The notes beneath the pieces are model-generated. The model was not told where the DNA came from, ran no database searches, and saw only the letters and a list, made by a program, of their open reading frames with translations. From Actinomycetota bacterium (GTDB lineage Bacteria > Actinomycetota > Actinomycetes > JACCUZ01), in contig JAVEDI010000003.1 of NCBI GenBank assembly GCA_030841035.1, positions 1 through 64,000 on the forward strand: 64,000 bases of DNA, read 5' to 3'. Shown one piece after another: positions 1-64,000 of this stretch. Position 1 is the first letter of the stretch. Every line of letters begins with the position of its first letter. The position numbers and the translations under genes were made by a program.

Positions 1-12
1 CACTCCCGGCGG

Positions 13-1971
13 TCAGCCCTCGTCCCCCTTGCTCTTGTCGAGTCCCTCGCCGATCAGGTTCATGACCGTCGGGTCGGCCAGCGTCGTGACGTCGCCGACC
101 TCGCGGTGCTCGGCGACGTCGCGCAGCAGCCGGCGCATGATCTTGCCGGACCGCGTCTTAGGCAGCTCGGCGACGACCAGGATCTGGCGCGGCTTGGCGA
201 TCGGGCCGATCTCCTTGGCGACGTGGTCACGCAGGTCCTTGACCAGCGTCTCGCCCTCGGCCGCGCTGCCGCGCAGGATCACGAACGCGACGATGCCCTG
301 GCCCGTCGTGGGGTCGTTCGCACCGACGACCGCCGCCTCCGCGACCTTGGGGTGCGAGACGAGCGCCGACTCCACCTCGGTGGTCGAGATGCGGTGGCCG
401 GAGACGTTCATGACGTCGTCGACCCGGCCGAGCAGCCAGAGGTCGCCGTCCTCGTCCTTCTTGGCCCCGTCGCCGGCGAAGTACATGTCCTCGAAGCGTG
501 ACCAGTAGGTCTCCTTGTAGCGCTCGTCGTCGCCCCAGATGCCACGCAGCATCGACGGCCACGGCTCGGTGAGGACGAGGTAACCGCCGCCGCCGTTGGG
601 CACCGGCTTGCCCTCCTCGTCCACGACCTCGGCGCTGATGCCCGGCAGGGGGCGCATCGCCGAGCCGGGCTTGGTAGCGGTCACCCCGGGCAGCGGGCTG
701 ATCATGATGGCGCCGGTCTCGGTCTGCCACCACGTGTCGACGATCGGTGTCTTGTCGCCACCGACGTGCTCGCGGTACCACATCCAGGCCTCGGGGTTGA
801 TCGGCTCACCCACCGAGCCGAGCACCCGCAGCGACGACAGGTCGTGCTCCTGCAGCGGCTCGGGTCCCCACTTCATGTACGTGCGGATGGTGGTGGGGGC
901 GGTGTAGAGGATGGAGACCTTGTGTTCGGCGATCAGCTTCCACCAGCGGTCCTTGTCGCCCGGGTGAGGCACTCCCTCGTACATCACAGACGTCGCACCG
1001 TTGGCCAGCGGCCCGTACACGATGTAGGAGTGGCCGGTGACCCAGCCGACGTCGGCCGCGCACCAGTAGACGTCGCTCTCGGGCTTGAGGTCGAACACGT
1101 TGCGGTGCGTGTAGGCGACCTGCGTGAGATAGCCACCGGTCGTGTGCAGGATGCCCTTGGGCTTCGCGGTGGTCCCTGACGTGTACAGGATGAACAGTGG
1201 GTGCTCAGAGTCGAAGGCCTGCGCCTCGTGCTCCTCGGGCTGGCGGTCGACGACCTCGTGCCACCACAGGTCCCGGTCCTCGTTCCAGGTCACATCGCTA
1301 CCGGTGCGGCGTACGACCAGGACGTTGCGTACGTCGGGGCACTTGGCCACCGCGTCGTCGACGTTGGGCTTGAGCGGGGCGGCCTCGCCGCGGCGGTACT
1401 GGCCGTCTGCGGTCACGACGACGCGTGCGTCGGCGTCCCGGATGCGGCTGGCCAGCGCGTCGGCGGAGAACCCGGCGAAGACGACGGTGTGGGGCGCGCC
1501 GATGCGCGCGCACGCGAGCAGCGTGGCGATGGTCTCGGGGATCATCGGCATGTACACGGCGACGGGGTCGCCCGCCTCGACGCCGAGCTCGGTCAGTGCG
1601 TTGGCGGTCTGGTTGACCAGCTTTTGCAGGTCGCGGTAGGTGATCGTGCGTTTGTCGTCGACCGGGTCGCCCTGCCAGTGCAGGGCGACCCGGTCGCCGT
1701 TGCCGGCATCGACGTGCCGGTCGACACAGTTGACGGCGACGTTGAGCTTGCCGCCCACGAACCACTTCGCGAACGGCGGCTGCCAGTCCAGCGCCTGCTC
1801 CCAGTCGGTCTCCCAGTGCAGCGCGCGGGCCTGGTCCTCCCAGAAACCCAGCCGGTCCTCCGCGGCCGCGTCGTAGAGCTCGGACGTGGCCACCGCCTCG
1901 GCCGCGAACTCGTCGCTCGGCGGGAACCGCCGCTCCTCGTGGAGGAGGTTGGAGAGGGCGTCGCTGCTCAC
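13..1971 (-). CDS. acs: Acetyl-CoA synthetase
   Basis: AMP-forming acetate-CoA ligase, which activates acetate through acetyl-AMP to acetyl-CoA in the cytoplasm. The start is the GTG at 1971, preceded by an AAAGGAG ribosome site; this gives 652 residues, the usual family length. A longer in-frame upstream extension is not Acs-like. Visible motifs are the P-loop-like ILYTSGTTAKPKG, the ADVGWVTGHSY region, the DTWWQTETG adenylation motif and, near the C-terminus, PKTRSGKIMRR, whose Lys (about residue 610) is the family's catalytic lysine and known acetylation site. It lies downstream of two acetate-type symporter systems on the same strand, so uptake and activation are encoded together. Identification is secure. 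Confidence 0.97.
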   Translation of the reverse strand: MSSDALSNLLHEERRFPPSDEFAAEAVATSELYDAAAEDRLGFWEDQARALHWETDWEQALDWQPPFAKWFVGGKLNVAVNCVDRHVDAGNGDRVALHWQGDPVDDKRTITYRDLQKLVNQTANALTELGVEAGDPVAVYMPMIPETIATLLACARIGAPHTVVFAGFSADALASRIRDADARVVVTADGQYRRGEAAPLKPNVDDAVAKCPDVRNVLVVRRTGSDVTWNEDRDLWWHEVVDRQPEEHEAQAFDSEHPLFILYTSGTTAKPKGILHTTGGYLTQVAYTHRNVFDLKPESDVYWCAADVGWVTGHSYIVYGPLANGATSVMYEGVPHPGDKDRWWKLIAEHKVSILYTAPTTIRTYMKWGPEPLQEHDLSSLRVLGSVGEPINPEAWMWYREHVGGDKTPIVDTWWQTETGAIMISPLPGVTATKPGSAMRPLPGISAEVVDEEGKPVPNGGGGYLVLTEPWPSMLRGIWGDDERYKETYWSRFEDMYFAGDGAKKDEDGDLWLLGRVDDVMNVSGHRISTTEVESALVSHPKVAEAAVVGANDPTTGQGIVAFVILRGSAAEGETLVKDLRDHVAKEIGPIAKPRQILVVAELPKTRSGKIMRRLLRDVAEHREVGDVTTLADPTVMNLIGEGLDKSKGDEG

Positions 1972-2068
1972 GGGTGCTCCTTTGGTGCTCGGGTCGTCGG
2001 CCGGTGGCCCTACTCCACCAGCGCTGCCGCGCCGGGGCAAGCGCGGGTCCGCCGTGGCGTCGCGCAGG

Positions 2069-2103
2069 CCCGACCGGACCGCTCCGTGCCCGGGCCGGTC
2101 GGG
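2069..2103 (-). terminator. Hairpin between the symporter gene and acs
   Basis: A perfect 9-bp inverted repeat (CCCGACCGG at 2069-2077 pairs with CCGGTCGGG at 2095-2103) lies in the 163-bp gap between the end of the symporter gene and the start of acs. No T-run follows on the minus strand, so it may be a weak or factor-assisted terminator, or a structure in an acs leader. Only the repeat itself is certain. Confidence 0.4.
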
Positions 2104-2134
2104 CCCCGTCACCTACGACGTCAGAGGCTGGCCG

Positions 2135-3775
2135 TCAGTGCACGACCGCCTTCTCGGCGCCGACGCCGCTGAGGGCCCGGACCTCCATCTCGGCGTACTT
2201 GGCCTCGTTGTGGTCAGGGCTGGTCACCGTGGCGAGCCAGCCGAGCAGGAACGCCAGCGGGATCGACACGATCCCCGGGTTGTCGAGCGGGAACCAGTGG
2301 AAGTCGACCGAGGTGTCCTTGATCATGGAAAGGCTCTCGGTGGTGCCGGGCGCCGGCGCCTTCCCGGAGACGACCGGCGAGAACACGATCAGCGTGACCG
2401 CGGAGATCAGGCCGCCGTACATGCTCCACAGCGCGCCACGGGTGTTGAACCGGCGCCAGTAGAGCGAGTAGATGATCGTCGGCAGGTTGGCGGAGGCGGC
2501 CACCGCGAAGGCCAGCGCGACCAGGAACGCGATGTTCTGGCCGAGCGCGAGGATGCCGCCCAGGATGGAGATGATCCCGATGATGACCGCGGTGATCCGG
2601 GCCACCCGGACCTCGGAGCCCTCGGCCGTCTCCTCGCCCGCGTGGATGACGTTGGCGTAGACGTCGTGGGCGAACGACGCCGAGGCGGTGATGGTCAGAC
2701 CGGCCACGACCGCGAGGATCGTCGCGAAGGCGATCGCCGCGATGATGCCCAGCAACAGGGTGCCGCCCAGCTCGTAGGCCAGCAGCGGAGCGGCCGAGTT
2801 GCCCTTGCCCGGGGCGGCGGCGATCTTCTCCGGTCCGACCAGTGCCGCCGCGCCGTAGCCCAGCACCAGGGTGAACAGGTAGAAGATGCCGATCAACCAG
2901 ATCGCCCAGACGACCGAGCGCCGGGCCTCCTTCGCGGTCGGAACCGTGTAGAAGCGCATCAGCACGTGGGGCAGGCCGGCGGTGCCGAGCACCAGGGCCA
3001 GCGAGAGGGAGACGAAGTCCAGCTTGGTCGTGCCGGTCAGGCCGTACTGCTTGCCGGGCTCGATCAGGGCCTTCCCGGTGGGGCCGCCCTTGGCCACCGC
3101 GTCGCCGAGCAGCGAGGACAGGTTGAAGCCGTACTTGCCGAGCACCCAGGCGGTCATGATGAACGCGCCCGAGATCAGCAACGCCGCCTTGATGATCTGC
3201 ACCCACGTGGTGCCCTTCATGCCACCGACGAGCACGTAGAAGATCATGACCGCTCCGACCACCGCGATCGTGAGGCTCTGCCCGGCCTTGCTCTCGACGC
3301 CGAGCAGCAGCGCGACGAGGCCCCCGGCTCCGGCCATCTGCGCCACCAGGTAGAAGAACGAGACGGCGAGCGTCGTGATCGCTGCGGCGGTGCGTACGGG
3401 CCGTTGCCGCATGCGGAAGGAGAGCACGTCGGCCATGGTGAAGCGCCCGGTGTTGCGAAGCAGCTCCGCCACCAGCAGCAGCGCGACCAGCCAGGCCACG
3501 AGGAAGCCGATCGAGAAGAGGAAGCCGTCGTAGCCGTTGAGCGCGATGGCGCCGGCGATGCCGAGGAAGGACGCTGCCGAGAGGTAGTCGCCGGAGATGG
3601 CAATGCCGTTCTGCGGGCCCGTGAACGAGCGGCCGGCGGCGTAGTAGTCGGCCGCAGTCCTGTTGTTGCGTGACGCGCGGTACACGATCACGAGGGTCAC
3701 CGCGACGAAGGCCAGGAAGATGCCGAGGTTGACGCCGGCGTTCCCGACCACGGTGTCGGCCGCGAGAGTGCTCAT
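2135..3775 (-). CDS. actP: Cation/acetate symporter (SSS family)
   Basis: Sodium:solute symporter of 546 residues. The ATG at 3775 (MSTLAADTVV) overlaps the stop of the small upstream gene by 4 bp (ATGA). The protein is a series of about 13 hydrophobic segments, beginning with GIFLAFVAVTLVIVYRASRN and containing the SSS signature region around GISGDYLSAASFLGIAG. The small DUF485-type partner immediately upstream is the typical companion of ActP (as in the yjcH-actP pair). Acetate or another short monocarboxylate is the likely substrate given the nearby acs; pyruvate or propionate are possible. A long apparent upstream extension in this frame is only out-of-frame reading of the partner gene. 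Confidence 0.9.
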   Translation of the reverse strand: MSTLAADTVVGNAGVNLGIFLAFVAVTLVIVYRASRNNRTAADYYAAGRSFTGPQNGIAISGDYLSAASFLGIAGAIALNGYDGFLFSIGFLVAWLVALLLVAELLRNTGRFTMADVLSFRMRQRPVRTAAAITTLAVSFFYLVAQMAGAGGLVALLLGVESKAGQSLTIAVVGAVMIFYVLVGGMKGTTWVQIIKAALLISGAFIMTAWVLGKYGFNLSSLLGDAVAKGGPTGKALIEPGKQYGLTGTTKLDFVSLSLALVLGTAGLPHVLMRFYTVPTAKEARRSVVWAIWLIGIFYLFTLVLGYGAAALVGPEKIAAAPGKGNSAAPLLAYELGGTLLLGIIAAIAFATILAVVAGLTITASASFAHDVYANVIHAGEETAEGSEVRVARITAVIIGIISILGGILALGQNIAFLVALAFAVAASANLPTIIYSLYWRRFNTRGALWSMYGGLISAVTLIVFSPVVSGKAPAPGTTESLSMIKDTSVDFHWFPLDNPGIVSIPLAFLLGWLATVTSPDHNEAKYAEMEVRALSGVGAEKAVVH

Positions 3776-4131
3776 CGCGCGTCTCCTTCCAGATCGTGAC
3801 GGATCTCCTCGGCCAGCGGGTCGAGGTTCTTGTTGGCGTAGCGGACGTAGATGGTGGTGATCACGAACGTCGAGGCGAACTGCAGCAGGCCCATCACGAG
3901 GCCGACGGTGATGTTGCCCGAGATCCGCTGGCTCATGAAGCCGTGGGCGTAGTCGGCGAGCAGGACGTAGGCGAAGTACCACGCGAGGAAGATTGCGGTG
4001 AGTGGGAAGACGATGGCGCGGTGCCTGCGCCGCAGCGTCTGGAACTGCTCGGACTGCTGGATGCGGGCAAAGGCGCTCTCGTCGGCCGGGTCGTGACCGG
4101 TGTGGGTGTTGCCTCCGAGCGAACTGCTCAC
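3772..4131 (-). CDS. DUF485 small membrane protein, symporter partner
   Basis: Protein of 119 residues with a hydrophilic N-terminus and two membrane segments (around FPLTAIFLAWYFAYVLLADY and GLVMGLLQFASTFVITTIYV), the DUF485/YjcH layout. GTG at 4131 is chosen because a GGAGG site lies five bases upstream; the longer ATG at 4221 would add an atypical Pro/Arg-rich extension. It overlaps the following actP gene by 4 bp, so the two are translationally coupled. The family's biochemical role is not settled; it is thought to be a small subunit or accessory of ActP-type symporters. The 157 bp between this gene and the next symporter upstream hold no recognisable gene. Confidence 0.85.
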   Translation of the reverse strand: MSSSLGGNTHTGHDPADESAFARIQQSEQFQTLRRRHRAIVFPLTAIFLAWYFAYVLLADYAHGFMSQRISGNITVGLVMGLLQFASTFVITTIYVRYANKNLDPLAEEIRHDLEGDAR

Positions 4132-4288
4132 GACGACCTCCAGGTCGGGCCGTGCCGGGCACGGCGTCAGGCCCAGCCGTGCCGTCGCACGCCTGGTCGC
4201 CACGACTGTGAGGCAGGTCACGCGGCCAGCAGAAGCCTTTGCGCCACGTGGCGCGGTGAACGGTCGGTTGGCCGCGCTGAACGGTCGA

Positions 4289-6034
4289 TCAGGCCGGTCG
4301 CCGGTGCACCGGGGGGTCGCGGCGCAGCGGCAGCGACTCGGGGGCGTGCAGCCGCACCAGCGTGCGCCGGACGTTGGGTGGCACCCGGTGCTGGGTGTGC
4401 CGTGACACCACGACCATCACCAGGAAGGCGATGGGCACCGTCCAGGCCGCCGGCTGGGCGAGCAGCGCACCCAGCCAGCCCGAGCGCGTGGCTCCGCCGA
4501 TGGTTGCGGCCACGGCTGCCGTGGCGAGGCCGCCGCCGACCAGCAAACCGGCGGCCGCACCCACGTCGGTGAGCCGCCGCCACCAGATGCCGAGCAGCAG
4601 CAGCGGGCAGAACGAGGCCGCTGCCACAGCGAAGGCCAGGCCCACGACGTCCGCCACCGCGAGGGAGCCGGCTCCCAGCGAGACCAGGAACGGCACGGTC
4701 ACCGCGAGAGCGCCGGCAACGCGGAAGTCGCGGACCCCACCGCGCAGCACGTCCTGGGACAGCACTCCGGCGACCGACACGGTGAGCCCGGAGGACGTCG
4801 ACAGGAACGCCGCGAAGGCGCCGGCGGTCACCAGCGCGCCGAGCAGGTCACCGGCCAGACCGCCCACGACGCGTTGCGGCAGCAGCAGCACGGCGCCGTC
4901 GGTGGCGCCGGTCAGCAGCAGGTCCGGCGTGTAGATCCGGGCGAGGACGCCGTACACGGTCGGGAAGAGGTAGAAGGCGCCGAGCAGGACCAGCACGACC
5001 AGCGTTGTCCGCCGCGCGGCCCGGCCGTCCGGGTTCGTATAGAAGCGCACGAGCACGTGTGGGAGCCCCATGGTGCCGAAGAACAGCGCAAGGATCAGCG
5101 AGTACGTCGAGTACAGCGGATGGTCGCGTCCACCCGCGCCGGACAGTGGGCGGGCCCAGTCGTGACCGGAGCTGGGCTCCAGCTTCTCGGCGTGCGGCAC
5201 GACGGCCCCGGCGGGGAACGTGAGCCGCGCTCCTTCCCGCGCGACGTGGGCGCCGACGTCGAGGCGCCGCGTCGCAGCGTCGTACGTCGTGCCGTCCAAG
5301 CGACCCGTCACCACGGTCCGCACCGGGTCGGTGACCACGAACGACACATCCGTACGCACCGTGACCGTGGTGCGTTCGCGGAAGGTCGGCGGCCGGCTGT
5401 CGTCGAGCGCCGGCCGGCCGTCGGCTTGCCAGGCGATCAGCAGGAACACGACGGGGACGGCGAGTGCGGTCAACTTGAGCCAGTACTGGAACGCCTGGAC
5501 GAAGGTGATGGAGCGCATGCCACCGGTCGCGACGCTGAACACCACGATCACTGCGACCAGCAGGCCGCCGAGCCAGCCCGGGACGCCGGTCGCGACACGC
5601 AAGGTGAGCCCCGCACCGACGAACTGCGGCAGCAGGTAGAGCCAGCCGATCAGCACCACCATGACGCTCGCGATGCGCCGCACCAGCATGGACTCCAGCC
5701 GCGCCTGGGCGAAGTCGGGCAACGTGTAGGCACCGGACCTGCGCAGCGGTGCGGCGACCAGCACGAGCAGCACGAGGTAGCCGGCGGTGTAGCCGACCGG
5801 GAACCACAGCATGTCGACGCCGTAGGTGAGGATCAGGCCGGCGACGCCGAGGAAGGATGCGGCCGAGAGGTACTCCCCGCCGATCGCCGACGCGTTCCAC
5901 ACCGGCGACACGCTGCGCGAGGCCACGTAGAAGTCGCTCGTGGTGCGCGAGAAGCGCAGCGCGAAGCTGCCGATGAGGATAGTCGCAAGGGTGACGGCGG
6001 TGACCGCGAGGACGCCGTAGGTCGGATCGCTCAC
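4289..6034 (-). CDS. Second SSS-family symporter with a long hydrophilic insert
   Basis: Sodium:solute symporter-like protein of 581 residues, paralogous to the 2135-3775 gene (shared ASAIGGEYLSAASFLGVAG and GTMGLPHVLVRFYT regions). GTG at 6034 (VSDPTYGVLA) is chosen because the membrane core starts immediately after it and the small partner gene ends 19 bp upstream. Unlike the first copy, it carries a hydrophilic insert of about 100 residues (roughly 203-305), rich in Thr/Val/Arg and predicted beta, placed between two membrane segments and so probably on one membrane face. Such inserts occur in some actinobacterial acetate-symporter paralogues, but I cannot assign a function. Substrate inferred only from context: a carboxylate. 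Confidence 0.82.
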   Translation of the reverse strand: MSDPTYGVLAVTAVTLATILIGSFALRFSRTTSDFYVASRSVSPVWNASAIGGEYLSAASFLGVAGLILTYGVDMLWFPVGYTAGYLVLLVLVAAPLRRSGAYTLPDFAQARLESMLVRRIASVMVVLIGWLYLLPQFVGAGLTLRVATGVPGWLGGLLVAVIVVFSVATGGMRSITFVQAFQYWLKLTALAVPVVFLLIAWQADGRPALDDSRPPTFRERTTVTVRTDVSFVVTDPVRTVVTGRLDGTTYDAATRRLDVGAHVAREGARLTFPAGAVVPHAEKLEPSSGHDWARPLSGAGGRDHPLYSTYSLILALFFGTMGLPHVLVRFYTNPDGRAARRTTLVVLVLLGAFYLFPTVYGVLARIYTPDLLLTGATDGAVLLLPQRVVGGLAGDLLGALVTAGAFAAFLSTSSGLTVSVAGVLSQDVLRGGVRDFRVAGALAVTVPFLVSLGAGSLAVADVVGLAFAVAAASFCPLLLLGIWWRRLTDVGAAAGLLVGGGLATAAVAATIGGATRSGWLGALLAQPAAWTVPIAFLVMVVVSRHTQHRVPPNVRRTLVRLHAPESLPLRRDPPVHRRPA

Positions 6035-6053
6035 CGGAGCCGTTCCCCGTCCG

Positions 6054-6428
6054 TCACGACCGCTCCACCAGCTCGACCCAGTCGCGCTCGTTGCGCTCGG
6101 TCTGCCGCACGTAGAACCACGCGCCCGCCGCCAGCACCGGATGCACGACCACGCCGAGCAGGAACCAGGGCAGCGGCAGCCCGAGCACCACGGTGTCGGC
6201 CACAGCGGGCTGCGTCGCGAACAGCAGCGGCAGGCCGCCGAGGAGCACGGCGAAGGTGAGGCAGACGCCGATCGCCAATCGCAGCTGGGTGCGCAGCAGC
6301 GAGCCCATGTAGACCTGCCCGACGTCTGTCTGTTCGTCGATCTCGTGACTGCCCCTGCGCCGGGATGCGGCGCGGGCCGTGGTGCGGCGGGCCGCGACGA
6401 TGCGCACCCGACGGGGCGGTTCACTCAT
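6054..6428 (-). CDS. DUF485-like small partner of the second symporter
   Basis: Protein of 124 residues: a basic 35-residue N-terminus, then two hydrophobic segments (around LRLAIGVCLTFAVLLGGLPL and PLPWFLLGVVVHPVLAAGAWF) ending with YVRQTERNERDWVELVERS. The size, topology and position directly before an SSS transporter match the small-subunit family, although similarity to the first copy is low. ATG at 6428; the ribosome site is weak (GGGG about six bases upstream). It lies 33 bp downstream of the LytTR regulator gene, consistent with one transcription unit of kinase, regulator, small subunit and transporter. Confidence 0.75.
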   Translation of the reverse strand: MSEPPRRVRIVAARRTTARAASRRRGSHEIDEQTDVGQVYMGSLLRTQLRLAIGVCLTFAVLLGGLPLLFATQPAVADTVVLGLPLPWFLLGVVVHPVLAAGAWFYVRQTERNERDWVELVERS

Positions 6429-6461
6429 CGCCGCCCCGTCGTCCCGTGCACGAGAACATCG

Positions 6462-7229
6462 TCATGCGTCGTCCCGCCCTGGACGCGCGCGCCGCACGAG
6501 CATGTCTCGCAGCTCGCGGGTGTGTCGCCGCGAGACCGCGAGGGTGTCGTGGCCGAGCCGGACGGTGCACCTCCCGCCCTCGAGGCGGATCTCGTCGATG
6601 TGGTGCAGCGAGACGAGGTGGCTGCGGTGGATACGCACGAAGCCCGCCGCGCCCCACTTCTGCTCCAGCACCGCCAGGGGCACCCGGACGAGGTGGCTGT
6701 CGTGCGCGGTGTAGAGCCGCGCGTAGTCACCCTGGGACTCGACGAACCGTACGTCGCTGCGGGCCAGGAAGCGCGTCACTCCGCCGAGCTCGACGGGGAT
6801 CGTCTCGTGGTCGTCCTCGGCACCGGCGACGTCGGTGCCGGGGCCGAGGGTGTCATGTACGCGGCCGACCGCCTCGGCGAGCCTTTCCTGACGCACCGGC
6901 TTGAGCAGGTAGTCGACGGCGCGCAGGTCGAACGCCTCGACGGCGTGCCCGTCGTGGGCCGTGACGAACACGACGCGCGGCGGGTCGCGGAAGCGCGCGA
7001 GGGCGCGTGCCAGCTCGAGGCCGTCCAGCCCCGGCATGCGGATGTCGAGGAACAGCGCGTCGACCGGTTCCGCGCCGAGCACCCGCAGCGCCTCGGCCCC
7101 GCTGCCCACGGTGCGCACCGACCCGACGCGAGGGTCCTCGCCGAGCAGGAAGCCGAGCTCCTCTCGCGCCGGTGCCTCGTCGTCGGCCACGACGACGCGC
7201 AGGCCCGCAGCCGCGTACCGCGCGGTCAC
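6462..7229 (-). CDS. LytTR-family response regulator
   Basis: DNA-binding response regulator of 255 residues. The N-terminal receiver domain runs to about residue 120, with the phospho-acceptor Asp in ALFLDIRMPGLDG and the conserved Lys in DYLLKPVRQ. The C-terminal LytTR domain (about 140-250) contains FVESQGDYARLYT and FVRIHRSHLV, typical of this beta-strand DNA-binding fold. The GTG start overlaps the kinase stop by 4 bp (GTGA), so the pair is coupled. Because it is followed directly by a small subunit and symporter, it probably controls carboxylate uptake, as LytS/LytTR-type systems do in other bacteria (for example BtsSR and pyruvate). The target site is not identifiable here. Confidence 0.92.
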   Translation of the reverse strand: MTARYAAAGLRVVVADDEAPAREELGFLLGEDPRVGSVRTVGSGAEALRVLGAEPVDALFLDIRMPGLDGLELARALARFRDPPRVVFVTAHDGHAVEAFDLRAVDYLLKPVRQERLAEAVGRVHDTLGPGTDVAGAEDDHETIPVELGGVTRFLARSDVRFVESQGDYARLYTAHDSHLVRVPLAVLEQKWGAAGFVRIHRSHLVSLHHIDEIRLEGGRCTVRLGHDTLAVSRRHTRELRDMLVRRARPGRDDA

Positions 7230-8404
7230 GCGTGCACCCCTGCCCGGTACTTCGGCACCCGCATGCTCACCTTCGTGCCGGCGCCCGGAGCGGTCTCGAC
7301 GACGAGGCCGTAGTCGTCGCCGTAGACCTGCCGGAGCCGCTCGTCCACGTTGCCGAGCCCCACGCTGTCGCCGTCGTGCCCGCCGGCGAGGGTCTGCCGC
7401 ACGAGGTCGGGGTCGATCCCGGTGCCGTCGTCCTCGACGCTGATCAGGGCCTCGGACCCGGCGTCCTCGGCCACGATCGTGACGTGCCCCTGGCCCGGGC
7501 GCCCCTCGAGGCCGTGGCGTACGGCGTTCTCCACGAGCGGCTGGATGCACAGGAACGGCACCGACACCGGCAGCACCTCGGGCGCGATCTGCAGGGTGAC
7601 CTGCAGCCGGTCGCCGAACCGGGCGCGTTCCAGCAGCAGGTAACGGTCGATCGAGCGCAGCTCCTCGGCCAGCGTCGTGAACTCGCCGTGCCGGCGGAAG
7701 GAGTAGCGCGTGAAGTCCGCGAACTCCAGCAGCAGCTCGCGGGCCCGCACCGGGTCGGTGCGCACGAACGACGCGATGGCCGTGAGGGAGTTGTAGACGA
7801 AGTGCGGGCTGATCTGCGCTCGCAGCGCCCGCAGCTCGGCTTCCACGAGTCTGGTGCGCGACGCGTCGAGCTCGGCCAGCTCGAGCTGTGCAGACACCCA
7901 TCGCGCGACCTCGTTGGTGGCGCGCACGAGGCCGGCCGAGGCGGTGAGGCCGTACGCCGTGAGGCTGCCCACGACGCGGTCCTCCACCACCAGAGGCGCG
8001 ACCACGCCGACCTTGATCGGACAGTCCGGGTCGGCGCACGCCACCCCGGCCGGGCCCACCACCTCGGTGCGGGCGTGCTCGGTGGCCGGTTGCGCGTGCC
8101 GGACGGCGTGTGCGCCGTGACCGTCGCCCGCTCCGTCCCAGGCCAGCAGCTGCTCGGTGTCGCTGATCGCGAGACCCGGTGTGCCGAGCAGCGCGCGCAG
8201 ATGCCGGGCGGCGCGGCCCGCTCCACCGGCCGTCAGACCGCAGCGCAGCGGGGGAGCGGCCAGCGACGCGGTGTGCAGGGTGTTGAACGTCGCGCGGTCG
8301 GCGGGCGTGCCGAGGTCTCGCCGGAGGGGGACCAACCGCCACACCAGCGTCACCACGAAGAGCACCACCGCGGCCAGGGCCACGACGGTGAGCGCGTCGC
8401 CCAC
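7226..8404 (-). CDS. LytS-type sensor histidine kinase
   Basis: Sensor kinase of 392 residues. One N-terminal membrane segment (about residues 5-25) is followed by a GAF-like region (about 60-190) containing CADPDCPIK, then the His_kinase domain (PF06580 type) with the phospho-acceptor in QISPHFVYNSLTAI, and an HATPase domain with PLVENAVRHGLEG (N box) and DDGTGI (G1 box). GTG start at 8404. A membrane anchor plus a cytoplasmic GAF-like sensor suggests it reads an internal or membrane-proximal signal, perhaps linked to acetate or pyruvate, but the ligand is unknown. It is divergent from the gene starting at 8468, with only 63 bp between them. Confidence 0.9.
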   Translation of the reverse strand: MGDALTVVALAAVVLFVVTLVWRLVPLRRDLGTPADRATFNTLHTASLAAPPLRCGLTAGGAGRAARHLRALLGTPGLAISDTEQLLAWDGAGDGHGAHAVRHAQPATEHARTEVVGPAGVACADPDCPIKVGVVAPLVVEDRVVGSLTAYGLTASAGLVRATNEVARWVSAQLELAELDASRTRLVEAELRALRAQISPHFVYNSLTAIASFVRTDPVRARELLLEFADFTRYSFRRHGEFTTLAEELRSIDRYLLLERARFGDRLQVTLQIAPEVLPVSVPFLCIQPLVENAVRHGLEGRPGQGHVTIVAEDAGSEALISVEDDGTGIDPDLVRQTLAGGHDGDSVGLGNVDERLRQVYGDDYGLVVETAPGAGTKVSMRVPKYRAGVHA

Positions 8405-8453
8405 GGGGCCGACCGTAACGGGCCCCGGCGGCTCATGGGGTCGGGCGGCCCCC

Positions 8454-8459
8454 TAGGGT
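8454..8459 (+). promoter_or_regulatory. Candidate -10 element of a leaderless gene
   Basis: TAGGGT (TANNNT type) lies eight bases before the GTG at 8468, and no good ribosome-binding site is present. This spacing puts the expected transcription start at or next to the start codon, as in the many leaderless genes of actinobacteria. Confidence 0.5.
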
Positions 8460-8467
8460 CGACGCCC

Positions 8468-9274
8468 GTGTCCAACCACGCCCGGGCCCGCGACGAACGC
8501 GACGCCGGGCGGGCGGACGCGTTGACCGCTGTCGCGGCGCTGCCCGGTGTCGCGGAAGCGGTCGAGGAGGCTCGCGCCGCGATCGACACCCTGCGCGCGC
8601 ATCCGGTGCTGCGCCGGTCCGCCGAGAAGGTCAGCGCCGAGTCGAGCCTGCGAGCGGCCCGCGCGTCGGCGGCGCTGGACGGAGCCGACGTACCTCTCGA
8701 CGTCCTCCGGCGCACCGTCGCGGCGGCGGGCCGGTTCGCGGAGGCGGAGGCGCCGGTGCTCGAGGGTGCCCTGCGCGTCGCCGCCGAGGTCGGTGCGGTG
8801 CAGCAGACGTGGCAGCGCGCCCCGCTGCAGGTGCTCGCCCGGTTGCACAGCCTCGCCGCCGCCGGCCTCACCGACGCCGAGCACCTGGGCCGCCCGCGGC
8901 CCGAGGCCGCGGCGCGACTCGCCGGTGTGGCCGCGCTGCTGTCCAGGCCCAGCACGGCGCCCGCGCTCGTGGTCAGCGCGGTGGTGCACGGCGAGGTGCT
9001 CGCCACCGGCGCGTTCGAGGTGGCCGCGGGTGTCGTGGCGCGGGCCGCCGCGCGGCTGGTGACGGTGACCCGTGGCCTGGATCCGGCGGCGGTGTCGGTG
9101 CCGGAGGTCGGGATCGTGGAGCTGGGGGAGGCGGCGTACCAGCAGGCGCTCGCCGGGTACGCCGCAGGCGCCTCCGACGGTGTCGCGGCCTGGGTGCGGC
9201 ACTGCGCGGCGGCGACCGTGCTGGGCGCCCGTGAAGGCGTCGCGGTGTGCGAGGCGATCCGGCGCGGCGGGTGA
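8468..9274 (+). CDS. Fic N-terminal-like protein (often labelled oxidoreductase)
   Basis: Protein of 268 residues, Ala-rich and helical. The stretch SSLRAARASAALDGADVPL resembles the N-terminal region of Fic proteins (their inhibitory S/T-x-x-x-E/D-G type helix), but no HPFxxGNGR catalytic motif is present, so AMP-transferase activity is not expected. Orthologues lie near acs and the HAD-IB phosphatase in other actinobacteria, usually under the vague name oxidoreductase; I see no nucleotide-binding motif supporting that name. GTG at 8468 follows a TANNNT element, suggesting a leaderless mRNA. Function unknown. Confidence 0.75.
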   Translation: MSNHARARDERDAGRADALTAVAALPGVAEAVEEARAAIDTLRAHPVLRRSAEKVSAESSLRAARASAALDGADVPLDVLRRTVAAAGRFAEAEAPVLEGALRVAAEVGAVQQTWQRAPLQVLARLHSLAAAGLTDAEHLGRPRPEAAARLAGVAALLSRPSTAPALVVSAVVHGEVLATGAFEVAAGVVARAAARLVTVTRGLDPAAVSVPEVGIVELGEAAYQQALAGYAAGASDGVAAWVRHCAAATVLGAREGVAVCEAIRRGG

Positions 9275-9628
9275 CGAGCGTGCACCCGCGTGACGGCACA
9301 AGGCGAGCGGCGCCCCGCTCGCGGGACGCCGCTCCGGCACGTCAGGCCCGGGTTACCAGGCGTGCACCTTTGGCATCGTCGGTCCAGGACAAGCCTGGCC
9401 GAACGGCCCTGACATGGGCTGGTCGCCGCGTGGGTGCCCGGCTGCCGTGCACGGTCCGTGGCTCCCATCGGGCCCGCCCGGTGGGTGGGGCCGATGGGCT
9501 CCGCGGCCCATACCTGTTGTGTACGCCATCGGACGCGGACCTGGGAAGGTCTGGCGGTGCTTCTTTACCAAGTCACGGCGTGTCGCAGCCGACGTCGTAC
9601 GTCGACCGCGCGCGGCGGCGGTGCGGTG
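9275..9628. other. 354-bp intergenic region between convergent genes, with strong hairpins
   Basis: No convincing coding sequence is seen; short open frames here have no ribosome site or family features. A hairpin at 9464-9498 is striking: CCCATCGG pairs with CCGATGGG, extended by an inner GC stem with one bulge. Smaller hairpins are CCAGG-ACAAG-CCTGG and GGCC-GAAC-GGCC just upstream, and GAGCGGC/GCCGCTC right after the Fic-like gene. Some may act as bidirectional terminators. The density of structure also allows a small RNA, but no SRP, RNase P or tmRNA consensus is present. Confidence 0.5.
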
Positions 9629-10477
9629 TCACACACCGGTGCGGGTGCGCCACCGGGTGCTCCGGGTGCTCCGGGCTCGCCGGCGCGCGGCGAACCAGAC
9701 GAGGCCGGCGGTCGCGGCTCCCGCGCTGAGCGCCGCGGCGGCCAAGGCCGGTCGCGGCCGCAGTGACATGTTCGGGATGCGGTCGCGCAGCCGAACCGGC
9801 TTGGTGAAGACGAGGAGCGGCCACTGTCGCGTCGCCGCCTCACGACGCAGCGCCCGGTCGGGGTTGACCGCGTAGGGGTGCCCCACCGCTTCGAGCATCG
9901 GCAGGTCGGTCGCGGAGTCGCTGTAGGCATAGCTGCCGGACAGGTCGTAGCCCTCGGCGGCGGCGAGCGCGCGGATCGCCTCGGCCTTGGTCGGGCCGTA
10001 GGCGTAGAACTCGATCTCGCCCGAGTAGCGGCCCTCCGCGACGACCATCCGGGTCGCGACGACCCGGTCGGCGCCCAGCATCGCGCCGATCGGCTCGACG
10101 ACCTCGGCACCCGACGAGCTGACGATCACGACGTCCCGACCGGCCAGGTGGTGCTCCTCGATGAGGGTCGCGGCCTCGTCGTAGATGATCGGGTCGATCA
10201 GCTCGTGCAACGTCTCGGAGACGATGTCCTTGACCTGCTGCACGTCCCACCCGGTCGCCATCGACGACAGGTAGTGACGCATCCGCTCCATCTGGTCGTG
10301 GTCGGCACCGCCCACCAGGTAGACGAACTGGGCGTAGGCGCTGCGCAGCACCGTGCGGCGGTTGATCAGGCCGCCCTGGTAGAAGGAGCGGCTGAAGGCG
10401 AGCGTGCTCGACTTGGCGATGATCGTCTTGTCGAGGTCGAAGAAGGCGGCCGTGCGGGTGGGGCGGAGGTCGTCCAC
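9629..10477 (-). CDS. HAD-superfamily subfamily IB phosphatase, membrane-tailed
   Basis: SerB-like HAD-IB hydrolase of 282 residues. Motif I is FFDLDKTII near residue 15, motif II is VIVSSSGAEVV, the motif III Lys is in YGPTKAEAI, and motif IV is YSDSATDLPML. A hydrophobic segment close to the C-terminus (around PALAAAALSAGAATAGLVWF) followed by Arg residues suggests a membrane anchor. The GTG at 10477 begins directly after a TATGCT -10-like element, so the mRNA is probably leaderless. In Mycobacterium the orthologue (Rv3661) lies divergent from ssd with the 6C RNA between them, exactly as here. The substrate is unknown; a phosphomonoester is expected. Confidence 0.9.
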   Translation of the reverse strand: MDDLRPTRTAAFFDLDKTIIAKSSTLAFSRSFYQGGLINRRTVLRSAYAQFVYLVGGADHDQMERMRHYLSSMATGWDVQQVKDIVSETLHELIDPIIYDEAATLIEEHHLAGRDVVIVSSSGAEVVEPIGAMLGADRVVATRMVVAEGRYSGEIEFYAYGPTKAEAIRALAAAEGYDLSGSYAYSDSATDLPMLEAVGHPYAVNPDRALRREAATRQWPLLVFTKPVRLRDRIPNMSLRPRPALAAAALSAGAATAGLVWFAARRRARSTRSTRWRTRTGV

Positions 10478-10483
10478 GCACCG

Positions 10484-10489
10484 AGCATA
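10484..10489 (-). promoter_or_regulatory. Candidate -10 element of the HAD gene
   Basis: TATGCT on the minus strand, six bases before the GTG at 10477. There is no Shine-Dalgarno sequence, so a leaderless transcript is likely. Confidence 0.5.
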
Positions 10490-10599
10490 GGCAGCCGGCC
10501 TCCCGGCGCAGGCTGGGGTGACGGGCCGCGGCGGCAGCGACGTACGGCGCGGGGCAGACCTGCGCGGCGTTTCTTGCGTGGGGGCGGCGGCGGGTCCAT

Positions 10600-10680
10600 G
10601 CTGGCCGGGATCCGACCCCTCCCCCCGGGCCGGATCTCGGACGACCCCCGCCATCCCCCCCGGCGGGGGTCGTCTTGTCC
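10600..10680 (+). ncRNA. 6C RNA
   Basis: Two adjacent hairpins carry runs of at least six C in their loops, the defining feature of actinobacterial 6C RNA. Hairpin 1: a 10-bp stem, 10605-10614 with 10631-10640 (one G-U pair), loop with CCCCCC at 10621-10626. Hairpin 2: a 13-bp stem, 10640-10652 with 10662-10674, loop AT plus seven C; its 3' side leads into CTTGTCC, so it may double as a terminator. G10640 can belong to either stem. The position between a HAD-IB phosphatase and the Ssd-like gene is the same as in Mycobacterium, where 6C/B11 sits between Rv3660c and Rv3661. The 5' end is not determined; transcription may begin some bases upstream. In mycobacteria the C-rich loops base-pair with target mRNA leaders. 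Confidence 0.9.
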
Positions 10681-10831
10681 GCCGGGCCGGCCGCCGACGC
10701 GGTCTCGCGGCCGTCCACAGCCGCTGGCGCCCGTGGCGCTGTCCACAGATTGCCCTGGGCGGGCCGGCGGATCGCCTGCGTCGCGCACCGTTGGTGTCGT
10801 CCCCTGTACGACGCCGATGGTGGGAGGGCCC

Positions 10832-11965
10832 GTGAACGACGTCCCCTGGGCACCGCGCGCGGGCGGTGAGCCGCCTGCCGCGGGCGGCTGCGGTCTGGCG
10901 CCCGGGCGCCCGCTGCTGGTCACCGCCGACACCGCGCTGCTCGACGACCTGCTGCGGCTGTGCGGAGCGGCGGGGGTGGAGGCGCAGGTCGCGCACGACG
11001 CGGGCGCCGCGCGACGGGCCTGGACCGGGCCGCCGCTCGTGGTGGTCGGGGCGGACCTGGCCGGCCCGCTGCTGCGCGCCGGGGTCACCCGGCGCAGCGG
11101 AGTCGTGCTCGTGGGCAGCGACCCGGACGACGCAGGAGTGTGGGAGGTGGCGGCTGCGCTGGGCGCCGAGTCGGTCGTCTTCCTGCCCGACGCCGACCCC
11201 TGGCTGGCCGACCGGCTCGGCGAGGCCGCGGAGGGACCCACCTCCGGCGGGGTGACCGTGGCGGTGCTCGGCGGCCGTGGCGGCGCCGGCGCGACGGTGC
11301 TGGCCGCGGGGCTGGCCCGCGCGTCCGCGTCGTCCGGCTGCGCGACCATGCTCATCGACGGCGACCCGCTCGGCGGCGGCATCGACATGGTGCTGGGCCT
11401 CGAGGACGTACCCGGCCTGCGCTGGCCCGACCTGAGCCGCGCGGTCGGGCGGCTCAGTGCGACGGCGCTGCGCGATGCGCTGCCCCGCAGCGGGCAGCTC
11501 ACCGTGCTCTCGTGCGGGCGCGACGAGACGGCGGCCCTCCCGGTCGAGGCGGTCGGCTCCGTGCTGCGCGCGGCCCGTCAGCGCCACGATCTCGTGGTCG
11601 TCGACCTGCCCCGCCGGCTCGACGGCGTCACCGACGCCGTGCTGGCGGTCGCCACCCGCACCTTCCTGGTGGTGCCTGCGGAGGTTCGCGCGACCGCAGC
11701 CGCCGCGCGGGTGGCGTCGGCAGTGGCCGCGCACCCGGTCGACCTGCAGGTCGTCGTGCGCGGGCCGGCCCCGTCGGGGCTGACCGGGGCGCTGGTCGCC
11801 GGCTCCCTGGGCCTGCCGTTGGCGGGCTGGCTGGACTCCGACGCCGAGGTGGTGCGCGCGCTCGAGCACGGGCGAGCGCCCGACGCGGCCGGCCGCACGC
11901 CGCTGGCCACCCTGTGCCGGGCGCTGCTCGCGGGCGTCCGCGACGCGCGGCAGCCGGCGGCGTGA
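10832..11965 (+). CDS. ssd: CpaE/Ssd-like pilus-assembly ATPase, deviant Walker A
   Basis: Protein of about 377 residues with an N-terminal receiver-like domain (GRPLLVTADTALLDDLLRLC onward) and a C-terminal MinD/ParA-type ATPase domain. The P-loop reads GGRGGAGATV (about residue 147), where the usual KGGVGKT lysines are absent, so ATP hydrolysis is doubtful; other features (LIDGDPLGGGID, VVVDLPRR) remain. The family is the actinobacterial helicase/secretion-neighbourhood CpaE-like group, to which mycobacterial septum-site protein Ssd (Rv3660c) belongs. GTG at 10832 follows GGAGGG; an ATG at 10817 is the alternative. It overlaps the secretion ATPase gene by 4 bp, so it probably helps locate Tad assembly. 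Confidence 0.85.
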   Translation: MNDVPWAPRAGGEPPAAGGCGLAPGRPLLVTADTALLDDLLRLCGAAGVEAQVAHDAGAARRAWTGPPLVVVGADLAGPLLRAGVTRRSGVVLVGSDPDDAGVWEVAAALGAESVVFLPDADPWLADRLGEAAEGPTSGGVTVAVLGGRGGAGATVLAAGLARASASSGCATMLIDGDPLGGGIDMVLGLEDVPGLRWPDLSRAVGRLSATALRDALPRSGQLTVLSCGRDETAALPVEAVGSVLRAARQRHDLVVVDLPRRLDGVTDAVLAVATRTFLVVPAEVRATAAAARVASAVAAHPVDLQVVVRGPAPSGLTGALVAGSLGLPLAGWLDSDAEVVRALEHGRAPDAAGRTPLATLCRALLAGVRDARQPAA

Positions 11966-13125
11966 CCGCCGACCTCGAGGCGCTGGTCGACCGCGTCTCC
12001 ACCCGCCTGGTCCGCGAGGACGCTGCCCCGAGCGGGGCGTCGGTCGTCGCCGCGCTGCGAGCCGAGGGTGCGGTGCTCGGTGACCGGGCCGTGCTCGACC
12101 TCGTGGGGGCGGTGACGCGTGAGCTGTCCGGCGCCGGGCCGCTCGCACCGTTGCTCGCCGAGCCGGGCGTGAGTGACGTGCTCGTCAACGCACCCGACGA
12201 GGTGTGGGTCGACCGGGGTGCCGGGCTGGTGCGCGCGTCGGCCCGGTTCACCGACGAGGCCTCGGTACGGCGACTGGCCCAGCGGTTGGCTGCCTCTGCC
12301 GGGCGCCGCCTCGACACGGGGCAGCCCACGGTCGACGCCAGGCTGCCCGGCGGTGTGCGCCTGCACGCGGTGCTGCCGCCGGTCTCTCCCCGTGGCACCC
12401 TCATCAGCCTGCGCGTCGCCGCCCGACGCGTGTTCAGCCTCGGCGACCTGGTGGCCGCCGGGTCGGTCGTGCCCGAGCTCGCGGGCGCGCTGCAGGAGCT
12501 CGTGCACTCGCGGCGCGCGTTCCTGGTCACCGGGGGCACCGGCACCGGCAAGACGACGGTCCTCACGACGCTGCTCTCGCTCGTCGCCGCGCAGGAACGC
12601 ATCGTGCTGGTCGAGGACTCCGGGGAGCTGCAGCCCGAGCACCCCCATGTGGTGCGCCTGGAGGCGAGAGCGGCCAACGTCGAGGGCGCCGGACGCGTCG
12701 ACCTGCGTGACCTCGTGCGACAGGCCCTGCGGATGCGGCCCGACCGGCTGGTCGTCGGGGAGGTGCGCGGCGGCGAGGTGGTCGAGCTGCTGGCCGCGCT
12801 CAACACCGGCCATGAGGGCGGTTGTGGCACCGTGCACGCCAACGCGCCCGAGGCGCTGCCGGCTCGGCTCGAGGCGCTGGGTGTGGCGGCGGGGCTCAGC
12901 CGGGACGCGGTGCACAGCCAGCTGGCGGCCGCCGTGCAGGCGGTCGTGCACGTCGCGCGTGGCCGCGACGGGCTGCGCCGGGTCGTGACGCTCGCGGCGC
13001 TGGAGCGCGAGGACACCGGATGGGTGCGCGTGCTGCCGGCGCTGTCCGTGGTGGCCTCGCGGCTGCACGTCGGACCCGGACTCGATCTGCTGCGTCGCCA
13101 GGTGCCCTCGGGGCACCCGCGATGA
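11962..13125 (+). CDS. tadA: TadA/CpaF-type secretion ATPase
   Basis: Type II/IV secretion ATPase of 387 residues that would power assembly of a Flp/Tad pilus or secretion at the cytoplasmic membrane. Walker A is GGTGTGKTT (about residue 191), the Walker B/Asp box includes VVGEVRGGE, and the His box lies in GGCGTVHANAPEALPARL. The N-terminal region with GPLAPLLAEPGVSDVLVN is typical of CpaF proteins. The GTG start overlaps the ssd stop (GTGA) and the stop overlaps tadB (ATGA), so ssd-tadA-tadB is a coupled operon. Confidence 0.94.
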   Translation: MTADLEALVDRVSTRLVREDAAPSGASVVAALRAEGAVLGDRAVLDLVGAVTRELSGAGPLAPLLAEPGVSDVLVNAPDEVWVDRGAGLVRASARFTDEASVRRLAQRLAASAGRRLDTGQPTVDARLPGGVRLHAVLPPVSPRGTLISLRVAARRVFSLGDLVAAGSVVPELAGALQELVHSRRAFLVTGGTGTGKTTVLTTLLSLVAAQERIVLVEDSGELQPEHPHVVRLEARAANVEGAGRVDLRDLVRQALRMRPDRLVVGEVRGGEVVELLAALNTGHEGGCGTVHANAPEALPARLEALGVAAGLSRDAVHSQLAAAVQAVVHVARGRDGLRRVVTLAALEREDTGWVRVLPALSVVASRLHVGPGLDLLRRQVPSGHPR

Positions 13126-13835
13126 GCACGGCCGCCTCCTGGTGCGCTGCGCTGTGCGCTGCCCTGGCCTACCAGCTCGGGTGGGCCGCTCGCCCGCACC
13201 CGGGCCTGGCGCGGCTGTCCAGCCGGCCGCGCACCACCGACCGGTCGAGGGTGGTCGCGCGGCTGCTGGCCGGGGGCCTGGGGTCCCTGGCCGGCCGGCG
13301 GAGCGCCGCGCGACGACGTACGGCGCTGGTGGCGCTCGCCGACGGGCTGGCGGCGGAGCTGCGGGCGGGCGCGGCGCCCCGTCCGGCTCTCGAGGCCGCC
13401 GCCCGGGCCTGCCCGCTTCTGCCGGAGGTCGCCGCCGCGGCACGTTCGCCGGCGGGGGACGTGGCGGGTGCCCTGTCCGGCGTCGGCCGGCTGCCCGGTG
13501 GGGAGGCAGGTGGCGACCTGGCCGTCCTGTGGACGGTCTGTGAAGCCGCCGGCGCGGGGCTGGCCGGCCCGGCGGCCCGGCTCGCCGCGGGGCTGCGCGA
13601 CGAGGAGCAGGTGCGCCGGGAGGTGCGTGCGCAGCTGGCCGGCCCCCGGGCGACCGCCTGGCTGCTCGCGGGGCTGCCGGCGTTCGGGCTGCTGATGGGC
13701 GCCGCCCTGGGCGCCGCGCCGTGGCGGCTGCTCGTCGGGCCCACCGCTGTGGTGCTGGTGGTGCCGGGGCTGGCGCTCGAGGCCGCCGGCCTGCTGTGGA
13801 GCCGGCAGCTGACCCGTCGCGCCGAGCGGGGCTGA
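13122..13835 (+). CDS. tadB: TadB-like inner-membrane platform protein
   Basis: Protein of 237 residues with an N-terminal hydrophobic segment, a cytoplasmic helical region (ALADGLAAELRAGAAPRPALEAAARA) and two C-terminal membrane segments (ATAWLLAGLPAFGLLMGAAL and a second around 200-225), the layout of the T2SF/TadB family. The ATG overlaps the tadA stop by 4 bp. The family forms the membrane platform with TadC and is driven by the TadA ATPase. The protein is short compared with proteobacterial TadB (about 300 residues), as usual in actinobacteria. Confidence 0.85.
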   Translation: MSTAASWCAALCAALAYQLGWAARPHPGLARLSSRPRTTDRSRVVARLLAGGLGSLAGRRSAARRRTALVALADGLAAELRAGAAPRPALEAAARACPLLPEVAAAARSPAGDVAGALSGVGRLPGGEAGGDLAVLWTVCEAAGAGLAGPAARLAAGLRDEEQVRREVRAQLAGPRATAWLLAGLPAFGLLMGAALGAAPWRLLVGPTAVVLVVPGLALEAAGLLWSRQLTRRAERG

Positions 13836-13842
13836 GCCGGCG

Positions 13843-14679
13843 ATGAGCTGGGCGGCGCTCGGTGCCGGGTTGGCGGGAGGGGCCGCCTACCTGTGCCGGG
13901 GCGAGTCGCAGGTGGGTCGCCGCAGGATCGCCACGCTCACCGGCGCGGTCGCCGGTCGTAGCTCGGTGCCCGAGCGGCCGCGGGCCATGGTGGAGCACAG
14001 GTGGGCGGAGGGCCGGGCCCGCGGGCCGGCCCTGGTGGCGGTCGCGGTCGCCGGGCTGCTGGTGCTGCTGCGGGTCGCGGGAGCCGGGGGGCTGGTGGTG
14101 GCCTCACCGGGCGTCGCCGTGCTCCTGGCGCCGCTGGCGCGGTCCCGGGCTGCGGCGCGGGAGGAGCGCCGCCGCTGCGAGGCAGCGCTGCCCAGGGCCG
14201 CCGACCTGGTGGCGGCCTGCCTCGCGGTGGGCGCGGCTCCCGCCGACGCCCTGGAGACGGTGAGCCGGGCGGTCGGGGGGCCGCTGCAAGCCCGGCTCGC
14301 GCCGGTGGTCGCCGCGATGCGGCTGGGTGCCGATCCGGTCGCTGCCTACCTCCGGACGCGGCCGGGCGGGCGACGCGGCGACAGCCCGCGCGGGGTCCTT
14401 GCTCGCGCCGCTCGGCCCGGGGGCGAGGACATGGTCGAGGCGCTGGTCCGCTCGGTCGCCCGCGCCGTGCACAGCGGGGCCCGGCTGGCCGACGCCGCCA
14501 CGCTGGTCGCCGACGAGGCTCGGCAGCGTCGTCGGTGGGCGGCCGAGGCGGCGGCCCGCCGGGCCGGCGTGCTCGCGGTCGGACCGCTGGTCCTGTGCTA
14601 CCTGCCTGCCTTCCTGCTGCTCGGGGTGGTGCCGATCGTCCTGGCCGTCGCCGGCCAGGCGCTCGGTGGTCTTCGCTGA
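13843..14679 (+). CDS. tadC: TadC-like inner-membrane platform protein
   Basis: Protein of 278 residues and second T2SF-type platform component. Membrane segments lie near residues 60-100, then a long cytoplasmic helical domain (ALPRAADLVAACLAVGAAPADALETV, a T2SF signature region), and a final hydrophobic pair (VGPLVLCYLPAFLLLGVVPIVLAVAGQAL). It begins 7 bp after tadB. The next 158 bp before the prepilin gene contain two copies of a GTCCACAG string but no gene. Confidence 0.85.
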   Translation: MSWAALGAGLAGGAAYLCRGESQVGRRRIATLTGAVAGRSSVPERPRAMVEHRWAEGRARGPALVAVAVAGLLVLLRVAGAGGLVVASPGVAVLLAPLARSRAAAREERRRCEAALPRAADLVAACLAVGAAPADALETVSRAVGGPLQARLAPVVAAMRLGADPVAAYLRTRPGGRRGDSPRGVLARAARPGGEDMVEALVRSVARAVHSGARLADAATLVADEARQRRRWAAEAAARRAGVLAVGPLVLCYLPAFLLLGVVPIVLAVAGQALGGLR

Positions 14680-14837
14680 CGGTGTCCCGTCCACAGGTCG
14701 AGGACGGCTCGGCGCCGTCCACAGATCCGGCCGCCCCCGCCGCGGCGCCGGCCTCGCGCCGGAGGCTGGTCGGGCGAGGGCAGGCGTGCGCTCGCCCGCA
14801 CCGGTCGGAGCGCCGGGAGAGACGGAGGGTGGGTCTG

Positions 14838-15083
14838 ATGCCGGGAGCAGCGATGCAGCCGGGGCACGGCGGCGCCGGGCAGCCGCGGTCCGGCCGGGTG
14901 AGGTCCGGCCGGGTGATGGCCGGCCGGGTGATGGCCGAGGCGGGGATGACCACGGCGGAGTACGCCGTCGGCACGGTGGCGGCCTGCGGGTTCGCGGGTG
15001 TCCTGTACAAGCTGCTGACCAGCGACGCGGTGGTGTCGATGCTCACCGGCATCGTCAGGCGCGCCCTCACGATCGGCTTCTGA
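14838..15083 (+). CDS. Flp-like prepilin (DUF4244 type)
   Basis: Small protein of 81 residues, the presumed structural pilin of the Tad locus. A basic N-terminal leader ends in ...AEAG followed by MTTAEYAVGTVAACGF; the Gly, the Glu at +5 and Tyr at +6 form a Flp/type IV prepilin peptidase site. One hydrophobic helix follows, then KLLTSDAVVSMLTGIVRRALTIGF. ATG at 14838 has a GGAGG site nine bases upstream. The leader contains three tandem 15-bp repeats. No prepilin peptidase gene is present in this window, so processing must rely on one elsewhere. Confidence 0.8.
   Translation: MPGAAMQPGHGGAGQPRSGRVRSGRVMAGRVMAEAGMTTAEYAVGTVAACGFAGVLYKLLTSDAVVSMLTGIVRRALTIGF
14889..14933 (+). repeat. Three tandem 15-bp repeats in the prepilin leader
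   Basis: Units at 14889-14903, 14904-14918 and 14919-14933 all contain CCGGCCGGGTGA and encode SGRVR, SGRVM and AGRVM in frame. The repeat sits in the cleaved leader, so changes in copy number would alter leader length without changing mature pilin. Confidence 0.8.
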
Positions 15084-15086
15084 GCC

Positions 15087-15506
15087 GTGCGTGAGCCGGC
15101 CCGCCGGGCGGCGCCGCCCGCTCCTGTCGCCCGGAGCGCTCAGGCAGCGACGTCGCAGCGGGGCAGCGTCACCGCCGAGACGGCCGTCGCCCTGCCGGCA
15201 CTGGTCGTGGTGCTGGCGCTGGCCCTGTGGGCGGTCGGGACCGTCGACGCCCAGCTCCGGTGCGTCGACGCCGCTCGGCTGGCGGCTCGGGCCCTGGCCC
15301 GCGGCGACCCGCGGGCCGCGGCGGTCGCGGCCGCCGAGCAGGCCGCGCCCCCCGGGGCAGGGATCTCCGTGACGCAGTCCGGGCAGCTCGTGACCGTCGT
15401 GGTCTCCCTCCGGGTGGCGATGACCGGCGCGTGGACCGGCTCACCCGGGCTGCAGGTGCAGGGACGGGCGTCCGCCGACGCCGAGGACGCCGAGCCGCAA
15501 CCGTGA
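15087..15506 (+). CDS. tadE: TadE-like pseudopilin
   Basis: Protein of 139 residues. After a basic, Ala/Pro-rich N-terminus comes RGSVTAETAVALPALVVVLALALW, a TadE-type motif with a Glu inside the start of a single membrane helix (prepilin-like). The remainder is extracytoplasmic and includes a Cys in QLRCVDAARLAARALARG. It begins 3 bp after the prepilin stop and overlaps the next gene by 4 bp. TadE proteins are minor pilins needed for Flp pilus assembly. Confidence 0.85.
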   Translation: MREPARRAAPPAPVARSAQAATSQRGSVTAETAVALPALVVVLALALWAVGTVDAQLRCVDAARLAARALARGDPRAAAVAAAEQAAPPGAGISVTQSGQLVTVVVSLRVAMTGAWTGSPGLQVQGRASADAEDAEPQP

Positions 15507-15922
15507 CGGCTCTCCCCGCGACCGCGACCGCGACGGCGCCCACCGCGACGGGGCCCGGGGTCCGCGGCCACCGGCTGCCGGCCGACGCGGGCAGCGCGAC
15601 GATCTGGGTGCTGTGCTGCTGCCTGCTCGTGTGGTCGGCAGGACTGGCGGGCTTGACCCGCGGTGCGGCGGTGGTGGCCCGGCACCGCGCCGAGTCGGCG
15701 GCCGACCTGGCCGCTCTGGCTGGCGCGCGGGTCCAACTCGCGGCGACGGGGCCGCCTTGCGCCCGGGTGGCCGAGGTCGCCGCCCGCAACGGGGCCCGGT
15801 TGGTGGCCTGTGCCGCGCGGGGCGACGGGTCGCTGTCCGTCGTCCTCGAGGTGCCGGGACCGTCCTGGGGGCGCCTGAGGCTGCCACCGGCGCGGGCACG
15901 CGCCCGGGCCGGTGGCAGGTGA
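15503..15922 (+). CDS. TadE-like protein of the helicase/secretion neighbourhood
   Basis: Protein of 139 residues overlapping tadE by 4 bp (GTGA). It has one membrane helix (SATIWVLCCCLLVWSAGLAGLTRG, with three consecutive Cys) followed by VVARHRAESAADLAALAGA, the TadG/Rv3654c-type segment, and a small extracytoplasmic part with two more Cys. This matches the TadE-like family found beside the DECH helicase in actinobacteria. It closes the seven-gene plus-strand Tad operon. Confidence 0.82.
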   Translation: MTALPATATATAPTATGPGVRGHRLPADAGSATIWVLCCCLLVWSAGLAGLTRGAAVVARHRAESAADLAALAGARVQLAATGPPCARVAEVAARNGARLVACAARGDGSLSVVLEVPGPSWGRLRLPPARARARAGGR

Positions 15923-15965
15923 TCCGTCGTCGAGGATGCCGTCGCCGACGGACGAGGTCGGTCGG

Positions 15966-16523
15966 TCAGGCCGGGTGCTCGGTGTCTCGGCCCCGGAGGG
16001 TCGTCGTCTCGGGCGACCGCAGGTCGGTGTTCGCGCGGGCGTGGCTGCCACCGGGAGCCTCGGGGCCGTCGCTCTCGCGGACGGGCGGTGTGGTCCGGGT
16101 GCCGCCGTCGCGCGGCGTCGCGCCGTCCGAGAGGCCGGGACCGCCGTTGTCGACCGTCGCAGGGTCGACCGTCCCCGTGTCGTTGTCGAGCTGGTTGTGA
16201 CCCAGCTGCTGGGCCAGGCGCTCGTTCTCGGCGCGCAGGTTGGTGCGCTCCTCCTCCAGCTGCTTGACCGACTCACGCTGACGGCGCCGGGCCTCCTTGC
16301 GCTCGGTGCGCTTCTTGCGGGCCCGGCCCATGGAGGCCGTGAGCAGCCAGACGCCGACCAGGAACACCAGCATCGTCCCCGCGCCGCTGAAGAAGACGCC
16401 GGCCACCGTGGTGTCGACCGTCGCGCCCAGCAGCTCGACCGAAGCCGCCTCCCGGCCGTCGTACACGGCACCGACGGTGAGCGCCGCGGCGCCGAGGATC
16501 AGAACAAGTCCGAGAACCAGCAT
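15966..16523 (-). CDS. Small membrane protein with basic linker and coiled coil
   Basis: Protein of 185 residues, not assigned to a named family. Two membrane segments (residues about 1-22 and 38-62) are followed by a very basic linker (RARKKRTERKEARRRQR), a coiled coil (KQLEEERTNLRAENERLAQQ) and an acidic/Pro-rich low-complexity tail to the end. This resembles actinobacterial LapA-like or YtxH-like membrane-anchored coiled-coil proteins. ATG at 16523 has a GGGAG site. It lies 46 bp downstream of the helicase gene and converges with the Tad operon. Confidence 0.75.
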   Translation of the reverse strand: MLVLGLVLILGAAALTVGAVYDGREAASVELLGATVDTTVAGVFFSGAGTMLVFLVGVWLLTASMGRARKKRTERKEARRRQRESVKQLEEERTNLRAENERLAQQLGHNQLDNDTGTVDPATVDNGGPGLSDGATPRDGGTRTTPPVRESDGPEAPGGSHARANTDLRSPETTTLRGRDTEHPA

Positions 16524-16569
16524 GGTGTTCTCCCTTCGCGATGTCCCTCCTCCCCCGTCCCGCGCCCAG

Positions 16570-19005
16570 TTATGCGTGGGCCCCCTGCAGCGCGACGTCG
16601 AGAAGTCGCACCGCCCCCGGCTTGTCCAGCGGGTCGTTGCCGTTGCCGCACTTGGGCGACTGCACGCAGGACGGGCAGCCGTCCGCGCACTCGCAGGCCG
16701 CGATCGCCTGCCGGGTCGCGGTGAGCCAGGCCAGCGCGCTCGCGTGGCCCTGCTCGGCGAAGCCGGCGCCACCCGGGTGCCCGTCGTACACGAACACCGT
16801 CATCTCGCCGGTGTCCTGGTGGTGCGCGGTCGACACGCCGCCGATGTCCCACCGGTCACAGGTGGCGAACAGCGGCAGCAGCCCGATCGACGCGTGCTCC
16901 GCGGCGTGGGCGGCACCCGGTACGTCGGCGGGGCCCAGCCCGGCGCGCTGGAGCCCCTCGGCGCTGACCGTCCACCAGACCGCGCGGGTCCGCAGGTGTC
17001 GCGGCGGCAGGTCGAGCGGCTCCTCGCCGAGGATCTCGCCGGTCGCTACCCGCTTGCGCAGGAACGCCACCACCTGGCTGGTGACCTCGACGCTGCCGAA
17101 GGACAGCGTGGTGTGGCCCCACCCGCGGGTCGTCGAGGACTCCAGCACCCGGATGTCGGTGACGTCCCGGGCGAAGGTCGTCCAGTCGGGGTCGGCGCGG
17201 TGCAGCAGCGCGGCGTGCTGCTCGAGGTCCAGCGAGTCGACCAGGAAGGTCTCGCCACGGTGCAGGTACACCGCGCCCGGATGAGCGCTGGAGTGCGCCG
17301 CGCCCGCGTCGACCATGCCGAGCAGCCGGCCGGTCTCCGCCTCGACCAGCTCCACCGGCTGCCCGCCCGTGCCGCGGATGTCGGCCAGGTCGCTGGCCCG
17401 CTCCGGGCGGGTCCAGAACCAGCCCGCGGACCGGCGGCGCAGCAGCGCGCGGTCCACCAGTGTCTCGACCACGGCCGCCGCGGCCGGGCCGAACATCGCG
17501 ACGTCCTGCTCGCGCAGCGGCAGCTCGGCCGCCGCGGCACACAGGTGGGGCGCCAGCACGTAGGGGTTGTCGGGGTCGAGCACGGTCTGCTCGACCGGAC
17601 GGCCGAAGAGGGTCTCCGGGTGATGGGTCAGGTAGGTGTCGAGCGGGTCATCACGCGCCACCAGCACGGCCAGCGCGCCCTGTCCGGCCCGCCCCGCCCG
17701 GCCGGCCTGCTGCCACAGCGAGGCCCGCGTCCCGGGATAGCCGGCGAGCAGCACCGCGTCGAGGCCGGCGATGTCCACCCCCAGCTCGAGCGCCGACGTC
17801 GAGGCGACCCCGAGGATGCGGCCGGACTGCAGGTCGGCCTCCAGCTCGCGGCGCTCCTCCGGCAGGTAGCCCGCGCGGTAGGACGCGACGCGCGCGGCGA
17901 GGGCGGGGTCGACCTCGGCCAGGAGCCGGCGCGTCGCGAGGGACACCGTCTCGGCCGCTCGTCGCGACCGCACGAAGGAGACCGTGCGCGCGCCGTCGGC
18001 CACCAGGTCGGCCATCAGGTCGGCGACCTCGGCGGTCGCGGTGCGGCGTACCGGCGCGTCGTGCTCACCGGTCAGCTCGGTGAGCGGCGGCTCCCACAGC
18101 GCGAACAGGGTCTCGCCGCGCGGTGACCCGTCGTCGGTCACGGCCGCGACGTCGAGCCCGACCAGCCGCGACGCCGAGACCGCCGGGTCCGACACGGTGG
18201 CCGACGCGAGCACGAAGGTCGGATCGGCCCCGTAGTGCTCGCACAGCCGCCGCAGCCGGCGCAGCACCGCCGCGACGTGCGAGCCGAAGACGCCGCGGTA
18301 GCGGTGGCACTCGTCGAGGACGACGTAGCGGAGCCCGCGCAGGAACGGCGCCCATCGCGCGTGGCCGGGCAGCAGCGAGCGGTGCAGCATGTCGGGGTTG
18401 GTCAGGACGTACGACGAGTGGTGGCGCACCCAGTCGCGCGACTCGGCCGGCGTGTCGCCGTCGTACGTCGCGGGACGCAGCTCGCCGATGTCGAGGGAGC
18501 GCACCGCACGCAGCTGGTCGGCGGCCAGCGCCTTGGTCGGTGCCAGGTAGAGGGTGCTCGGCCGTGGCGCCGCGAACGGCCCGGCCCCGCCTCGGTCGGC
18601 GTGGTCCAGCACGGCGGTCAGGGCCGGCAGCAGGTAGCACAGCGACTTGCCCGAGGCGGTGCCGGTGGCGACGACCACCGAGCGGCCGGCGTGCGCGAGC
18701 GCCGCGGCCTCGACCTGGTGCGACCACGGCGTCTGCAGGCCGGCTCGGCACAACGCCTCCCGCAACGCCGGGTGCACCCATGAGGGCCATTGCGCCGGCC
18801 GGCCGGCCCGGGCCGGCACCCGCTCGACGTGGGTGACCCGCTCGCGCCGCCCGGGTCCGGTGAGCAGGCTCGTCAGCAGGGCGGCGGCCGGTCCGTCGCC
18901 GACCTCCGGCAGGGGCACGGCACCGGAAGCCGGGCTGCTCGCCGGTCGCGGGACCGGGGGGCCCACTGCTCCCGCGAGTCCCTTGGGGGGGCACGGCTGC
19001 GGCAC
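16570..19005 (-). CDS. DECH-box helicase with C-terminal DUF1998 zinc domain (MrfA/YprA-like)
   Basis: Superfamily 2 helicase of about 811 residues. Motif I is VVVATGTASGKS (about residue 112), motif II is VVLDECHRYRG (about 229, DECH rather than DEAH), and helicase C-terminal motifs include QQAGRAGRAGQ. The C-terminal DUF1998 part carries a four-Cys cluster CECADGCPSCVQSPKCGNGN (about 768-788), which in Bacillus MrfA binds zinc. MrfA-type enzymes act in mitomycin C damage repair, so a DNA-repair role is plausible. This is the DECH helicase that defines the actinobacterial helicase/secretion neighbourhood (Rv3649 in M. tuberculosis). GTG at 19005 is chosen; starts at 19053 or further downstream are possible. 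Confidence 0.9.
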   Translation of the reverse strand: MPQPCPPKGLAGAVGPPVPRPASSPASGAVPLPEVGDGPAAALLTSLLTGPGRRERVTHVERVPARAGRPAQWPSWVHPALREALCRAGLQTPWSHQVEAAALAHAGRSVVVATGTASGKSLCYLLPALTAVLDHADRGGAGPFAAPRPSTLYLAPTKALAADQLRAVRSLDIGELRPATYDGDTPAESRDWVRHHSSYVLTNPDMLHRSLLPGHARWAPFLRGLRYVVLDECHRYRGVFGSHVAAVLRRLRRLCEHYGADPTFVLASATVSDPAVSASRLVGLDVAAVTDDGSPRGETLFALWEPPLTELTGEHDAPVRRTATAEVADLMADLVADGARTVSFVRSRRAAETVSLATRRLLAEVDPALAARVASYRAGYLPEERRELEADLQSGRILGVASTSALELGVDIAGLDAVLLAGYPGTRASLWQQAGRAGRAGQGALAVLVARDDPLDTYLTHHPETLFGRPVEQTVLDPDNPYVLAPHLCAAAAELPLREQDVAMFGPAAAAVVETLVDRALLRRRSAGWFWTRPERASDLADIRGTGGQPVELVEAETGRLLGMVDAGAAHSSAHPGAVYLHRGETFLVDSLDLEQHAALLHRADPDWTTFARDVTDIRVLESSTTRGWGHTTLSFGSVEVTSQVVAFLRKRVATGEILGEEPLDLPPRHLRTRAVWWTVSAEGLQRAGLGPADVPGAAHAAEHASIGLLPLFATCDRWDIGGVSTAHHQDTGEMTVFVYDGHPGGAGFAEQGHASALAWLTATRQAIAACECADGCPSCVQSPKCGNGNDPLDKPGAVRLLDVALQGAHA

Positions 19006-19082
19006 TCCCGCAGTCTGGCATCCGGGGGCGAGCCACCGCCCGCCGCTCACCACTGCCGCCCAGAGGTGGTTGAATGCGTGGT

Positions 19083-19099
19083 CCGTGACAGGGTCACGG
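19083..19099. promoter_or_regulatory. Inverted repeat upstream of bldG
   Basis: Perfect 7-bp inverted repeat CCGTGAC-AGG-GTCACGG, about 50 bp upstream of the bldG start in the gap between helicase and bldG. It could be an operator or a hairpin in the bldG leader. Confidence 0.45.
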
Positions 19100-19145
19100 C
19101 ACTGTGTGTGATGGTCAAACGCTGTTCGAGGCCCAGGAGGACTTT

Positions 19146-19487
19146 GTGGACCTGTCTCTCTCGACCCGGTCGGAGGGTGACCGCACGGTCGTGGAAGTGG
19201 GCGGCGAGATCGACGTCTACACCGCCCCGCGACTGCGCGAGCAGCTCGTCGACCTGGTTGCCGACGGCAAGTACCACCTGATCGTCGACATGGAGCGCGT
19301 GGACTTCCTCGACTCCACCGGGCTGGGCGTGCTCGTCGGCGGGCTCAAGCGGGTGCGCGCCCACGACGGGTCGCTCCGCCTGGTCTGCACGCAGGAGCGG
19401 ATCCTCAAGATCTTCCGCATCACCGGGCTGACCAAGGTCTTCCCGATCCATTCCTCCATCGACGAGGCGGTCGGCGCCGCGGAGTGA
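19146..19487 (+). CDS. bldG: Anti-sigma factor antagonist BldG
   Basis: STAS-domain protein of 113 residues, the same length as Streptomyces BldG and almost collinear with it. The phosphorylatable serine is Ser57 in [13 protein letters not shown]; phosphorylation by an anti-sigma kinase would switch partner binding. GTG at 19146 sits behind a strong AGGAGG site, so the longer reading frame is not used. In Streptomyces bldG is essential for aerial growth and antibiotic production and is encoded with an RsbW-like gene, as here. The neighbouring helicase is also conserved. Confidence 0.95.
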
Positions 19488-19560
19488 CACCGGTCACGGC
19501 GCGCTGCCGACGGCGGGTCAGCGGCGACGCGGTGTCGTGCGTGAGTCGGGGAAGGTGACA

Positions 19561-19989
19561 GTGCCCACCGTCGAGCTTCGGTTCACCGCGTTGCCGGCAC
19601 ACGTCCGCACCGCGCGCCTGGTGGCCACCGCCGTGGCCCGGCGCTGCGGTCTGGGGGAGGCCGTGCTCGACGAGGTGCGCCTGGCGGTCGGCGAGGCCTG
19701 CTCCCGGGCGGTGCACCTGCACCGGCGCTACTGCCCCGAACGCCCGGTCCTGGTCACGTTGGTCGACGACGACTCGACCTTCCGGGTGGCCGTGGCCGAC
19801 GAGGCGCCGGCGCTCGACGAGCCCGAGGGAGACCTCGGTGACCTTGCCGCGGTCGCCGACCTCGACGGCGAGGCCGTGCCGCCCGGCGTGAGCCTCGCGG
19901 TGATCAGCGGCCTGGTCGACGACATCTCCGTGGAACCGGGACGCGACGGCGGAGTGGTCGTCCGGATGAGCTGGTCGACCAGCGGCTGA
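19561..19989 (+). CDS. RsbW-like anti-sigma factor with degenerate ATP site
   Basis: Protein of 142 residues with an HATPase_c-like fold (LPAHVRTARLVATAVARRCG, then VRLAVGEACSRAVHLH). It corresponds to the gene after bldG in Streptomyces (SCO3548 type). The N box, which should carry Asn for Mg-ATP, reads GEACSRAVHLH, and the G1 region is VADEAPALDEPE rather than DxGxG, so kinase activity is questionable; it may bind sigma factor or BldG without phosphorylating it. GTG at 19561 follows GGGGAAGG; GTG at 19555 is an alternative. Cotranscription with bldG is likely (73-bp gap). Confidence 0.82.
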   Translation: MPTVELRFTALPAHVRTARLVATAVARRCGLGEAVLDEVRLAVGEACSRAVHLHRRYCPERPVLVTLVDDDSTFRVAVADEAPALDEPEGDLGDLAAVADLDGEAVPPGVSLAVISGLVDDISVEPGRDGGVVVRMSWSTSG

Positions 19990-20070
19990 GGTAGGCCACC
20001 GGCGCTGCCGACAGCGACGTACGGCGCGCGTGGTGCGGGGTCTGGTGCCAGGCACGCCGGAGCGGCTGCG

Positions 20071-20209
20071 TAGAATCCGCCCCGCGCTGGGCGGACCACC
20101 TCCCGTGACGGTTGGTGATCGTCGCCGCCCGCGTCCCAGTCTGTATCGACCATGGCCATTGTGACGAGACGTGCCGGGCGCAACGGTGCGCCAACGTGTA
20201 GGAGGACGG
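20071..20209 (+). promoter_or_regulatory. Promoter and structured leader of the pyrophosphatase gene
   Basis: TAGAAT at 20071-20076 is a good -10 candidate. The following 130-base leader contains two clear hairpins: TCCGCCC/GGGCGGA (20076-20082 with 20089-20095), which overlaps the last base of the -10 and the transcript start, and GGCGCA-ACGG-TGCGCC (20177-20192), about eight bases before the AGGAGG ribosome site. The second could affect translation. No known riboswitch family is recognised. Confidence 0.5.
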
Positions 20210-22540
20210 ATGCCGGGGCTCACCCTCGCCGCTGACAGCGGGTCGCTCGATCTGACCGGAGCGAACCTGAGTTACGTCGTGGTGGTCGCGGCCATCGCCC
20301 TCGTGGCGCTCGGCTTCGCCGTGGCGCTGCGCAACAACGTGCTCACCGCGGGGACGGGCACGCAGAAGATGCAGGACATCGCCGCTGCCGTGCAGGAGGG
20401 CGCCTCGGCGTTCCTCACCCGCCAGTTCCGCACACTGGCCGCGTTCGCCGTGCTCGCCGTGGTGCTGCTGAGCCTGCTGCCCGCCGACACGACGAGCATC
20501 CGTCTGGGTCGCTCGATCTACTTCGTGATCGGCGCCGGGTTCTCCTCGTTCATCGCCTTCGCCGGCATGGGCCTGGCCACCCGCGCCAACTTGCGCGTCG
20601 CCGCGGCGGCCCGTCAGGCCGACGGCGCGGCGGAGGCCATGCGCATCGCGTTCCGCACCGGTGGCGTCGTCGGCTTCCTGACGGTCGGCCTTGGCCTGCT
20701 GGGCGCCTCGTCGGTGGTGTTCATCTACAAGGGCGACGCCCCGTCGGTGCTGGAGGGCTTCGGCTTCGGTGCCGCGCTGCTCGCGATGTTCATCCGCGTC
20801 GGAGGCGGCATCTTCACCAAGGCGGCCGACGTGGGCGCCGACCTGGTCGGCAAGGTCGAGCAGAACATCCCCGAGGACGACCCGCGCAACGCCGCGACCA
20901 TCGCCGACAACGTCGGGGACAACGTCGGGGACTGTGCCGGCATGGCGGCCGACCTCTTCGAGTCCTACGCCGTGATGCTGGTGGCCGCGCTGATCCTCGG
21001 CAAGGCCGCGTTCGGCGAAGAGGGTCTCGTCTTCCCGCTGATCGTGCCGGCCATCGGCGCGGTCACCGCGATCATCGGCGTCTTCCTGACCCGCCTGCGG
21101 CCGAGCGACAAGAGCGGCATGCAGGCGATCAACCGGGCCTTCTTCACCTCCGCCGGCATCTCCGCCGTGCTCTGCGCGATCGCGTCGTTCACCTACCTGC
21201 CGAGCAGGCTCAGCGACCTGCACGCGGTCCCCGCCGGCATCGTCGCCGACGCGGGCGACAGGGACCCGCGGATCATCGCGATCGTCGCCGTGATCATCGG
21301 CATCCTGCTCGCCTCGGTCATCCAGCTGCTCACCGGCTACTTCACCGAGAGCGGCAAGCGCCCCGTGCAGGACATCGGCCGTACGTCGCTGACCGGCCCC
21401 GCGACGGTCATCCTGGCCGGCTTCACCATCGGCCTGGAGTCCGCGGTCTACACCGCGCTGCTCATCGGTGCCGCCGTGTTCGGTGCCTACCTGCTGGGCG
21501 GCGGCTCGGTGATCCTCGGCCTCTTCTGCGTCGCGCTCGCCGGCACCGGCCTGCTCACCACGGTCGGCGTCATCGTGGCCATGGACACCTTCGGCCCGAT
21601 CTCCGACAACGCCCAGGGCATCGCGGAGATGTCGGGCGACATCGACGAGGCCGGCTCGCGCGTGCTGACCGATCTCGACGCGGTCGGCAACACCACCAAG
21701 GCGATCACCAAGGGCATCGCGATCTCCACCGCCGTCCTGGCAGCGACCGCGCTGTTCGGCTCGTTCACCGACTCGGTGCGCGAGGCGGTGCCCGACGGGG
21801 TGACGCTCAACGGCATCCGCGACCTGCAGTACACCGGCGTGCTGAACGTCTCCGACCCCAAGAACCTGGTCGGCCTGCTCATCGGTGCCTCGGTCGTCTT
21901 CATGTTCTCCAGCCTGGCGATCAACGCCGTCACCCGCGCGGCCGGCGCCATCGTCTTCGAGGTACGTCGCCAGTTCCGCGACATCCCCGGGATCATGGAG
22001 GGCACCGCCAAGCCGGAGTACGGCAAGGTCGTCGACATCTGCACGCGCGACTCGCTGCGCGAGCTCGCGACGCCGGGACTGCTCGCCGTGCTCGCCCCGA
22101 TCGGCGTCGGGTTCGGCCTGGGTGTGGGTGCGCTGGGCTCCTACCTCGCGGGCGCGATCGCCACCGGCACCCTGATGGCGATCCTGCTCGCCAACTCCGG
22201 CGGCGCCTGGGACAACGCGAAGAAGATGGTCGAGGACGGCGCGTACGGCGGCAAGGGCTCGCCGGCGCACGAGGCGACCATCATCGGTGACACCGTCGGC
22301 GACCCGTTCAAGGACACCGCCGGCCCGGCGATCAACCCGCTCATCAAGGTGATGAACCTGGTCTCGCTGCTGATCGCTCCGGCTGTCGTCAAGCTCTCGA
22401 TCGGTGCCGACTCCAACACCGGCGTACGGGTGCTCATCGCGCTCGCCGCCGCGGCCGTGATCGTCGCCGCCGTGGTGCTCTCCAAGCGCAGGAGCATCGC
22501 CGTGGCAGCCGAGGACTCCGACGCGCCGGCTCGCGTCTGA
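20210..22540 (+). CDS. hppA: Membrane-bound proton-pumping pyrophosphatase
   Basis: Integral membrane pyrophosphatase of 776 residues with about 16 membrane segments; it hydrolyses cytoplasmic PPi and pumps protons outward. Substrate motifs are the Asp-rich EDDPRNAATIADNVGDNVGD (about 217-240) and a late DTVGDPFKDTAGPAINPLIK. The sequence DAVGNTTKAI (about 490-498) has Lys where K+-dependent enzymes have Ala, which marks the K+-independent H+-pumping class. ATG at 20210 has an AGGAGG site; the longer reading frame upstream is not needed. The enzyme would recover energy from PPi released by biosynthesis and by acetate activation through Acs. Confidence 0.96.
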   Translation: MPGLTLAADSGSLDLTGANLSYVVVVAAIALVALGFAVALRNNVLTAGTGTQKMQDIAAAVQEGASAFLTRQFRTLAAFAVLAVVLLSLLPADTTSIRLGRSIYFVIGAGFSSFIAFAGMGLATRANLRVAAAARQADGAAEAMRIAFRTGGVVGFLTVGLGLLGASSVVFIYKGDAPSVLEGFGFGAALLAMFIRVGGGIFTKAADVGADLVGKVEQNIPEDDPRNAATIADNVGDNVGDCAGMAADLFESYAVMLVAALILGKAAFGEEGLVFPLIVPAIGAVTAIIGVFLTRLRPSDKSGMQAINRAFFTSAGISAVLCAIASFTYLPSRLSDLHAVPAGIVADAGDRDPRIIAIVAVIIGILLASVIQLLTGYFTESGKRPVQDIGRTSLTGPATVILAGFTIGLESAVYTALLIGAAVFGAYLLGGGSVILGLFCVALAGTGLLTTVGVIVAMDTFGPISDNAQGIAEMSGDIDEAGSRVLTDLDAVGNTTKAITKGIAISTAVLAATALFGSFTDSVREAVPDGVTLNGIRDLQYTGVLNVSDPKNLVGLLIGASVVFMFSSLAINAVTRAAGAIVFEVRRQFRDIPGIMEGTAKPEYGKVVDICTRDSLRELATPGLLAVLAPIGVGFGLGVGALGSYLAGAIATGTLMAILLANSGGAWDNAKKMVEDGAYGGKGSPAHEATIIGDTVGDPFKDTAGPAINPLIKVMNLVSLLIAPAVVKLSIGADSNTGVRVLIALAAAAVIVAAVVLSKRRSIAVAAEDSDAPARV

Positions 22541-22560
22541 CCGTCGACGGCTCGCGGGGG

Positions 22561-22582
22561 GCCAGGTGAGAGATCACCTGGC
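22561..22582 (+). repeat. Perfect inverted repeat over the methyltransferase start codon
   Basis: GCCAGGTGA (22561-22569), loop GAGA, TCACCTGGC (22574-22582). The GTG start at 22566 lies inside the 5' arm. It may terminate pyrophosphatase transcription (no T-run follows) or hide the start codon. Confidence 0.75.
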
Positions 22583-24086
22583 CCGGCTCCGCGACGCCTT
22601 CGCCGCGGCCGGCTACACCACCTCCGGTGTCGACGCGCTGCTCGGCCCGCAGGCGAGCGCTGCGCTCGCGCGCCAGGAGACCGTCCCCGCCCGGCGCGCC
22701 ACCCGCGGCCGCTCGGCGCTGGACACGCTGGTGCGGCTGTTCCTCCTGCAGCTGCCGGTGCCGGAGGCCCTGCTGTCCGCGGCCGTCCCGCTCGAGGAGG
22801 CCGTGGCCCTGGGGCTCGTGGAGCTCAGCGGCGGTGAGGCCCGCGCCGCGCTCGACGTACGGCCCTATGGCGAGGCGAGCGAGCCGTCGGGGACCGACCC
22901 GCCCCTGTGGTGGGTCGTGTCCGACCTGGGCACCGGGCTGGACGGGCGGGCGCGCGTGCTGCCCGAGGACCACGTGCTCGGTGTGGGCGGCGCCTCGACC
23001 ATGCTGGCGCAGCTCACCCCGCGTGACCCGGTCACGACCACCGTGGACCTCGGCACCGGTTGCGGGGCGCAGGCGCTGCACGCCGCTCGGCACAGCGGCC
23101 GCGTCATCGCCACGGACGTGTCGCAGCGGGCCCTGCGGCTGGCGGCGATGACCGCCGGGCTCTCGCAGGTGACCCTCGACCTGCGGCAGGGCGACCTGCT
23201 CTCGCCGGTCAGTGGGGAGCAGGTGGAGCTGTTCGTGAGCAACCCGCCGTTCGTCGTGTCGCCCGCCGGCCGGCCGGCCCGGCACACCTACCGCGACTCG
23301 GGGCTGCCCCTCGACGAGGTCTGTGCCCGCCTCGTCGGCGAGGCCCCGGGGCTGCTCACCCCCGGCGGCACGCTGGTCATGCTGGCCAACTGGGTGCACC
23401 GCGCGGGCCAGGACTGGCGCGAGCGCGTCGGCGGTTGGCTGCCCGAGGGCGTCGACGCGGTCGTGGTGCAGCGTGAGGTGCTCGACCCCGCGGAGTACGT
23501 CGCCATGTGGCTGCGCGACTCGGGTGAGGACGCCGCCACGACCTATCCCGAGGCGTACGACGGCTGGCTGGCCGCTCTGCAGGACGCCGGTGTGGCCGGC
23601 GTGGGCCTCGGGTTCGTGACGCTGCGGCGCACCGACGCCGGCACCACGTCGCGGCTCGTGGACTGGCCGCACCCGGTGCAGCAGCCGTTGGGCCCGGAGC
23701 TGCGCGACTGGCTCGACCGCCGTTCCTGGCTGGCTCACCGTGACGATGCCGCTGTGCTGGCATCGACGTTGCGGGTCGGTCCCGACGTCTCGCAGGAGCA
23801 GGTGGGGCGCCCGGGCGCCGAGGACCCCCAGCAGGTCGTGCTGCGGCGCGCCGGCGGTTGGCGCCCGGCGGTCCGGGTCGACACGGAGACGGCTGCGCTG
23901 GTCGGGGCCTGTGACGGAACACTGTCCGCCGCCACGCTCGTTGACGCTGTGGCTACCGTGCTGGGGACGGACGCCGCCGCGCTGCGTGCCCGCATCGTGG
24001 GGGAGGTCCGCGACCTGGTGGAGGACGGGGTGCTCCTGCCGGACACGCGGGGCCCTGCGCGGGCGGCGGCAGATCCACCGGTTTGA
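22566..24086 (+). CDS. Class I SAM-dependent methyltransferase
   Basis: Methyltransferase of 506 residues. The SAM-binding motif I is TVDLGTGCGAQAL (about residue 160) and the catalytic motif is LFVSNPPFVV (about 226), the NPPF/NPPY type that methylates planar amino groups such as adenine N6, guanine N2 or glutamine. The N-terminal 150 residues form a winged-helix-like accessory region and the C-terminal part (from about 390) is another helical domain, as in actinobacterial orthologues near topA. Substrate unknown; an RNA or protein target is likely. The gene begins 25 bp after hppA and its GTG start lies in a perfect hairpin. Its TGA stop overlaps a TTGACA string. Confidence 0.85.
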   Translation: MRDHLARLRDAFAAAGYTTSGVDALLGPQASAALARQETVPARRATRGRSALDTLVRLFLLQLPVPEALLSAAVPLEEAVALGLVELSGGEARAALDVRPYGEASEPSGTDPPLWWVVSDLGTGLDGRARVLPEDHVLGVGGASTMLAQLTPRDPVTTTVDLGTGCGAQALHAARHSGRVIATDVSQRALRLAAMTAGLSQVTLDLRQGDLLSPVSGEQVELFVSNPPFVVSPAGRPARHTYRDSGLPLDEVCARLVGEAPGLLTPGGTLVMLANWVHRAGQDWRERVGGWLPEGVDAVVVQREVLDPAEYVAMWLRDSGEDAATTYPEAYDGWLAALQDAGVAGVGLGFVTLRRTDAGTTSRLVDWPHPVQQPLGPELRDWLDRRSWLAHRDDAAVLASTLRVGPDVSQEQVGRPGAEDPQQVVLRRAGGWRPAVRVDTETAALVGACDGTLSAATLVDAVATVLGTDAAALRARIVGEVRDLVEDGVLLPDTRGPARAAADPPV

Positions 24087-24148
24087 CACGACGGGGCGGG
24101 TTAGCCTCACACTCCGGCCGACAGAACGTCTCGACGAGAGAGAGCAGC

Positions 24149-26875
24149 GTGCCAACCAGCAAGGACATCGACGTAGCACCGCCCGACGGGCGGCGGCTGG
24201 TCATCGTCGAGTCGCAGACCAAGGCCAAGACGATCAAGGGCTACCTGGGCCCGGGCTACGAGGTCGAGGCGAGCGTCGGTCACATCCGTGACCTGCCCAC
24301 CCCCTCCGAGCTGCCCGCCGCGGAGAAGAAGGGCCGGTTCGGCAGGTTCGCCGTGGACGTCGACCGGGACTTCGAGCCCTACTACGTCGTCGACGCCGAC
24401 AAGAAGAAGAAGGTGAGCGAGCTCAAACGCGCGCTCAAGGACGCCGACGAGCTCTTCCTCGCCACGGACGAGGACCGCGAGGGGGAGGCCATCGCGTGGC
24501 ACCTGCTCCAGGTCCTCGACCCCAAGGTGCCGGTCCGCCGGATGGTCTTCCACGAGATCACCCGAGACGCGATCCGCGAGGCGGTGGGCAACACCCGGGA
24601 GCTCGACCTGGACCTGGTCGACGCGCAGGAGACCCGCCGCATCCTCGACCGGCTCTACGGCTACGAGGTCTCGCCGGTGCTGTGGCGCAAGGTCCGCCAG
24701 GGCCTGTCCGCGGGCCGCGTGCAGTCGGTGGCAACGCGTCTGGTGGTCGAGCGCGAGCGTGAGCGCATCGCGTTCCGGACGGCGTCGTACTGGGACATCA
24801 CGGCCACGCTCGACGCCGCCGCGGGTGACCGCACGCGCTTCGACGCGCGTCTCGTGGGCGTGGACGGCCGCCGCGTCGCCACTGGTCGTGACTTCGGCAG
24901 CGACGGGCGGCCCGTCGCCCGTTTCGACGGGGTGCACCTCGACGAGCAGGCGGCGCGCGGCCTGGCCGCCGCGCTGGAGGACCAGCCGTTCGCGGTGCGC
25001 TCGGTCGAGGACAAGCCCTACACGCGGCGCCCCGCCGCGCCGTTCATGACCTCGACGCTGCAGCAGGAGGCCAGCCGCAAGCTGCGTTTCTCGGCGCAGA
25101 CCGCGATGCGCGTCGCGCAGCGGCTGTACGAGAACGGCTACATCACCTACATGCGTACCGACTCGACGACGCTCTCGGAGTCGGGGCTGAACGCCGCACG
25201 GACCCAGGCCCGGCAGATCTACGGCGGCGAGTACGTGCCGGACGCGCCGCGCCGCTACGAGCGCAAGGTCAAGAACGCGCAGGAGGCGCACGAGGCGATC
25301 CGCCCCTCGGGGGACGCCTTCCGAACCCCGGGCGAGGTGGCGCGTGAGCTCAGCAGCGACGAGCTCGCGCTCTACGACCTGATCTGGAAGCGCACCGTCG
25401 CCTCCCAGATGGCCGACGCGCGGGGGCAGACCGTGACGATGCGCATCGGTGCGACGGCGACCGACGGCCGGGAGGCGGAGTTCTCGACGTCCGGCACGGT
25501 GATCACCTTCCGTGGCTTCCTCGCGGCCTACGAGGAGGGCCGCGACGACGACGAGGCCCGGGAGGCCCGCGAGGCCGACGACCGCGAGCGGCGGTTGCCG
25601 CAGCTGTCGGCCGGCGACGCGCTGGAGCTGCTGGAGCTGCAGCCCGACGGCCACGCCACCAGCCCGCCGGCGCGCTACACCGAGCCGACGCTGGTGCGGG
25701 CGCTCGAGGAGCGCGGCATCGGCCGGCCGTCGACGTACGCCTCCATCCTGAGCACCATCGTCGAGCGCGGCTACGTCTTCAAGCGCGGCTCGGCACTGGT
25801 GCCGAGCTGGCTCGCGTTCAGCGTCATCGCCCTGCTGGAGAAGCACTTCGGCTCGTTGGTGGACTACGACTTCACCGCCGAGATGGAGGAGGACCTCGAC
25901 CGGATCGCCGGCGGCCGGCAGGCGCGCGTCGCGTGGCTGAGCCGGTTCTACTTCGGTGACAGCAGCGGCACCGACGACGGCTCGGCGGCGGATGTGGCGC
26001 ACGGCGGTCTGCGCGCCCTGGTGGACAGCCTCGGCGACATCGACGCGCGGGAGGTCAACTCCATCCCCATCGGCAACGACATCGTGCTGCGCGTGGGCCG
26101 GTACGGGCCGTACGTCGAGCGGGGCGGCGACTCGCAGGACCGCGCGTCGGTGCCCGAGGACCTCGCCCCCGACGAGCTGACCGTGGACAAGGCCGAGGAG
26201 CTGCTGGCCGCTCCCAGCGGCGACCGGGACCTGGGCAGGCACCCCGAGTCGGGGCGCCCTGTCCTGGCCAAGGCGGGCCGCTACGGGCCATACGTCACCG
26301 AGGTGCTGCCCGAGGACGCGCCCAAGGCGGCCAAGCCGCGTACCGGGTCGTTGTTCAAGACGATGTCGCTGGACACCGTCACGCTCGAGGATGCTGTACG
26401 GCTGCTGTCGTTGCCGCGCGTGGTGGGTCGCGACCCGCAGTCCGGCGAGGAGATCACCGCGCAGAACGGCCGCTACGGCCCCTACCTGAAGAAGGGCACG
26501 GACTCGCGCTCCATCGGGGGCGAGGAGGAGCTGTTCGACATCACGCTCGAGCAGGCGCTGGCGATCTACGCGCAGCCCAAGCAGCGGGGGCGTGCGGCGG
26601 CGGCCCCGCTGCGCGAGCTCGGTGCCGACCCGGTGACCGGGCTGCCGGTGGTGGTCAAGGAGGGCCGGTTCGGCGCCTACGTCACCGACGGCGAGACGAA
26701 CGCGACCTTGCGCAAGGCCGACGCCGTCGAGTCGCTGACCATCGAGCGGGCCGCCGAGCTGCTGGCGGACAAGCGCGCCAGCGGACCCAAGCCCAGGAAG
26801 CGGGCGGCCAAGAAGACCACGGCAAAGAAGACCACGGCAAAGAAGAGCGCGGCGAAGAAGAGCGCCGCCACGTAG
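24149..26875 (+). CDS. topA: DNA topoisomerase I
   Basis: Type IA topoisomerase of 908 residues that relaxes negative supercoils. The Toprim domain starts LVIVESQTKAKTIKGYLG and includes ATDEDREGEAIAWHL; the active-site Tyr is Tyr334 in GYITYMRTDSTTL. The C-terminal part lacks zinc fingers and has four copies of a GR(Y/F)GxY(V/L) repeat (VGRYGPYV, AGRYGPYV, NGRYGPYL, EGRFGAYV), then a Lys/Ala tail with KKTTAKKTTAKKSAAKKSAA-type repeats, which in actinobacterial TopA supports processivity. GTG at 24149 has only a weak AG-rich site. TAGCCT at 24102-24107 is a possible -10; the TTGACA at 24083 is too close to be its -35. Confidence 0.97.
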   Translation: MPTSKDIDVAPPDGRRLVIVESQTKAKTIKGYLGPGYEVEASVGHIRDLPTPSELPAAEKKGRFGRFAVDVDRDFEPYYVVDADKKKKVSELKRALKDADELFLATDEDREGEAIAWHLLQVLDPKVPVRRMVFHEITRDAIREAVGNTRELDLDLVDAQETRRILDRLYGYEVSPVLWRKVRQGLSAGRVQSVATRLVVERERERIAFRTASYWDITATLDAAAGDRTRFDARLVGVDGRRVATGRDFGSDGRPVARFDGVHLDEQAARGLAAALEDQPFAVRSVEDKPYTRRPAAPFMTSTLQQEASRKLRFSAQTAMRVAQRLYENGYITYMRTDSTTLSESGLNAARTQARQIYGGEYVPDAPRRYERKVKNAQEAHEAIRPSGDAFRTPGEVARELSSDELALYDLIWKRTVASQMADARGQTVTMRIGATATDGREAEFSTSGTVITFRGFLAAYEEGRDDDEAREAREADDRERRLPQLSAGDALELLELQPDGHATSPPARYTEPTLVRALEERGIGRPSTYASILSTIVERGYVFKRGSALVPSWLAFSVIALLEKHFGSLVDYDFTAEMEEDLDRIAGGRQARVAWLSRFYFGDSSGTDDGSAADVAHGGLRALVDSLGDIDAREVNSIPIGNDIVLRVGRYGPYVERGGDSQDRASVPEDLAPDELTVDKAEELLAAPSGDRDLGRHPESGRPVLAKAGRYGPYVTEVLPEDAPKAAKPRTGSLFKTMSLDTVTLEDAVRLLSLPRVVGRDPQSGEEITAQNGRYGPYLKKGTDSRSIGGEEELFDITLEQALAIYAQPKQRGRAAAAPLRELGADPVTGLPVVVKEGRFGAYVTDGETNATLRKADAVESLTIERAAELLADKRASGPKPRKRAAKKTTAKKTTAKKSAAKKSAAT

Positions 26876-26924
26876 GGCCGCCGGTTCTGTGCGCGGGGCG
26901 CTCGGCCGTTCCCGGGGTCCTGGC

Positions 26925-26930
26925 TACGCT
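26925..26930 (+). promoter_or_regulatory. Candidate -10 element of the MFS-Tmk gene
   Basis: TACGCT lies six bases before the GTG at 26937 with no ribosome site between, suggesting a leaderless transcript. Confidence 0.5.
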
Positions 26931-26936
26931 GGGGCG

Positions 26937-29456
26937 GTGAGCGAAGCGACCCCCCGCGCCGCCCAGGTGAGCGCGCCCGACCACGACCTGCGAGGCGTGC
27001 TGCGCATCCCCGCGTTCCGCAAGCTGTGGACGGCCCTGTCGTTGTCCAGCTTCGGCGACTGGCTCGGTCTGCTCGCGCTGACCTCCCTCGCCCCGCGCCT
27101 CGCCCACGGCGGCTACGCCGCGGCCAACCTGGCGGTCGCCGGTGTGTTCATCCTGCGGCTGGCCCCGGCCATCATCATCGGGCCGATCGGCGGCGTGGTC
27201 GCCGACCGGCTCGACCGGCGCTGGACGATGGTCATCTGCGACCTGCTGAGGTTCGCGCTGTTCCTCTCGATCCCGATCGTCGGGACGCTGTGGTGGCTGC
27301 TCGTCGCGACGTTCCTCATCGAGGCCGCGAGCCTGGTGTGGATCCCCGCCAAGGAGGCGACGGTCCCCAACCTCGTGCCGCGGGAGCGGCTCGCGACGGC
27401 CAATCAGCTCAGCCTCTTCACGACCTACGGGTCCGCCCCCGTCGCCGCCGCCGTGTTCGCCGGCCTCGCGCTCGTGTCGGGCATCCTCGACAACGCCCTG
27501 CAGTCCATCGACGAGGTCGACCTGGCGCTGTTCTTCAACGCGGCCACGTTCCTCGTCTCGGCTCTCACGATCCTGCGCCTGACCGAGATCCCGACCCGCG
27601 AGCGACGCGCGGCCGCCGGTCACCGGACGTCGGTATGGCGCACGCTGCTCGAGGGCTGGAGCTTCGTGGGCCAGAGCCGGCTGGTGCGCGGGCTGGTCGT
27701 CGGCATGCTGGGGGCGACGGCGGCGGGTGGCGCGGTGGTCGGCCTGGCGCGCACCTTCGTCACCGACCTGGGCGCCGGCGATCCCGGCTACGGTCTGCTG
27801 TTCGGCACGGTGTTCCTGGGTCTCGCGGGCGGCATGTTCTTCGGGCCGCGGCTGGTGCCCGACTTCAGCAGGCGGCGGCTGTTCGGCCTCTCGATCGCGG
27901 TCGCGGGGCTGGCACTGGCGGTGCTCGCGCTGGTGCCGAACATGGTGATCGCGGTGTTCGTCACCCTGGTGATCGGCGCGTTCACCGGCGTCGCGTGGGT
28001 GACCGGCTACACGTTGCTCGGGCTGGAGGTGGCCGACGACGTACGCGGGCGGACGTTCGCGTTCGTGCAGACCATGGTCCGGGTCGTGCTGGTGCTCGTC
28101 CTCGCGGTGGCCCCGCTGTTGGCGGCGGCGTTCGGACGCCACGGGATCGAGGTCACCGACGCGATGGTGCTCACCTACAACGGTGCGGCGATCGTGTTCC
28201 TGCTCGGGGGGCTGCTCGCGGCCGCGCTCGGTGTCATGTCCTACCGGCAGATGGACGACCGGCGGGGGTTCCCGCTGGTCGCCGACCTGACCGCCGCGTA
28301 CCACAACGAGCCGGTCGGGCTGCGCCACGCGGGTTCCCGTACGGGTTTCTTCCTCGTGCTCGAGGGTGGCGAGGGCGCGGGCAAGTCGACCCAGGCCGCG
28401 CTGCTCGCACAGTGGCTCAAGGGCGAGGGCCACCGGGTCGTCGTGACGTTCGAGCCGGGCGCCACCGAGGTCGGCAAGCGGCTGCGTGGGGTGCTGCTCG
28501 AGCACACCGACGAGCTGACCGGGCAGCCGCGCCCGGCGGTGTCACCACGCGCGGAGGCCCTGCTGTTCGCGGCCGACCGGGCCGAGCACGTCGCCTCTGT
28601 GATCGTGCCAGCCCTCGAGCGGGGTGCGGTGGTCATCAGCGACCGCTACCTCGACTCGTCGGTGGCCTATCAGGGCGCTGGCCGGGATCTCGGCCCCGGG
28701 GAGGTTGCCCGGCTGTCCCGCTGGGCGACCGACGGCCTGACCCCCGACCTCACGGTGCTGCTCGACCTGCCGGCCCGTGACGGGCTCGGGCGGGTGCACC
28801 AGCCCGACCGGCTCGAGTCCGAGCCCCTCGACTTCCACGAACGGGTCCGCGAGCGTTTCCTGAACCTGGCTCGGCGCGGGGGCAACCGCTACCTGGTCGT
28901 CGACGGCGCCCAGCCACCCGAGGTCATCGCCGGACGGATCCGGGAGCGGCTTGCCCAGATGCTGCCGCTGAGCGAGACCCAGGTCCGCGAGCTGGAGGAG
29001 CGCCGCCGCGCCGAGCACGAGGAACGCCGTCGCCGCGAGGAGGCTGCGGAGGCGGAGCAGGCCCAACGCCTGGCCGCCGAGTCGGCCCGGCGGGCCGCCG
29101 CCGCGACGACCCGGCTGGCCGAGGACGAGAAGCGCCGGGCCGACGCGACGCTGGCCCGGGAGCAGGCGAGGGAGGCGAAGGAGCGCCGCCGCGCCGAGCA
29201 GGCCGCCGAGCGCGACCGTCGCAAGGCCCAGGACAAGGAGCAGCGGGCGGCCGCGGCCGCGGAACGGGCCCGGGGCCGGCACCGCACCGAGCTGGACGAC
29301 ACGACGACCACGGCGCCGGTCGCCGGTGCACCGGAGCGGGCGGATCCGCCCACCCGCCCGCTCACCCTCGCCGACGAGCTGTTCGGCGGCGGCGGGGACC
29401 CGGCCGAGGAGACCATCCAGCTGCCCCGCGTCCCCGAGGGACGCGAGGACCGGTGA
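26937..29456 (+). CDS. tmk: MFS transporter - thymidylate kinase fusion
   Basis: Protein of 839 residues. Residues about 20-440 form a 12-helix major-facilitator domain (YRQMDDRRGFP ends it). Residues about 470-675 are a complete dTMP kinase: P-loop FLVLEGGEGAGKSTQ (about 478), TFEPGATEVGKRLR and ISDRYLDSSVAYQGAGR. The last 160 residues are a highly charged Arg/Glu/Ala coiled coil ending in a short conserved-looking tail LTLADELFGGG. The same fusion exists in Streptomyces next to topA, so it is an established actinobacterial architecture. It makes dTDP for DNA synthesis; the role of the transporter domain is unknown. The stop overlaps holB by 4 bp. Confidence 0.93.
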   Translation: MSEATPRAAQVSAPDHDLRGVLRIPAFRKLWTALSLSSFGDWLGLLALTSLAPRLAHGGYAAANLAVAGVFILRLAPAIIIGPIGGVVADRLDRRWTMVICDLLRFALFLSIPIVGTLWWLLVATFLIEAASLVWIPAKEATVPNLVPRERLATANQLSLFTTYGSAPVAAAVFAGLALVSGILDNALQSIDEVDLALFFNAATFLVSALTILRLTEIPTRERRAAAGHRTSVWRTLLEGWSFVGQSRLVRGLVVGMLGATAAGGAVVGLARTFVTDLGAGDPGYGLLFGTVFLGLAGGMFFGPRLVPDFSRRRLFGLSIAVAGLALAVLALVPNMVIAVFVTLVIGAFTGVAWVTGYTLLGLEVADDVRGRTFAFVQTMVRVVLVLVLAVAPLLAAAFGRHGIEVTDAMVLTYNGAAIVFLLGGLLAAALGVMSYRQMDDRRGFPLVADLTAAYHNEPVGLRHAGSRTGFFLVLEGGEGAGKSTQAALLAQWLKGEGHRVVVTFEPGATEVGKRLRGVLLEHTDELTGQPRPAVSPRAEALLFAADRAEHVASVIVPALERGAVVISDRYLDSSVAYQGAGRDLGPGEVARLSRWATDGLTPDLTVLLDLPARDGLGRVHQPDRLESEPLDFHERVRERFLNLARRGGNRYLVVDGAQPPEVIAGRIRERLAQMLPLSETQVRELEERRRAEHEERRRREEAAEAEQAQRLAAESARRAAAATTRLAEDEKRRADATLAREQAREAKERRRAEQAAERDRRKAQDKEQRAAAAAERARGRHRTELDDTTTTAPVAGAPERADPPTRPLTLADELFGGGGDPAEETIQLPRVPEGREDR

Positions 29457-30658
29457 CCGCGCCGGCGGTGGGGGCCGCGCCGGCCCCGGTCTGGCGCGAC
29501 CTGGTGGGCCAGGAACGGGCCGTCGAGGTGCTCTCGGCCGCCGTGCGGGCAGCCGCCGCCGCGACCGGCACGGGCGCCGGTGCTGCGCCCTCGCCGGCGG
29601 GCATGACCCACGCGTGGCTGTTCACCGGCCCGCCGGGGTCCGGACGGTCCAACGCCGCGCGAGCGTTCGCCGCGGCGCTGCAGTGCGCCCGCGGCGGGTG
29701 CGGGGAGTGCGCCAGCTGCCACACCACCCTCGGCGGTACGCACGCCGACGTCCATGTCGTGAACACCCGCAAGCTGTCCATCGGCGTCGATGACGCGCGG
29801 GCGCTGGTGGCGCGGGGCGGGCGGCACCCGTCCGGCGGGCGCTGGCAGGTCATGGTGGTCGAGGACGCCGACCGGCTCACCGACCCCGCGGCCAACGCGT
29901 TGCTCAAGGCGATCGAGGAGCCGACCCCGCGCACGGTGTGGCTGCTGTGCGCCCCCTCGCTGGAGGACACCCTGCCGACCATCCGTTCCCGCTGCCGCCA
30001 CGTGTCGCTGCGCACACCCGCCACCGCGGCGGTCGCCGACGTCCTGGTCCAGCGCGACGGCATCGACCCGGCGATGGCGACGTTCGCGGCCCGCGCCGCC
30101 CAGGGGCACGTCGGGCGGGCCAAGCGGCTGGCCACCGACGAGGACGCCCGGCTGCACCGCCACGCCGTGCTGCGGCTGCCCCTCTCGCTCGGAAACCTCA
30201 GCGGCGCGCTGCAGGCGGCCGGTGACCTGGTGGAGGCGGCCACGGCCGAGGCCACGGAGGCCACTGCGGAGCTGGACCTGCGCGAGGTCGAGGACCTCCG
30301 TCGGGCGCTCGGCGTGGGCCAGGGGTCGCGCCAGCCGCCCGGCGCCGCGGCGGCACTCAAGGAGCTCGCCACCGACCAGCGACGCCGCTCCACGAGGTCC
30401 AAGCGCGACGCCATCGACCGGGCGCTGGTGGACCTGGCGTCGTTCTACCGCGACGTGCTGGCCGTGCAGTCCGACGCGGGGGTCGAGCTGGTCAACGACG
30501 AGCTGCGCGACGCCGTGACCAGCGTCGCGCGTGGCGCGAGCGCCGAGTCCACGCTGCGTCGCATCGACGCGATCCTCGCCGCACGCAACGCGATCGACGC
30601 CAACGTCGCCCCGCTGCTGGCGGTCGAGGCGATGACGGTGCGCCTGCGCGACGGCTAG
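29453..30658 (+). CDS. holB: DNA polymerase III subunit delta'
   Basis: Clamp-loader subunit of 401 residues, AAA+ fold. The P-loop is FTGPPGSGRSNAARAF, with Arg in place of the catalytic Lys, as expected for delta', which does not hydrolyse ATP. A zinc-binding Cys cluster CARGGCGECASC follows, then VVEDADRLTDPAANALLKAIEEP and TIRSRCRHV (sensor 1 region). GTG start overlaps the tmk stop (GTGA), coupling dTTP precursor synthesis with replication. A variable helical region lies around residues 255-310. Confidence 0.94.
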   Translation: MTAPAVGAAPAPVWRDLVGQERAVEVLSAAVRAAAAATGTGAGAAPSPAGMTHAWLFTGPPGSGRSNAARAFAAALQCARGGCGECASCHTTLGGTHADVHVVNTRKLSIGVDDARALVARGGRHPSGGRWQVMVVEDADRLTDPAANALLKAIEEPTPRTVWLLCAPSLEDTLPTIRSRCRHVSLRTPATAAVADVLVQRDGIDPAMATFAARAAQGHVGRAKRLATDEDARLHRHAVLRLPLSLGNLSGALQAAGDLVEAATAEATEATAELDLREVEDLRRALGVGQGSRQPPGAAAALKELATDQRRRSTRSKRDAIDRALVDLASFYRDVLAVQSDAGVELVNDELRDAVTSVARGASAESTLRRIDAILAARNAIDANVAPLLAVEAMTVRLRDG

Positions 30659-30661
30659 GGT
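30656..30661 (+). promoter_or_regulatory. Candidate -10 element overlapping the holB stop
   Basis: TAGGGT, whose first three bases are the holB TAG stop, lies seven bases before the ATG at 30669; a leaderless start for the PSP1 gene is likely. Confidence 0.5.
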
Positions 30662-30668
30662 CCCCGCC

Positions 30669-31508
30669 ATGGGCATGGTGATGGCCGTGAGCTTCGCCCG
30701 CTACGGCCGCCTCTACTACCTCGATCCCGGCGGGCACCCGGCGCGGGTCGGTGACCGGGTGCTGGTGCCCACCGACCACGGACCCGAGGTGGCCGAGTGC
30801 GTGTGGGCGCCGCAGTGGGTCGCCGAGGACATCGGCGGCCTGCCGGTCTGCGCCGGACCGGCCGGCGCCGAGCACCTGGCCCGTGACGAGCGCAACCGCA
30901 GCCGGCGTACCGAGGCACGGTCGGTCGCCAAGCGGCTGATCCGGGCCAGCGGGCTGCCGATGAAGATCGTCGGTGTCGACTACCTGGACGACGACGAGAA
31001 GATCATCCTGTACTTCAGCGCCCCGCACCGGGTCGACTTCCGGCAGCTGGTGCGCGAGCTCGCCGCGCAGCTGCGGGCCCGCATCGACCTGCGCCAGCTG
31101 GGCCCGCGCGACGAGGCCCGCGTGCAGGGCGGCATCGGGCCCTGCGGTCGCGACCTGTGCTGCGCCACGTTCCTCAAGGACTTCGAGCCGGTGAGCATGC
31201 GGATGGTCAAGGACCAGGACCTGCCGCTCAACCCGCTGAAGATCTCCGGCGCCTGTGGGCGGCTGATGTGCTGCCTGAAGTACGAGCACCCGCTCTACCA
31301 GGAGTTCACCGCGCGTGCCCCGTCGCTCGGCGCGGCGGTCAGCACCGAGGAGGGCCCGGGTCGCGTGGTGGCCCACAGCGTGCCGGCAGAGAAGGTCGTG
31401 GTCCGCCTCGACGACGGGGGACGGCGCTGCGCCTGCTCCCTGGCCAGCGTCTGCGCGCCGCGACAGGCCTACGACACCGCGCCGCAGGCGCCCGGCGAGC
31501 CGACCTAG
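30669..31508 (+). CDS. PSP1-domain protein (RicT/YaaT-like)
   Basis: Protein of 279 residues. The PSP1 domain covers about residues 20-110 and is followed by the Cys-rich segment GGIGPCGRDLCCATFLKDF and GACGRLMCCLKYEHPLY, which in Bacillus RicT (YaaT) helps hold Fe-S clusters in the RicAFT complex that affects RNA maturation and phosphorelay. The gene follows holB as in many Gram-positive genomes. No RicA or RicF partner is encoded nearby, so the cellular role here is open. Confidence 0.9.
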   Translation: MGMVMAVSFARYGRLYYLDPGGHPARVGDRVLVPTDHGPEVAECVWAPQWVAEDIGGLPVCAGPAGAEHLARDERNRSRRTEARSVAKRLIRASGLPMKIVGVDYLDDDEKIILYFSAPHRVDFRQLVRELAAQLRARIDLRQLGPRDEARVQGGIGPCGRDLCCATFLKDFEPVSMRMVKDQDLPLNPLKISGACGRLMCCLKYEHPLYQEFTARAPSLGAAVSTEEGPGRVVAHSVPAEKVVVRLDDGGRRCACSLASVCAPRQAYDTAPQAPGEPT

Positions 31509-31536
31509 TGCCGCGACCGGTCAGGTCCGGGCCGGG

Positions 31537-32205
31537 TCAGATCGCGCGCGCGACGGTGATCGTGACGTTCGGGCACGAGCCGGCGTACGACGTCAGCGCC
31601 GACCTCTCCGCGGAGTCGAGGGTCAGCCGCCACCGCAGCTTGACCGCCAGCCACTCGCCGACGTACCGGCAGGTCGCGGCGGCGTAGGGCGGCATCCAGT
31701 CGGCCGGGTCGCCGTCGCCCTTGGCCTGGTTGACGTTGTCGGTCACCGCCGCCAGGTCACGCTGGTCGCCGAGGTCGTTCGCGTAGTCCTCGCGCTGCTT
31801 CGCCGTCCAGCGCGACGCCCCGGAGTCCCAGGCCTCGGCCAGCGGCACGAGATGGTCGATGTCCAGGTCGGCGGGTGCGGTCCAGAAGGCGTTGTCGTAG
31901 TAGGAGTACCAGCGGCCGCCGCTGAGGCTGCAGCCCGGTCCGACCGTGGGAGCCGTGGTCGCCTCGGCGATCAACACCTCGTAGCGGGTGTTGCAGCCGT
32001 CACCGTCGGCGTCGACCCACAGCTTGAAGAGGTTGCGTGCGTAGCCGGTGCGGTCCTCGACCGCGACCGGCAACCCGGCGACCCCCGCCCGCAGGGTGGT
32101 CGAGACCGTGTCGGCACGGGCGGCGGACGCGCCGAGCAGGATCTGGCCGCCGAGGGCGAGCCCCACCAGGGCGGCGACGGCAGGACGAGCCAGCAGCGCA
32201 GGCAT
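31537..32205 (-). CDS. Secreted HNH nuclease (DUF1524/GmrSD C-terminal type)
   Basis: Protein of 222 residues with a Sec signal peptide (VAALVGLALGGQILLGASAARA, cleaved before DTVST). The catalytic core has DIDHLVPLAEAWDSGA (the HNH-type His), REDYANDLGD and VTDNVNQAKGDGDPADWMPP (Asn/Lys), followed by YVGEWLAVKLRW, the standard layout of exported actinobacterial DUF1524 nucleases. ATG at 32205 follows AAGGGAC. It probably degrades extracellular DNA. It converges with the PSP1 gene, and the 181 bp before the next gene upstream (32206-32386) hold no gene. Confidence 0.9.
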   Translation of the reverse strand: MPALLARPAVAALVGLALGGQILLGASAARADTVSTTLRAGVAGLPVAVEDRTGYARNLFKLWVDADGDGCNTRYEVLIAEATTAPTVGPGCSLSGGRWYSYYDNAFWTAPADLDIDHLVPLAEAWDSGASRWTAKQREDYANDLGDQRDLAAVTDNVNQAKGDGDPADWMPPYAAATCRYVGEWLAVKLRWRLTLDSAERSALTSYAGSCPNVTITVARAI

Positions 32206-32386
32206 CCGGGAGTCCCTTCGGGTCGCGCGTGCGGCGACCGCTGGGAGGACTTGACCAGACCTGCGCCGTTCTGCGCGCTCCTGTGGCGGTGTGTCCCGAA
32301 ATCCTTTTCCCTCGCCCGCCCAGTTGTTGGCCCGCCCGTGACCGTGCGACCGCCGGCGCCGGGCCGGACGTGCCGGGCCGGGCGCC

Positions 32387-35300
32387 CTATCGGATCCGAA
32401 CGGTCTTCGGCGCTCCCGCGACCCGGTGGCTGCGGTTGCCGGCCAGGTCGATCGCCATCACCCGGAAGGTGTAGCGGTGCCCGGAGGCCAGCTGCAGCGT
32501 CACCGAACGCGCGGCCCGCGTCGGGAGGGAGACGAGGTGCCAGGCCCCCCTGCCGGTGCGCATCCACAGCCGGTACGAGCCGATGCCGCCCGCGTCGGTT
32601 GCGGCCCAGCGGACGGTGGCCCGCACCCGGGCGTGCCGACGAGCCCCGAGCACCACCGTCGGAGGGGTGGAGATGCGCGGCCGCACTACGTCGCCCGACG
32701 TGGTCGCCCGGATGAGGGCCGACATGTCCGATGCGTTGCCCGCCGCGTCGACCGCCACGACCCGGTAGGTGTGGGCGGTGCCGGCGCGCAGCCCCGTGTC
32801 GCTCCACCGGGTCCCGGTGACGCTGACGAGCGGGAGCGGCGAGCCGTCGCGGAAGACGCGGTAGGCCACGGTCGTGGTGTCCTGCACCGGCGTCCACCGC
32901 AGCGTGATGGCCGAGCGGGAGACCGCCGTCGCGGTCACGGCAGTCGGCGCGGCCGGTGCGGTGCGGTCCTCCACGAACACCTGGCTGGTGGTCGTCTGGT
33001 TGCCCGCCGCATCGGTGGAGCGCACGAAGAACCGGAAGGTGCCCGTCGGCAGCGTGGCGGTCCGCGTCGGCGAGACGCACGGGGTGAGCGCCGGCACCGG
33101 CGCGCCGTCGGGCGCCACCCCGCAGGCGAACGTCGCGCTCGGGTCCGTGGAGCCGAACGCGAACGCCGGAGTGGGGTCGGAGGTGGGCCCGACCGGTCCG
33201 GCCGCGATCGTGGCCGGCGGCGCGACCGTGTCGACCGTCACGGGGATCGACGCAACCGGGCCGGTGTTGCCGACGGGGTCGGTGCCACGGACCTTGAGGG
33301 TGTAGCTGCCGTTGTCGAGCTGCCCGAAGTCAGCGGGGGAGCTGCACGCCGCGAACGACGGCTGCACAGGCTCCAGCGCGCACATCGCGGTGCTGCCCGC
33401 TTCGGACAGGACGAAGGCGAACAGCGGGTGCGACGTGGCGAACGCCGTTGCCGCCGTGTCGGCGAGCGCCGCCGTGGGCCCGACCGTGTCGACGGTCCAC
33501 GTGCGGGTCGCGGCCGGTCCGGGGTTGGTCGCGGTGTCCACGGCGCGTACCCGCACGCTGTGCGTGCCCTCGCTGAGCGAGTTGTACGTCACCGGGCTGG
33601 TGCACGGCCCGAAGCCGCCGGCCGCGTCGTCGAGCTGGCACTGGAACCGGACAGCTGGTTCGGTGTCGGTGAAGGCGACCGTCGCGGTGGTCTGGTTGAT
33701 CGTCCCACCGGCCGAGGTCAAGCGGAACGTCGGAGCCGGCGGGGGCGTGCTGTCCTCGGTGTAGGGGAACGGCGTCGTCGAGCAGGGCCCGAGGTTGCCG
33801 GCCAGGTCCGTCTGGCGGACGTAGAGGTCGGAGGTCTGGTCGGTGGGCACGGTCACCGTGACGCCGGTGCCCAGCTGGGCGCCCGTTCCGGTGCCGATCG
33901 GCGGCTGGAGGCAGCCGGCGCTGTCGTAGACGTCGACGGTCGCGTCCTCTTCGGCGGAACCGAGGACGCCCGGCGTGGAGGTGTTGCCCGGTGACGGCGG
34001 AGAGGTGCTGGCGAGCACCGCGGCGACCGGTGCGTCGAGGTCCACGGTCACCGCGTGCGGTGCGGACGGGCGGCTCTCGGTGCCGTCGGGCTTCGTCTCG
34101 GTGGCCGTCACCTGGTGCGTGCCGGCGCTCACGTCGCTGACGGTCAGCGAGTAGGAGCCGTCGGGGCCCGAGGTCTGGGTGGCGACGTTGGTGCCGTCGA
34201 CGTACAGGTTGACCGGCACCCGGGCCAGGGCACCGCCGGTGAAGGTCAGCGTGGTCGCGTTGGTGACGTCGTCGGTGCTCGACGAGCCGGTGTCGCTCAC
34301 GTCGGCGAGGTCAGGGCTGCTGGGGCCGACCGAGGTCATCCCGTTGAGGGTGAACAGCTCGGACCGCACGCTCAACGTGCCGCCACCCGGCTTCGGGCCG
34401 GTGATCTCGAAGTAGTTGGTGTCGAACGGGCTGCCGACCACCTTGTGCTCGGTGACACCGTCACCGATGAACCCGTCCGGGTCGGGCGTGCCGGTCGTGT
34501 CCAGCGGGTCGCGGGTCAGGAACGGACCGACGCGACCGCCGAGCAGCAGGCCGAAGTCGCAGGCCGGAGGGACCGCCCCGCAGCCGTACTGGTAGCGCGA
34601 GCCGGGCGTCTTGGGCGGCCGGATCGCGCCGTCCACGTCGGCCACGACGGTCTCGCTGCCGTAGGGGTCGGTGATCGTGTACGTGCTGCCCGGCTGAAGG
34701 CCACCGGTCACCTTCACCTGGATGCGGCTGAACGTGATCTGCTCGCCGGGTGTCGGCACGCCGGCGACGTTGCCGAAGGCGCCCTCGACTGCGGCGACGA
34801 ACACCGCCTTGCCCGGCTTGGCCCCGGTGGCGTTGGCCGGCACGTCCATGGTCGACTGCGCCAGGAAGTAGAACGCCTCGGAGGGGAAGTTGTTCGGGAC
34901 CTGAGGGGCTGCGCCCCCGTTGGGCAGCACGGCGCCGGCGGCGCACGGCGCGGTCGGATCGAGGCAGGGCTGCAACCGCACGCCGTTGGAGTCCTCGTAC
35001 CAGCGCGCGAAGCCGGTCGTCGGGTCGACGCTGGGAGACACGGCGACCAGGCCGCCGCGGCCGGTGCCGACCAGCGACGCCTCGTGCGGCGAGCCGGCCG
35101 CGTCGTCGTCCACGACGAGGCTCGCGGGCCGTGCGCCGTCCGAGCGTGGGGCGAAGCGCACGCTGAGCGTGCAGCTCTCGCCGGCCGGCAACGTGTCGCC
35201 GCAGTCGTTCGCGCTCAGCTGGTACTCGCGCCCGGCCGGGCCGGTCAGGTGAACGCCGAGCACCGACAGCGCCGCTGTGCCGTTGTTGGTCAGTGTCGTG

Positions 35301-36511
35301 GTCTGCGCGTCGCTCGTCGATCCCACCTGGGTCGTCGGGAACGTCAGCGTGGTGTCGGCCAGCTCGGCGGTCGGTGCCGTCGCCGTCTCGCGGCCCCGGC
35401 CGCGCAGAGCGACGTCGAGCGAGTGGGTCCCGTCGCCGACCGTCAGCACGGCGGAGTGGTCGGTGGCGTCGGACGGGGTGAAGTCCACGTCGAGGGCGCA
35501 CGCGTCGTCGCGCGCCAGAGAGGCACCCGCACACGTGCCGAGGCTCGCGGTGAAGTCGCTGTCCCCGGTGACCGTCGGGTCGGTGAGCGTCATCGGGTCT
35601 GGCCCGATGTTCCTCACCTGCACGTGCTGCGTCGGCGCGGCGGTGCTCGCCTCCGCACCGGGGAAGCGCACGGAGGCCGGGTCGACCTGGATCGGCCCGG
35701 CGAGCTTGCCCGCCACGGTGAACTGGTCGGTCTGGGCCGCGTCGCTGCCGTCGGTGCCGATGCCGGGTCCGTCGATCTTGAAGACGTTGGTGCCCAGCGG
35801 GCTGCCGGTCACCTTGTGCGGCGTGACCCCGTCACCGATGTAGCCGGCGGGAGAAGCCGGCTCGCCCTCGGCCGGCACCAGGAACGGTCCGATCCGTCCG
35901 CTGAGCAGGATGCCGAAGTCGCAGTCGGGCGGCACCGCGCCGCAGCCGTGCTCGTAGCGGGAGGCCGGGGTCTTCGGCGGCCGGATGGCGCCCGTGTCGT
36001 CGGCCTGCACGACGTCGGTGCCGTACGGGCTGGTGATGGTGTACCTGGCGCCGGGCCGCAGACCGCTGGCGACCCTGACCTGGATGCGGCTGAAGGTGAT
36101 CTGGTCGCCCGCGACGACGTTGCCGTCGACGTTGCCGAAGGCACCCTCGACCGCCATCGTCAGGACCGCCTTGACGCCGGAGGCGACCGTCATGGTGCTG
36201 GTCGCGTTGTAGTAGAACGCCTCGCTCGGGAAGTTGCCCGGCACGGAGGGCGGCCGGCTCGGGTCCGGGGCGGTGGAGCCGGCTAGGCAGAGGTCGCTCG
36301 CCCGGACGCACAGCTCCAGCCGCGTGCCGGCGGCGTCCTCGTACCAGCGCGGGAAGCCCGTCGCCGGATCGGTGCTCGGCGACACCCGCGCCATCCGGGT
36401 CGGTGCGGCCGCGCCCGCAGGCGTGGCGGCGATGACCGGGATACCGAGCCCCGCAGCCGCCGTCGCCGCGATGACCAGGGTCGTGCCGTACCGGACCAAC
36501 CGTGCGCGCAT
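32387..36511 (-). CDS. Large secreted repeat protein with two WYED-type domains
   Basis: Protein of 1374 residues with a Sec signal peptide (ending ATPAGAAA). A domain of about 230 residues occurs twice (about 39-275 and 490-735): each starts VSPS(T/V)DP(A/T)TGF, has RWYED, NFPSEAFY, VEGAFGNV, ITFSRIQV, DGAIRPPKTP-like and CGAVPP.CDFG strings and two Cys pairs. Between them are two choice-of-anchor/ASH-type beta domains (SVRFPG and LTFPTTQVG regions, each with Cys). After them come Ig-like/Big repeats (YSLTVSDVSAGTHQVTATE; GTHSVRVRAVD; GSYTLKVRGTD), an FnIII-like domain (APTAVTATAVSRSAITLRW) and a final beta domain ending KTVRIR. No sortase signal or membrane anchor is seen, so it is released or held by other contacts. 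Function unknown; the duplicated domain may bind a surface ligand. Confidence 0.85.
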   Translation of the reverse strand: MRARLVRYGTTLVIAATAAAGLGIPVIAATPAGAAAPTRMARVSPSTDPATGFPRWYEDAAGTRLELCVRASDLCLAGSTAPDPSRPPSVPGNFPSEAFYYNATSTMTVASGVKAVLTMAVEGAFGNVDGNVVAGDQITFSRIQVRVASGLRPGARYTITSPYGTDVVQADDTGAIRPPKTPASRYEHGCGAVPPDCDFGILLSGRIGPFLVPAEGEPASPAGYIGDGVTPHKVTGSPLGTNVFKIDGPGIGTDGSDAAQTDQFTVAGKLAGPIQVDPASVRFPGAEASTAAPTQHVQVRNIGPDPMTLTDPTVTGDSDFTASLGTCAGASLARDDACALDVDFTPSDATDHSAVLTVGDGTHSLDVALRGRGRETATAPTAELADTTLTFPTTQVGSTSDAQTTTLTNNGTAALSVLGVHLTGPAGREYQLSANDCGDTLPAGESCTLSVRFAPRSDGARPASLVVDDDAAGSPHEASLVGTGRGGLVAVSPSVDPTTGFARWYEDSNGVRLQPCLDPTAPCAAGAVLPNGGAAPQVPNNFPSEAFYFLAQSTMDVPANATGAKPGKAVFVAAVEGAFGNVAGVPTPGEQITFSRIQVKVTGGLQPGSTYTITDPYGSETVVADVDGAIRPPKTPGSRYQYGCGAVPPACDFGLLLGGRVGPFLTRDPLDTTGTPDPDGFIGDGVTEHKVVGSPFDTNYFEITGPKPGGGTLSVRSELFTLNGMTSVGPSSPDLADVSDTGSSSTDDVTNATTLTFTGGALARVPVNLYVDGTNVATQTSGPDGSYSLTVSDVSAGTHQVTATETKPDGTESRPSAPHAVTVDLDAPVAAVLASTSPPSPGNTSTPGVLGSAEEDATVDVYDSAGCLQPPIGTGTGAQLGTGVTVTVPTDQTSDLYVRQTDLAGNLGPCSTTPFPYTEDSTPPPAPTFRLTSAGGTINQTTATVAFTDTEPAVRFQCQLDDAAGGFGPCTSPVTYNSLSEGTHSVRVRAVDTATNPGPAATRTWTVDTVGPTAALADTAATAFATSHPLFAFVLSEAGSTAMCALEPVQPSFAACSSPADFGQLDNGSYTLKVRGTDPVGNTGPVASIPVTVDTVAPPATIAAGPVGPTSDPTPAFAFGSTDPSATFACGVAPDGAPVPALTPCVSPTRTATLPTGTFRFFVRSTDAAGNQTTTSQVFVEDRTAPAAPTAVTATAVSRSAITLRWTPVQDTTTVAYRVFRDGSPLPLVSVTGTRWSDTGLRAGTAHTYRVVAVDAAGNASDMSALIRATTSGDVVRPRISTPPTVVLGARRHARVRATVRWAATDAGGIGSYRLWMRTGRGAWHLVSLPTRAARSVTLQLASGHRYTFRVMAIDLAGNRSHRVAGAPKTVRIR

Positions 36512-36559
36512 TGTGCTCCCGCCCCCCGGGGCAGCCCGATGGCTGTTCCCCTGAGGTCA

Positions 36560-36588
36560 ACGCTGCCGGACGGTCCTGTGGGAATCCT
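36560..36588 (-). promoter_or_regulatory. Promoter-like element of the 1374-residue protein gene
   Basis: AGGATTCCCACA (36588-36577, minus strand) matches 10 of 12 bases of the AGGTTTTCCACA element found before two other operons here; CAGCGT follows after 16 bases, about 48 bp before the start codon. A 6-bp hairpin (36613-36631) lies further upstream in the 169-bp gap. Confidence 0.4.
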
Positions 36589-36680
36589 TCTGATCAAGGT
36601 CTGAGTAGCCGCCCGCGACTGCCTGTCGCGGCACCGGCGTACGCCGATCGGGTGGCGCCGTCACGTGCCGTCCGAGCCGG

Positions 36681-37589
36681 TCACAGTGCGTCGAGGTAGG
36701 CGACCAGGTCGCCGATCTCGGCGTCGGTCAGTCCGAGAGGTGCGACGCTGGACTGCGAGTTGTAGAAGCGCACCACCTGGTCGAGGGTGGTGAAGACGCC
36801 GTTGTGCATGTAGGGCCCGGTGTTCCTCGCGTCGCGCAGCGTGGGTGTGTTGAACGCCCCTGGCGGTAGCGGTGCTCCGGGGTCCGTGCCGCCCGGCAGC
36901 TGCGGCACGTTGGTGTTGTGCAGCCGGTTGTCGGTGAACAGCGGCCCGGCGTGGCAGGCGATGCAGTCGGCCTTGCCGCGGAACAGCGCCTCACCGCGCA
37001 CCGCCGCCGGTGACATGGTGCCGGTGTCGAACGGCGTGACGGGCGCCTCGATCGTGTCCAGGTAGGCGACGATGGCAGCGGCCTGCTCGGCCGTCTTGGC
37101 CGTGGGCTGGCTGGTGCCCGTCTTGAAGTGGGCGTTGATCGTCGCGGTCACCGTCCCTTCGAGGGTGGGCACGTTGCCGACCCAGAAGTAGGGGGCGGTG
37201 TGCGACACGCCCCACAGCGACGGCGGGTCGCGCCGGCCGGTGAAGTCCCCCGGTCCCTGGGGGTGCGGAACGGTCCCCAGGTCGGGGTTCGCTCCGCCGT
37301 TGGTGTGACAGCCCTGGCACGACTCGCCGTCCTTGGCGACGCTGGCGGAGCGGAACAGCTGCTGACCTTCCGCGACCAGCTCCGCCTTGCTCTTCGAGCG
37401 CGCCACGGTGGCGACCGCGTCGAGCAGGCCGGCCATCTGAGACCGCGACAGGTTCGTGGCGCGGTGCGGGTCCCTGCGGGAGACCGTCGAGGTGTCCCCG
37501 GGGCGCAGCGCGACGGGGACGATGACCAGGAGCAGGCCCACCACGAGCAGGACCAGCACGACCAGGATCCGGCGGGACGGTCGGGTCAT
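36681..37589 (-). CDS. Membrane-anchored di-heme cytochrome c (MauG/cytochrome c peroxidase family)
   Basis: Protein of 302 residues with one N-terminal membrane segment (ILVVLVLLVVGLLLVIVPVA) and the rest extracytoplasmic. Two heme-attachment sites are present: CQGCH (about residue 92) and CIACH (about 206). Family strings DPPSLWGVSHTAPYFWVG, FNTPTLRDARNTGPYMHNG and VVRFYNSQ place it in the di-heme peroxidase/MauG family. The ATG overlaps the lipoprotein gene stop by 4 bp. It is the only c-type cytochrome in the window and an obvious client of the cytochrome c maturation operon 11 kb away. Peroxidase, oxidase or electron-relay roles are all possible. Confidence 0.92.
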   Translation of the reverse strand: MTRPSRRILVVLVLLVVGLLLVIVPVALRPGDTSTVSRRDPHRATNLSRSQMAGLLDAVATVARSKSKAELVAEGQQLFRSASVAKDGESCQGCHTNGGANPDLGTVPHPQGPGDFTGRRDPPSLWGVSHTAPYFWVGNVPTLEGTVTATINAHFKTGTSQPTAKTAEQAAAIVAYLDTIEAPVTPFDTGTMSPAAVRGEALFRGKADCIACHAGPLFTDNRLHNTNVPQLPGGTDPGAPLPPGAFNTPTLRDARNTGPYMHNGVFTTLDQVVRFYNSQSSVAPLGLTDAEIGDLVAYLDAL

Positions 37590-38185
37590 CGCGGACCTCC
37601 GTAGCGGTCGCCTCGGGCGGCTTCGGGCAGCGCGGCGCAGGGATCCTGCGGGCGGGCGGCCAGCGTGGAGCGGAACTCGGGACTGGACGCGTGGCACAGC
37701 GCGAACACCTCGGCGAAGTCACCTGCCCCGGTTGCGTAGTCCGACCCGCTGCGGGCCGGGAACCACCGTGCGGATGGTACGCCGCGTGCGGCGAGGTAGG
37801 CGCGACGCTCGCCGCGGGTGAGGCAGCAGTCGTCGTAGGCATGCCCCAGCTCGTGCCCGAGGTCGTGGGCCACCCGGTGCGCGGCGTCGTCGGGATCGAC
37901 GAACAGCGTGATGACGTGACGCCCGCGGTCGGTCTGGGCACGCAGGCCCGCTGCCGGCCCGGCGACGTCGACCCGGTAGCCGACGGAGTCCGGGGCGAAC
38001 CGCACCAGCTGCGCCGCCCGCGTGGCCAGCGCCCGCGTCTGATGGTTCGGCGGCGCCGACGTGGGTGGCGACGTGGCGGCATCGGCACCACCCACGGCGC
38101 AGCCGGTCAGCAGGACCAGCAGGGCGGCAGCCGGGGCGGCGACCAGCCGCAGGGCCCGCCGCGCGTGTCGTCCGCGGCGCGTCAC
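37586..38185 (-). CDS. Lipoprotein with HELGH zincin motif
   Basis: Protein of 199 residues. The signal peptide ends in a lipobox (LLVLLTGC), so it is a membrane-anchored lipoprotein on the outer face. The motif HDLGHELGHAYDDCC is an HExxH zinc-protease site, and GDFAEVFALC downstream could supply a third ligand. Four Cys in the mature part may form disulfides. The GTG start overlaps the stop of the large propeller protein (GTGA) and the stop overlaps the cytochrome gene (ATGA), so the three form one coupled operon. A peptidase acting on a surface partner is plausible; substrate unknown. Confidence 0.8.
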   Translation of the reverse strand: MTRRGRHARRALRLVAAPAAALLVLLTGCAVGGADAATSPPTSAPPNHQTRALATRAAQLVRFAPDSVGYRVDVAGPAAGLRAQTDRGRHVITLFVDPDDAAHRVAHDLGHELGHAYDDCCLTRGERRAYLAARGVPSARWFPARSGSDYATGAGDFAEVFALCHASSPEFRSTLAARPQDPCAALPEAARGDRYGGPR

Positions 38186-41100
38186 TGCAGCACCAGGAAG
38201 GCGTCGACGTCGACCTGGCCGCTGCGGGTGCGCACGAGCAGGACGTGCCGTCCGGGGGCCACCGCGCGGGTGAGCACCAGCCGGCTGCCCTGGGCGCGGG
38301 CGGCACGCAGCTTCACGGTGGCGACCCGGCGTCCGTCGATCAGGACGTCGGCGACGCCGCCGCGGGGACCGGTGGTGGAGACCCACGACACCGAGGACCC
38401 GGTGAACCGCAGGCTGGCCTGCGCCCCGGCCTTGGTGGCACGGTGCACCCGGCCGGCCACGGCGCCGGTCTGGCGGGGCTGCGCCCACCTGCCGCGCCAG
38501 GTCATGGCCCGGCTGGTGTCGTCGATGCGGGTCGCCCCGGCCGAGGAGCCGACCCACGGTGTGGTGTTGCCCAGGGTGTCGGCGGCTCGCAGCCGGTAGC
38601 GCTGGGCGCTCGTCGTGGGCTGGTCGAGCGTGGTCGTGGTGGCACCGGGCGGCACGGGCACGGCCAGCCAGTGCAGGCCACCGTCGATGCTGCGCTGCAG
38701 CTCGACGCTGCCGACCCCGGCCGGGTCGCTGGCGGCCCAGCCGAGACGGACGCGGACAGTTCCCGCGCCGAGGCGCGAGCCCTGCACCGGCGTGGCGGTC
38801 GGCGCCGCCACGTCGGGGGCGGCGGTGTCGACCAGCACCGCGGTGGCGGCCTGCGGACCTGGTCGGCCCGCGCCGTCGACGGCCCGCACCGTGAACTCCC
38901 AGGCGCCGTCCCCGACGCCGGGGAAGCTCTGCGGCGACGCGCAGGGTGTGAACTCCGCCGGGACGCCGGCACGGCGCAGGCTGCAGACGAACGTCGTCGC
39001 GGACCCGGGCGCCTCGAACCCGAACCGCAGCTCGGCGGCCGAGGTCAGCGCAGGCGGAGCGCTCGTGATCACCGTGCTGCCCGGGGGCGGCACGAAGGCC
39101 GCCGTCGTGCGCAGCTGGGCCGCCACGGTGGCGCCGGTCCAGCTGGCCTCGCCCTGCGTGTCCGCCGGCAGCCCGTTGCCGGGGCGCACCGAGAAGTCGC
39201 CGGTGCCCGGCGCCACGTCGGCGCCGGCCGAACCACCGGGCCAGCGCAGCGCCACGGAGCCCGGCACCGCGGCGCCGTCGGCTGTCGCCCGGCCCGTCAC
39301 GGCACCCGAGGGAGTCACCAGCGCGGACAGGTCGACCGCGGCGAAGGTGACCGGTATGCGGGCCGGGCCGCCCCGGAAGGTGACGGTGATGCGGTCGTTC
39401 GCCGCGAGCCCCGCCACGTCCGCGTCGAACACACCGCCGTCGACGGGTAGGCCCGACCGGCTCGCGACCACGGTGCCGTCCCGGCGCACGACGACGTCGA
39501 CGCTGCTGGCCTCCCGAACGCGGCTGCCCGAGACCCGGCCGCGGGTCAGGTCGGCGGTGAGCAGCGGCGGCAGGGCCGGCCCGGGCGAGCCCGCGGTGAC
39601 ACCGGAGATGCGGGTCAACAGGCTGGCTCCCGCCTCGGTGAACCAGAGGTCGCCGCCCGGGGTGAGCAGCGGCTGGTCGGTCAGGCTCTGCCGGGCGGTG
39701 GGGCGCCAGTGCCGCTGGCTGCCGTCCGCGCCGAGCGCGCCGACGATGTCGCCGTACTCATCGCTCCAGAACACGGTCCCGGCCCGGTCGATCGCGAGGT
39801 CGGCGGGCGTCGGGGGGACGCCGAAGTCGTTGTCCGCCAAGGTGATCTCGCGGATGCCCGCCGACGTGTTGGGCCTGGCGAGCGCGGGGTCGAGCACGCC
39901 GATCCGCGGCGCCGCCTCCTCGGTGAACCACACCCGTCCGGCGCCGTCGAGCGCGATGCTGTGCGGCATCGTGCTGCCGTTGCCCACCGCGACCGTGCTG
40001 GGGACCGCGAAGTGCGTCACCTGCGCGGCCGAGGGGTCGTCCGGCCGGGTCGGGTCGAGCCGCAGCCGGCCGATGCGGTTGGTCATCGCCTCGGTGAACC
40101 AGATCGACCCGTCGGGGTCCAGCGCGATGCCCTTCGGCATCACGCAGTCGCAGCGGTACTCCACCAGCGCGAGCTGGCGGCCGTCGGGCGCGGCGCGCAG
40201 CAGGCCGATCTGGTCGGCGTTGAGCTCGGTGAACCAGACGTCGGTGTCGCCGTTGCCGTCGAGCGCGACTGCCATCTGCTCGGGGATCCGGCTCGGTACC
40301 TCGGTCTCCACGGCGGGGAAGTTGTTGGGGCAGGCCGGGCACGCGGCCAGCGGGTAGCGCCTGAGCCCGCTGCCCGTGCCGTCGTGGGTCTGGGTCGGGT
40401 CGGCGCGCACCAGGGCGTTGCCGTCGGCCAGGGTGGCCCAGATGATGCCGCGGGGGTCGACGGAGACGGCTTGCGGACCGAGCGCGGTGACCGTCGCGCG
40501 GGTCGGGGAGCCGCCCGGGATCGGGAAGCGCTGCACCGCAGCGGTGTCCAGGTCGCTCGAGGGGGTGATCCGGGCCAGCTCGTCGGTGCCGTTCAGGGTC
40601 ACCCACACGTCGCCGTCGGTGCCCAGCGCCGCGTGCGTGGGCGTGCTGAAGGACGGCTCGAGGGGGATGCTCTGCTGCTTGGGTCCGCGGTCGAGCATCA
40701 CCAGTGCGCTCGCCTGGTCACCGGTGTCCCGGTCGCCGACGAGCAGCTGGAAGGCGTCGCGCGCCACGCCCAGCGTGACCGTCGAGGACTGCCCGGGAGC
40801 GAGGACCTGGTCGGCCGCGGGCTGGTCGGCCCAGTCGAAGCGGCCCCAGTCGATCGCGCCGTAGGCCTGCTGGCGACCGGCCAGTGCCAGCGCGCTCACG
40901 TGGTGGGCGAAGCCGTCGGCGTTGACCACCTGCACCCGCACCTGGGACCGGGCGTCGGGCCGGATGGTGGCCTGCGAGTAGTACGCCTCGTTGCCGAGCA
41001 GCGTCACCGTCAGGTCGGCGGTGGGGTCGGTGGCGGTCCCGGCGGGCACCGTCTCCCGGATGCGCAGCGCGGCCGCCAGGTCCAGGTCCGCAGTTGCGAT

Positions 41101-42153
41101 GCTGTGTGCCGCCTGAAGGAAGCCGGGGTCGGCCGGGTCGAGGGCGGTGAGGTCCTGCCAGAGCTGCTTGCCCGGGGCGCCGTCCCCGAGCCGGCCGATG
41201 GCGGCTCGCCGCTCGGCGGCGGTGGGCGTCGTACCGCTGAAACCGAGCGCGGCAGCCGCAGCCGCGAGGCGCCCCGCGTCGGCGGGTGCCAGCAGGGCGA
41301 GGCTGTGTACGTCGGCCAGCGGCTTGGGCCCCGGCCGCAGCGACGGGTCGAGCACCAGGCGGACGGTGCGCGGCGGCGGCATCTTCACGGTCACCGTCTG
41401 CACGACGAGGCGGGTCTTCTCGGCCGCCCCACCGGGGTGGAAGCGGCTGACCTGGGTGGTGCCCATGTCGAGGTTGGGCACGGTCAGCGGGGTCAGCACG
41501 GAGTGCAGGCCACCGAGCGGGCCGCCCGTGTCGGCCAGCAGCGGGGTGGGGCTGAGCATGCCGCCGACCGCGCTGTCGAGCTCGGCGATGCGGTAGGTGA
41601 TCGTGAACGGCTGGTCGGGATCGGCGAAGTCCAGCAACCAGGTGTCTGTGTAGGTGCGGGTGTCGTCGCGGACCTCGGTGACCACGACGTTGCCGCCGGC
41701 CGGGACCTGCTTGACCTTGGCCGGCGTGTTCCAGGCGAGCAGCGGGATGCCGGAGTAGGCCTTGCCCGTCAGGGGGGTCCCCTCGAGAATCGCGAGCGCG
41801 GTGTCGCGCTCCGACTGCGCCGCGCCCGCATCGGGTGCGTCGGTCAGCCGGGCGAGCGCGTCGGACAGGTCGTTCACCGGGCTGCCGGGAGAGTCGAGGG
41901 AGGCAGGCGCGGGCGCGGAGTACGGCTCGCCGAGCCGACGGGTGACGCTCGGCGCTCCCACGAGCTGCGCCGACGTGCTGGTCGTCGCGGTGTTGGGCAC
42001 CGCAGCGCCGAGCCGGTCGGTGATCGGCCCGACGGGCGCCGCCGCGGCGGCGCCCGCAGCGGCGAGCGGCACGACAGCGGCCACCAGCGCGAAGACGACG
42101 GCTCGCGCCACCGCCGTGCCGCGCCGGATCCCCATCCGACGGACAACCCCCAC
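38182..42153 (-). CDS. Giant secreted protein with Vgb-type beta-propeller and shared C-terminal domain
   Basis: Protein of 1323 residues with a Sec signal (cleavage near AGAAAAAP). The N-terminal 480 residues are unassigned, with a central cupredoxin-like or Ig-like stretch around VQVVNADGFAHHVSALAL. Residues about 490-865 form a six-bladed streptogramin-lyase-like (Vgb) propeller with repeated VWFTE/IWFTE-x(5)-IG strings. Next are Ig-like domains (one with the Cys pair FVCSLRRAGVPAEFTPCASP), a beta domain (LGWAASDPAGVGSVELQRS) and a C-terminal domain (about 1215-1323) ending in VDVDAFLVL, shared with the 1160-residue protein and the multicopper oxidase. Virginiamycin lyase activity is unlikely; the propeller is more probably a binding scaffold. 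GTG at 42153, or ATG at 42135. First gene of an operon with the lipoprotein and cytochrome. Confidence 0.85.
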   Translation of the reverse strand: MGVVRRMGIRRGTAVARAVVFALVAAVVPLAAAGAAAAAPVGPITDRLGAAVPNTATTSTSAQLVGAPSVTRRLGEPYSAPAPASLDSPGSPVNDLSDALARLTDAPDAGAAQSERDTALAILEGTPLTGKAYSGIPLLAWNTPAKVKQVPAGGNVVVTEVRDDTRTYTDTWLLDFADPDQPFTITYRIAELDSAVGGMLSPTPLLADTGGPLGGLHSVLTPLTVPNLDMGTTQVSRFHPGGAAEKTRLVVQTVTVKMPPPRTVRLVLDPSLRPGPKPLADVHSLALLAPADAGRLAAAAAALGFSGTTPTAAERRAAIGRLGDGAPGKQLWQDLTALDPADPGFLQAAHSIATADLDLAAALRIRETVPAGTATDPTADLTVTLLGNEAYYSQATIRPDARSQVRVQVVNADGFAHHVSALALAGRQQAYGAIDWGRFDWADQPAADQVLAPGQSSTVTLGVARDAFQLLVGDRDTGDQASALVMLDRGPKQQSIPLEPSFSTPTHAALGTDGDVWVTLNGTDELARITPSSDLDTAAVQRFPIPGGSPTRATVTALGPQAVSVDPRGIIWATLADGNALVRADPTQTHDGTGSGLRRYPLAACPACPNNFPAVETEVPSRIPEQMAVALDGNGDTDVWFTELNADQIGLLRAAPDGRQLALVEYRCDCVMPKGIALDPDGSIWFTEAMTNRIGRLRLDPTRPDDPSAAQVTHFAVPSTVAVGNGSTMPHSIALDGAGRVWFTEEAAPRIGVLDPALARPNTSAGIREITLADNDFGVPPTPADLAIDRAGTVFWSDEYGDIVGALGADGSQRHWRPTARQSLTDQPLLTPGGDLWFTEAGASLLTRISGVTAGSPGPALPPLLTADLTRGRVSGSRVREASSVDVVVRRDGTVVASRSGLPVDGGVFDADVAGLAANDRITVTFRGGPARIPVTFAAVDLSALVTPSGAVTGRATADGAAVPGSVALRWPGGSAGADVAPGTGDFSVRPGNGLPADTQGEASWTGATVAAQLRTTAAFVPPPGSTVITSAPPALTSAAELRFGFEAPGSATTFVCSLRRAGVPAEFTPCASPQSFPGVGDGAWEFTVRAVDGAGRPGPQAATAVLVDTAAPDVAAPTATPVQGSRLGAGTVRVRLGWAASDPAGVGSVELQRSIDGGLHWLAVPVPPGATTTTLDQPTTSAQRYRLRAADTLGNTTPWVGSSAGATRIDDTSRAMTWRGRWAQPRQTGAVAGRVHRATKAGAQASLRFTGSSVSWVSTTGPRGGVADVLIDGRRVATVKLRAARAQGSRLVLTRAVAPGRHVLLVRTRSGQVDVDAFLVLQ

Positions 42154-42180
42154 CGAACCCCCACCCCTAGAGTTCTTCAG

Positions 42181-42209
42181 AGGCTATGAAGCACGGCTTT
42201 AGGAAACCT
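42181..42209 (-). promoter_or_regulatory. Promoter-like element of the propeller/cytochrome operon
   Basis: AGGTTTCCT (42209-42201) is followed after 16 bases by TAGCCT (42186-42181) on the minus strand, about 28 bp before the GTG at 42153. It matches the element found before three other transcription units in this region. Confidence 0.5.
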
Positions 42210-42230
42210 GTGTGCTCCGGGCGGGGCGCG

Positions 42231-43055
42231 TCACTTGGCGGCTGTGCCCACCGATCGCTGACCCTTGCGCTTGCCGCTCTTGCGGGGGGCCGGCGAGACC
42301 GCGCCGGCCGGGCGGGCCGGCCTTGCCGAGGCGCCGGCCGGGACCGGCTCGCTGTCCCCGCCCTCCGACGGCGAACCGCCGCCGGGCGAGGGCGAACCGT
42401 CGGGACGGGCGCCGCCGGCGGCCAGCTGCCCGCGACGTACGAGGGTCATCTCGAAGAAGACGACCGCCAGCAGGGCCAGCCCGGCCAGCACCAGCGCGAG
42501 TGTCGCGCGTGAGCGGGCCACGCCGTCGACCGTGACGGTGCCCGCGGCGCGTGGCTGGGCGGCCAGCGGCACGGGCGCGGCCGTCGGCGACGTACCGGTC
42601 AACGGCTCGGCGGTGACGGTCATCTGCGGCGAGAACGAGACCGGGGGCGCCACGTAGTCCTTGCGGCCGAGGGACCGCTGGGCGACCACCCAGACCGCGG
42701 ACCCGGGTGTCGAGGGCGCCGTGGCAGCAACCACGAACTCGCCGGTCTGGTTGGTCTGCAGGAGGCCACCGGTCCACCGCACCGCGGTGGGAGTGCCGTC
42801 GGTGCGCTTGAGGAGCTGGGACTTCCAGCCGGGGACCTCCTCGTGCGACTTCAGCGCGAACCCGGGCGGGAGCCGCAGCTCCACCCCGTTGGTCGGCAGG
42901 TCGTGCTCGTTCACGACGGCGACGGTCACCGTGACGGCGCTGCCCGTGACGACCTTCGAGGGCGCGACGGCGTCGTGAGCCCAGGCGGGCGTCGCCGCGC
43001 ACACAGCGAGCACGACGACCCCGAGAGTCGTCGCCAGCTTCCTGATGGTGCCCAC
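42231..43055 (-). CDS. YcnI-like copper-binding protein (DUF1775)
   Basis: Protein of 274 residues. The signal peptide ends AWA, leaving His as the first mature residue (HDAVAPSKVV); the Glu of VVNEHDLP and Trp of VPGWKSQ complete the His/Glu/Trp set with which Bacillus YcnI binds Cu(II) by a single-histidine brace. A membrane segment (ATLALVLAGLALLAVVFFEMTLV) and a long Pro/Ser/Gly- and then Lys/Arg-rich cytoplasmic tail follow. GTG at 43055 has an AGGAGG site. It lies 10 bp after copCD, the usual partner, and closes the operon of the 1160-residue protein, CopC-CopD and YcnI. Confidence 0.88.
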   Translation of the reverse strand: MGTIRKLATTLGVVVLAVCAATPAWAHDAVAPSKVVTGSAVTVTVAVVNEHDLPTNGVELRLPPGFALKSHEEVPGWKSQLLKRTDGTPTAVRWTGGLLQTNQTGEFVVAATAPSTPGSAVWVVAQRSLGRKDYVAPPVSFSPQMTVTAEPLTGTSPTAAPVPLAAQPRAAGTVTVDGVARSRATLALVLAGLALLAVVFFEMTLVRRGQLAAGGARPDGSPSPGGGSPSEGGDSEPVPAGASARPARPAGAVSPAPRKSGKRKGQRSVGTAAK

Positions 43056-43065
43056 GCCTTGCCTC

Positions 43066-44823
43066 CTAGCCGACCCGTACGGCGACGGGGATCCGGGCCG
43101 CGCCGTTCGCGCGGTCCACTTGCACGGTCATCTGGTACTGGCCCGGTCGCACGGCCAGCCGGGCCGAGGACCACTGGCCCTGGTCGACCAGCCGAAGGTC
43201 CAGGCCGTGCGCTACGCCGTCGGGGCCGGTCAGCGTCGCGCTCGCCTCCGGGGCGCTCGCGGCCGTGCCCTCGGTCGTGAGGGAGACGCCGAAGACGGTC
43301 GACACCGCCTGACCCTTGCCGGTCCGGACCGCTTGGACGGCCACGTCGTAGCCGGAGCCGGAGCCCTGTGACTTGGTGACGGCCGGTGCCGCGGTGGTCC
43401 CGGCCGTGACGGGGCGCGTCTGGTCGGGCGGCGCGGTCGCGGAGAGGACGCCGGCGATGACCACCAGCGCCGCAGCCAGGCCGAGCTCGAGGCGCACCGA
43501 GGACGCGAGCTGACCTGCCGCGGCACGGCGTTCGGTGCGGGCCTGCGCCCGGTCGGCGAGAACGGGTACGACGCGAAACGCGTTGCCCGCGGCGACGACC
43601 AGCAGGGTGACCCACAGGGCGAGCTTGACCACCAGGTCGCGGCCCCAGGTGCTGCCGAGGTCGCCGAGCGCCGTGATGCGCATCAGTGCGGCGTAGCCAC
43701 CCGTCGCGAGCAACGCGAGCATGGCGCCCTGCGCGAGCACCGAGAAGCGTCCGGCCAGGACGCCGGCGGCGTCGGCGACCGAGTCGTCGAAACCGCGGGC
43801 GAGTCCGCGGGCCGCGGGCAGGCCGGCGAGCGCGAGCCCGAGCAGGCCGCCCGCCCAGATGCCCGCCGCGAGCAGGTGCATGGCGTCCAGCGGGATGGCG
43901 ACGAACCGGTCGGCCTCGGCGACCGCATGGCTGGACAGCGAGAACGTCATGACGAGGACGCCCACGCTCAGTGCTGCGCCGGCCGCGAGCAGCGTCCCGC
44001 GCCGACCCGCCGGCGGGCGCCGGCGCAGGGTCTCGAGCAGCGCGACGGCCACCGCGATGGCGCCGAGGCGCACCAGCAGGAAGGTGCCGGTGCGGGTCGC
44101 CGTGGACAGCTCGATGATCCGGCCCGGGTGCAGCAGCTGGCTCAGTGCCGACCGGCCGGTCCCCGGCCCGACGGTGTCGGCCAGCACCAGCAGGGTGCCG
44201 AGGGCGGCCACGGCCGCGGCGCCGTACACCGGCAGCCGCAGGCGCCGGGACGCGTCCTCGTCCAGCGCCTCACCCACGGCGCCGGCGAGCCGGCGGCGGG
44301 TCGGGCGCAGCACCAGCAGCGGGAAGACGGCGAGCCCGACCAGCGCCAGCCCGCCACCGGCCGAGAGGGCCCGCCCGGTGCCACCCAGGAGCGTGGGTCC
44401 CGCGCCGCTCTGCCCGGAGGAGGACGCCAGCGACGCGCTGGGTGCCCGCAGCGCGAACTTGTACTCGCCGAACGTCGGGTGGCCGTCGCGTCCGACCACG
44501 CGCCACTGCACCGAGTAGGTGCCGGGTGGCGGGTTGGGCGGCATGCCGACGACCAGGGAGGTGTCCGAGAGCGGGTCGCGCGCCACCGTCGTGGGCACGG
44601 TGCGCCCGTCGGGGCCGGTCACGATGATCGAGTCGGAGGTCGGGTCGACACCCTCCGAGAAGCCCAGCCGCAGCACCCGCGGTGCCTCCGCGACGATCGA
44701 GGCGAAGCCCGGCTGCGGGTTGATGAGCACCGCGTGCGCGGACGCCGGACCGGCGCCGAGCACGAGCACGCCGAGTGCGACGACCGCGAGGGCGAGCAGC
44801 CGGCGCGCGAACTGACGGGTCAC
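43066..44823 (-). CDS. CopC-CopD copper resistance/uptake fusion
   Basis: Protein of 585 residues. After a signal peptide the mature protein begins with His (AHAVLINPQPG), and VGRDGHPTFGEYKF provides the Asp-x-His of the CopC Cu(II) site. The CopC domain ends near residue 120, then a CopD domain of about eight membrane segments follows (including AMHLLAAGIWAGGLLGLAL with a conserved His). An extra extracytoplasmic beta domain of about 120 residues forms the C-terminus (VRPGQYQMTVQVDRANG). GTG at 44823 lies 2 bp after the stop of the upstream gene, so the two are tightly linked. The protein likely delivers or imports copper for secreted copper enzymes. Confidence 0.92.
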   Translation of the reverse strand: MTRQFARRLLALAVVALGVLVLGAGPASAHAVLINPQPGFASIVAEAPRVLRLGFSEGVDPTSDSIIVTGPDGRTVPTTVARDPLSDTSLVVGMPPNPPPGTYSVQWRVVGRDGHPTFGEYKFALRAPSASLASSSGQSGAGPTLLGGTGRALSAGGGLALVGLAVFPLLVLRPTRRRLAGAVGEALDEDASRRLRLPVYGAAAVAALGTLLVLADTVGPGTGRSALSQLLHPGRIIELSTATRTGTFLLVRLGAIAVAVALLETLRRRPPAGRRGTLLAAGAALSVGVLVMTFSLSSHAVAEADRFVAIPLDAMHLLAAGIWAGGLLGLALAGLPAARGLARGFDDSVADAAGVLAGRFSVLAQGAMLALLATGGYAALMRITALGDLGSTWGRDLVVKLALWVTLLVVAAGNAFRVVPVLADRAQARTERRAAAGQLASSVRLELGLAAALVVIAGVLSATAPPDQTRPVTAGTTAAPAVTKSQGSGSGYDVAVQAVRTGKGQAVSTVFGVSLTTEGTAASAPEASATLTGPDGVAHGLDLRLVDQGQWSSARLAVRPGQYQMTVQVDRANGAARIPVAVRVG

Positions 44824-44825
44824 GG

Positions 44826-47800
44826 TTACGACAGTCCCACGAATGCGTCCATGTCCACCCGGTTTCCGCCGGAAAGGGTGCCGTGCCGGAGCACCTGCAC
44901 GGTGACGGTGTGCCGGCCCCTGCTCAGCTGGCGGGTGAAGGCGAGGACGCCGTGGCGTGTCGTGTGCGACCACAGGTCGACCGTCGCGACCCGCCGGCCG
45001 TCCACCGAGATCGCGGCCCGGCCACGGTTCGGTCCGGTGGTGGTCACCCAGCCGAGCTCACCGCCGGTCACCGTCGTGCGGACCGTCGCGCCGGGCCGGG
45101 CCGACCAGTGCAGGCGGCCACCTTGGGCGCGGGAGTCGCTGCCGGCCCTCCAGTCCGATCCGTAGCGCGCGGCGCCGTCGCCCCGCAGCCAGAGACCCTG
45201 GCGGGGACCCACGAGGGCGCCGGTGTTGCCCGCCTGGTCGTCGGCCTCGACGCGCAGCTGGTAGGCGGCCGGTGCCAGGCGCAGCAGGAGCTCCTCGACG
45301 TTCGGGCCGGTGCGGGCGGCGAAGCGCCAGCTGGCGCCGCGGTCACGGCTGAGCAGCACGCGGCTGCCGGTGACCGGTCCCTCGGCGTCCGTGCCGTGCC
45401 AGGTGACCAGCAGCGGCACGCGGCCACGGAGCAGCGAGCGCCCTGCGGCGAGGGCGGTGACCGGACCGGTCACCGCCGGCAGGTCCGTGTCGACGACGAT
45501 CCTCAGGTCGGCGCCGGACGGGCCCGAGTTGCCCGCGACGTCGGTGGCCGAGGCGCTGACCCGGTGGGTGCCGGGGTTGACCGCGGTCGTCGCTCGCCAC
45601 GATCCATCGGCGCCTGCCTCCACCCGGGCGGAGAGCACGTCGTCGACGCGCACCGTCACCGCGGCGCCCGGCTCGGCGGAGCCGGTCACGGTGGGGAAGA
45701 GGACACCGGTGACACCGTCGGTGCTCGAGGCGCCGGTGTCGCTGGCCGGGTCGAGCGCGAGACCGCTGGGCGCGGCGGGGGCGGTGGTGTCGACCACGAT
45801 CCGGCGCGTCGGTGAGCTGGCGCTGGTGTTGCCGGCCAGGTCGGTCGCGGTGACCGACAGGTCGTGGTCGCCCTCGGGCAGGCTCGCCAGGGCGAGCGAG
45901 TACTGGCCGGTCGCGGTCGTGGTCACCGGGCGGACGCCCGGGTCGGTGCCGTCGACCGTGACCCGCACGGAGGTGGCCGGCTCCGCACTGCCGAGGACGG
46001 TGAGCGCGGTGCTGGCCGTGACGAGGTCGCTGACAGACCGGCCGGTGTCGCTGGCGGACGCGAGGGTCGGCGCCGGTGGCGCGGCGGGAGCGGTGGTGTC
46101 GACCGTGACAGTGAGCGGCGCGGTCTCGGGGGTACGCCGGCCGAACGCGTTGACCGCGACGGCGCTGATCAGGTGGCGACCGGGCGTCAGGGTGATCGGC
46201 AGGTCGTACGTGCCGACCGAGCCGACACGGCCCGAGGTGGCGTCGGCGCCGTCGGCGCGCAGCGTGACCGTCGTACCGGGCGCGCTGGTCCCCACGAGGT
46301 GCAGCGTGCTCAGGTTGGTCACGTTGTCCAGCGATGACGCGCCGCGGTCGTCGGCGGCGAGCAGGTCGGGCGCGGACGGTGCGGACGGCGACGCGCCGAT
46401 CGGCTTGGGTGTCTCGGCGCCGGCGGCCTGCCACAGCCGGCCACCGCCGGCGGGCAGCCCCGCGCTCGGGTCGTCGGCCACCAGCAGGTTGCCTGCGGGG
46501 TCCAGGCCGAGGCCGGACACCAGCCGCAGCGGGCTGGTGAGGCCGCCCGGAAACGTGCCGGTCGCGACGAACGGGCGTACCGCGCGTTCGCCCAGGTCGA
46601 TCTCGCGGACCATGGTCAGCACGTTGGGGGTGTCGGCGGCGTACAGCACGCCGGCGTTGTCGGAGACCAGGGCGCTCGGGCGGGTCACGCCGAAGTCCGT
46701 CGCGGCGGCGACGCAGGCGCCCCCGCAGCCGATCGCGGCGCGGATCACCGTGAGACCGGAGTCCTCGGCGAGGTAGAGGTCGGACTGCACGAAGGCCAGG
46801 GCATGCACGCCGCTCTGCGGATTCTGGCCGCGGCCCACCGGCTCCAGGACCTGGCTCTCGCCGTCGGGGTTGGTGAGGCGCACGACGTTCGGGCTGCCGA
46901 GCCCCGACACGTAGAGGTTGCCGTCGGGCCCGAGGGCCACCGCCTGCGGGGCGATCGCCGCGAGACCCTGCCCGGGTGCGAGGGCGGTCCGGTCGACGAC
47001 CGTGTTGGTCCGCTGGTCGAAGCGCAGCCGCACGACGCCGAGGCCGTTGGTCTGCGCATCCGGTACGTACACGAGGTTGGTCTGCGGGTCGTACGCCGGC
47101 TGGCCGGGCGTCACCGCGGCCGTGCTGCAGGTCTGCTGGTTGAGCGTGAAGCCGCCGAGCCCGTCGGTGTCCAGCCGGCAGAAGCCGTGCACGTGGTCGG
47201 AGACCCACAGGTTCGCGCCGAGCCGCACGGCGCCGGCGGGCGCGGTCAGGTCGCCGGTCACCAGCTCGGATGGATGCGGGGCGGCGACGTCCGCGGCGGT
47301 GGCGGGCTGGTCGACGGTGCCGGCCGTCTCGGGTGCGTCGTCGGCGCCGAGCGTCCAGATGCGGCCCCGGCCGGCCGGCAGCCCCGAACCGGTCGGGTCG
47401 TCGCCGAGCACGACCTGCCCGTCGTGCACGGTCAGCGCCCGGGCGAGCAGGAACGGCGCGGTCGCGCCCCCGGTGCTGGCCAGCAGGTCCTGCAGGCCGG
47501 TGCCCGGGTCGACCCGCAGGACGTAGGACCGGTCCAGGGGGGTGTCGGACACGAACAGCCGGCCGGACGCGTCCGCGGCGATGGCCTGGGGCGAGGTGGC
47601 CTTGATCTCGCTCTTGCGGGCCGTGCAGCCGGTGCAGGTCAGCGGCGAGGTGACCACCGTGACCCCGGACTGCTCGGCGAGGTAGAGGTCCCCACCGGCG
47701 AACGCCAGCCCCGCGACCGGGCCGCCGTCCAGGGTGTTCGCGGCGCCCTCGAGGCGCGGCGTCCCGAGGCGGTCCACGACGCGCAGCACCGCCCTGCCAC

Positions 47801-48308
47801 GCACCGACGAGGCGACGTACAGGGCGCCGTCCGGGCCGAGGGTGACCGCGCGGGGCGCGTACGTCACGAGATCCCGCTGCAGCTGGCGCGGCGCCGAGAG
47901 CGTCTCGGTGGACGGGTCGAAGCCCAGCACGAGCACACCCTGGCCGGCGTCGGCGCTGTCGGGCAGGTAGACCAGCTGGTTCGTCGCGTCGTACGCCGGC
48001 TGGCCCGGCTGGAAGGTGCGCGCGGGAGGCGTGACGAGCGAGATGCAGGTGGCAGCGGCGAGGGCGCCGTCATCGAGGCGGCACAGACCCTGGTGGGGGT
48101 CGGACACCCAGAGGTGGCCGCCGAGGCCGCCGGGCAGCCACAGCAGCCCGGCGGGCGCGGAGACTCCCTCGGCGACCAGGGCGCCGGTCGCCGCCTGGCT
48201 GGTCGCCGCGGGCAGCACGACGAGCAGCGGCAGCAGCAGGGACGCTGCCAGCAGGGCTACCGCCCGGCGCACCACCAAGTCCGCAGCAGACGCCGCGACA
48301 CGCTTCAC
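44826..48308 (-). CDS. Giant secreted protein with two beta-propellers, Ig-like repeats and shared C-terminal domain
   Basis: Protein of 1160 residues with a Sec signal (ending ATSQA). Two tandem NHL/SMP-type propellers (about 45-340 and 350-640) repeat the same pattern: LWVSD-x-x-x-G(L/F)CRLD, PGQPAYD, LGPDG-LYV and the Cys-x-x-Cys strings CTGC and CGGAC. Three Ig-like domains follow, each with an SDTGxSxxD linker (SDTGRSVSD, SDTGASSTD). The last 110 residues (LGWVTTTGPNRGRAAISVDG...VDMDAFVGL) belong to the domain shared with the 1323-residue protein and the oxidase. GTG at 48308. First gene of an operon with CopC-CopD and YcnI, so a link with extracellular copper is inferred, not shown. Confidence 0.85.
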   Translation of the reverse strand: MKRVAASAADLVVRRAVALLAASLLLPLLVVLPAATSQAATGALVAEGVSAPAGLLWLPGGLGGHLWVSDPHQGLCRLDDGALAAATCISLVTPPARTFQPGQPAYDATNQLVYLPDSADAGQGVLVLGFDPSTETLSAPRQLQRDLVTYAPRAVTLGPDGALYVASSVRGRAVLRVVDRLGTPRLEGAANTLDGGPVAGLAFAGGDLYLAEQSGVTVVTSPLTCTGCTARKSEIKATSPQAIAADASGRLFVSDTPLDRSYVLRVDPGTGLQDLLASTGGATAPFLLARALTVHDGQVVLGDDPTGSGLPAGRGRIWTLGADDAPETAGTVDQPATAADVAAPHPSELVTGDLTAPAGAVRLGANLWVSDHVHGFCRLDTDGLGGFTLNQQTCSTAAVTPGQPAYDPQTNLVYVPDAQTNGLGVVRLRFDQRTNTVVDRTALAPGQGLAAIAPQAVALGPDGNLYVSGLGSPNVVRLTNPDGESQVLEPVGRGQNPQSGVHALAFVQSDLYLAEDSGLTVIRAAIGCGGACVAAATDFGVTRPSALVSDNAGVLYAADTPNVLTMVREIDLGERAVRPFVATGTFPGGLTSPLRLVSGLGLDPAGNLLVADDPSAGLPAGGGRLWQAAGAETPKPIGASPSAPSAPDLLAADDRGASSLDNVTNLSTLHLVGTSAPGTTVTLRADGADATSGRVGSVGTYDLPITLTPGRHLISAVAVNAFGRRTPETAPLTVTVDTTAPAAPPAPTLASASDTGRSVSDLVTASTALTVLGSAEPATSVRVTVDGTDPGVRPVTTTATGQYSLALASLPEGDHDLSVTATDLAGNTSASSPTRRIVVDTTAPAAPSGLALDPASDTGASSTDGVTGVLFPTVTGSAEPGAAVTVRVDDVLSARVEAGADGSWRATTAVNPGTHRVSASATDVAGNSGPSGADLRIVVDTDLPAVTGPVTALAAGRSLLRGRVPLLVTWHGTDAEGPVTGSRVLLSRDRGASWRFAARTGPNVEELLLRLAPAAYQLRVEADDQAGNTGALVGPRQGLWLRGDGAARYGSDWRAGSDSRAQGGRLHWSARPGATVRTTVTGGELGWVTTTGPNRGRAAISVDGRRVATVDLWSHTTRHGVLAFTRQLSRGRHTVTVQVLRHGTLSGGNRVDMDAFVGLS

Positions 48309-48341
48309 GTTTCCGACACCCCCCGGTGCTTCCTCGTGAGC

Positions 48342-48370
48342 AGACTCGCGGACGAGACTGTGGAAAACCT
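48342..48370 (-). promoter_or_regulatory. Promoter-like element of the double-propeller/copper operon
   Basis: AGGTTTTCCACA (48370-48359, minus strand), then GAGTCT (48347-48342) 16 bases after GGTTTT. The 12-mer is identical to the one upstream of ccmA. A 5-bp hairpin (48374-48386) just before it could terminate the ccm operon, using the same T-run. Confidence 0.5.
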
Positions 48371-48376
48371 AGAGGC

Positions 48377-49027
48377 TCACGGAGCCGAGGAGGAGGCCGC
48401 CCTCCGGGCCCGGCGCAGCAGGCGGGTGGCCTCCGCGCGGCGTCCCCCGAACGGCGCAGCGTCGAGATAGCCCTGCAGCGCCAGCATGGCGCCGCCCGGG
48501 CGGCCGAGACCGTCCAGCAGGACGACGCCCTTGTAGAACAGGGCCTGCGGGAAGCTCGGGTCGCTCGCCAGGGCCCGCTGCAGCACCTCGAGGCCCTGCT
48601 CGGGCCGGCCGAGCAGGAACAGCAGGTACCCCAGCTGCGAGAGGGCCTCCGGGTCGCTCCGGTCGAGGGTCAGGACCTGGCGGTACGCCGCCACCGCCTC
48701 GGCGGTGCGGCCCGCGGCCAGGTAGCCCGCGCCGAGGTCCAGCCACGCCGAGCGCCGCCGCGGGTGGGCCCGCGCCGTCGCGGCCAGGCCGGCCATCGGG
48801 TCGCCCGCGGGGCCGGGCGCCGCCGTGCCGGCATGGCCCGCGGCGGTCTGCCCCGGACCGGCGCCGACGGCGGAGCCCAGCCCGGCCCCGGTGACCAGCA
48901 GCGCCCCCGCCAGCCCGCCTGCGACCCAGCCCAGCCGGGCCCTGCCGGGTCCCGGCAGCAGCGGCCGCAGGGCGAGACCCACGACCAGCGCCCCCAGCGC
49001 CGCCACGACGAGACCCGCGGTCAGCAC
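48377..49027 (-). CDS. TPR protein of cytochrome c maturation (CcmI/NrfG-like)
   Basis: Protein of 216 residues with two N-terminal membrane segments (GLVVAALGALVVGLALRPLL and LGWVAGGLAGALLVTGAGLGSAV) and an extracytoplasmic TPR region: SAWLDLGAGYLAAGRTAEAV, EALSQLGYLLFLLGRPEQGL and ALFYKGVVLLDGLGRPGGAM. This corresponds to the TPR part of CcmH/CcmI (CycH), which presents apocytochrome to the heme lyase. GTG at 49027 overlaps ccmH by 7 bp; ATG at 49066 is an alternative. Last gene of the operon. Confidence 0.85.
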   Translation of the reverse strand: MLTAGLVVAALGALVVGLALRPLLPGPGRARLGWVAGGLAGALLVTGAGLGSAVGAGPGQTAAGHAGTAAPGPAGDPMAGLAATARAHPRRRSAWLDLGAGYLAAGRTAEAVAAYRQVLTLDRSDPEALSQLGYLLFLLGRPEQGLEVLQRALASDPSFPQALFYKGVVLLDGLGRPGGAMLALQGYLDAAPFGGRRAEATRLLRRARRAASSSAP

Positions 49028-49455
49028 GGGGGGACCGCCGCCGGCGTACGGCCACGGCGCAGCCATCGCAGCCCGGTCGCGCCGCCACCCACCAGCGCCA
49101 CGACGGGCACCAGCCAGATGAGGCCCTCGGGGCCGTGCCGTGGCGGGTCGAGCAGGATGCTCTCGCCGTAGACCGCGACGAAGCCGGCCCGGACCTGGTC
49201 GGGGCTGTGACCCGCGGCGAGCTCCGCGCGGATGCGGGCGCGCATGTCGCCGGCCAGGCCCGAGGGCGCCTCGGCGACCGACAGGTTGGCGCACACCGGG
49301 CAGCGCAGGGTCGCACCGACGGCGCGGGTGCGCTCGTCCAGCGACGCGGGGCGGCCCGGCCCGGCGGCGATCGCGACGAACGCGACGGCCACGGCGAGCG
49401 CCACGAGCAGCAGCGGAGCCACGGCTCGCAGCCCGGCCCCCCGGCCCGTCCTCAC
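49021..49455 (-). CDS. ccmH: Cytochrome c maturation protein CcmH
   Basis: Protein of 144 residues. An N-terminal membrane segment is followed by the signature GATLRCPVCANLSVAEAPS (the redox CxxC of CcmH/CycL that reduces apocytochrome disulfides), then DQVRAGFVAVYGESILLDPP and a C-terminal membrane helix (LIWLVPVVALVGGGATGL). This is the family's standard length and layout. GTG overlaps the dsbE stop by 4 bp. Confidence 0.94.
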   Translation of the reverse strand: MRTGRGAGLRAVAPLLLVALAVAVAFVAIAAGPGRPASLDERTRAVGATLRCPVCANLSVAEAPSGLAGDMRARIRAELAAGHSPDQVRAGFVAVYGESILLDPPRHGPEGLIWLVPVVALVGGGATGLRWLRRGRTPAAVPPC

Positions 49456-49985
49456 GGCGAGGCTCCCCGCAGCGAGGTCAGGACAGGGGCCAGCTGGTCG
49501 TAGGTGGCCGTGCCGATGACGCGGGCCACCACCCGGCCCCGCCGGTCGATGACCACCGTCTCGGGCACGCCGGTGACGCCGAGGGCCAGCGCGGCCCTGG
49601 CGCCCCGGTCGTCGGCCACCGGCCAGTCGCCGCCGGCGTCGCGCACGAACCGCGCGGCGCGCGCTCCGTCGTCCTGGAACGGGACGCCCACGAGCAGCAC
49701 GCCGCCGTCCCGGAACCGGCTCCACACCGCGGCGAGGTCGGCGTGCTCCTGGGCACACTCGGCGCACCAGGACGCGAAGAAGTTCAGCACGACGACCTGC
49801 CCGCCCGAGCGCAGCGGCAGCACGCCGCCGTCGCGCAGCGGCAACGTCTGGTCGGGTGCCGGGGCGGGCCGGGTGCGGGTCAGCGGCGCGGAGGCCTGTC
49901 CCTGGCTGAGCGCGGGCCCGAACAGCAGCACCGCCGACACGACGGCCACCAGCAGTGCGGCGAACCCGCCGCGGCGGCGGGTCAC
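49452..49985 (-). CDS. ccmG: Thiol:disulfide interchange protein (CcmG/DsbE-like)
   Basis: Extracytoplasmic thioredoxin-like protein of 177 residues with an N-terminal anchor (FAALLVAVVSAVLLFGPAL). The active site is FFASWCAECAQEH, and VTGVPETVVIDRRG carries the cis-Pro. It keeps the cysteines of the apocytochrome heme site reduced, with CcmH. GTG overlaps ccmF stop, and its stop overlaps ccmH. Confidence 0.93.
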   Translation of the reverse strand: MTRRRGGFAALLVAVVSAVLLFGPALSQGQASAPLTRTRPAPAPDQTLPLRDGGVLPLRSGGQVVVLNFFASWCAECAQEHADLAAVWSRFRDGGVLLVGVPFQDDGARAARFVRDAGGDWPVADDRGARAALALGVTGVPETVVIDRRGRVVARVIGTATYDQLAPVLTSLRGASP

Positions 49986-52033
49986 GGCGCACCGACCAGG
50001 TCGCCGGCTGCCTGGGCGGGTACGTCGTCGCCGGCCTGCCGGGGCGGCACCCCGTCGACGGCCCGTCGCCGTCGTCGGCCGGTCGCGGCCGGCACCCCGC
50101 ACAGGGCGCCACCGAGCAGCACGAGACCGCAGCCGATCCAGAGCCAGATGACTCCGACGTTGCGGTAGACCCGCAGCGTCGCACGCTGCCCGGACCCGGA
50201 GACGCCGAGCAGCGAGATGTAGAGGTCGGCCCGGGGTCCTACCCGGATCGACGGTCCGGCGACCAGCTCGGCGCCGGAGGGGTAGCGCCGCAGCGCCGGT
50301 GTCAGCGTGGTGGTGGTGGCGGCCCGACGGGCAGTCACCGTGGCGATGAGCTGGCTGCGCCGGGCGGTGGTCTGGGTGGTGACGTGGTCGAGGGTGATCG
50401 TGTACCCGGCGAAGCTCGCGTGGCCGCCGGTCGCGAGGTCCAGCTCGGTCTGGGTCGACCAGGTGCTCGAGGCCAGGATGGCGCCTGCCGCCAGCGCGAT
50501 GCCCGTGTGCGCGAGGGCCCCCCCGTAGCGCCGCGACGAGCGGGTGACCTCGCGGGCCGCCGCGCCCGGGCCCCGGCGGCGGCCGGCGCGCAGGGTGGGA
50601 CGGACGGCTTCCAGCAGCGCGGTCGCGCCCGCGAAGGTGGCCAGGCCCAGACCGGCGGCCGCCTCGGGCGAGTGCAGGCCGCCGACGGCCAGCGCGGCGA
50701 CGACCAGGGCTGCCAGCACCGCCGGGCCGGTCACCCGCTGGCGCAGGCGGGGCAGGTCGCGGGTCCGCCACGGCAGCAGCGGGCCGATGCCCATCAGGAA
50801 CAGCAGCAGCAGGAACAGCGGTCCGGTCGTCTGGTCGAAGTACGGCGCGCCGATGGCGGCCTTGCGGTCGGTCAGTGCCTCGGTCATCAGCGGATAGACC
50901 GTGCCGAGCAGCACGACGGCGGCCACCGAGAGCAGCACGAGGTTGTTGGCCAGCAACGCGCTCTCGCGGCTGCCGGGCACCGGCCGGGCGTCGCCCGGCA
51001 CGCTGCTGCGCAGGAGGAGCAGGCCGTAGCCGACGAGGGCGGCGACGATGAGGAACCCGAGGAACAGCGGGCCGGTCGCCGAGTCGGCGAAGCTGTGCAC
51101 CGACAGCAGCACGTTGCCGCGGGTGAGGAAGGTGCCGAACGTCGCGAGCAGGAACGCCGAGACGGCCAGCGCGAGGTTCCAGGTGCGCAGTACGCCGAGC
51201 CGGCCGACGCGCAGGGTGTGCAGCAACGCCGTCATCACCAGCCAGGGCAGCAGGGCCACGTTCTCGACCGGGTCCCACGCCCAGTAGCCGCCCCAGCCGA
51301 GGACGCCGTACGACCACAGCGAGCCCAGCGCCAGGCCGGCGGTCAGGAACCACCAGCACAGCAGCACCGGCCGGCGCGCCGCCCCGGCCCAGTCGTGGCC
51401 GGGCGCGAGCAGGCTGCCGAGCGCCAGCGCGAAGGGCACGGTGGTCGCGATGAGACCGATGTAGAGCGTCGGCGGGTGGACCGCCATCAGCGGGTGGTCG
51501 GCGAGCAGCGGCGGCAGCCCGCCGCCGTCGCGGACCGCCGGTCGCAGCGTGACGAACGAGCGCGCCGGCCCGACGACCAGCAGCAGGTAGAACGCGCTGA
51601 CGGCGTGCAGGGTGGCCAGCGCCACGGCCCCGGCCCGCGCGGTCGTGGCCTCGGGGACCGCGCCGGCGGCTGTGACCACCCGCCGCTGGCGCCACGCGAG
51701 GCCCGCCAGGAAACCGGCGAGCACCAGGTTCCACAGCAGCAGCGAACCGGTGTCGGCGGCCCACAGCGCGAGCACCTTGCCCAGCGACGGCGTGGCCCGG
51801 CTGGAGACCTCGGCGACGTAGCGCACCGAGAAGTCGTCGCGCAGCAGTGCGCTCACCATGGTGGCGACCGCGGCGAGCACCGCCAGGAGCACGGAGCCGG
51901 CCGCCGCCCGGCCGCTGGCCAGCAGGCTCGCGCGGCCGGTGCGGGCCGCGGCCACCGACACGAGCGCGCCGTACACCGCGAGGCCCAGCGCGAGCCACAG
52001 CGCGGCGTTGCCCACGAGCACGGAGCCGGTCAT
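49982..52033 (-). CDS. ccmF: Heme lyase subunit CcmF
   Basis: Integral membrane protein of 683 residues with about 15 segments. The WWD domain is GVLGWGGYWAWDPVENVALLPW, with conserved His in HPPTLYIG and FGTFLTRGNVLLSVHSF, typical of CcmF/NrfE. It attaches heme to apocytochrome c in System I with CcmH. ATG at 52033, 7 bp after ccmE. A basic C-terminal tail of about 40 residues (RRRRRAVDGVPPRQ) extends beyond the last helix. Confidence 0.95.
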   Translation of the reverse strand: MTGSVLVGNAALWLALGLAVYGALVSVAAARTGRASLLASGRAAAGSVLLAVLAAVATMVSALLRDDFSVRYVAEVSSRATPSLGKVLALWAADTGSLLLWNLVLAGFLAGLAWRQRRVVTAAGAVPEATTARAGAVALATLHAVSAFYLLLVVGPARSFVTLRPAVRDGGGLPPLLADHPLMAVHPPTLYIGLIATTVPFALALGSLLAPGHDWAGAARRPVLLCWWFLTAGLALGSLWSYGVLGWGGYWAWDPVENVALLPWLVMTALLHTLRVGRLGVLRTWNLALAVSAFLLATFGTFLTRGNVLLSVHSFADSATGPLFLGFLIVAALVGYGLLLLRSSVPGDARPVPGSRESALLANNLVLLSVAAVVLLGTVYPLMTEALTDRKAAIGAPYFDQTTGPLFLLLLFLMGIGPLLPWRTRDLPRLRQRVTGPAVLAALVVAALAVGGLHSPEAAAGLGLATFAGATALLEAVRPTLRAGRRRGPGAAAREVTRSSRRYGGALAHTGIALAAGAILASSTWSTQTELDLATGGHASFAGYTITLDHVTTQTTARRSQLIATVTARRAATTTTLTPALRRYPSGAELVAGPSIRVGPRADLYISLLGVSGSGQRATLRVYRNVGVIWLWIGCGLVLLGGALCGVPAATGRRRRRAVDGVPPRQAGDDVPAQAAGDLVGAP

Positions 52034-52040
52034 GGGGTGC

Positions 52041-52475
52041 TCACCGGGCCCGGGCCGCCCGCCGCGTCCCGACGGAGGGCGCCTCGGTCGGTGGTCGGTA
52101 GTCGCTGCCGTGCTTCACCAGCACGGTGTCGGCGCGGAAGACCGGATGCAGTGTGCGCCCGCCCGCCAGGTAGCCCTCGACCACGACGCCTTGCCCCGGG
52201 CCGAACATGGTGGGCAACCTCGCGTCGCCGACGACGGTCACGCGGCTCGTGCCGTCGCCGACGACGAAGCGCACCCCGTGGGCGCTCTTGACCACGGTGC
52301 CGGGTACGACCTGGCCGCCGAGCCGCAGCCGGTCGTGGGCGTTCGACGACCGGGCGGCCAGCACCTCGGTGGGCGTGGCGTAGTAGACGAGGTTCGAGCC
52401 CAGCCCGCGCACCAGCACCACGGCGAGCGTGACCAGCACGACGGCGAGGGTGGCGAGCACCCGCAGCTTGCTCAC
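52041..52475 (-). CDS. ccmE: Heme chaperone CcmE
   Basis: Protein of 144 residues with an N-terminal anchor (LATLAVVLVTLAVVLVRGLG) and an OB-fold domain. The heme-binding motif near the C-terminus is LVKHGSDYRPP, the His-x-x-x-Tyr form of proteobacteria rather than the Cys-x-x-x-Tyr form known from archaea and some Gram-positives. The His binds heme covalently and passes it to CcmF. GTG at 52475 overlaps the ccmD stop by 3 bp. Confidence 0.94.
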   Translation of the reverse strand: MSKLRVLATLAVVLVTLAVVLVRGLGSNLVYYATPTEVLAARSSNAHDRLRLGGQVVPGTVVKSAHGVRFVVGDGTSRVTVVGDARLPTMFGPGQGVVVEGYLAGGRTLHPVFRADTVLVKHGSDYRPPTEAPSVGTRRAARAR

Positions 52476-52636
52476 GGCGGCGGCACCGGCGGCGTACGTC
52501 GGCTGCGGCGCAGGGCCGCGAGCCGCGCGGCGGCGGCCCGGTCGGCCCGGGTGCGCCGGTGCAGTCGCAGCACCGCGGCCGCGAACGCCACCGCGGTCAG
52601 GGCGTATCCCGGGGCGACGTAGGACCAGTCACCCAT
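52472..52636 (-). CDS. ccmD: Small heme-exporter protein CcmD
   Basis: Protein of 54 residues, easily missed. It starts MGDWSYVAPGYALTAVAF with a single membrane helix (YVAPGYALTAVAFAAAVL) and continues LRLHRRTRADRAAAARLAAL with a basic tail ending PPVPPP. The Trp-Ser-Tyr-Val-x-x-(G/S)-Tyr pattern and following helix match CcmD, which releases holo-CcmE from CcmC. The ATG lies inside the ccmC end (8-bp overlap) and its TGA overlaps the ccmE GTG. Confidence 0.88.
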   Translation of the reverse strand: MGDWSYVAPGYALTAVAFAAAVLRLHRRTRADRAAAARLAALRRSRRTPPVPPP

Positions 52637-53495
52637 GGCTGCCTGCGCCCTGTGGCGTCGGGGCGGTGGCCACCAGGTCGGCGACCGGCGCCACGGGCTG
52701 CACGCCGCGTCGCACCGGTGCGCTGAGCAGCTCGCGACGGGTCCGCTGCGCTGCCCGCTCGGTGCGCATCCGGGCTGCGACGAGGTAGGCCCAGAGCAGC
52801 GTGAAGGCCAGCACCGCGAGCAGCAGGGCCGCGAGCATCGACCCGGCCATGGTGGGGGTGCCGGGTCGCAGCACGGTTGCGGGCTGGTGCAGACCGCGCC
52901 ACCACACGACCGACAGGTGCACGACGGGGACGTCGAGGAAGCCGACCAGGCCGACGACGGCCGACCACCGCGCGCCCCGGTCCGGGTTGTCGGGCAGGCC
53001 GCGCACCGCGAGGTAGCCGGCGTAGACCAGCAGCAGCACGAGGGTCGTCGTCAGCCGCGGGTCCCAGGTCCACCAGGCACCCCAGATCGGGCGGCCCCAC
53101 AGGGAGCCGAGCGCGATCGTGAGCCCGGTGAACAGCACGCCGGCCTCCGCCGCGGCGACGGCCAGCCGGTCCCAGTGCACGCGTCCCGTCCGCAGGTAGG
53201 CCGCGCTCGCGAAGGCCACGACAGCGAAGGACAGGTACGCCGTCCATGCCGCCGGCACGTGGACGTACATCAGCCGCTGCACGTCGCCCTGCGCGGCGTC
53301 GGCCGGCACGACGAGCAGCGAGACGACGGCGCTGGCGCCGAGGGCCACCGCCGCCGCGACGCCCTGCCAGAAGATGCCGCGCGACCCGCAGAGCGCGCCG
53401 AGGAGCCGGGCGCCACGGCTGCGGTTGCGGGCGCCCGACGGGCGCGCCGGGTGGGCGCGTGGCTGCGGCGCCGGGCGGCGGGCGATCGTCGCCAT
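52629..53495 (-). CDS. ccmC: Heme transporter CcmC
   Basis: Membrane protein of 288 residues with six segments. The WWD motif is WGAWWTWDPRLTTTL, flanked by conserved His in MYVHVPAAWTAYL and FLDVPVVHLSVVWW. It loads heme on CcmE. The N-terminus has an extra Pro/Arg-rich cytoplasmic stretch and the C-terminus a long charged tail, both longer than in E. coli CcmC. ATG at 53495, 2 bp after the ccmB stop. Confidence 0.95.
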   Translation of the reverse strand: MATIARRPAPQPRAHPARPSGARNRSRGARLLGALCGSRGIFWQGVAAAVALGASAVVSLLVVPADAAQGDVQRLMYVHVPAAWTAYLSFAVVAFASAAYLRTGRVHWDRLAVAAAEAGVLFTGLTIALGSLWGRPIWGAWWTWDPRLTTTLVLLLVYAGYLAVRGLPDNPDRGARWSAVVGLVGFLDVPVVHLSVVWWRGLHQPATVLRPGTPTMAGSMLAALLLAVLAFTLLWAYLVAARMRTERAAQRTRRELLSAPVRRGVQPVAPVADLVATAPTPQGAGSHG

Positions 53496-53497
53496 CG

Positions 53498-54160
53498 TCA
53501 GTCCTCCACCAGGTAGCCGTAGAGCAGGGTGCCGGCGGCGAGGGCCACGACGTCGAAGGACAGCAACAGCCCGAGCCACCCGGTGACGTCGCGACCCTCG
53601 AGCGCCAGCGACGTGGCCCGGACGGCGTCGACCAGCAGGGGGATCGCGGCGGGCAGCACGAGCAGCGGCAGGACACCCTCGCGGGTGCGGGCCGCCTGGG
53701 CCACCACGCCGAACAGCGAGCCGATGGCGGCCAGGCCCACCGTGGCGAGCAGGCAGACGAGGGCCAGCGCCACAGGGGCGGCGGCGAGCGGCAGCCCGAA
53801 CAGCAGCGCCATGACCGTCACCAGCACCACCTCGAGGGCGAGCAGCTGGACGCTGAGAGCGGCGGCCTTCCCGAGGAAGATCGCGGCTGGGTCGGCGGGG
53901 GACAGCAGCAGGCCCTCGAGCGCGCCGTCCTCCCCCTCCAGCTCGTAGCTGCGCCGGGTCGCGAGGACAGCGGCGAACAGCACCGTGATCCACAGCAGGC
54001 CCGGCGCCACCTGCCGCAGCAGGGGCCGGTCGGGCCCGAGCGCGAGGCCGAGGGCGACGAGCAGGGTGACCGCGAAGGGCAGCACGGTGCTCACGGCGTG
54101 CCGGCCGCGCAGCTCCAGCCGCAGGTCCTTGGCCGCGAGCGCCAGAGCCTCGCCGGTCAT
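53498..54160 (-). CDS. ccmB: ABC transporter permease CcmB
   Basis: Protein of 220 residues with six membrane segments, ending TLLYGYLVED. The string LAAKDLRLELRGRHAVSTVLPF at the N-terminus and LLVLPAAIPLLVDA are typical CcmB. With CcmA it forms the ABC module that releases heme-loaded CcmE from CcmC. ATG overlaps the ccmA stop by 4 bp. Confidence 0.95.
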   Translation of the reverse strand: MTGEALALAAKDLRLELRGRHAVSTVLPFAVTLLVALGLALGPDRPLLRQVAPGLLWITVLFAAVLATRRSYELEGEDGALEGLLLSPADPAAIFLGKAAALSVQLLALEVVLVTVMALLFGLPLAAAPVALALVCLLATVGLAAIGSLFGVVAQAARTREGVLPLLVLPAAIPLLVDAVRATSLALEGRDVTGWLGLLLSFDVVALAAGTLLYGYLVED

Positions 54161-54897
54161 GTCAGTCCGCCGGGCGCCGCGCTGAGCAGGGACGGTTGCG
54201 GGACGACGACGGTCTCCCCGGCCGCCAGGGTGACGGTGCGGTCGGCCGCGAAACCCACCAGGTCGTCGTGGCTGGCGAGCACCGCCGCTCCGCCGCGACG
54301 GATGGTCGCGGCGACGAGGGCGTGAACAAGACTGCCTGCCTGGTCGTCGAGACCGGCATAGGGCTCGTCGAGCAGCAGCAGGGACGGTGCACGCACCAGG
54401 GTGCGGGCCATCGCCAGTCGCTGCCGCATGCCCTGCGAGAAGCCGCGGGTCCGTTCGTCGGCCACCTCCAGCAACCCGACCTGCTCGAGCACCGCGGGCA
54501 CGAGCGCGGGATCGGCGTGGTGCATGCGAGCGACGAAGCGCAGGTTCTCGGCGGCGCTGAGGTCGCCGTACAACCGGGTCTGGTGACCGACCAGCTCGGT
54601 GAGCCGGCGTACGTCGCGTCGATCCGTCACCAGGTCGTGACCGAACACGCAGCCCCGCCCGTGGGTCGGGGTCACCGCGGTCGCCAGCACCCGCAGCAGC
54701 GTGGACTTGCCGGAGCCGTTCGTGCCGCGCAGCAGCACGACCTCACCGGGTCGGACCACCAGCCGCACCCGCACCAGTGCCGGCTGCTGGCCGAAGACCC
54801 TGGTGACCCCGTCGAGACAGGCTGCGTGCGCGTCGATGCGACACGTCGGGTGCGTCCTACGGCGCACCACGTGCCGGAACCCCCCAGCCCCGCCCAT
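54157..54897 (-). CDS. ccmA: ABC transporter ATPase CcmA
   Basis: ATPase of about 246 residues. Walker A is LRGTNGSGKSTLLRVL, the signature is RGFSQGMRQRLAMARTL, and Walker B is LLLLDEPYAGLD, followed by the switch His in VLASHDD. First gene of a nine-gene operon (ccmA to the TPR gene). The ATG at 54897 lies six bases after TAGTCT without a ribosome site, so the mRNA may be leaderless. Confidence 0.94.
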   Translation of the reverse strand: MGGAGGFRHVVRRRTHPTCRIDAHAACLDGVTRVFGQQPALVRVRLVVRPGEVVLLRGTNGSGKSTLLRVLATAVTPTHGRGCVFGHDLVTDRRDVRRLTELVGHQTRLYGDLSAAENLRFVARMHHADPALVPAVLEQVGLLEVADERTRGFSQGMRQRLAMARTLVRAPSLLLLDEPYAGLDDQAGSLVHALVAATIRRGGAAVLASHDDLVGFAADRTVTLAAGETVVVPQPSLLSAAPGGLT

Positions 54898-54903
54898 GAG
54901 CAG

Positions 54904-54933
54904 AGACTAGAGGGTTCCCGGTGTGGAAAACCT
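54904..54933 (-). promoter_or_regulatory. Candidate promoter of the ccm operon
   Basis: AGGTTTTCCACA (54933-54922) and TAGTCT (54909-54904), with 17 bases between GGTTTT and TAGTCT, on the minus strand. The 12-mer is identical to that before the double-propeller gene. The T-run of this element is also the T-run of the terminator upstream. Confidence 0.55.
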
Positions 54934-54968
54934 GTAGTGGCCGGCGGAGGGGCGCCGGCCACTACAGG
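54931..54968 (-). terminator. Rho-independent terminator of the multicopper oxidase gene
   Basis: Perfect 15-bp stem: 54931-54945 pairs with 54954-54968, with an 8-base loop. On the minus strand the stem is followed directly by TTTTCC. It begins 6 bp after the oxidase stop codon. Confidence 0.9.
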
Positions 54969-54974
54969 CCCGAC

Positions 54975-57900
54975 CTAGCCGCCGAGCAGCACCACCGCAT
55001 CGACGTCGAGGCGCCGTCCGAGGGAGTGGCGGTTGCGGGTGCCGAGGACCACCAGACGCACCGTTCGGGTGCCCGGCGGTGCCTGCCAGACGACCTGGCG
55101 GACGCCCGCCCGGGCCCGGTAGAGGTCGAGGGTCACCGCGCTGCGGCTGGCACCGTTGACGATGACCTTGACCATGCCCTTGTCCCGTCCGGTGCCGAGC
55201 AGCAGCCCGGCCCGGGAGCCGCTGGGCACGGTGAGCATCGCGCTCGACCCACGGGAGGAGCTCTCCCTCGCCTTGCCCGCGGAGTACGCCGACCCGGCCA
55301 CCGTGCGCCACTTCCCGGCGTAGGCGAGTGAGGCACTGGACTCCTGCCGGAGACTCACCGACGTCGCGACGCCGCTCACCTGAGGTGTCACGTTGCCGAC
55401 CCCGTCGGTCGCCGTCACCACGAACGTGTAGCGATGGTTGGCGGCCAGTGCGGTCGTCAGCTGGGTCGTGGTCGGCGAGGCCAGAGCCACCGGCACCGGT
55501 CGGCCGCCGTCGGTGCGCAGCCAGAGCTGGTACCTGCTGACACCGGAGGTGTCGCTGGCGCCCCAGCGCACCTCGACCGGGACGTTGCCGCGGGCGCTGA
55601 CGCTGCCCTTGCCGAGGACGATGGTGGGCGAGCTGACCCGTGGCGGGTTGACGTCCTGGGTGCCGGCTGTGCCGGACTCTCCCGTACCGGAGCCGGTCGT
55701 GCCACCGGCCGCGATCGTGTAGACCTCCTGGCCCTCGCTCGAGACGTTGCCTGCCGGGTCGATGGCCACGAAGCGCAGCATGCTCGTCCGGTCGACGGTC
55801 ACCGGGCCGGTGTACGTCGGCGAGCTCATGCCGGGGACGGTGCCGTCGAGGGTGTAGCGGATCTGGCCCGGCTCCGTGGAGTTCAGCGTGACCTGCTGCG
55901 CCGCGGCGTACAGCCCGCCCGGAGGCGTGGCCGACGTCCGTGGTGCGACCCGGTCGACGGTGAAGCGCACCTGCTGGGTGGCACCCGACCAACCGGCTCG
56001 GCTGGTCGCCCGCACCTGGAGGGTCCAGGTGCCGTCGGCCAGGCCCTTGGCGGAGAACGGGGACTTGCAGGGGGCGAAGGCGGCCGGGCCCGTCGACAGC
56101 GAGCACTCGAAGCGGGCGTCGGGGTCCGAGGAGGTGAACGGGATCTTCAGGGTGTTCTGGTTCGTCGGGTCGGACGGCGGCGCCGGGAAGTCCACCGTGG
56201 GCGACGCGGAGCTCGAGTCCAGACACAGCGGCTGGCCGTTGTTGGGCGGCGGGCAGGTGACGGGCTTGGGCAGCACCCGCTGCAGGCCCCACATGCCGGC
56301 CTGCGTGAACGGCCGGCGCAGGTCGCCGTAGAAGTAGTCACCCGGCGTGTGGGACGTCGAGCCCGCGCCACCGAGGACGTGCATCGTTGCCGACTCCCAC
56401 GGACCGACCGCGCGGGTCTGGGTCAGGTTTGCCGCCTTGATGCCCTCGTCGACCGCGAAGTTCAGCCCGCCCAGGTTGAAGGCGTGCGTCTGCTCGCTGC
56501 CGGGCGCGCCGAAGGCGTGCACGACCATCGGGTCGCCGGCGTAGGCCCGCAGCAGCGGTGTCGCCGGGTCGCCGAACGCGGCGCTGCTGAACGCGTTGCC
56601 GAGACTGTCGTTGCGTGGCGCGTTCTTGTAGTTGATCAGGACCGCGTTCGGCTTCTCCGCACCGACCGGGTAGGGCATGAAGCTCGCCCCGAGCTGCGGG
56701 TCGTCGTCGGACAGGATCAGGCTGAAGTCGCGGTAGTCCTTGTGCCCTGGCACGTGGACGTCCACGGCCGCGCCGACGCCGGTCTCGTTGCCGGTCACCG
56801 GGTCGGTGAACGTCGAGCCCTTGGGCGCCACGGTGTAGCCGCCGTAGAGGCCGCGCTTCGCGGAGCCCGCTCCGGCACCAGGCGTGTTGCCGGAGAGGTC
56901 ACCGATGGTGCCGCCGCCCACCCTGTCGTTGTCGACGCTGTAGACGTAGGTCCGGCTCGCGCCGTCGGCGATCGTCGACTCGGGGTTGTAGCCGATGTTG
57001 ACACCGGCCGACGCACGGTCGCTGTCCAGGCCGCGCAGCATGAAACCGATGTGGCCGATGCCCGTCTTGTTGGTCACCTTGACCGTCACGCAGTCGCCTG
57101 CGGTCATGTGCATGACGAGGGGCTCACCGGGCGTGGTGCTGTTCGCGGCGGCAGCGGCCTTGCTCGTCGGCACGTAGGTGTAGCGGGTTGCGGTGTTCGT
57201 GTTGCTGGTGCGCACCGCGGTGATGTCGAAGCTGCGCTGCGCCGACCCGGCCTCGCAGGGGTTGCCGGGGCTGTCCGGCTCCGGTGGTGTCGTGCCGGAC
57301 GGTGGGAAGGCGGCACTGGAGGTGCCTGGATCGGTGCCGGGCAGCGGCTTGAGGTAGTTCGGGTCGTTCTCGTCGGTGGTCACCCGTCCGGGGAGCACCC
57401 GGATGATGCCCCACGCACCGTCGGCGAGCCGCCGGTCGACGCCGTTGAAGTACAGGTAGTCGCCACTCGCCTTGCGAGGTCCACCCGCACCGCCCTGCAG
57501 GATCAGGGTGAAGCGTTCGGAGATGCCGTAGTGCAGGGTGTCGAGCGGTTCGGCCTCGGCCTTGCCGCCGGCGCCGACGTACCTGTTCTCGTAGAAGAAC
57601 CGGTGCCCGTCGATGCCGAGCGTGTCGACGGCGGATCCCACCTGGATGGTGCGGATCACCAAGGGGTCGCCGGGATACGCACGCGGCAATGGCGTGATCG
57701 GATCACCGTGCGCGTAGGAGCTGAACTGCAGCGACGGATCGGTGAGCAGGTTGCGGTCGCTCAGCGGGTCCGCGCGCAGGTTGAACATGGAGTCCTGGGT
57801 CGCCCCGAAGCCCTTGTCCATCTCCCACAGCGCGACCTCACGGAAGCTGCCGGTCACCCCGGCGCCGGCCGCAAGCGGCTTGTTCGCGTGGATGTCGACG

Positions 57901-60900
57901 ATCGCGCCGGAGTCGACCTGGTTGCCGGTGCGGGGATCGTGATAGGTGGAGCCTTCCGGCTCCACGATCAGCTGGCCGACCAGGCCGTGCGCCCACGTGT
58001 GGATGCCGTCGACGTGGTCGTGCCAGAAGATGTTGTCGAGGTTGACGTCGGGGTACCAGCGGTACTGCTCGAACTCCACACCGGCGTACTGGCCGGCGGC
58101 GTGGTCGATCTCCAGCGGGGCTGCGAGCGTCACCGTGTTGGCTGTCTTGTCGATCGAGGTGATCGCCCGGATCTCCGGGCCCCTGCCTGAGGTCGCCGCG
58201 TTCGCGGTGCCCGTCGCCTCCGGCCCCTCGGTGCCGAGACCGACGCCGATGTACACGCCGACCTGGAACTTGGCCACGCTGGCCAGGTGCAGCACGGTGT
58301 CGCCCTTGGCCGCGGGCTGGGTGAGCTGTGGGTCCTCGAGCTTGTAGGGGCGCACCGCCTGCTCGTAGGACATGCCGGTGATGACGCCGTCGGAGGCTTG
58401 CGTGTCGAACTGCACGTGGTGGATGTGCATGTTGACCTGCGAGAAGTGACTGGGCGAGTTGATGTCGGTGAGCTCGCTGGTCAGGGTGACGGCAACGCAG
58501 TCGCCCACGTTGGCGCGCAGGGCCAGCGGCGCGAACGGCTTGGTGCCGTCCATCACGGCCGCCTTGTCATGGGCGAGGACGTACACCTGTCCGGTCGGGT
58601 CGCTGTCCTTGGGCGTGACCTGGACGGACTTCTCCACGGCGACGACGTTGAACCGTCGCAGCGGGGTCGGTGCACCGCTGGCCGTCGTCGACGGACAGAT
58701 GCCGTCGGCCCGCTTGGCCCACGTGTCGACCTTCGGACCGGACTTCACGGCCTGGTCGCCGTTCTCCCCCAGGTACGGCGCACCGGAGTGCCCGTTGGGA
58801 GAGAACGGTGGGCGCATGCCCAGATGCGGTCGCATCATCGGGTACGCCGGCCGGCCGTTGGTCGGGTCGAACAGGAGCACCGGACGGTTGCCGACGAACG
58901 TGTCGCCGGGCATCGCCGTCGGGTGGCCGGGCACCTTGTTCTCGTAGTCGGGCCAGTTGGAGTTGTCCTCGGGCTCGCCGAGGTACTGCAGGGGGTTGTC
59001 GGCGTTCACCGACCAGTTCCAGACGGTGGCGTCGTTGTTCTCCAGGCGCACGCCGGCCGGCGGGAGCTGCGGGCGGATCCAGTCGGCGAGGTTGTCCTCG
59101 GTGATCTTCTGACCGCCGTACGTGTGGCCGATCAGGGCCTGCGAGTCCACCGGCTCGGGCGGGGCGACCCGGTCGGCCAGCGGGGCGAAGTCGGGTTGGC
59201 GGGTGTTGTAGACGCGCCAGAAGCTCCACATGCCGGCGACGTAGTGCTCGGCGATGTGGCAGTGGAACAGGAAGTCGCCGGCGCCCTGCTGGACGCCGCC
59301 GGCGCCGCCCTCGATCTCGAGGTTGTAGGACTCGCCGGGACCGAAGGCCTGCGAGTCCAGGCGCGAGGAGTCGCTGGCCTCGACGGGGTGCTTGTTGAGG
59401 CCGGTGTCCTCGTAGTTGTACGTCGGGTCGGCCACCGGGTTGAAGCGCCACCGGATGCCACCGCCGTGCATGTGGAAGACGTGGAACATCTCGGTGCCGG
59501 CGTGCAGGATGCGGAACTTGGTCGGGTCGGCCTGGTAACCACGCGGCATCGGTGTCGCCGGGTCGCCGAAGGTGTAGGACCCGTAGCCGTGCGCCTCCTG
59601 CTCGGGGGCCGCGTCGAGGCGGTTCATGAAGGCCTCGGAGCGGTAGTTGATGGCGCGGGTGTTGGGCCGGTAGGCGTCGCTGTGCGGGTCGATGAACGCG
59701 ACCGGGGTGCCGTCCTTCTTCAGGACGGCGTCCTTCTCGTCCTCGTTGCCGATCTCGTGGTACAGCTGCACGTTCTCGCGGAACTCCGCGCGGCCGGCGG
59801 GCCGGATGATGGCTTCCCAGCCGGACTCGATGGCCTTGGCGTGGTCCTCGTCGACGGCGTTGGGGTCGAGGTACGTCGAGCCGGGGGGCTCGACGACCAG
59901 CGCGCCGAACAGGCCGTGGTTGACGACGTTGCGGAAGCCGGGGCCCGGGTGCAGGTAGTGCGCGCCCTCGAGCGAGTCGTCGTTGGGCACGTAGTAGGTG
60001 TAGGTGCGCGATTCACCGGTCTTCGGGTTGCTCGCCGGGTTGCGCCCGATGGCGTCGCCGGACTGGGCGATCGCGTAGCTCAGGCCGTCGATGTGCAGGC
60101 CGAACTCGCCGCCCTCGGCCTTGTTGGTGTAGTTGATGGTGACGCAGTCGCCCTGGTTGGCGCGGATGACCAGCGGCTGGATGGCGTCGTTGCGCAGCCC
60201 GATCGAGACCTTCTGCGACTTCGCCTCGGCGGCCACGTCGTCGACCCGGTTGCTGAGCACGTACATCCGGCCCTTAGCGTCGTGGTCGCCGAAGCGGTTG
60301 AGCGGGATGTCGACGTTCATCGACTCGACGTCGTAGGTCTTCTGCGGCACGTTGGCCGGGCACGGGCCGTCGGCCCCGGCGGCGTCCGCGGGGGTCGCGG
60401 ACATCAGCGGCGATGTGGTCAGCGTGCCGAGCCCGATGACGGCCGCGAGCGCGGGGACGAGGGCGCGACGCAGGTGGGCTTTCCTCAGCGTGGGCAGTCG
60501 GCCGCTCGTCACGACGACGATGCGCAGGGCCAGCGCGCCGAGCAGGACGAAGGGCAGCGAGCGGAGGGCCAGCAGCGCCGAGGCTGCAGCACCACGGCCG
60601 CCGGCCGCGGGGGACATGAGCAAGCTCTGCGCGGCCGCCGAGACGGCCAGCGACCCGACGGCGATCGCGGCCACTGCGGCGTACTCCGCGGCGACGGCCA
60701 ACGGGTCGTCGCGCAGGCTACGCCGGAGCGCCGAGGTGAGGCCGCCGGCCACGCTGCCCAGCAGGACGGCGATCGGCAGGGCGAGGACCGCGGCCTCGAG
60801 CCACGACCCCTGGCCTGTGAGGCCGTTGCCCGGGGCGCTGCGCAGGGCGGCCACGAGGGCCGTCAGGCCGACGAGGGGCAGCAGGGTGGCGGTGGCCCGG

Positions 60901-60947
60901 GTCGGCGATCCGAGGATGCCGCGGCGGCGGCGGGAGTGTGCTGACAT
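54975..60947 (-). CDS. Giant membrane-anchored multicopper oxidase, six cupredoxin-like domains
   Basis: Protein of 1990 residues. Five membrane helices (about 15-185) precede three tandem units, each of two cupredoxin-like domains (about 190-610, 750-1170, 1190-1600). Domain 2 carries FHVFHMHGG (about 489) and FLFHCHIAEHYVAGMW (about 559-571), a complete type 1 site with axial Met and half of the trinuclear site. Domain 3 carries NMHIHHVQF (about 840) and IFWHDHVDGIHTWAHG (about 973), the other half. Domain 1 retains only remnants (GLHIDG, HYLHPG) and domains 4-6 lack ligands. A beta module (about 870-945) is inserted in domain 3. After about 1620 come Ig-like domains and the shared C-terminal domain ending LDVDAVVLL. 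ATG at 60947 is chosen because GGAG lies six bases upstream. The substrate is unknown; metal oxidation, as in MnxG/MofA-type giant oxidases, is possible. Confidence 0.9.
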   Translation of the reverse strand: MSAHSRRRRGILGSPTRATATLLPLVGLTALVAALRSAPGNGLTGQGSWLEAAVLALPIAVLLGSVAGGLTSALRRSLRDDPLAVAAEYAAVAAIAVGSLAVSAAAQSLLMSPAAGGRGAAASALLALRSLPFVLLGALALRIVVVTSGRLPTLRKAHLRRALVPALAAVIGLGTLTTSPLMSATPADAAGADGPCPANVPQKTYDVESMNVDIPLNRFGDHDAKGRMYVLSNRVDDVAAEAKSQKVSIGLRNDAIQPLVIRANQGDCVTINYTNKAEGGEFGLHIDGLSYAIAQSGDAIGRNPASNPKTGESRTYTYYVPNDDSLEGAHYLHPGPGFRNVVNHGLFGALVVEPPGSTYLDPNAVDEDHAKAIESGWEAIIRPAGRAEFRENVQLYHEIGNEDEKDAVLKKDGTPVAFIDPHSDAYRPNTRAINYRSEAFMNRLDAAPEQEAHGYGSYTFGDPATPMPRGYQADPTKFRILHAGTEMFHVFHMHGGGIRWRFNPVADPTYNYEDTGLNKHPVEASDSSRLDSQAFGPGESYNLEIEGGAGGVQQGAGDFLFHCHIAEHYVAGMWSFWRVYNTRQPDFAPLADRVAPPEPVDSQALIGHTYGGQKITEDNLADWIRPQLPPAGVRLENNDATVWNWSVNADNPLQYLGEPEDNSNWPDYENKVPGHPTAMPGDTFVGNRPVLLFDPTNGRPAYPMMRPHLGMRPPFSPNGHSGAPYLGENGDQAVKSGPKVDTWAKRADGICPSTTASGAPTPLRRFNVVAVEKSVQVTPKDSDPTGQVYVLAHDKAAVMDGTKPFAPLALRANVGDCVAVTLTSELTDINSPSHFSQVNMHIHHVQFDTQASDGVITGMSYEQAVRPYKLEDPQLTQPAAKGDTVLHLASVAKFQVGVYIGVGLGTEGPEATGTANAATSGRGPEIRAITSIDKTANTVTLAAPLEIDHAAGQYAGVEFEQYRWYPDVNLDNIFWHDHVDGIHTWAHGLVGQLIVEPEGSTYHDPRTGNQVDSGAIVDIHANKPLAAGAGVTGSFREVALWEMDKGFGATQDSMFNLRADPLSDRNLLTDPSLQFSSYAHGDPITPLPRAYPGDPLVIRTIQVGSAVDTLGIDGHRFFYENRYVGAGGKAEAEPLDTLHYGISERFTLILQGGAGGPRKASGDYLYFNGVDRRLADGAWGIIRVLPGRVTTDENDPNYLKPLPGTDPGTSSAAFPPSGTTPPEPDSPGNPCEAGSAQRSFDITAVRTSNTNTATRYTYVPTSKAAAAANSTTPGEPLVMHMTAGDCVTVKVTNKTGIGHIGFMLRGLDSDRASAGVNIGYNPESTIADGASRTYVYSVDNDRVGGGTIGDLSGNTPGAGAGSAKRGLYGGYTVAPKGSTFTDPVTGNETGVGAAVDVHVPGHKDYRDFSLILSDDDPQLGASFMPYPVGAEKPNAVLINYKNAPRNDSLGNAFSSAAFGDPATPLLRAYAGDPMVVHAFGAPGSEQTHAFNLGGLNFAVDEGIKAANLTQTRAVGPWESATMHVLGGAGSTSHTPGDYFYGDLRRPFTQAGMWGLQRVLPKPVTCPPPNNGQPLCLDSSSASPTVDFPAPPSDPTNQNTLKIPFTSSDPDARFECSLSTGPAAFAPCKSPFSAKGLADGTWTLQVRATSRAGWSGATQQVRFTVDRVAPRTSATPPGGLYAAAQQVTLNSTEPGQIRYTLDGTVPGMSSPTYTGPVTVDRTSMLRFVAIDPAGNVSSEGQEVYTIAAGGTTGSGTGESGTAGTQDVNPPRVSSPTIVLGKGSVSARGNVPVEVRWGASDTSGVSRYQLWLRTDGGRPVPVALASPTTTQLTTALAANHRYTFVVTATDGVGNVTPQVSGVATSVSLRQESSASLAYAGKWRTVAGSAYSAGKARESSSRGSSAMLTVPSGSRAGLLLGTGRDKGMVKVIVNGASRSAVTLDLYRARAGVRQVVWQAPPGTRTVRLVVLGTRNRHSLGRRLDVDAVVLLGG

Positions 60948-60961
60948 GACCATCTCCGGGC

Positions 60962-61594
60962 TCAGTGGCTGTGCTCGGGCGAGACGGCCGTGGCCTGTCG
61001 CGTGCCGAGATCGATGACGATGGGGTCGCGGCGGCCTGGATCCTTGAACAGGAGCGTCAGGTGCACCTTCTGCCGCGGGATGGTGAAGTCGAGGTGTCCC
61101 TCGATCCCGGCGTTGGGCAGGATCCGCATGTCGGGCAGGTCACCGGCTTGCGGCTTCTGCGCGGTGGTCTTGCCCGCCCGCGTCACCAGCAGGGTGAACC
61201 GGTTCGCCGACTGCTGGATCGGGTGTGCGCTGCGGTTGGTGACCGCGACCGCGACCTGGATCTGCGAGTGCGACGAGTCGACGAGGCCGGACACGCCGTG
61301 GCTGGCGCCGGCCAGCGCGCGATTGGTGACGCCGTCGACGCTGCGCACGAACTCCACAGCCACCACACCGAAGCTCGCGTGGACGTTCTCCCCGATCTGG
61401 TGTGCGCCGTCGCGCGAACCGCCCAGCATCCCCAGGTCGTGCAGCCCGACGGCGAGCCCGCCCAGCACGACACTCAGCAGCACGACGAGCGCGGCGCCGC
61501 GAGCACGGCCCTCGCCCTGGCTGGATTCGTCGATGCGGCCCGTCTGCCGGTCCTGGCTGCGACCGATGTCGGCCGACCTGAGCACAAGCGCCAT
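60962..61594 (-). CDS. Membrane-anchored partner protein of the oxidase
   Basis: Protein of 210 residues: a polar cytoplasmic N-terminus (GRSQDRQTGRIDESSQGEG), one membrane helix (AALVVLLSVVLGGLAVGL) and an extracytoplasmic beta domain (VAVEFVRSVDGVTN, IQVAVAVTNRSAHPI, HLDFTIPRQKVHLTLLF) resembling DUF4352-like Ig folds, ending in SPEHSH with several His (possible metal ligands). ATG at 61594 follows GGGGTGGGGGG. It is 14 bp upstream of the oxidase and in the same operon, so an accessory or copper-delivery role is inferred. Confidence 0.75.
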   Translation of the reverse strand: MALVLRSADIGRSQDRQTGRIDESSQGEGRARGAALVVLLSVVLGGLAVGLHDLGMLGGSRDGAHQIGENVHASFGVVAVEFVRSVDGVTNRALAGASHGVSGLVDSSHSQIQVAVAVTNRSAHPIQQSANRFTLLVTRAGKTTAQKPQAGDLPDMRILPNAGIEGHLDFTIPRQKVHLTLLFKDPGRRDPIVIDLGTRQATAVSPEHSH

Positions 61595-61893
61595 TGCCCC
61601 CCACCCCTCAGTAGGCAGCTGCGCGGCTGCGCAGCACGCGTCGGACCCGCAGGACCGCCGCGAGCACACTCTGGCGCTGCCACCTCACGGAAAGACGTTG
61701 ATCGGCTGTGGCCGTCCGGGGTCGCCGACGCGGGTTGATCACGCAGTGTGAGAACAGCTGTACGACGCGTGATGACGCATCCCGGACGGACCAGCAGATC
61801 CCACAGGTCCTCGACCGATCGGCCGGTCGCGACGACGTGCGGACCGTCAGCGAAGGACCGTTCGCCGCGGGTACGGCGCCGCTCGGTCGAGCG
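61595..61893. other. 299-bp gap before the oxidase operon
   Basis: No gene is recognised. Just after the response regulator stop a short hairpin CGCTC-GGTC-GAGCG (61880-61893) may terminate the regulator transcript. The oxidase promoter should lie here; TCTTTCC near 61690-61696 (minus strand) only weakly resembles the AGGTTTTCC element. Confidence 0.4.
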
Positions 61894-62538
61894 CTATTCC
61901 GGTGGCGGGACCAGCCCGAGCTGGATGGCCTTGACGACGGCCGAGGTGCGGTCGGAGACCTGCAGCGCCTGGTAGATCTGGGTGAGGTGCGCCTTGACGG
62001 TCGCCTCAGAGATCGAGAGCTCGGTCCCGATCGCCTGGTTGGAGAGTCCTTCGGCCAGTCGACGCAGCACGTCGTGCTCGCGGGCGGTCAGGGTGACCTC
62101 GGGGTTGCGGGCCGCGCGGGCGCGCACGAGGGCCGTGGACGCGGCCAGCGACAGCGGCGCGTCACCACGATGCGCCGCGCGCACGGCGTCCACGATCTCC
62201 TCCGGTTTGGCGTCCTTGACGAGGTACCCGCATGCTCCGGCGTCCAGCATGGCGAGGACCCTGGCCTGGTCGTCGAACGACGTGAGCGCGAGCACCCGGG
62301 TGCGCGGGGCCGCGGCAAGCACCGCGCGGGTCGCGGCCAGGCCGTCCATGCCCGGCATGGACAGGTCCATCAGTACGACGTCCGGCTCGTCGTCGGGGTC
62401 GGCGGGCGTCACCTTGGCGACGGCCGCCCGGCCGTCACCGGCCTCGCCGACGACCCGGAAGTCCGGCACCGACGTCAGCAGGTGGACGAGACCGGCTCGA
62501 ACCAGGGCGTGGTCGTCAACGACCAGGAGGCGGATCAC
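61894..62538 (-). CDS. NarL/LuxR-type response regulator
   Basis: Protein of 214 residues. Receiver domain with phospho-acceptor Asp in VVLMDLSMPGMDG (about residue 58) and Lys in GYLVKDAKPEE; C-terminal LuxR helix-turn-helix LTAREHDVLRRLAEG-LSNQAIGTELSISEATVKAHL. The ATG overlaps the kinase stop by 4 bp. It lies 300 bp upstream of the oxidase operon on the same strand, making that operon a likely target. Confidence 0.93.
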   Translation of the reverse strand: MIRLLVVDDHALVRAGLVHLLTSVPDFRVVGEAGDGRAAVAKVTPADPDDEPDVVLMDLSMPGMDGLAATRAVLAAAPRTRVLALTSFDDQARVLAMLDAGACGYLVKDAKPEEIVDAVRAAHRGDAPLSLAASTALVRARAARNPEVTLTAREHDVLRRLAEGLSNQAIGTELSISEATVKAHLTQIYQALQVSDRTSAVVKAIQLGLVPPPE

Positions 62539-63896
62539 CGGCTGGGCAGCACGAAACGGAACCGCGTCCCACCGCCAGGTGCCGGTGTGACCTCCAGGCG
62601 TCCGCCCACCTCGGCGGTCAGGTCCTCCAGCAGCCGCAACCCGAAGTGCGCGCGGTCGGGGTCGGGTGGCGCGGCGTCCGGCCCGACGCCGTTGTCCGTC
62701 ACGACCACGCCGACCATCCGCGGGCCGGTGATGAGCTCCACGTGCACGGTGGTGCCGCCGGAGTGGGTGACGGCGTTGCGCACGGCCTCCTGGGCCGCGC
62801 GGTAGAGCGCCGCCGTCACCTCCGGTGCGACGGGCGGGTCGGCAGGGATGTCCATGCTGGTCTGGAACCCGCGCTTCTCCGCGGTCGCGAGCAGCTCGGT
62901 GATGGAGGCTCTCAGTCCGAGCGCTTCCAGGGACGGCGGGTAGATGTCGGTGATCAGGCTGCGGAGGTCGGAGACGCCGGCCCGCGTGATGGCTGCCGCG
63001 TCGGCGATCTGTCCGGCGGTCTGCGGCTGGCCGGCGGCACGCACCCGGTCGGCGGTTCCGGCCAGGGTGAAGGAGACCCCGACCAGTGACTGGACGAGAC
63101 CGTCGTGCAGGTCGCGAGCGATGCGGCGCCGTTCATGGTCGGAGGCCTCGATCGCACGGCGCTGGAGGACCTCCTTCTCCCGCTGGCCCAGCTGCACCCG
63201 GCGTACCAGTCGCAGGGCCAACGGCAGCTGCAGGACCTGCAAGGCCAACAGCGCGACCATGAAGGCCGGGACGATGGACCACACCAGCTTGCCGCTCCCG
63301 GCGAGCACCGAGTCCATCCGCAGGTAGCTCTCGAACAGCAGGTGCTGCCCCGTCGGCGTCGTCACCCGGGTGTAGACCTGCATCAGCTGGCCGTACTGCT
63401 GCTCCAGCTCGTTCTCGGCGGCGTCGAGATTGGACAGCTCGGCGCTGGGGTGGCCCGAGCGCAGCACGGCACGCTCGTTCGTGCCCAGGGCGTAGGTGCG
63501 ACCGATGAGGCGGTGGGCGTCGGAGTAGACGATGCGGCCGCCCGGGGTCCAGAGCTTCACGCGCACCACCCGACGGTGCACGACGATGCTGCGCATGTCG
63601 CGGTCGAAGCGGGCGACAGCCTGGGGGTCGCCGCTCGCGAGCTTGTCGGTGATGCGCGGCTCGACCACGTAGCGGGTCGCTGCGATCGTGAGTTCCCGCG
63701 CCTGGGCCTCCGACTGCTCGACGGAGACGCGGCGCAAGGCAATGAGCCCGGTGCTGCCCAGCAGCAGCAGGACGACGACGCCCACGAGCGCGAACTGGGT
63801 CAGCGCCCGACCGGCGGAAAGCTGGCCGGGCGCGGCGGCCGACGGATCGACCGCGCTGCTCGTGCCAGAGCTCGACACGGGTGTGTCGACCGCCAT
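62535..63896 (-). CDS. NarL-family sensor histidine kinase (HisKA_3)
   Basis: Membrane kinase of 453 residues. Membrane helices at about 35-55 (FALVGVVVLLLLGSTGLIAL) and 210-235 enclose a sensor domain of about 160 residues containing WTPGGRIVYSDAHRLIGRTY, a single-Cache-like region. The phospho-acceptor His is in RRRIARDLHDGLVQSLVG, and the HATPase has EAVRNAVTHSGG and DNGVGPDAAP with HFGLRLLEDLTAEVGG. ATG at 63896 (MAVDTP) has an AGGAC site; ATG at 63920 lacks one. The remaining 104 bp to the window end show no gene. Confidence 0.92.
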   Translation of the reverse strand: MAVDTPVSSSGTSSAVDPSAAAPGQLSAGRALTQFALVGVVVLLLLGSTGLIALRRVSVEQSEAQARELTIAATRYVVEPRITDKLASGDPQAVARFDRDMRSIVVHRRVVRVKLWTPGGRIVYSDAHRLIGRTYALGTNERAVLRSGHPSAELSNLDAAENELEQQYGQLMQVYTRVTTPTGQHLLFESYLRMDSVLAGSGKLVWSIVPAFMVALLALQVLQLPLALRLVRRVQLGQREKEVLQRRAIEASDHERRRIARDLHDGLVQSLVGVSFTLAGTADRVRAAGQPQTAGQIADAAAITRAGVSDLRSLITDIYPPSLEALGLRASITELLATAEKRGFQTSMDIPADPPVAPEVTAALYRAAQEAVRNAVTHSGGTTVHVELITGPRMVGVVVTDNGVGPDAAPPDPDRAHFGLRLLEDLTAEVGGRLEVTPAPGGGTRFRFVLPSR

Positions 63897-64000
63897 CGTC
63901 CTGTCCCCACTGTCTGGCATGCGGCTGGCGCGCGGAGTCCGAGAGACGCCGCGCGCCACACCTGTTCCTCCCAGAAGAATGGACTAGCTAGCGCTCGCCG

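Follow-up and report, generated by a model that had tools for sequence, protein, structure and literature searches.

The oxidase and its locus

The principal gene of the locus, on the reverse strand of a 64-kb stretch of DNA that was analysed as a whole (the window), encodes a multicopper oxidase with six cupredoxin-type domains, which run from residue ~205 to residue ~1565 (Table 1). The reading frame opens with an ATG at 60953; position 60947, where an earlier note on this DNA had begun the gene, is the second in-frame ATG. Stretches of MnxG align along residues 208-1562, as six tandem cupredoxin domains, the repeats fall into three two-domain units that align with one another, and Pfam recognises both Cu-oxidase_3 (E=1.6e-14) and Cu-oxidase_2 (E=7.7e-6). 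The oxidase domains are preceded by five hydrophobic segments and an AxA-like sequence. The loops predicted to lie inside the cell carry positive charge, which suggests that the enzyme is anchored in the membrane and faces outward; it might be released at the AxA-like sequence that follows the last segment. The earlier note had presented this five-helix anchor as a novelty: the five segments are there, but the region is not peculiar to this protein, since it is found in most actinobacterial and Chloroflexota relatives and in both paralogues from the same genome. The C-terminal Ig-like tail that it described is likewise present, with a CHB_HEX_C_1/Ig-like domain at residues 1677-1738 (Pfam, E=6.5e-19), and stretches resembling the tail occur elsewhere in the window. 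The window also encodes three very large proteins that look secreted and carry Ig-like, fn3, NHL or Vgb-lyase domains (32390-36511, 38185-42153 and 44829-48308, all on the reverse strand); stretches of some of them resemble the oxidase tail, perhaps as a shared surface module.

Table 1. Features of the oxidase locus and related features elsewhere in the same genome (G000)
Feature	Position	Strand	Basis or remark
HisKA_3 sensor kinase	62535..63959	-	Pfam; conserved with the response regulator
LuxR-type response regulator	61894..62538	-	Pfam; beside the oxidase also in loci L085, L104, L009 and L017
P0002: one membrane helix, DUF4352-like beta-sandwich, C-terminal His tail (EHSH, HxH)	60962..61594	-	Profile, hydropathy, fold search
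Six-cupredoxin-domain multicopper oxidase, 1992 aa (stop included)	54975..60953	-	ORF, Pfam, PDB, Foldseek
N-terminal membrane region, residues 19-183, five hydrophobic segments	60405..60899	-	Hydropathy
HVFHMH, residues 491-496, domain 2: H491 type 1; H494, H496 trinuclear	59466..59483	-	Invariant 86/86
HCHIAEHYVAGM, residues 564-575, domain 2: C565, H570, M575 type 1; H564, H566 trinuclear	59229..59264	-	86-row alignment
HIH, residues 843-845, domain 3 trinuclear ligands	58419..58427	-	Invariant 86/86
HDH, residues 978-980, domain 3 trinuclear ligands	58014..58022	-	Invariant 86/86
C-terminal Ig-like / CHB_HEX_C_1 / fn3-like tail, residues 1582-1992	54978..56210	-	Pfam
CcmA, B, C, E, F (system I cytochrome c maturation), between oxidase and CopC/D	49982..54897	-	Profile matches
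CopC-CopD fusion, copper binding and transport	43066..44973	-	Pfam; directly after the oxidase in L104 and L085
YcnI-type DUF1775 copper-handling protein	42231..43055	-	Pfam; after CopC/D in L104 and L085
Further P0002 family members, this genome	G000:C44:77838-78416; G000:C8:44014-44475
MnxG-like paralogue, HCHLYPHFADGFW, Phe for axial Met	L010:6816-12374 (G000:C8)	-	9bxa, E=5.6e-211

A single predicted copper site in domains 2 and 3

The copper motifs lie where the earlier note had placed them when checked against the protein sequence: HVFHMH and HCHIAEH (residues 564-570, with the axial Met at 575) come first, in domain 2, and HIH and HDH follow in domain 3, 278 and 413 residues past C565, in keeping with its estimate of about 275-415. 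Each half-site is present once, as claimed. The one type 1 site belongs to domain 2, and the trinuclear ligands are divided between domains 2 and 3, both in this protein and in an alignment of 86 sequences drawn from several phyla, all of which share the same motif order. All 11 His and Cys ligands are invariant in these 86 sequences, and the axial Met is kept in 85 of them. For HCH this is in part a product of the search, since FHCH was written into one of its two patterns; the other eight His were in neither. Together with the Pfam and MnxG matches, the invariance shows that the motifs did not arise by chance. In the alignment of the three two-domain units, domains 1, 4, 5 and 6 have lost ligands and retain no full set at the equivalent positions, which bears out their description as decayed copies, and no equivalent Cys occurs in domains 4 and 6.

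MnxG was also the right comparison. In a PDB sequence search with the oxidase, MnxG (9bxa) was the only strong match (E=4.1e-94), followed by two-domain laccases. A structure model of residues 196-1212, which covers domains 1-4 and was built on 44 sequences, has a pLDDT of 88.4 and a pTM of 0.90; Foldseek again places 9bxa at the top (E=1.2e-59), followed by ceruloplasmin, clotting factors V and VIII, and two-domain laccases. Because 9bxa aligns to both halves of the site and all of the ligands are invariant, one active site at the interface of domains 2 and 3 is the best reading of the sequence.

The two-domain laccases (SLAC type, e.g. 3cg8) found as fold matches to this model provide a simple account of the motif order. 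In these homotrimers a copper site is formed where domain 2 of a unit meets domain 1 of its neighbour, and there are three such sites, whereas the oxidase described here is a single chain with one site left. On a simple reading, the chain derives from a fused trimer of such units, which would offer three possible interfaces (D2-D3, D4-D5 and D6-D1), and of these only D2-D3 survives. Ceruloplasmin, another fold match with six cupredoxin domains and one trinuclear site in one chain, keeps the D6-D1 interface instead. The half-sites look "swapped" or not according to which of the three two-domain units in the ring is counted first.

Two departures from this picture can be weighed here, and we consider both highly improbable. 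The earlier note held the swapped arrangement to be new, and a genuine rearrangement relative to related oxidases might be suspected from a motif order that resembles neither three-domain laccases nor ceruloplasmin, in which the trinuclear site lies between domains 1 and 6 and type 1 sites lie in domains 2, 4 and 6 (PMC3600357). At the same time, for every bacterial six-domain oxidase in their analysis, Vasin et al. (2013; PMC3600357) assigned the trinuclear ligands to domains 2 and 3 and the mononuclear type 1 copper to domain 2, and the trinuclear site of green-algal ferroxidases is likewise located in domains 2/3. On this ground, and on the one order shared by all 86 sequences, we reject a novel swap; the swapped half-sites are real, but bacterial six-domain oxidases normally have them, as already published, and tying them to that architecture disposes of a false novelty. 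Since four of the six domains have lost ligands, an oxidase could alternatively have given rise to a structural protein without activity, but the complete site that remains is strictly conserved in the 86 sequences, and on this conservation we reject a pseudoenzyme.

Relationship to MnxG

Like the oxidase, MnxG of Bacillus sp. PL-12 has six cupredoxin domains, with HxxHxH and HCH in domain 2 and the HxH pairs in domain 3, at 22% identity in the fold alignment. In the entry 9bxa, titled as an Mnx H340A complex, residue 340 is Ala and aligns with H570, so that the type 1 His 340 of MnxG corresponds to H570 here. Nonetheless, the oxidase, which is much longer than MnxG (~1217-1227 aa), is a relative of MnxG and not MnxG proper. 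It scores 112 bits against the NCBIfam MnxG equivalog model NF041487, for which the cut-off is 3100; the paralogue on contig C8 (414 bits) and a Priestia plasmid protein (333 bits) also fall below it. In a tree of 44 rows (quick method, midpoint root, without MofA or Pseudomonas McoA among the rows), the oxidase belongs to a clade of 38 that stands apart from the MnxG-type clade of Priestia, C8, Microvirga and Pseudonocardia. On the score and the separate clade we reject filing the protein as MnxG.

The larger clade spans Actinomycetota, Chloroflexota, Acidobacteriota, Nitrospirota (Nitrospira moscoviensis and Ca. Manganitrophus among them) and a number of Proteobacteria. The multicopper oxidases of Ca. 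Manganitrophaceae and Nitrospira have all of the ligands and ~35% identity to the oxidase; they differ from it in lacking the five-helix region and in having no detected P0002 neighbour. In Ca. Manganitrophus sp. GAC4 the relatives lie at L063, which carries two, and at L069, and their copper ligands are complete. The Ca. Manganitrophaceae have been described as having two multicopper oxidases per genome, which were called novel (PMC9040806), and from the organism we infer that the proteins at L063 and L069 are the ones meant. In this second, little-studied clade of six-domain oxidases, from Ca. Manganitrophus and Nitrospira to Chloroflexota and Actinomycetota, a complete D2/D3 copper site is kept. 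The two paralogues in the oxidase's own genome, one on contig C44 (1653 aa, 49% identity) and one on C8 (1853 aa, 31% identity), have the same D2/D3 ligand layout.

A conserved gene module

What this analysis adds to the known architecture is a gene module, and the co-occurrence of one of its members, P0002, with six-domain oxidases. The order sensor kinase, response regulator, P0002, oxidase, CopC/CopD and YcnI is found at a locus from the same genus (L104) and at one from Frankiales (L085), and it recurs in the window with an insertion: ~10 kb containing CcmABCEF and an NHL/Ig-like protein separates the oxidase from CopC/D. A Streptomyces plasmid (L099) has a protein with a helix and a His tail, which the P0002 profile does not match, then the oxidase, then CopC. 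Because CcmF is absent from all five of the other genomes tested, one of the same genus (G001) included, the Ccm stretch seems to have been inserted in this genome alone, and the Ccm genes in the oxidase cluster were probably acquired; they do not belong to the conserved module. Given the same absence, and the position of CopC/D directly after the oxidase in L104 and L085, cytochrome c maturation is not supported as a functional partner of the oxidase. Downstream of CopC/D and YcnI, a cytochrome c with two CxxCH motifs, CCP/MauG-like in Pfam, is encoded at 36681-37697 on the reverse strand.

P0002, a putative accessory protein

The less expected part of the locus is P0002, a small membrane protein with a His tail; of 395 genomes of the class, only those with a six-domain oxidase have it. 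Its gene lies directly upstream of the oxidase gene, and 8 bases separate its stop codon from the ATG of the oxidase; comparison with locus L011 led us to set its own start at the ATG at 61594. Relatives adjoin the oxidase, mostly directly upstream, in ~20 actinobacterial and Chloroflexota loci, and none were found in the Nitrospirota oxidase loci. The family profile matches six of the 395 genomes, exactly the six that are matched by the MnxG model, and in each the two lie on the same contig. Since the profile was built from proteins beside oxidases, the test is whether the family occurs elsewhere, and among the 395 genomes it does not. If the two distributions were independent, the chance of such agreement would be ~1 in 5e12 (1/C(395,6)), a figure that weakens under shared ancestry, as between G000 and G001, which belong to one genus.

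Pfam PF11611 (DUF4352) matches P0002 weakly, at 21-22 bits against a gathering threshold of 25.9, and 13 of 16 relatives match it at E<=0.1; the fold neighbours are YcdA and YjhA. Of 23 relatives, 18 end in a stretch of 15 residues with at least two His, compared with 12% of other ORFs, a crude background. MnxG acts with MnxE and MnxF (PMC5622069), and no small MnxE/F-like ORF was recognised by eye beside the oxidase. We also considered P0002 itself as a relative of MnxE/MnxF and rejected the idea, as the family profile has no PDB match to the Mnx chains and finds YcdA and YjhA as its best hits. Among the papers in the library searched, none joins DUF4352 with a multicopper oxidase, and none describes an Mnx cryo-EM structure or the H340A variant.

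Judged from its sequence, P0002 may be an accessory copper subunit that loads copper or forms a complex. We tentatively extend this, by analogy and at a little less than even odds, to a dedicated partner family of the six-domain oxidases of Actinomycetota and Chloroflexota, whose His tail would load copper into the oxidase or bind it in a complex, and which would take the place that MnxE/MnxF have in Bacillus by way of an unrelated sequence. MnxG has been described as the only characterised multicopper oxidase that requires accessory proteins for overexpression (PMC5622069), and a missing P0002 could therefore decide whether oxidases of this kind can be expressed and assayed. The linked gene is a concrete, testable candidate for such a factor.

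Proposed mechanism and substrate

Overall, we favour, with a probability of roughly 0.88, a model wherein the protein is a membrane-anchored, outward-facing six-domain oxidase of the MnxG superfamily, made of three fused two-domain laccase units, with D2/D3 as the one copper site that was kept, with copper probably supplied by CopC/CopD and YcnI, and with P0002 as a probable accessory protein. Copper bound at the type 1 site of domain 2 (H491, C565, H570, M575) would accept electrons from the substrate, which we infer to be a metal open to oxidation, for example Mn(II). The electrons would then cross the H564-C565-H566 bridge and reach the trinuclear cluster, whose ligands are H494, H496, H564 and H566 in domain 2 and H843, H845, H978 and H980 in domain 3, and there O2 would be reduced to water. 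The CopC/CopD and YcnI neighbours probably supply the copper, and the two-component pair of sensor kinase and response regulator probably controls expression.

From kinship, Mn(II) or another metal is a plausible substrate. We know of no Mn(II) oxidation in Nitrospira moscoviensis or Nitrosomonas, which have members of the clade, and the substrate of the oxidase may therefore differ from Mn(II). A strict Mn(II) oxidase, which would convert extracellular Mn(II) to Mn(III/IV) as Bacillus Mnx does, is a narrower version of the model above and compatible with it; we place it somewhat below even odds. It gains from the nearest solved relative being MnxG and from the clade members in Ca. Manganitrophus, and it loses from the separation of the clade from MnxG and from the lack of recognised MnxE/MnxF-like neighbours. 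For Mn lithotrophy, moreover, Cyc2 and PCC_1 have been preferred over the multicopper oxidases of the Ca. Manganitrophaceae, which would need to transfer electrons to a carrier (PMC9040806).

An enzyme that oxidises copper or phenols (a cuprous oxidase or a laccase-like enzyme), and that serves copper handling or matrix oxidation in place of manganese, is less likely than not, but only slightly less so than a strict Mn(II) oxidase. CopC/CopD and YcnI are its conserved neighbours, and two-domain laccases are the next fold matches after the six-domain proteins; copper supply genes would be expected beside any copper enzyme, however, and the six-domain enzymes of known function, to our knowledge MnxG and ceruloplasmin, oxidise metals. 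Returning to the membrane-anchored metal oxidase that we favour, a strict role in Mn(II) oxidation is made less probable by the closer MnxG relative in the same genome: the paralogue on contig C8 (Table 1) appears from its sequence to be the better candidate for Mn(II) oxidation there.
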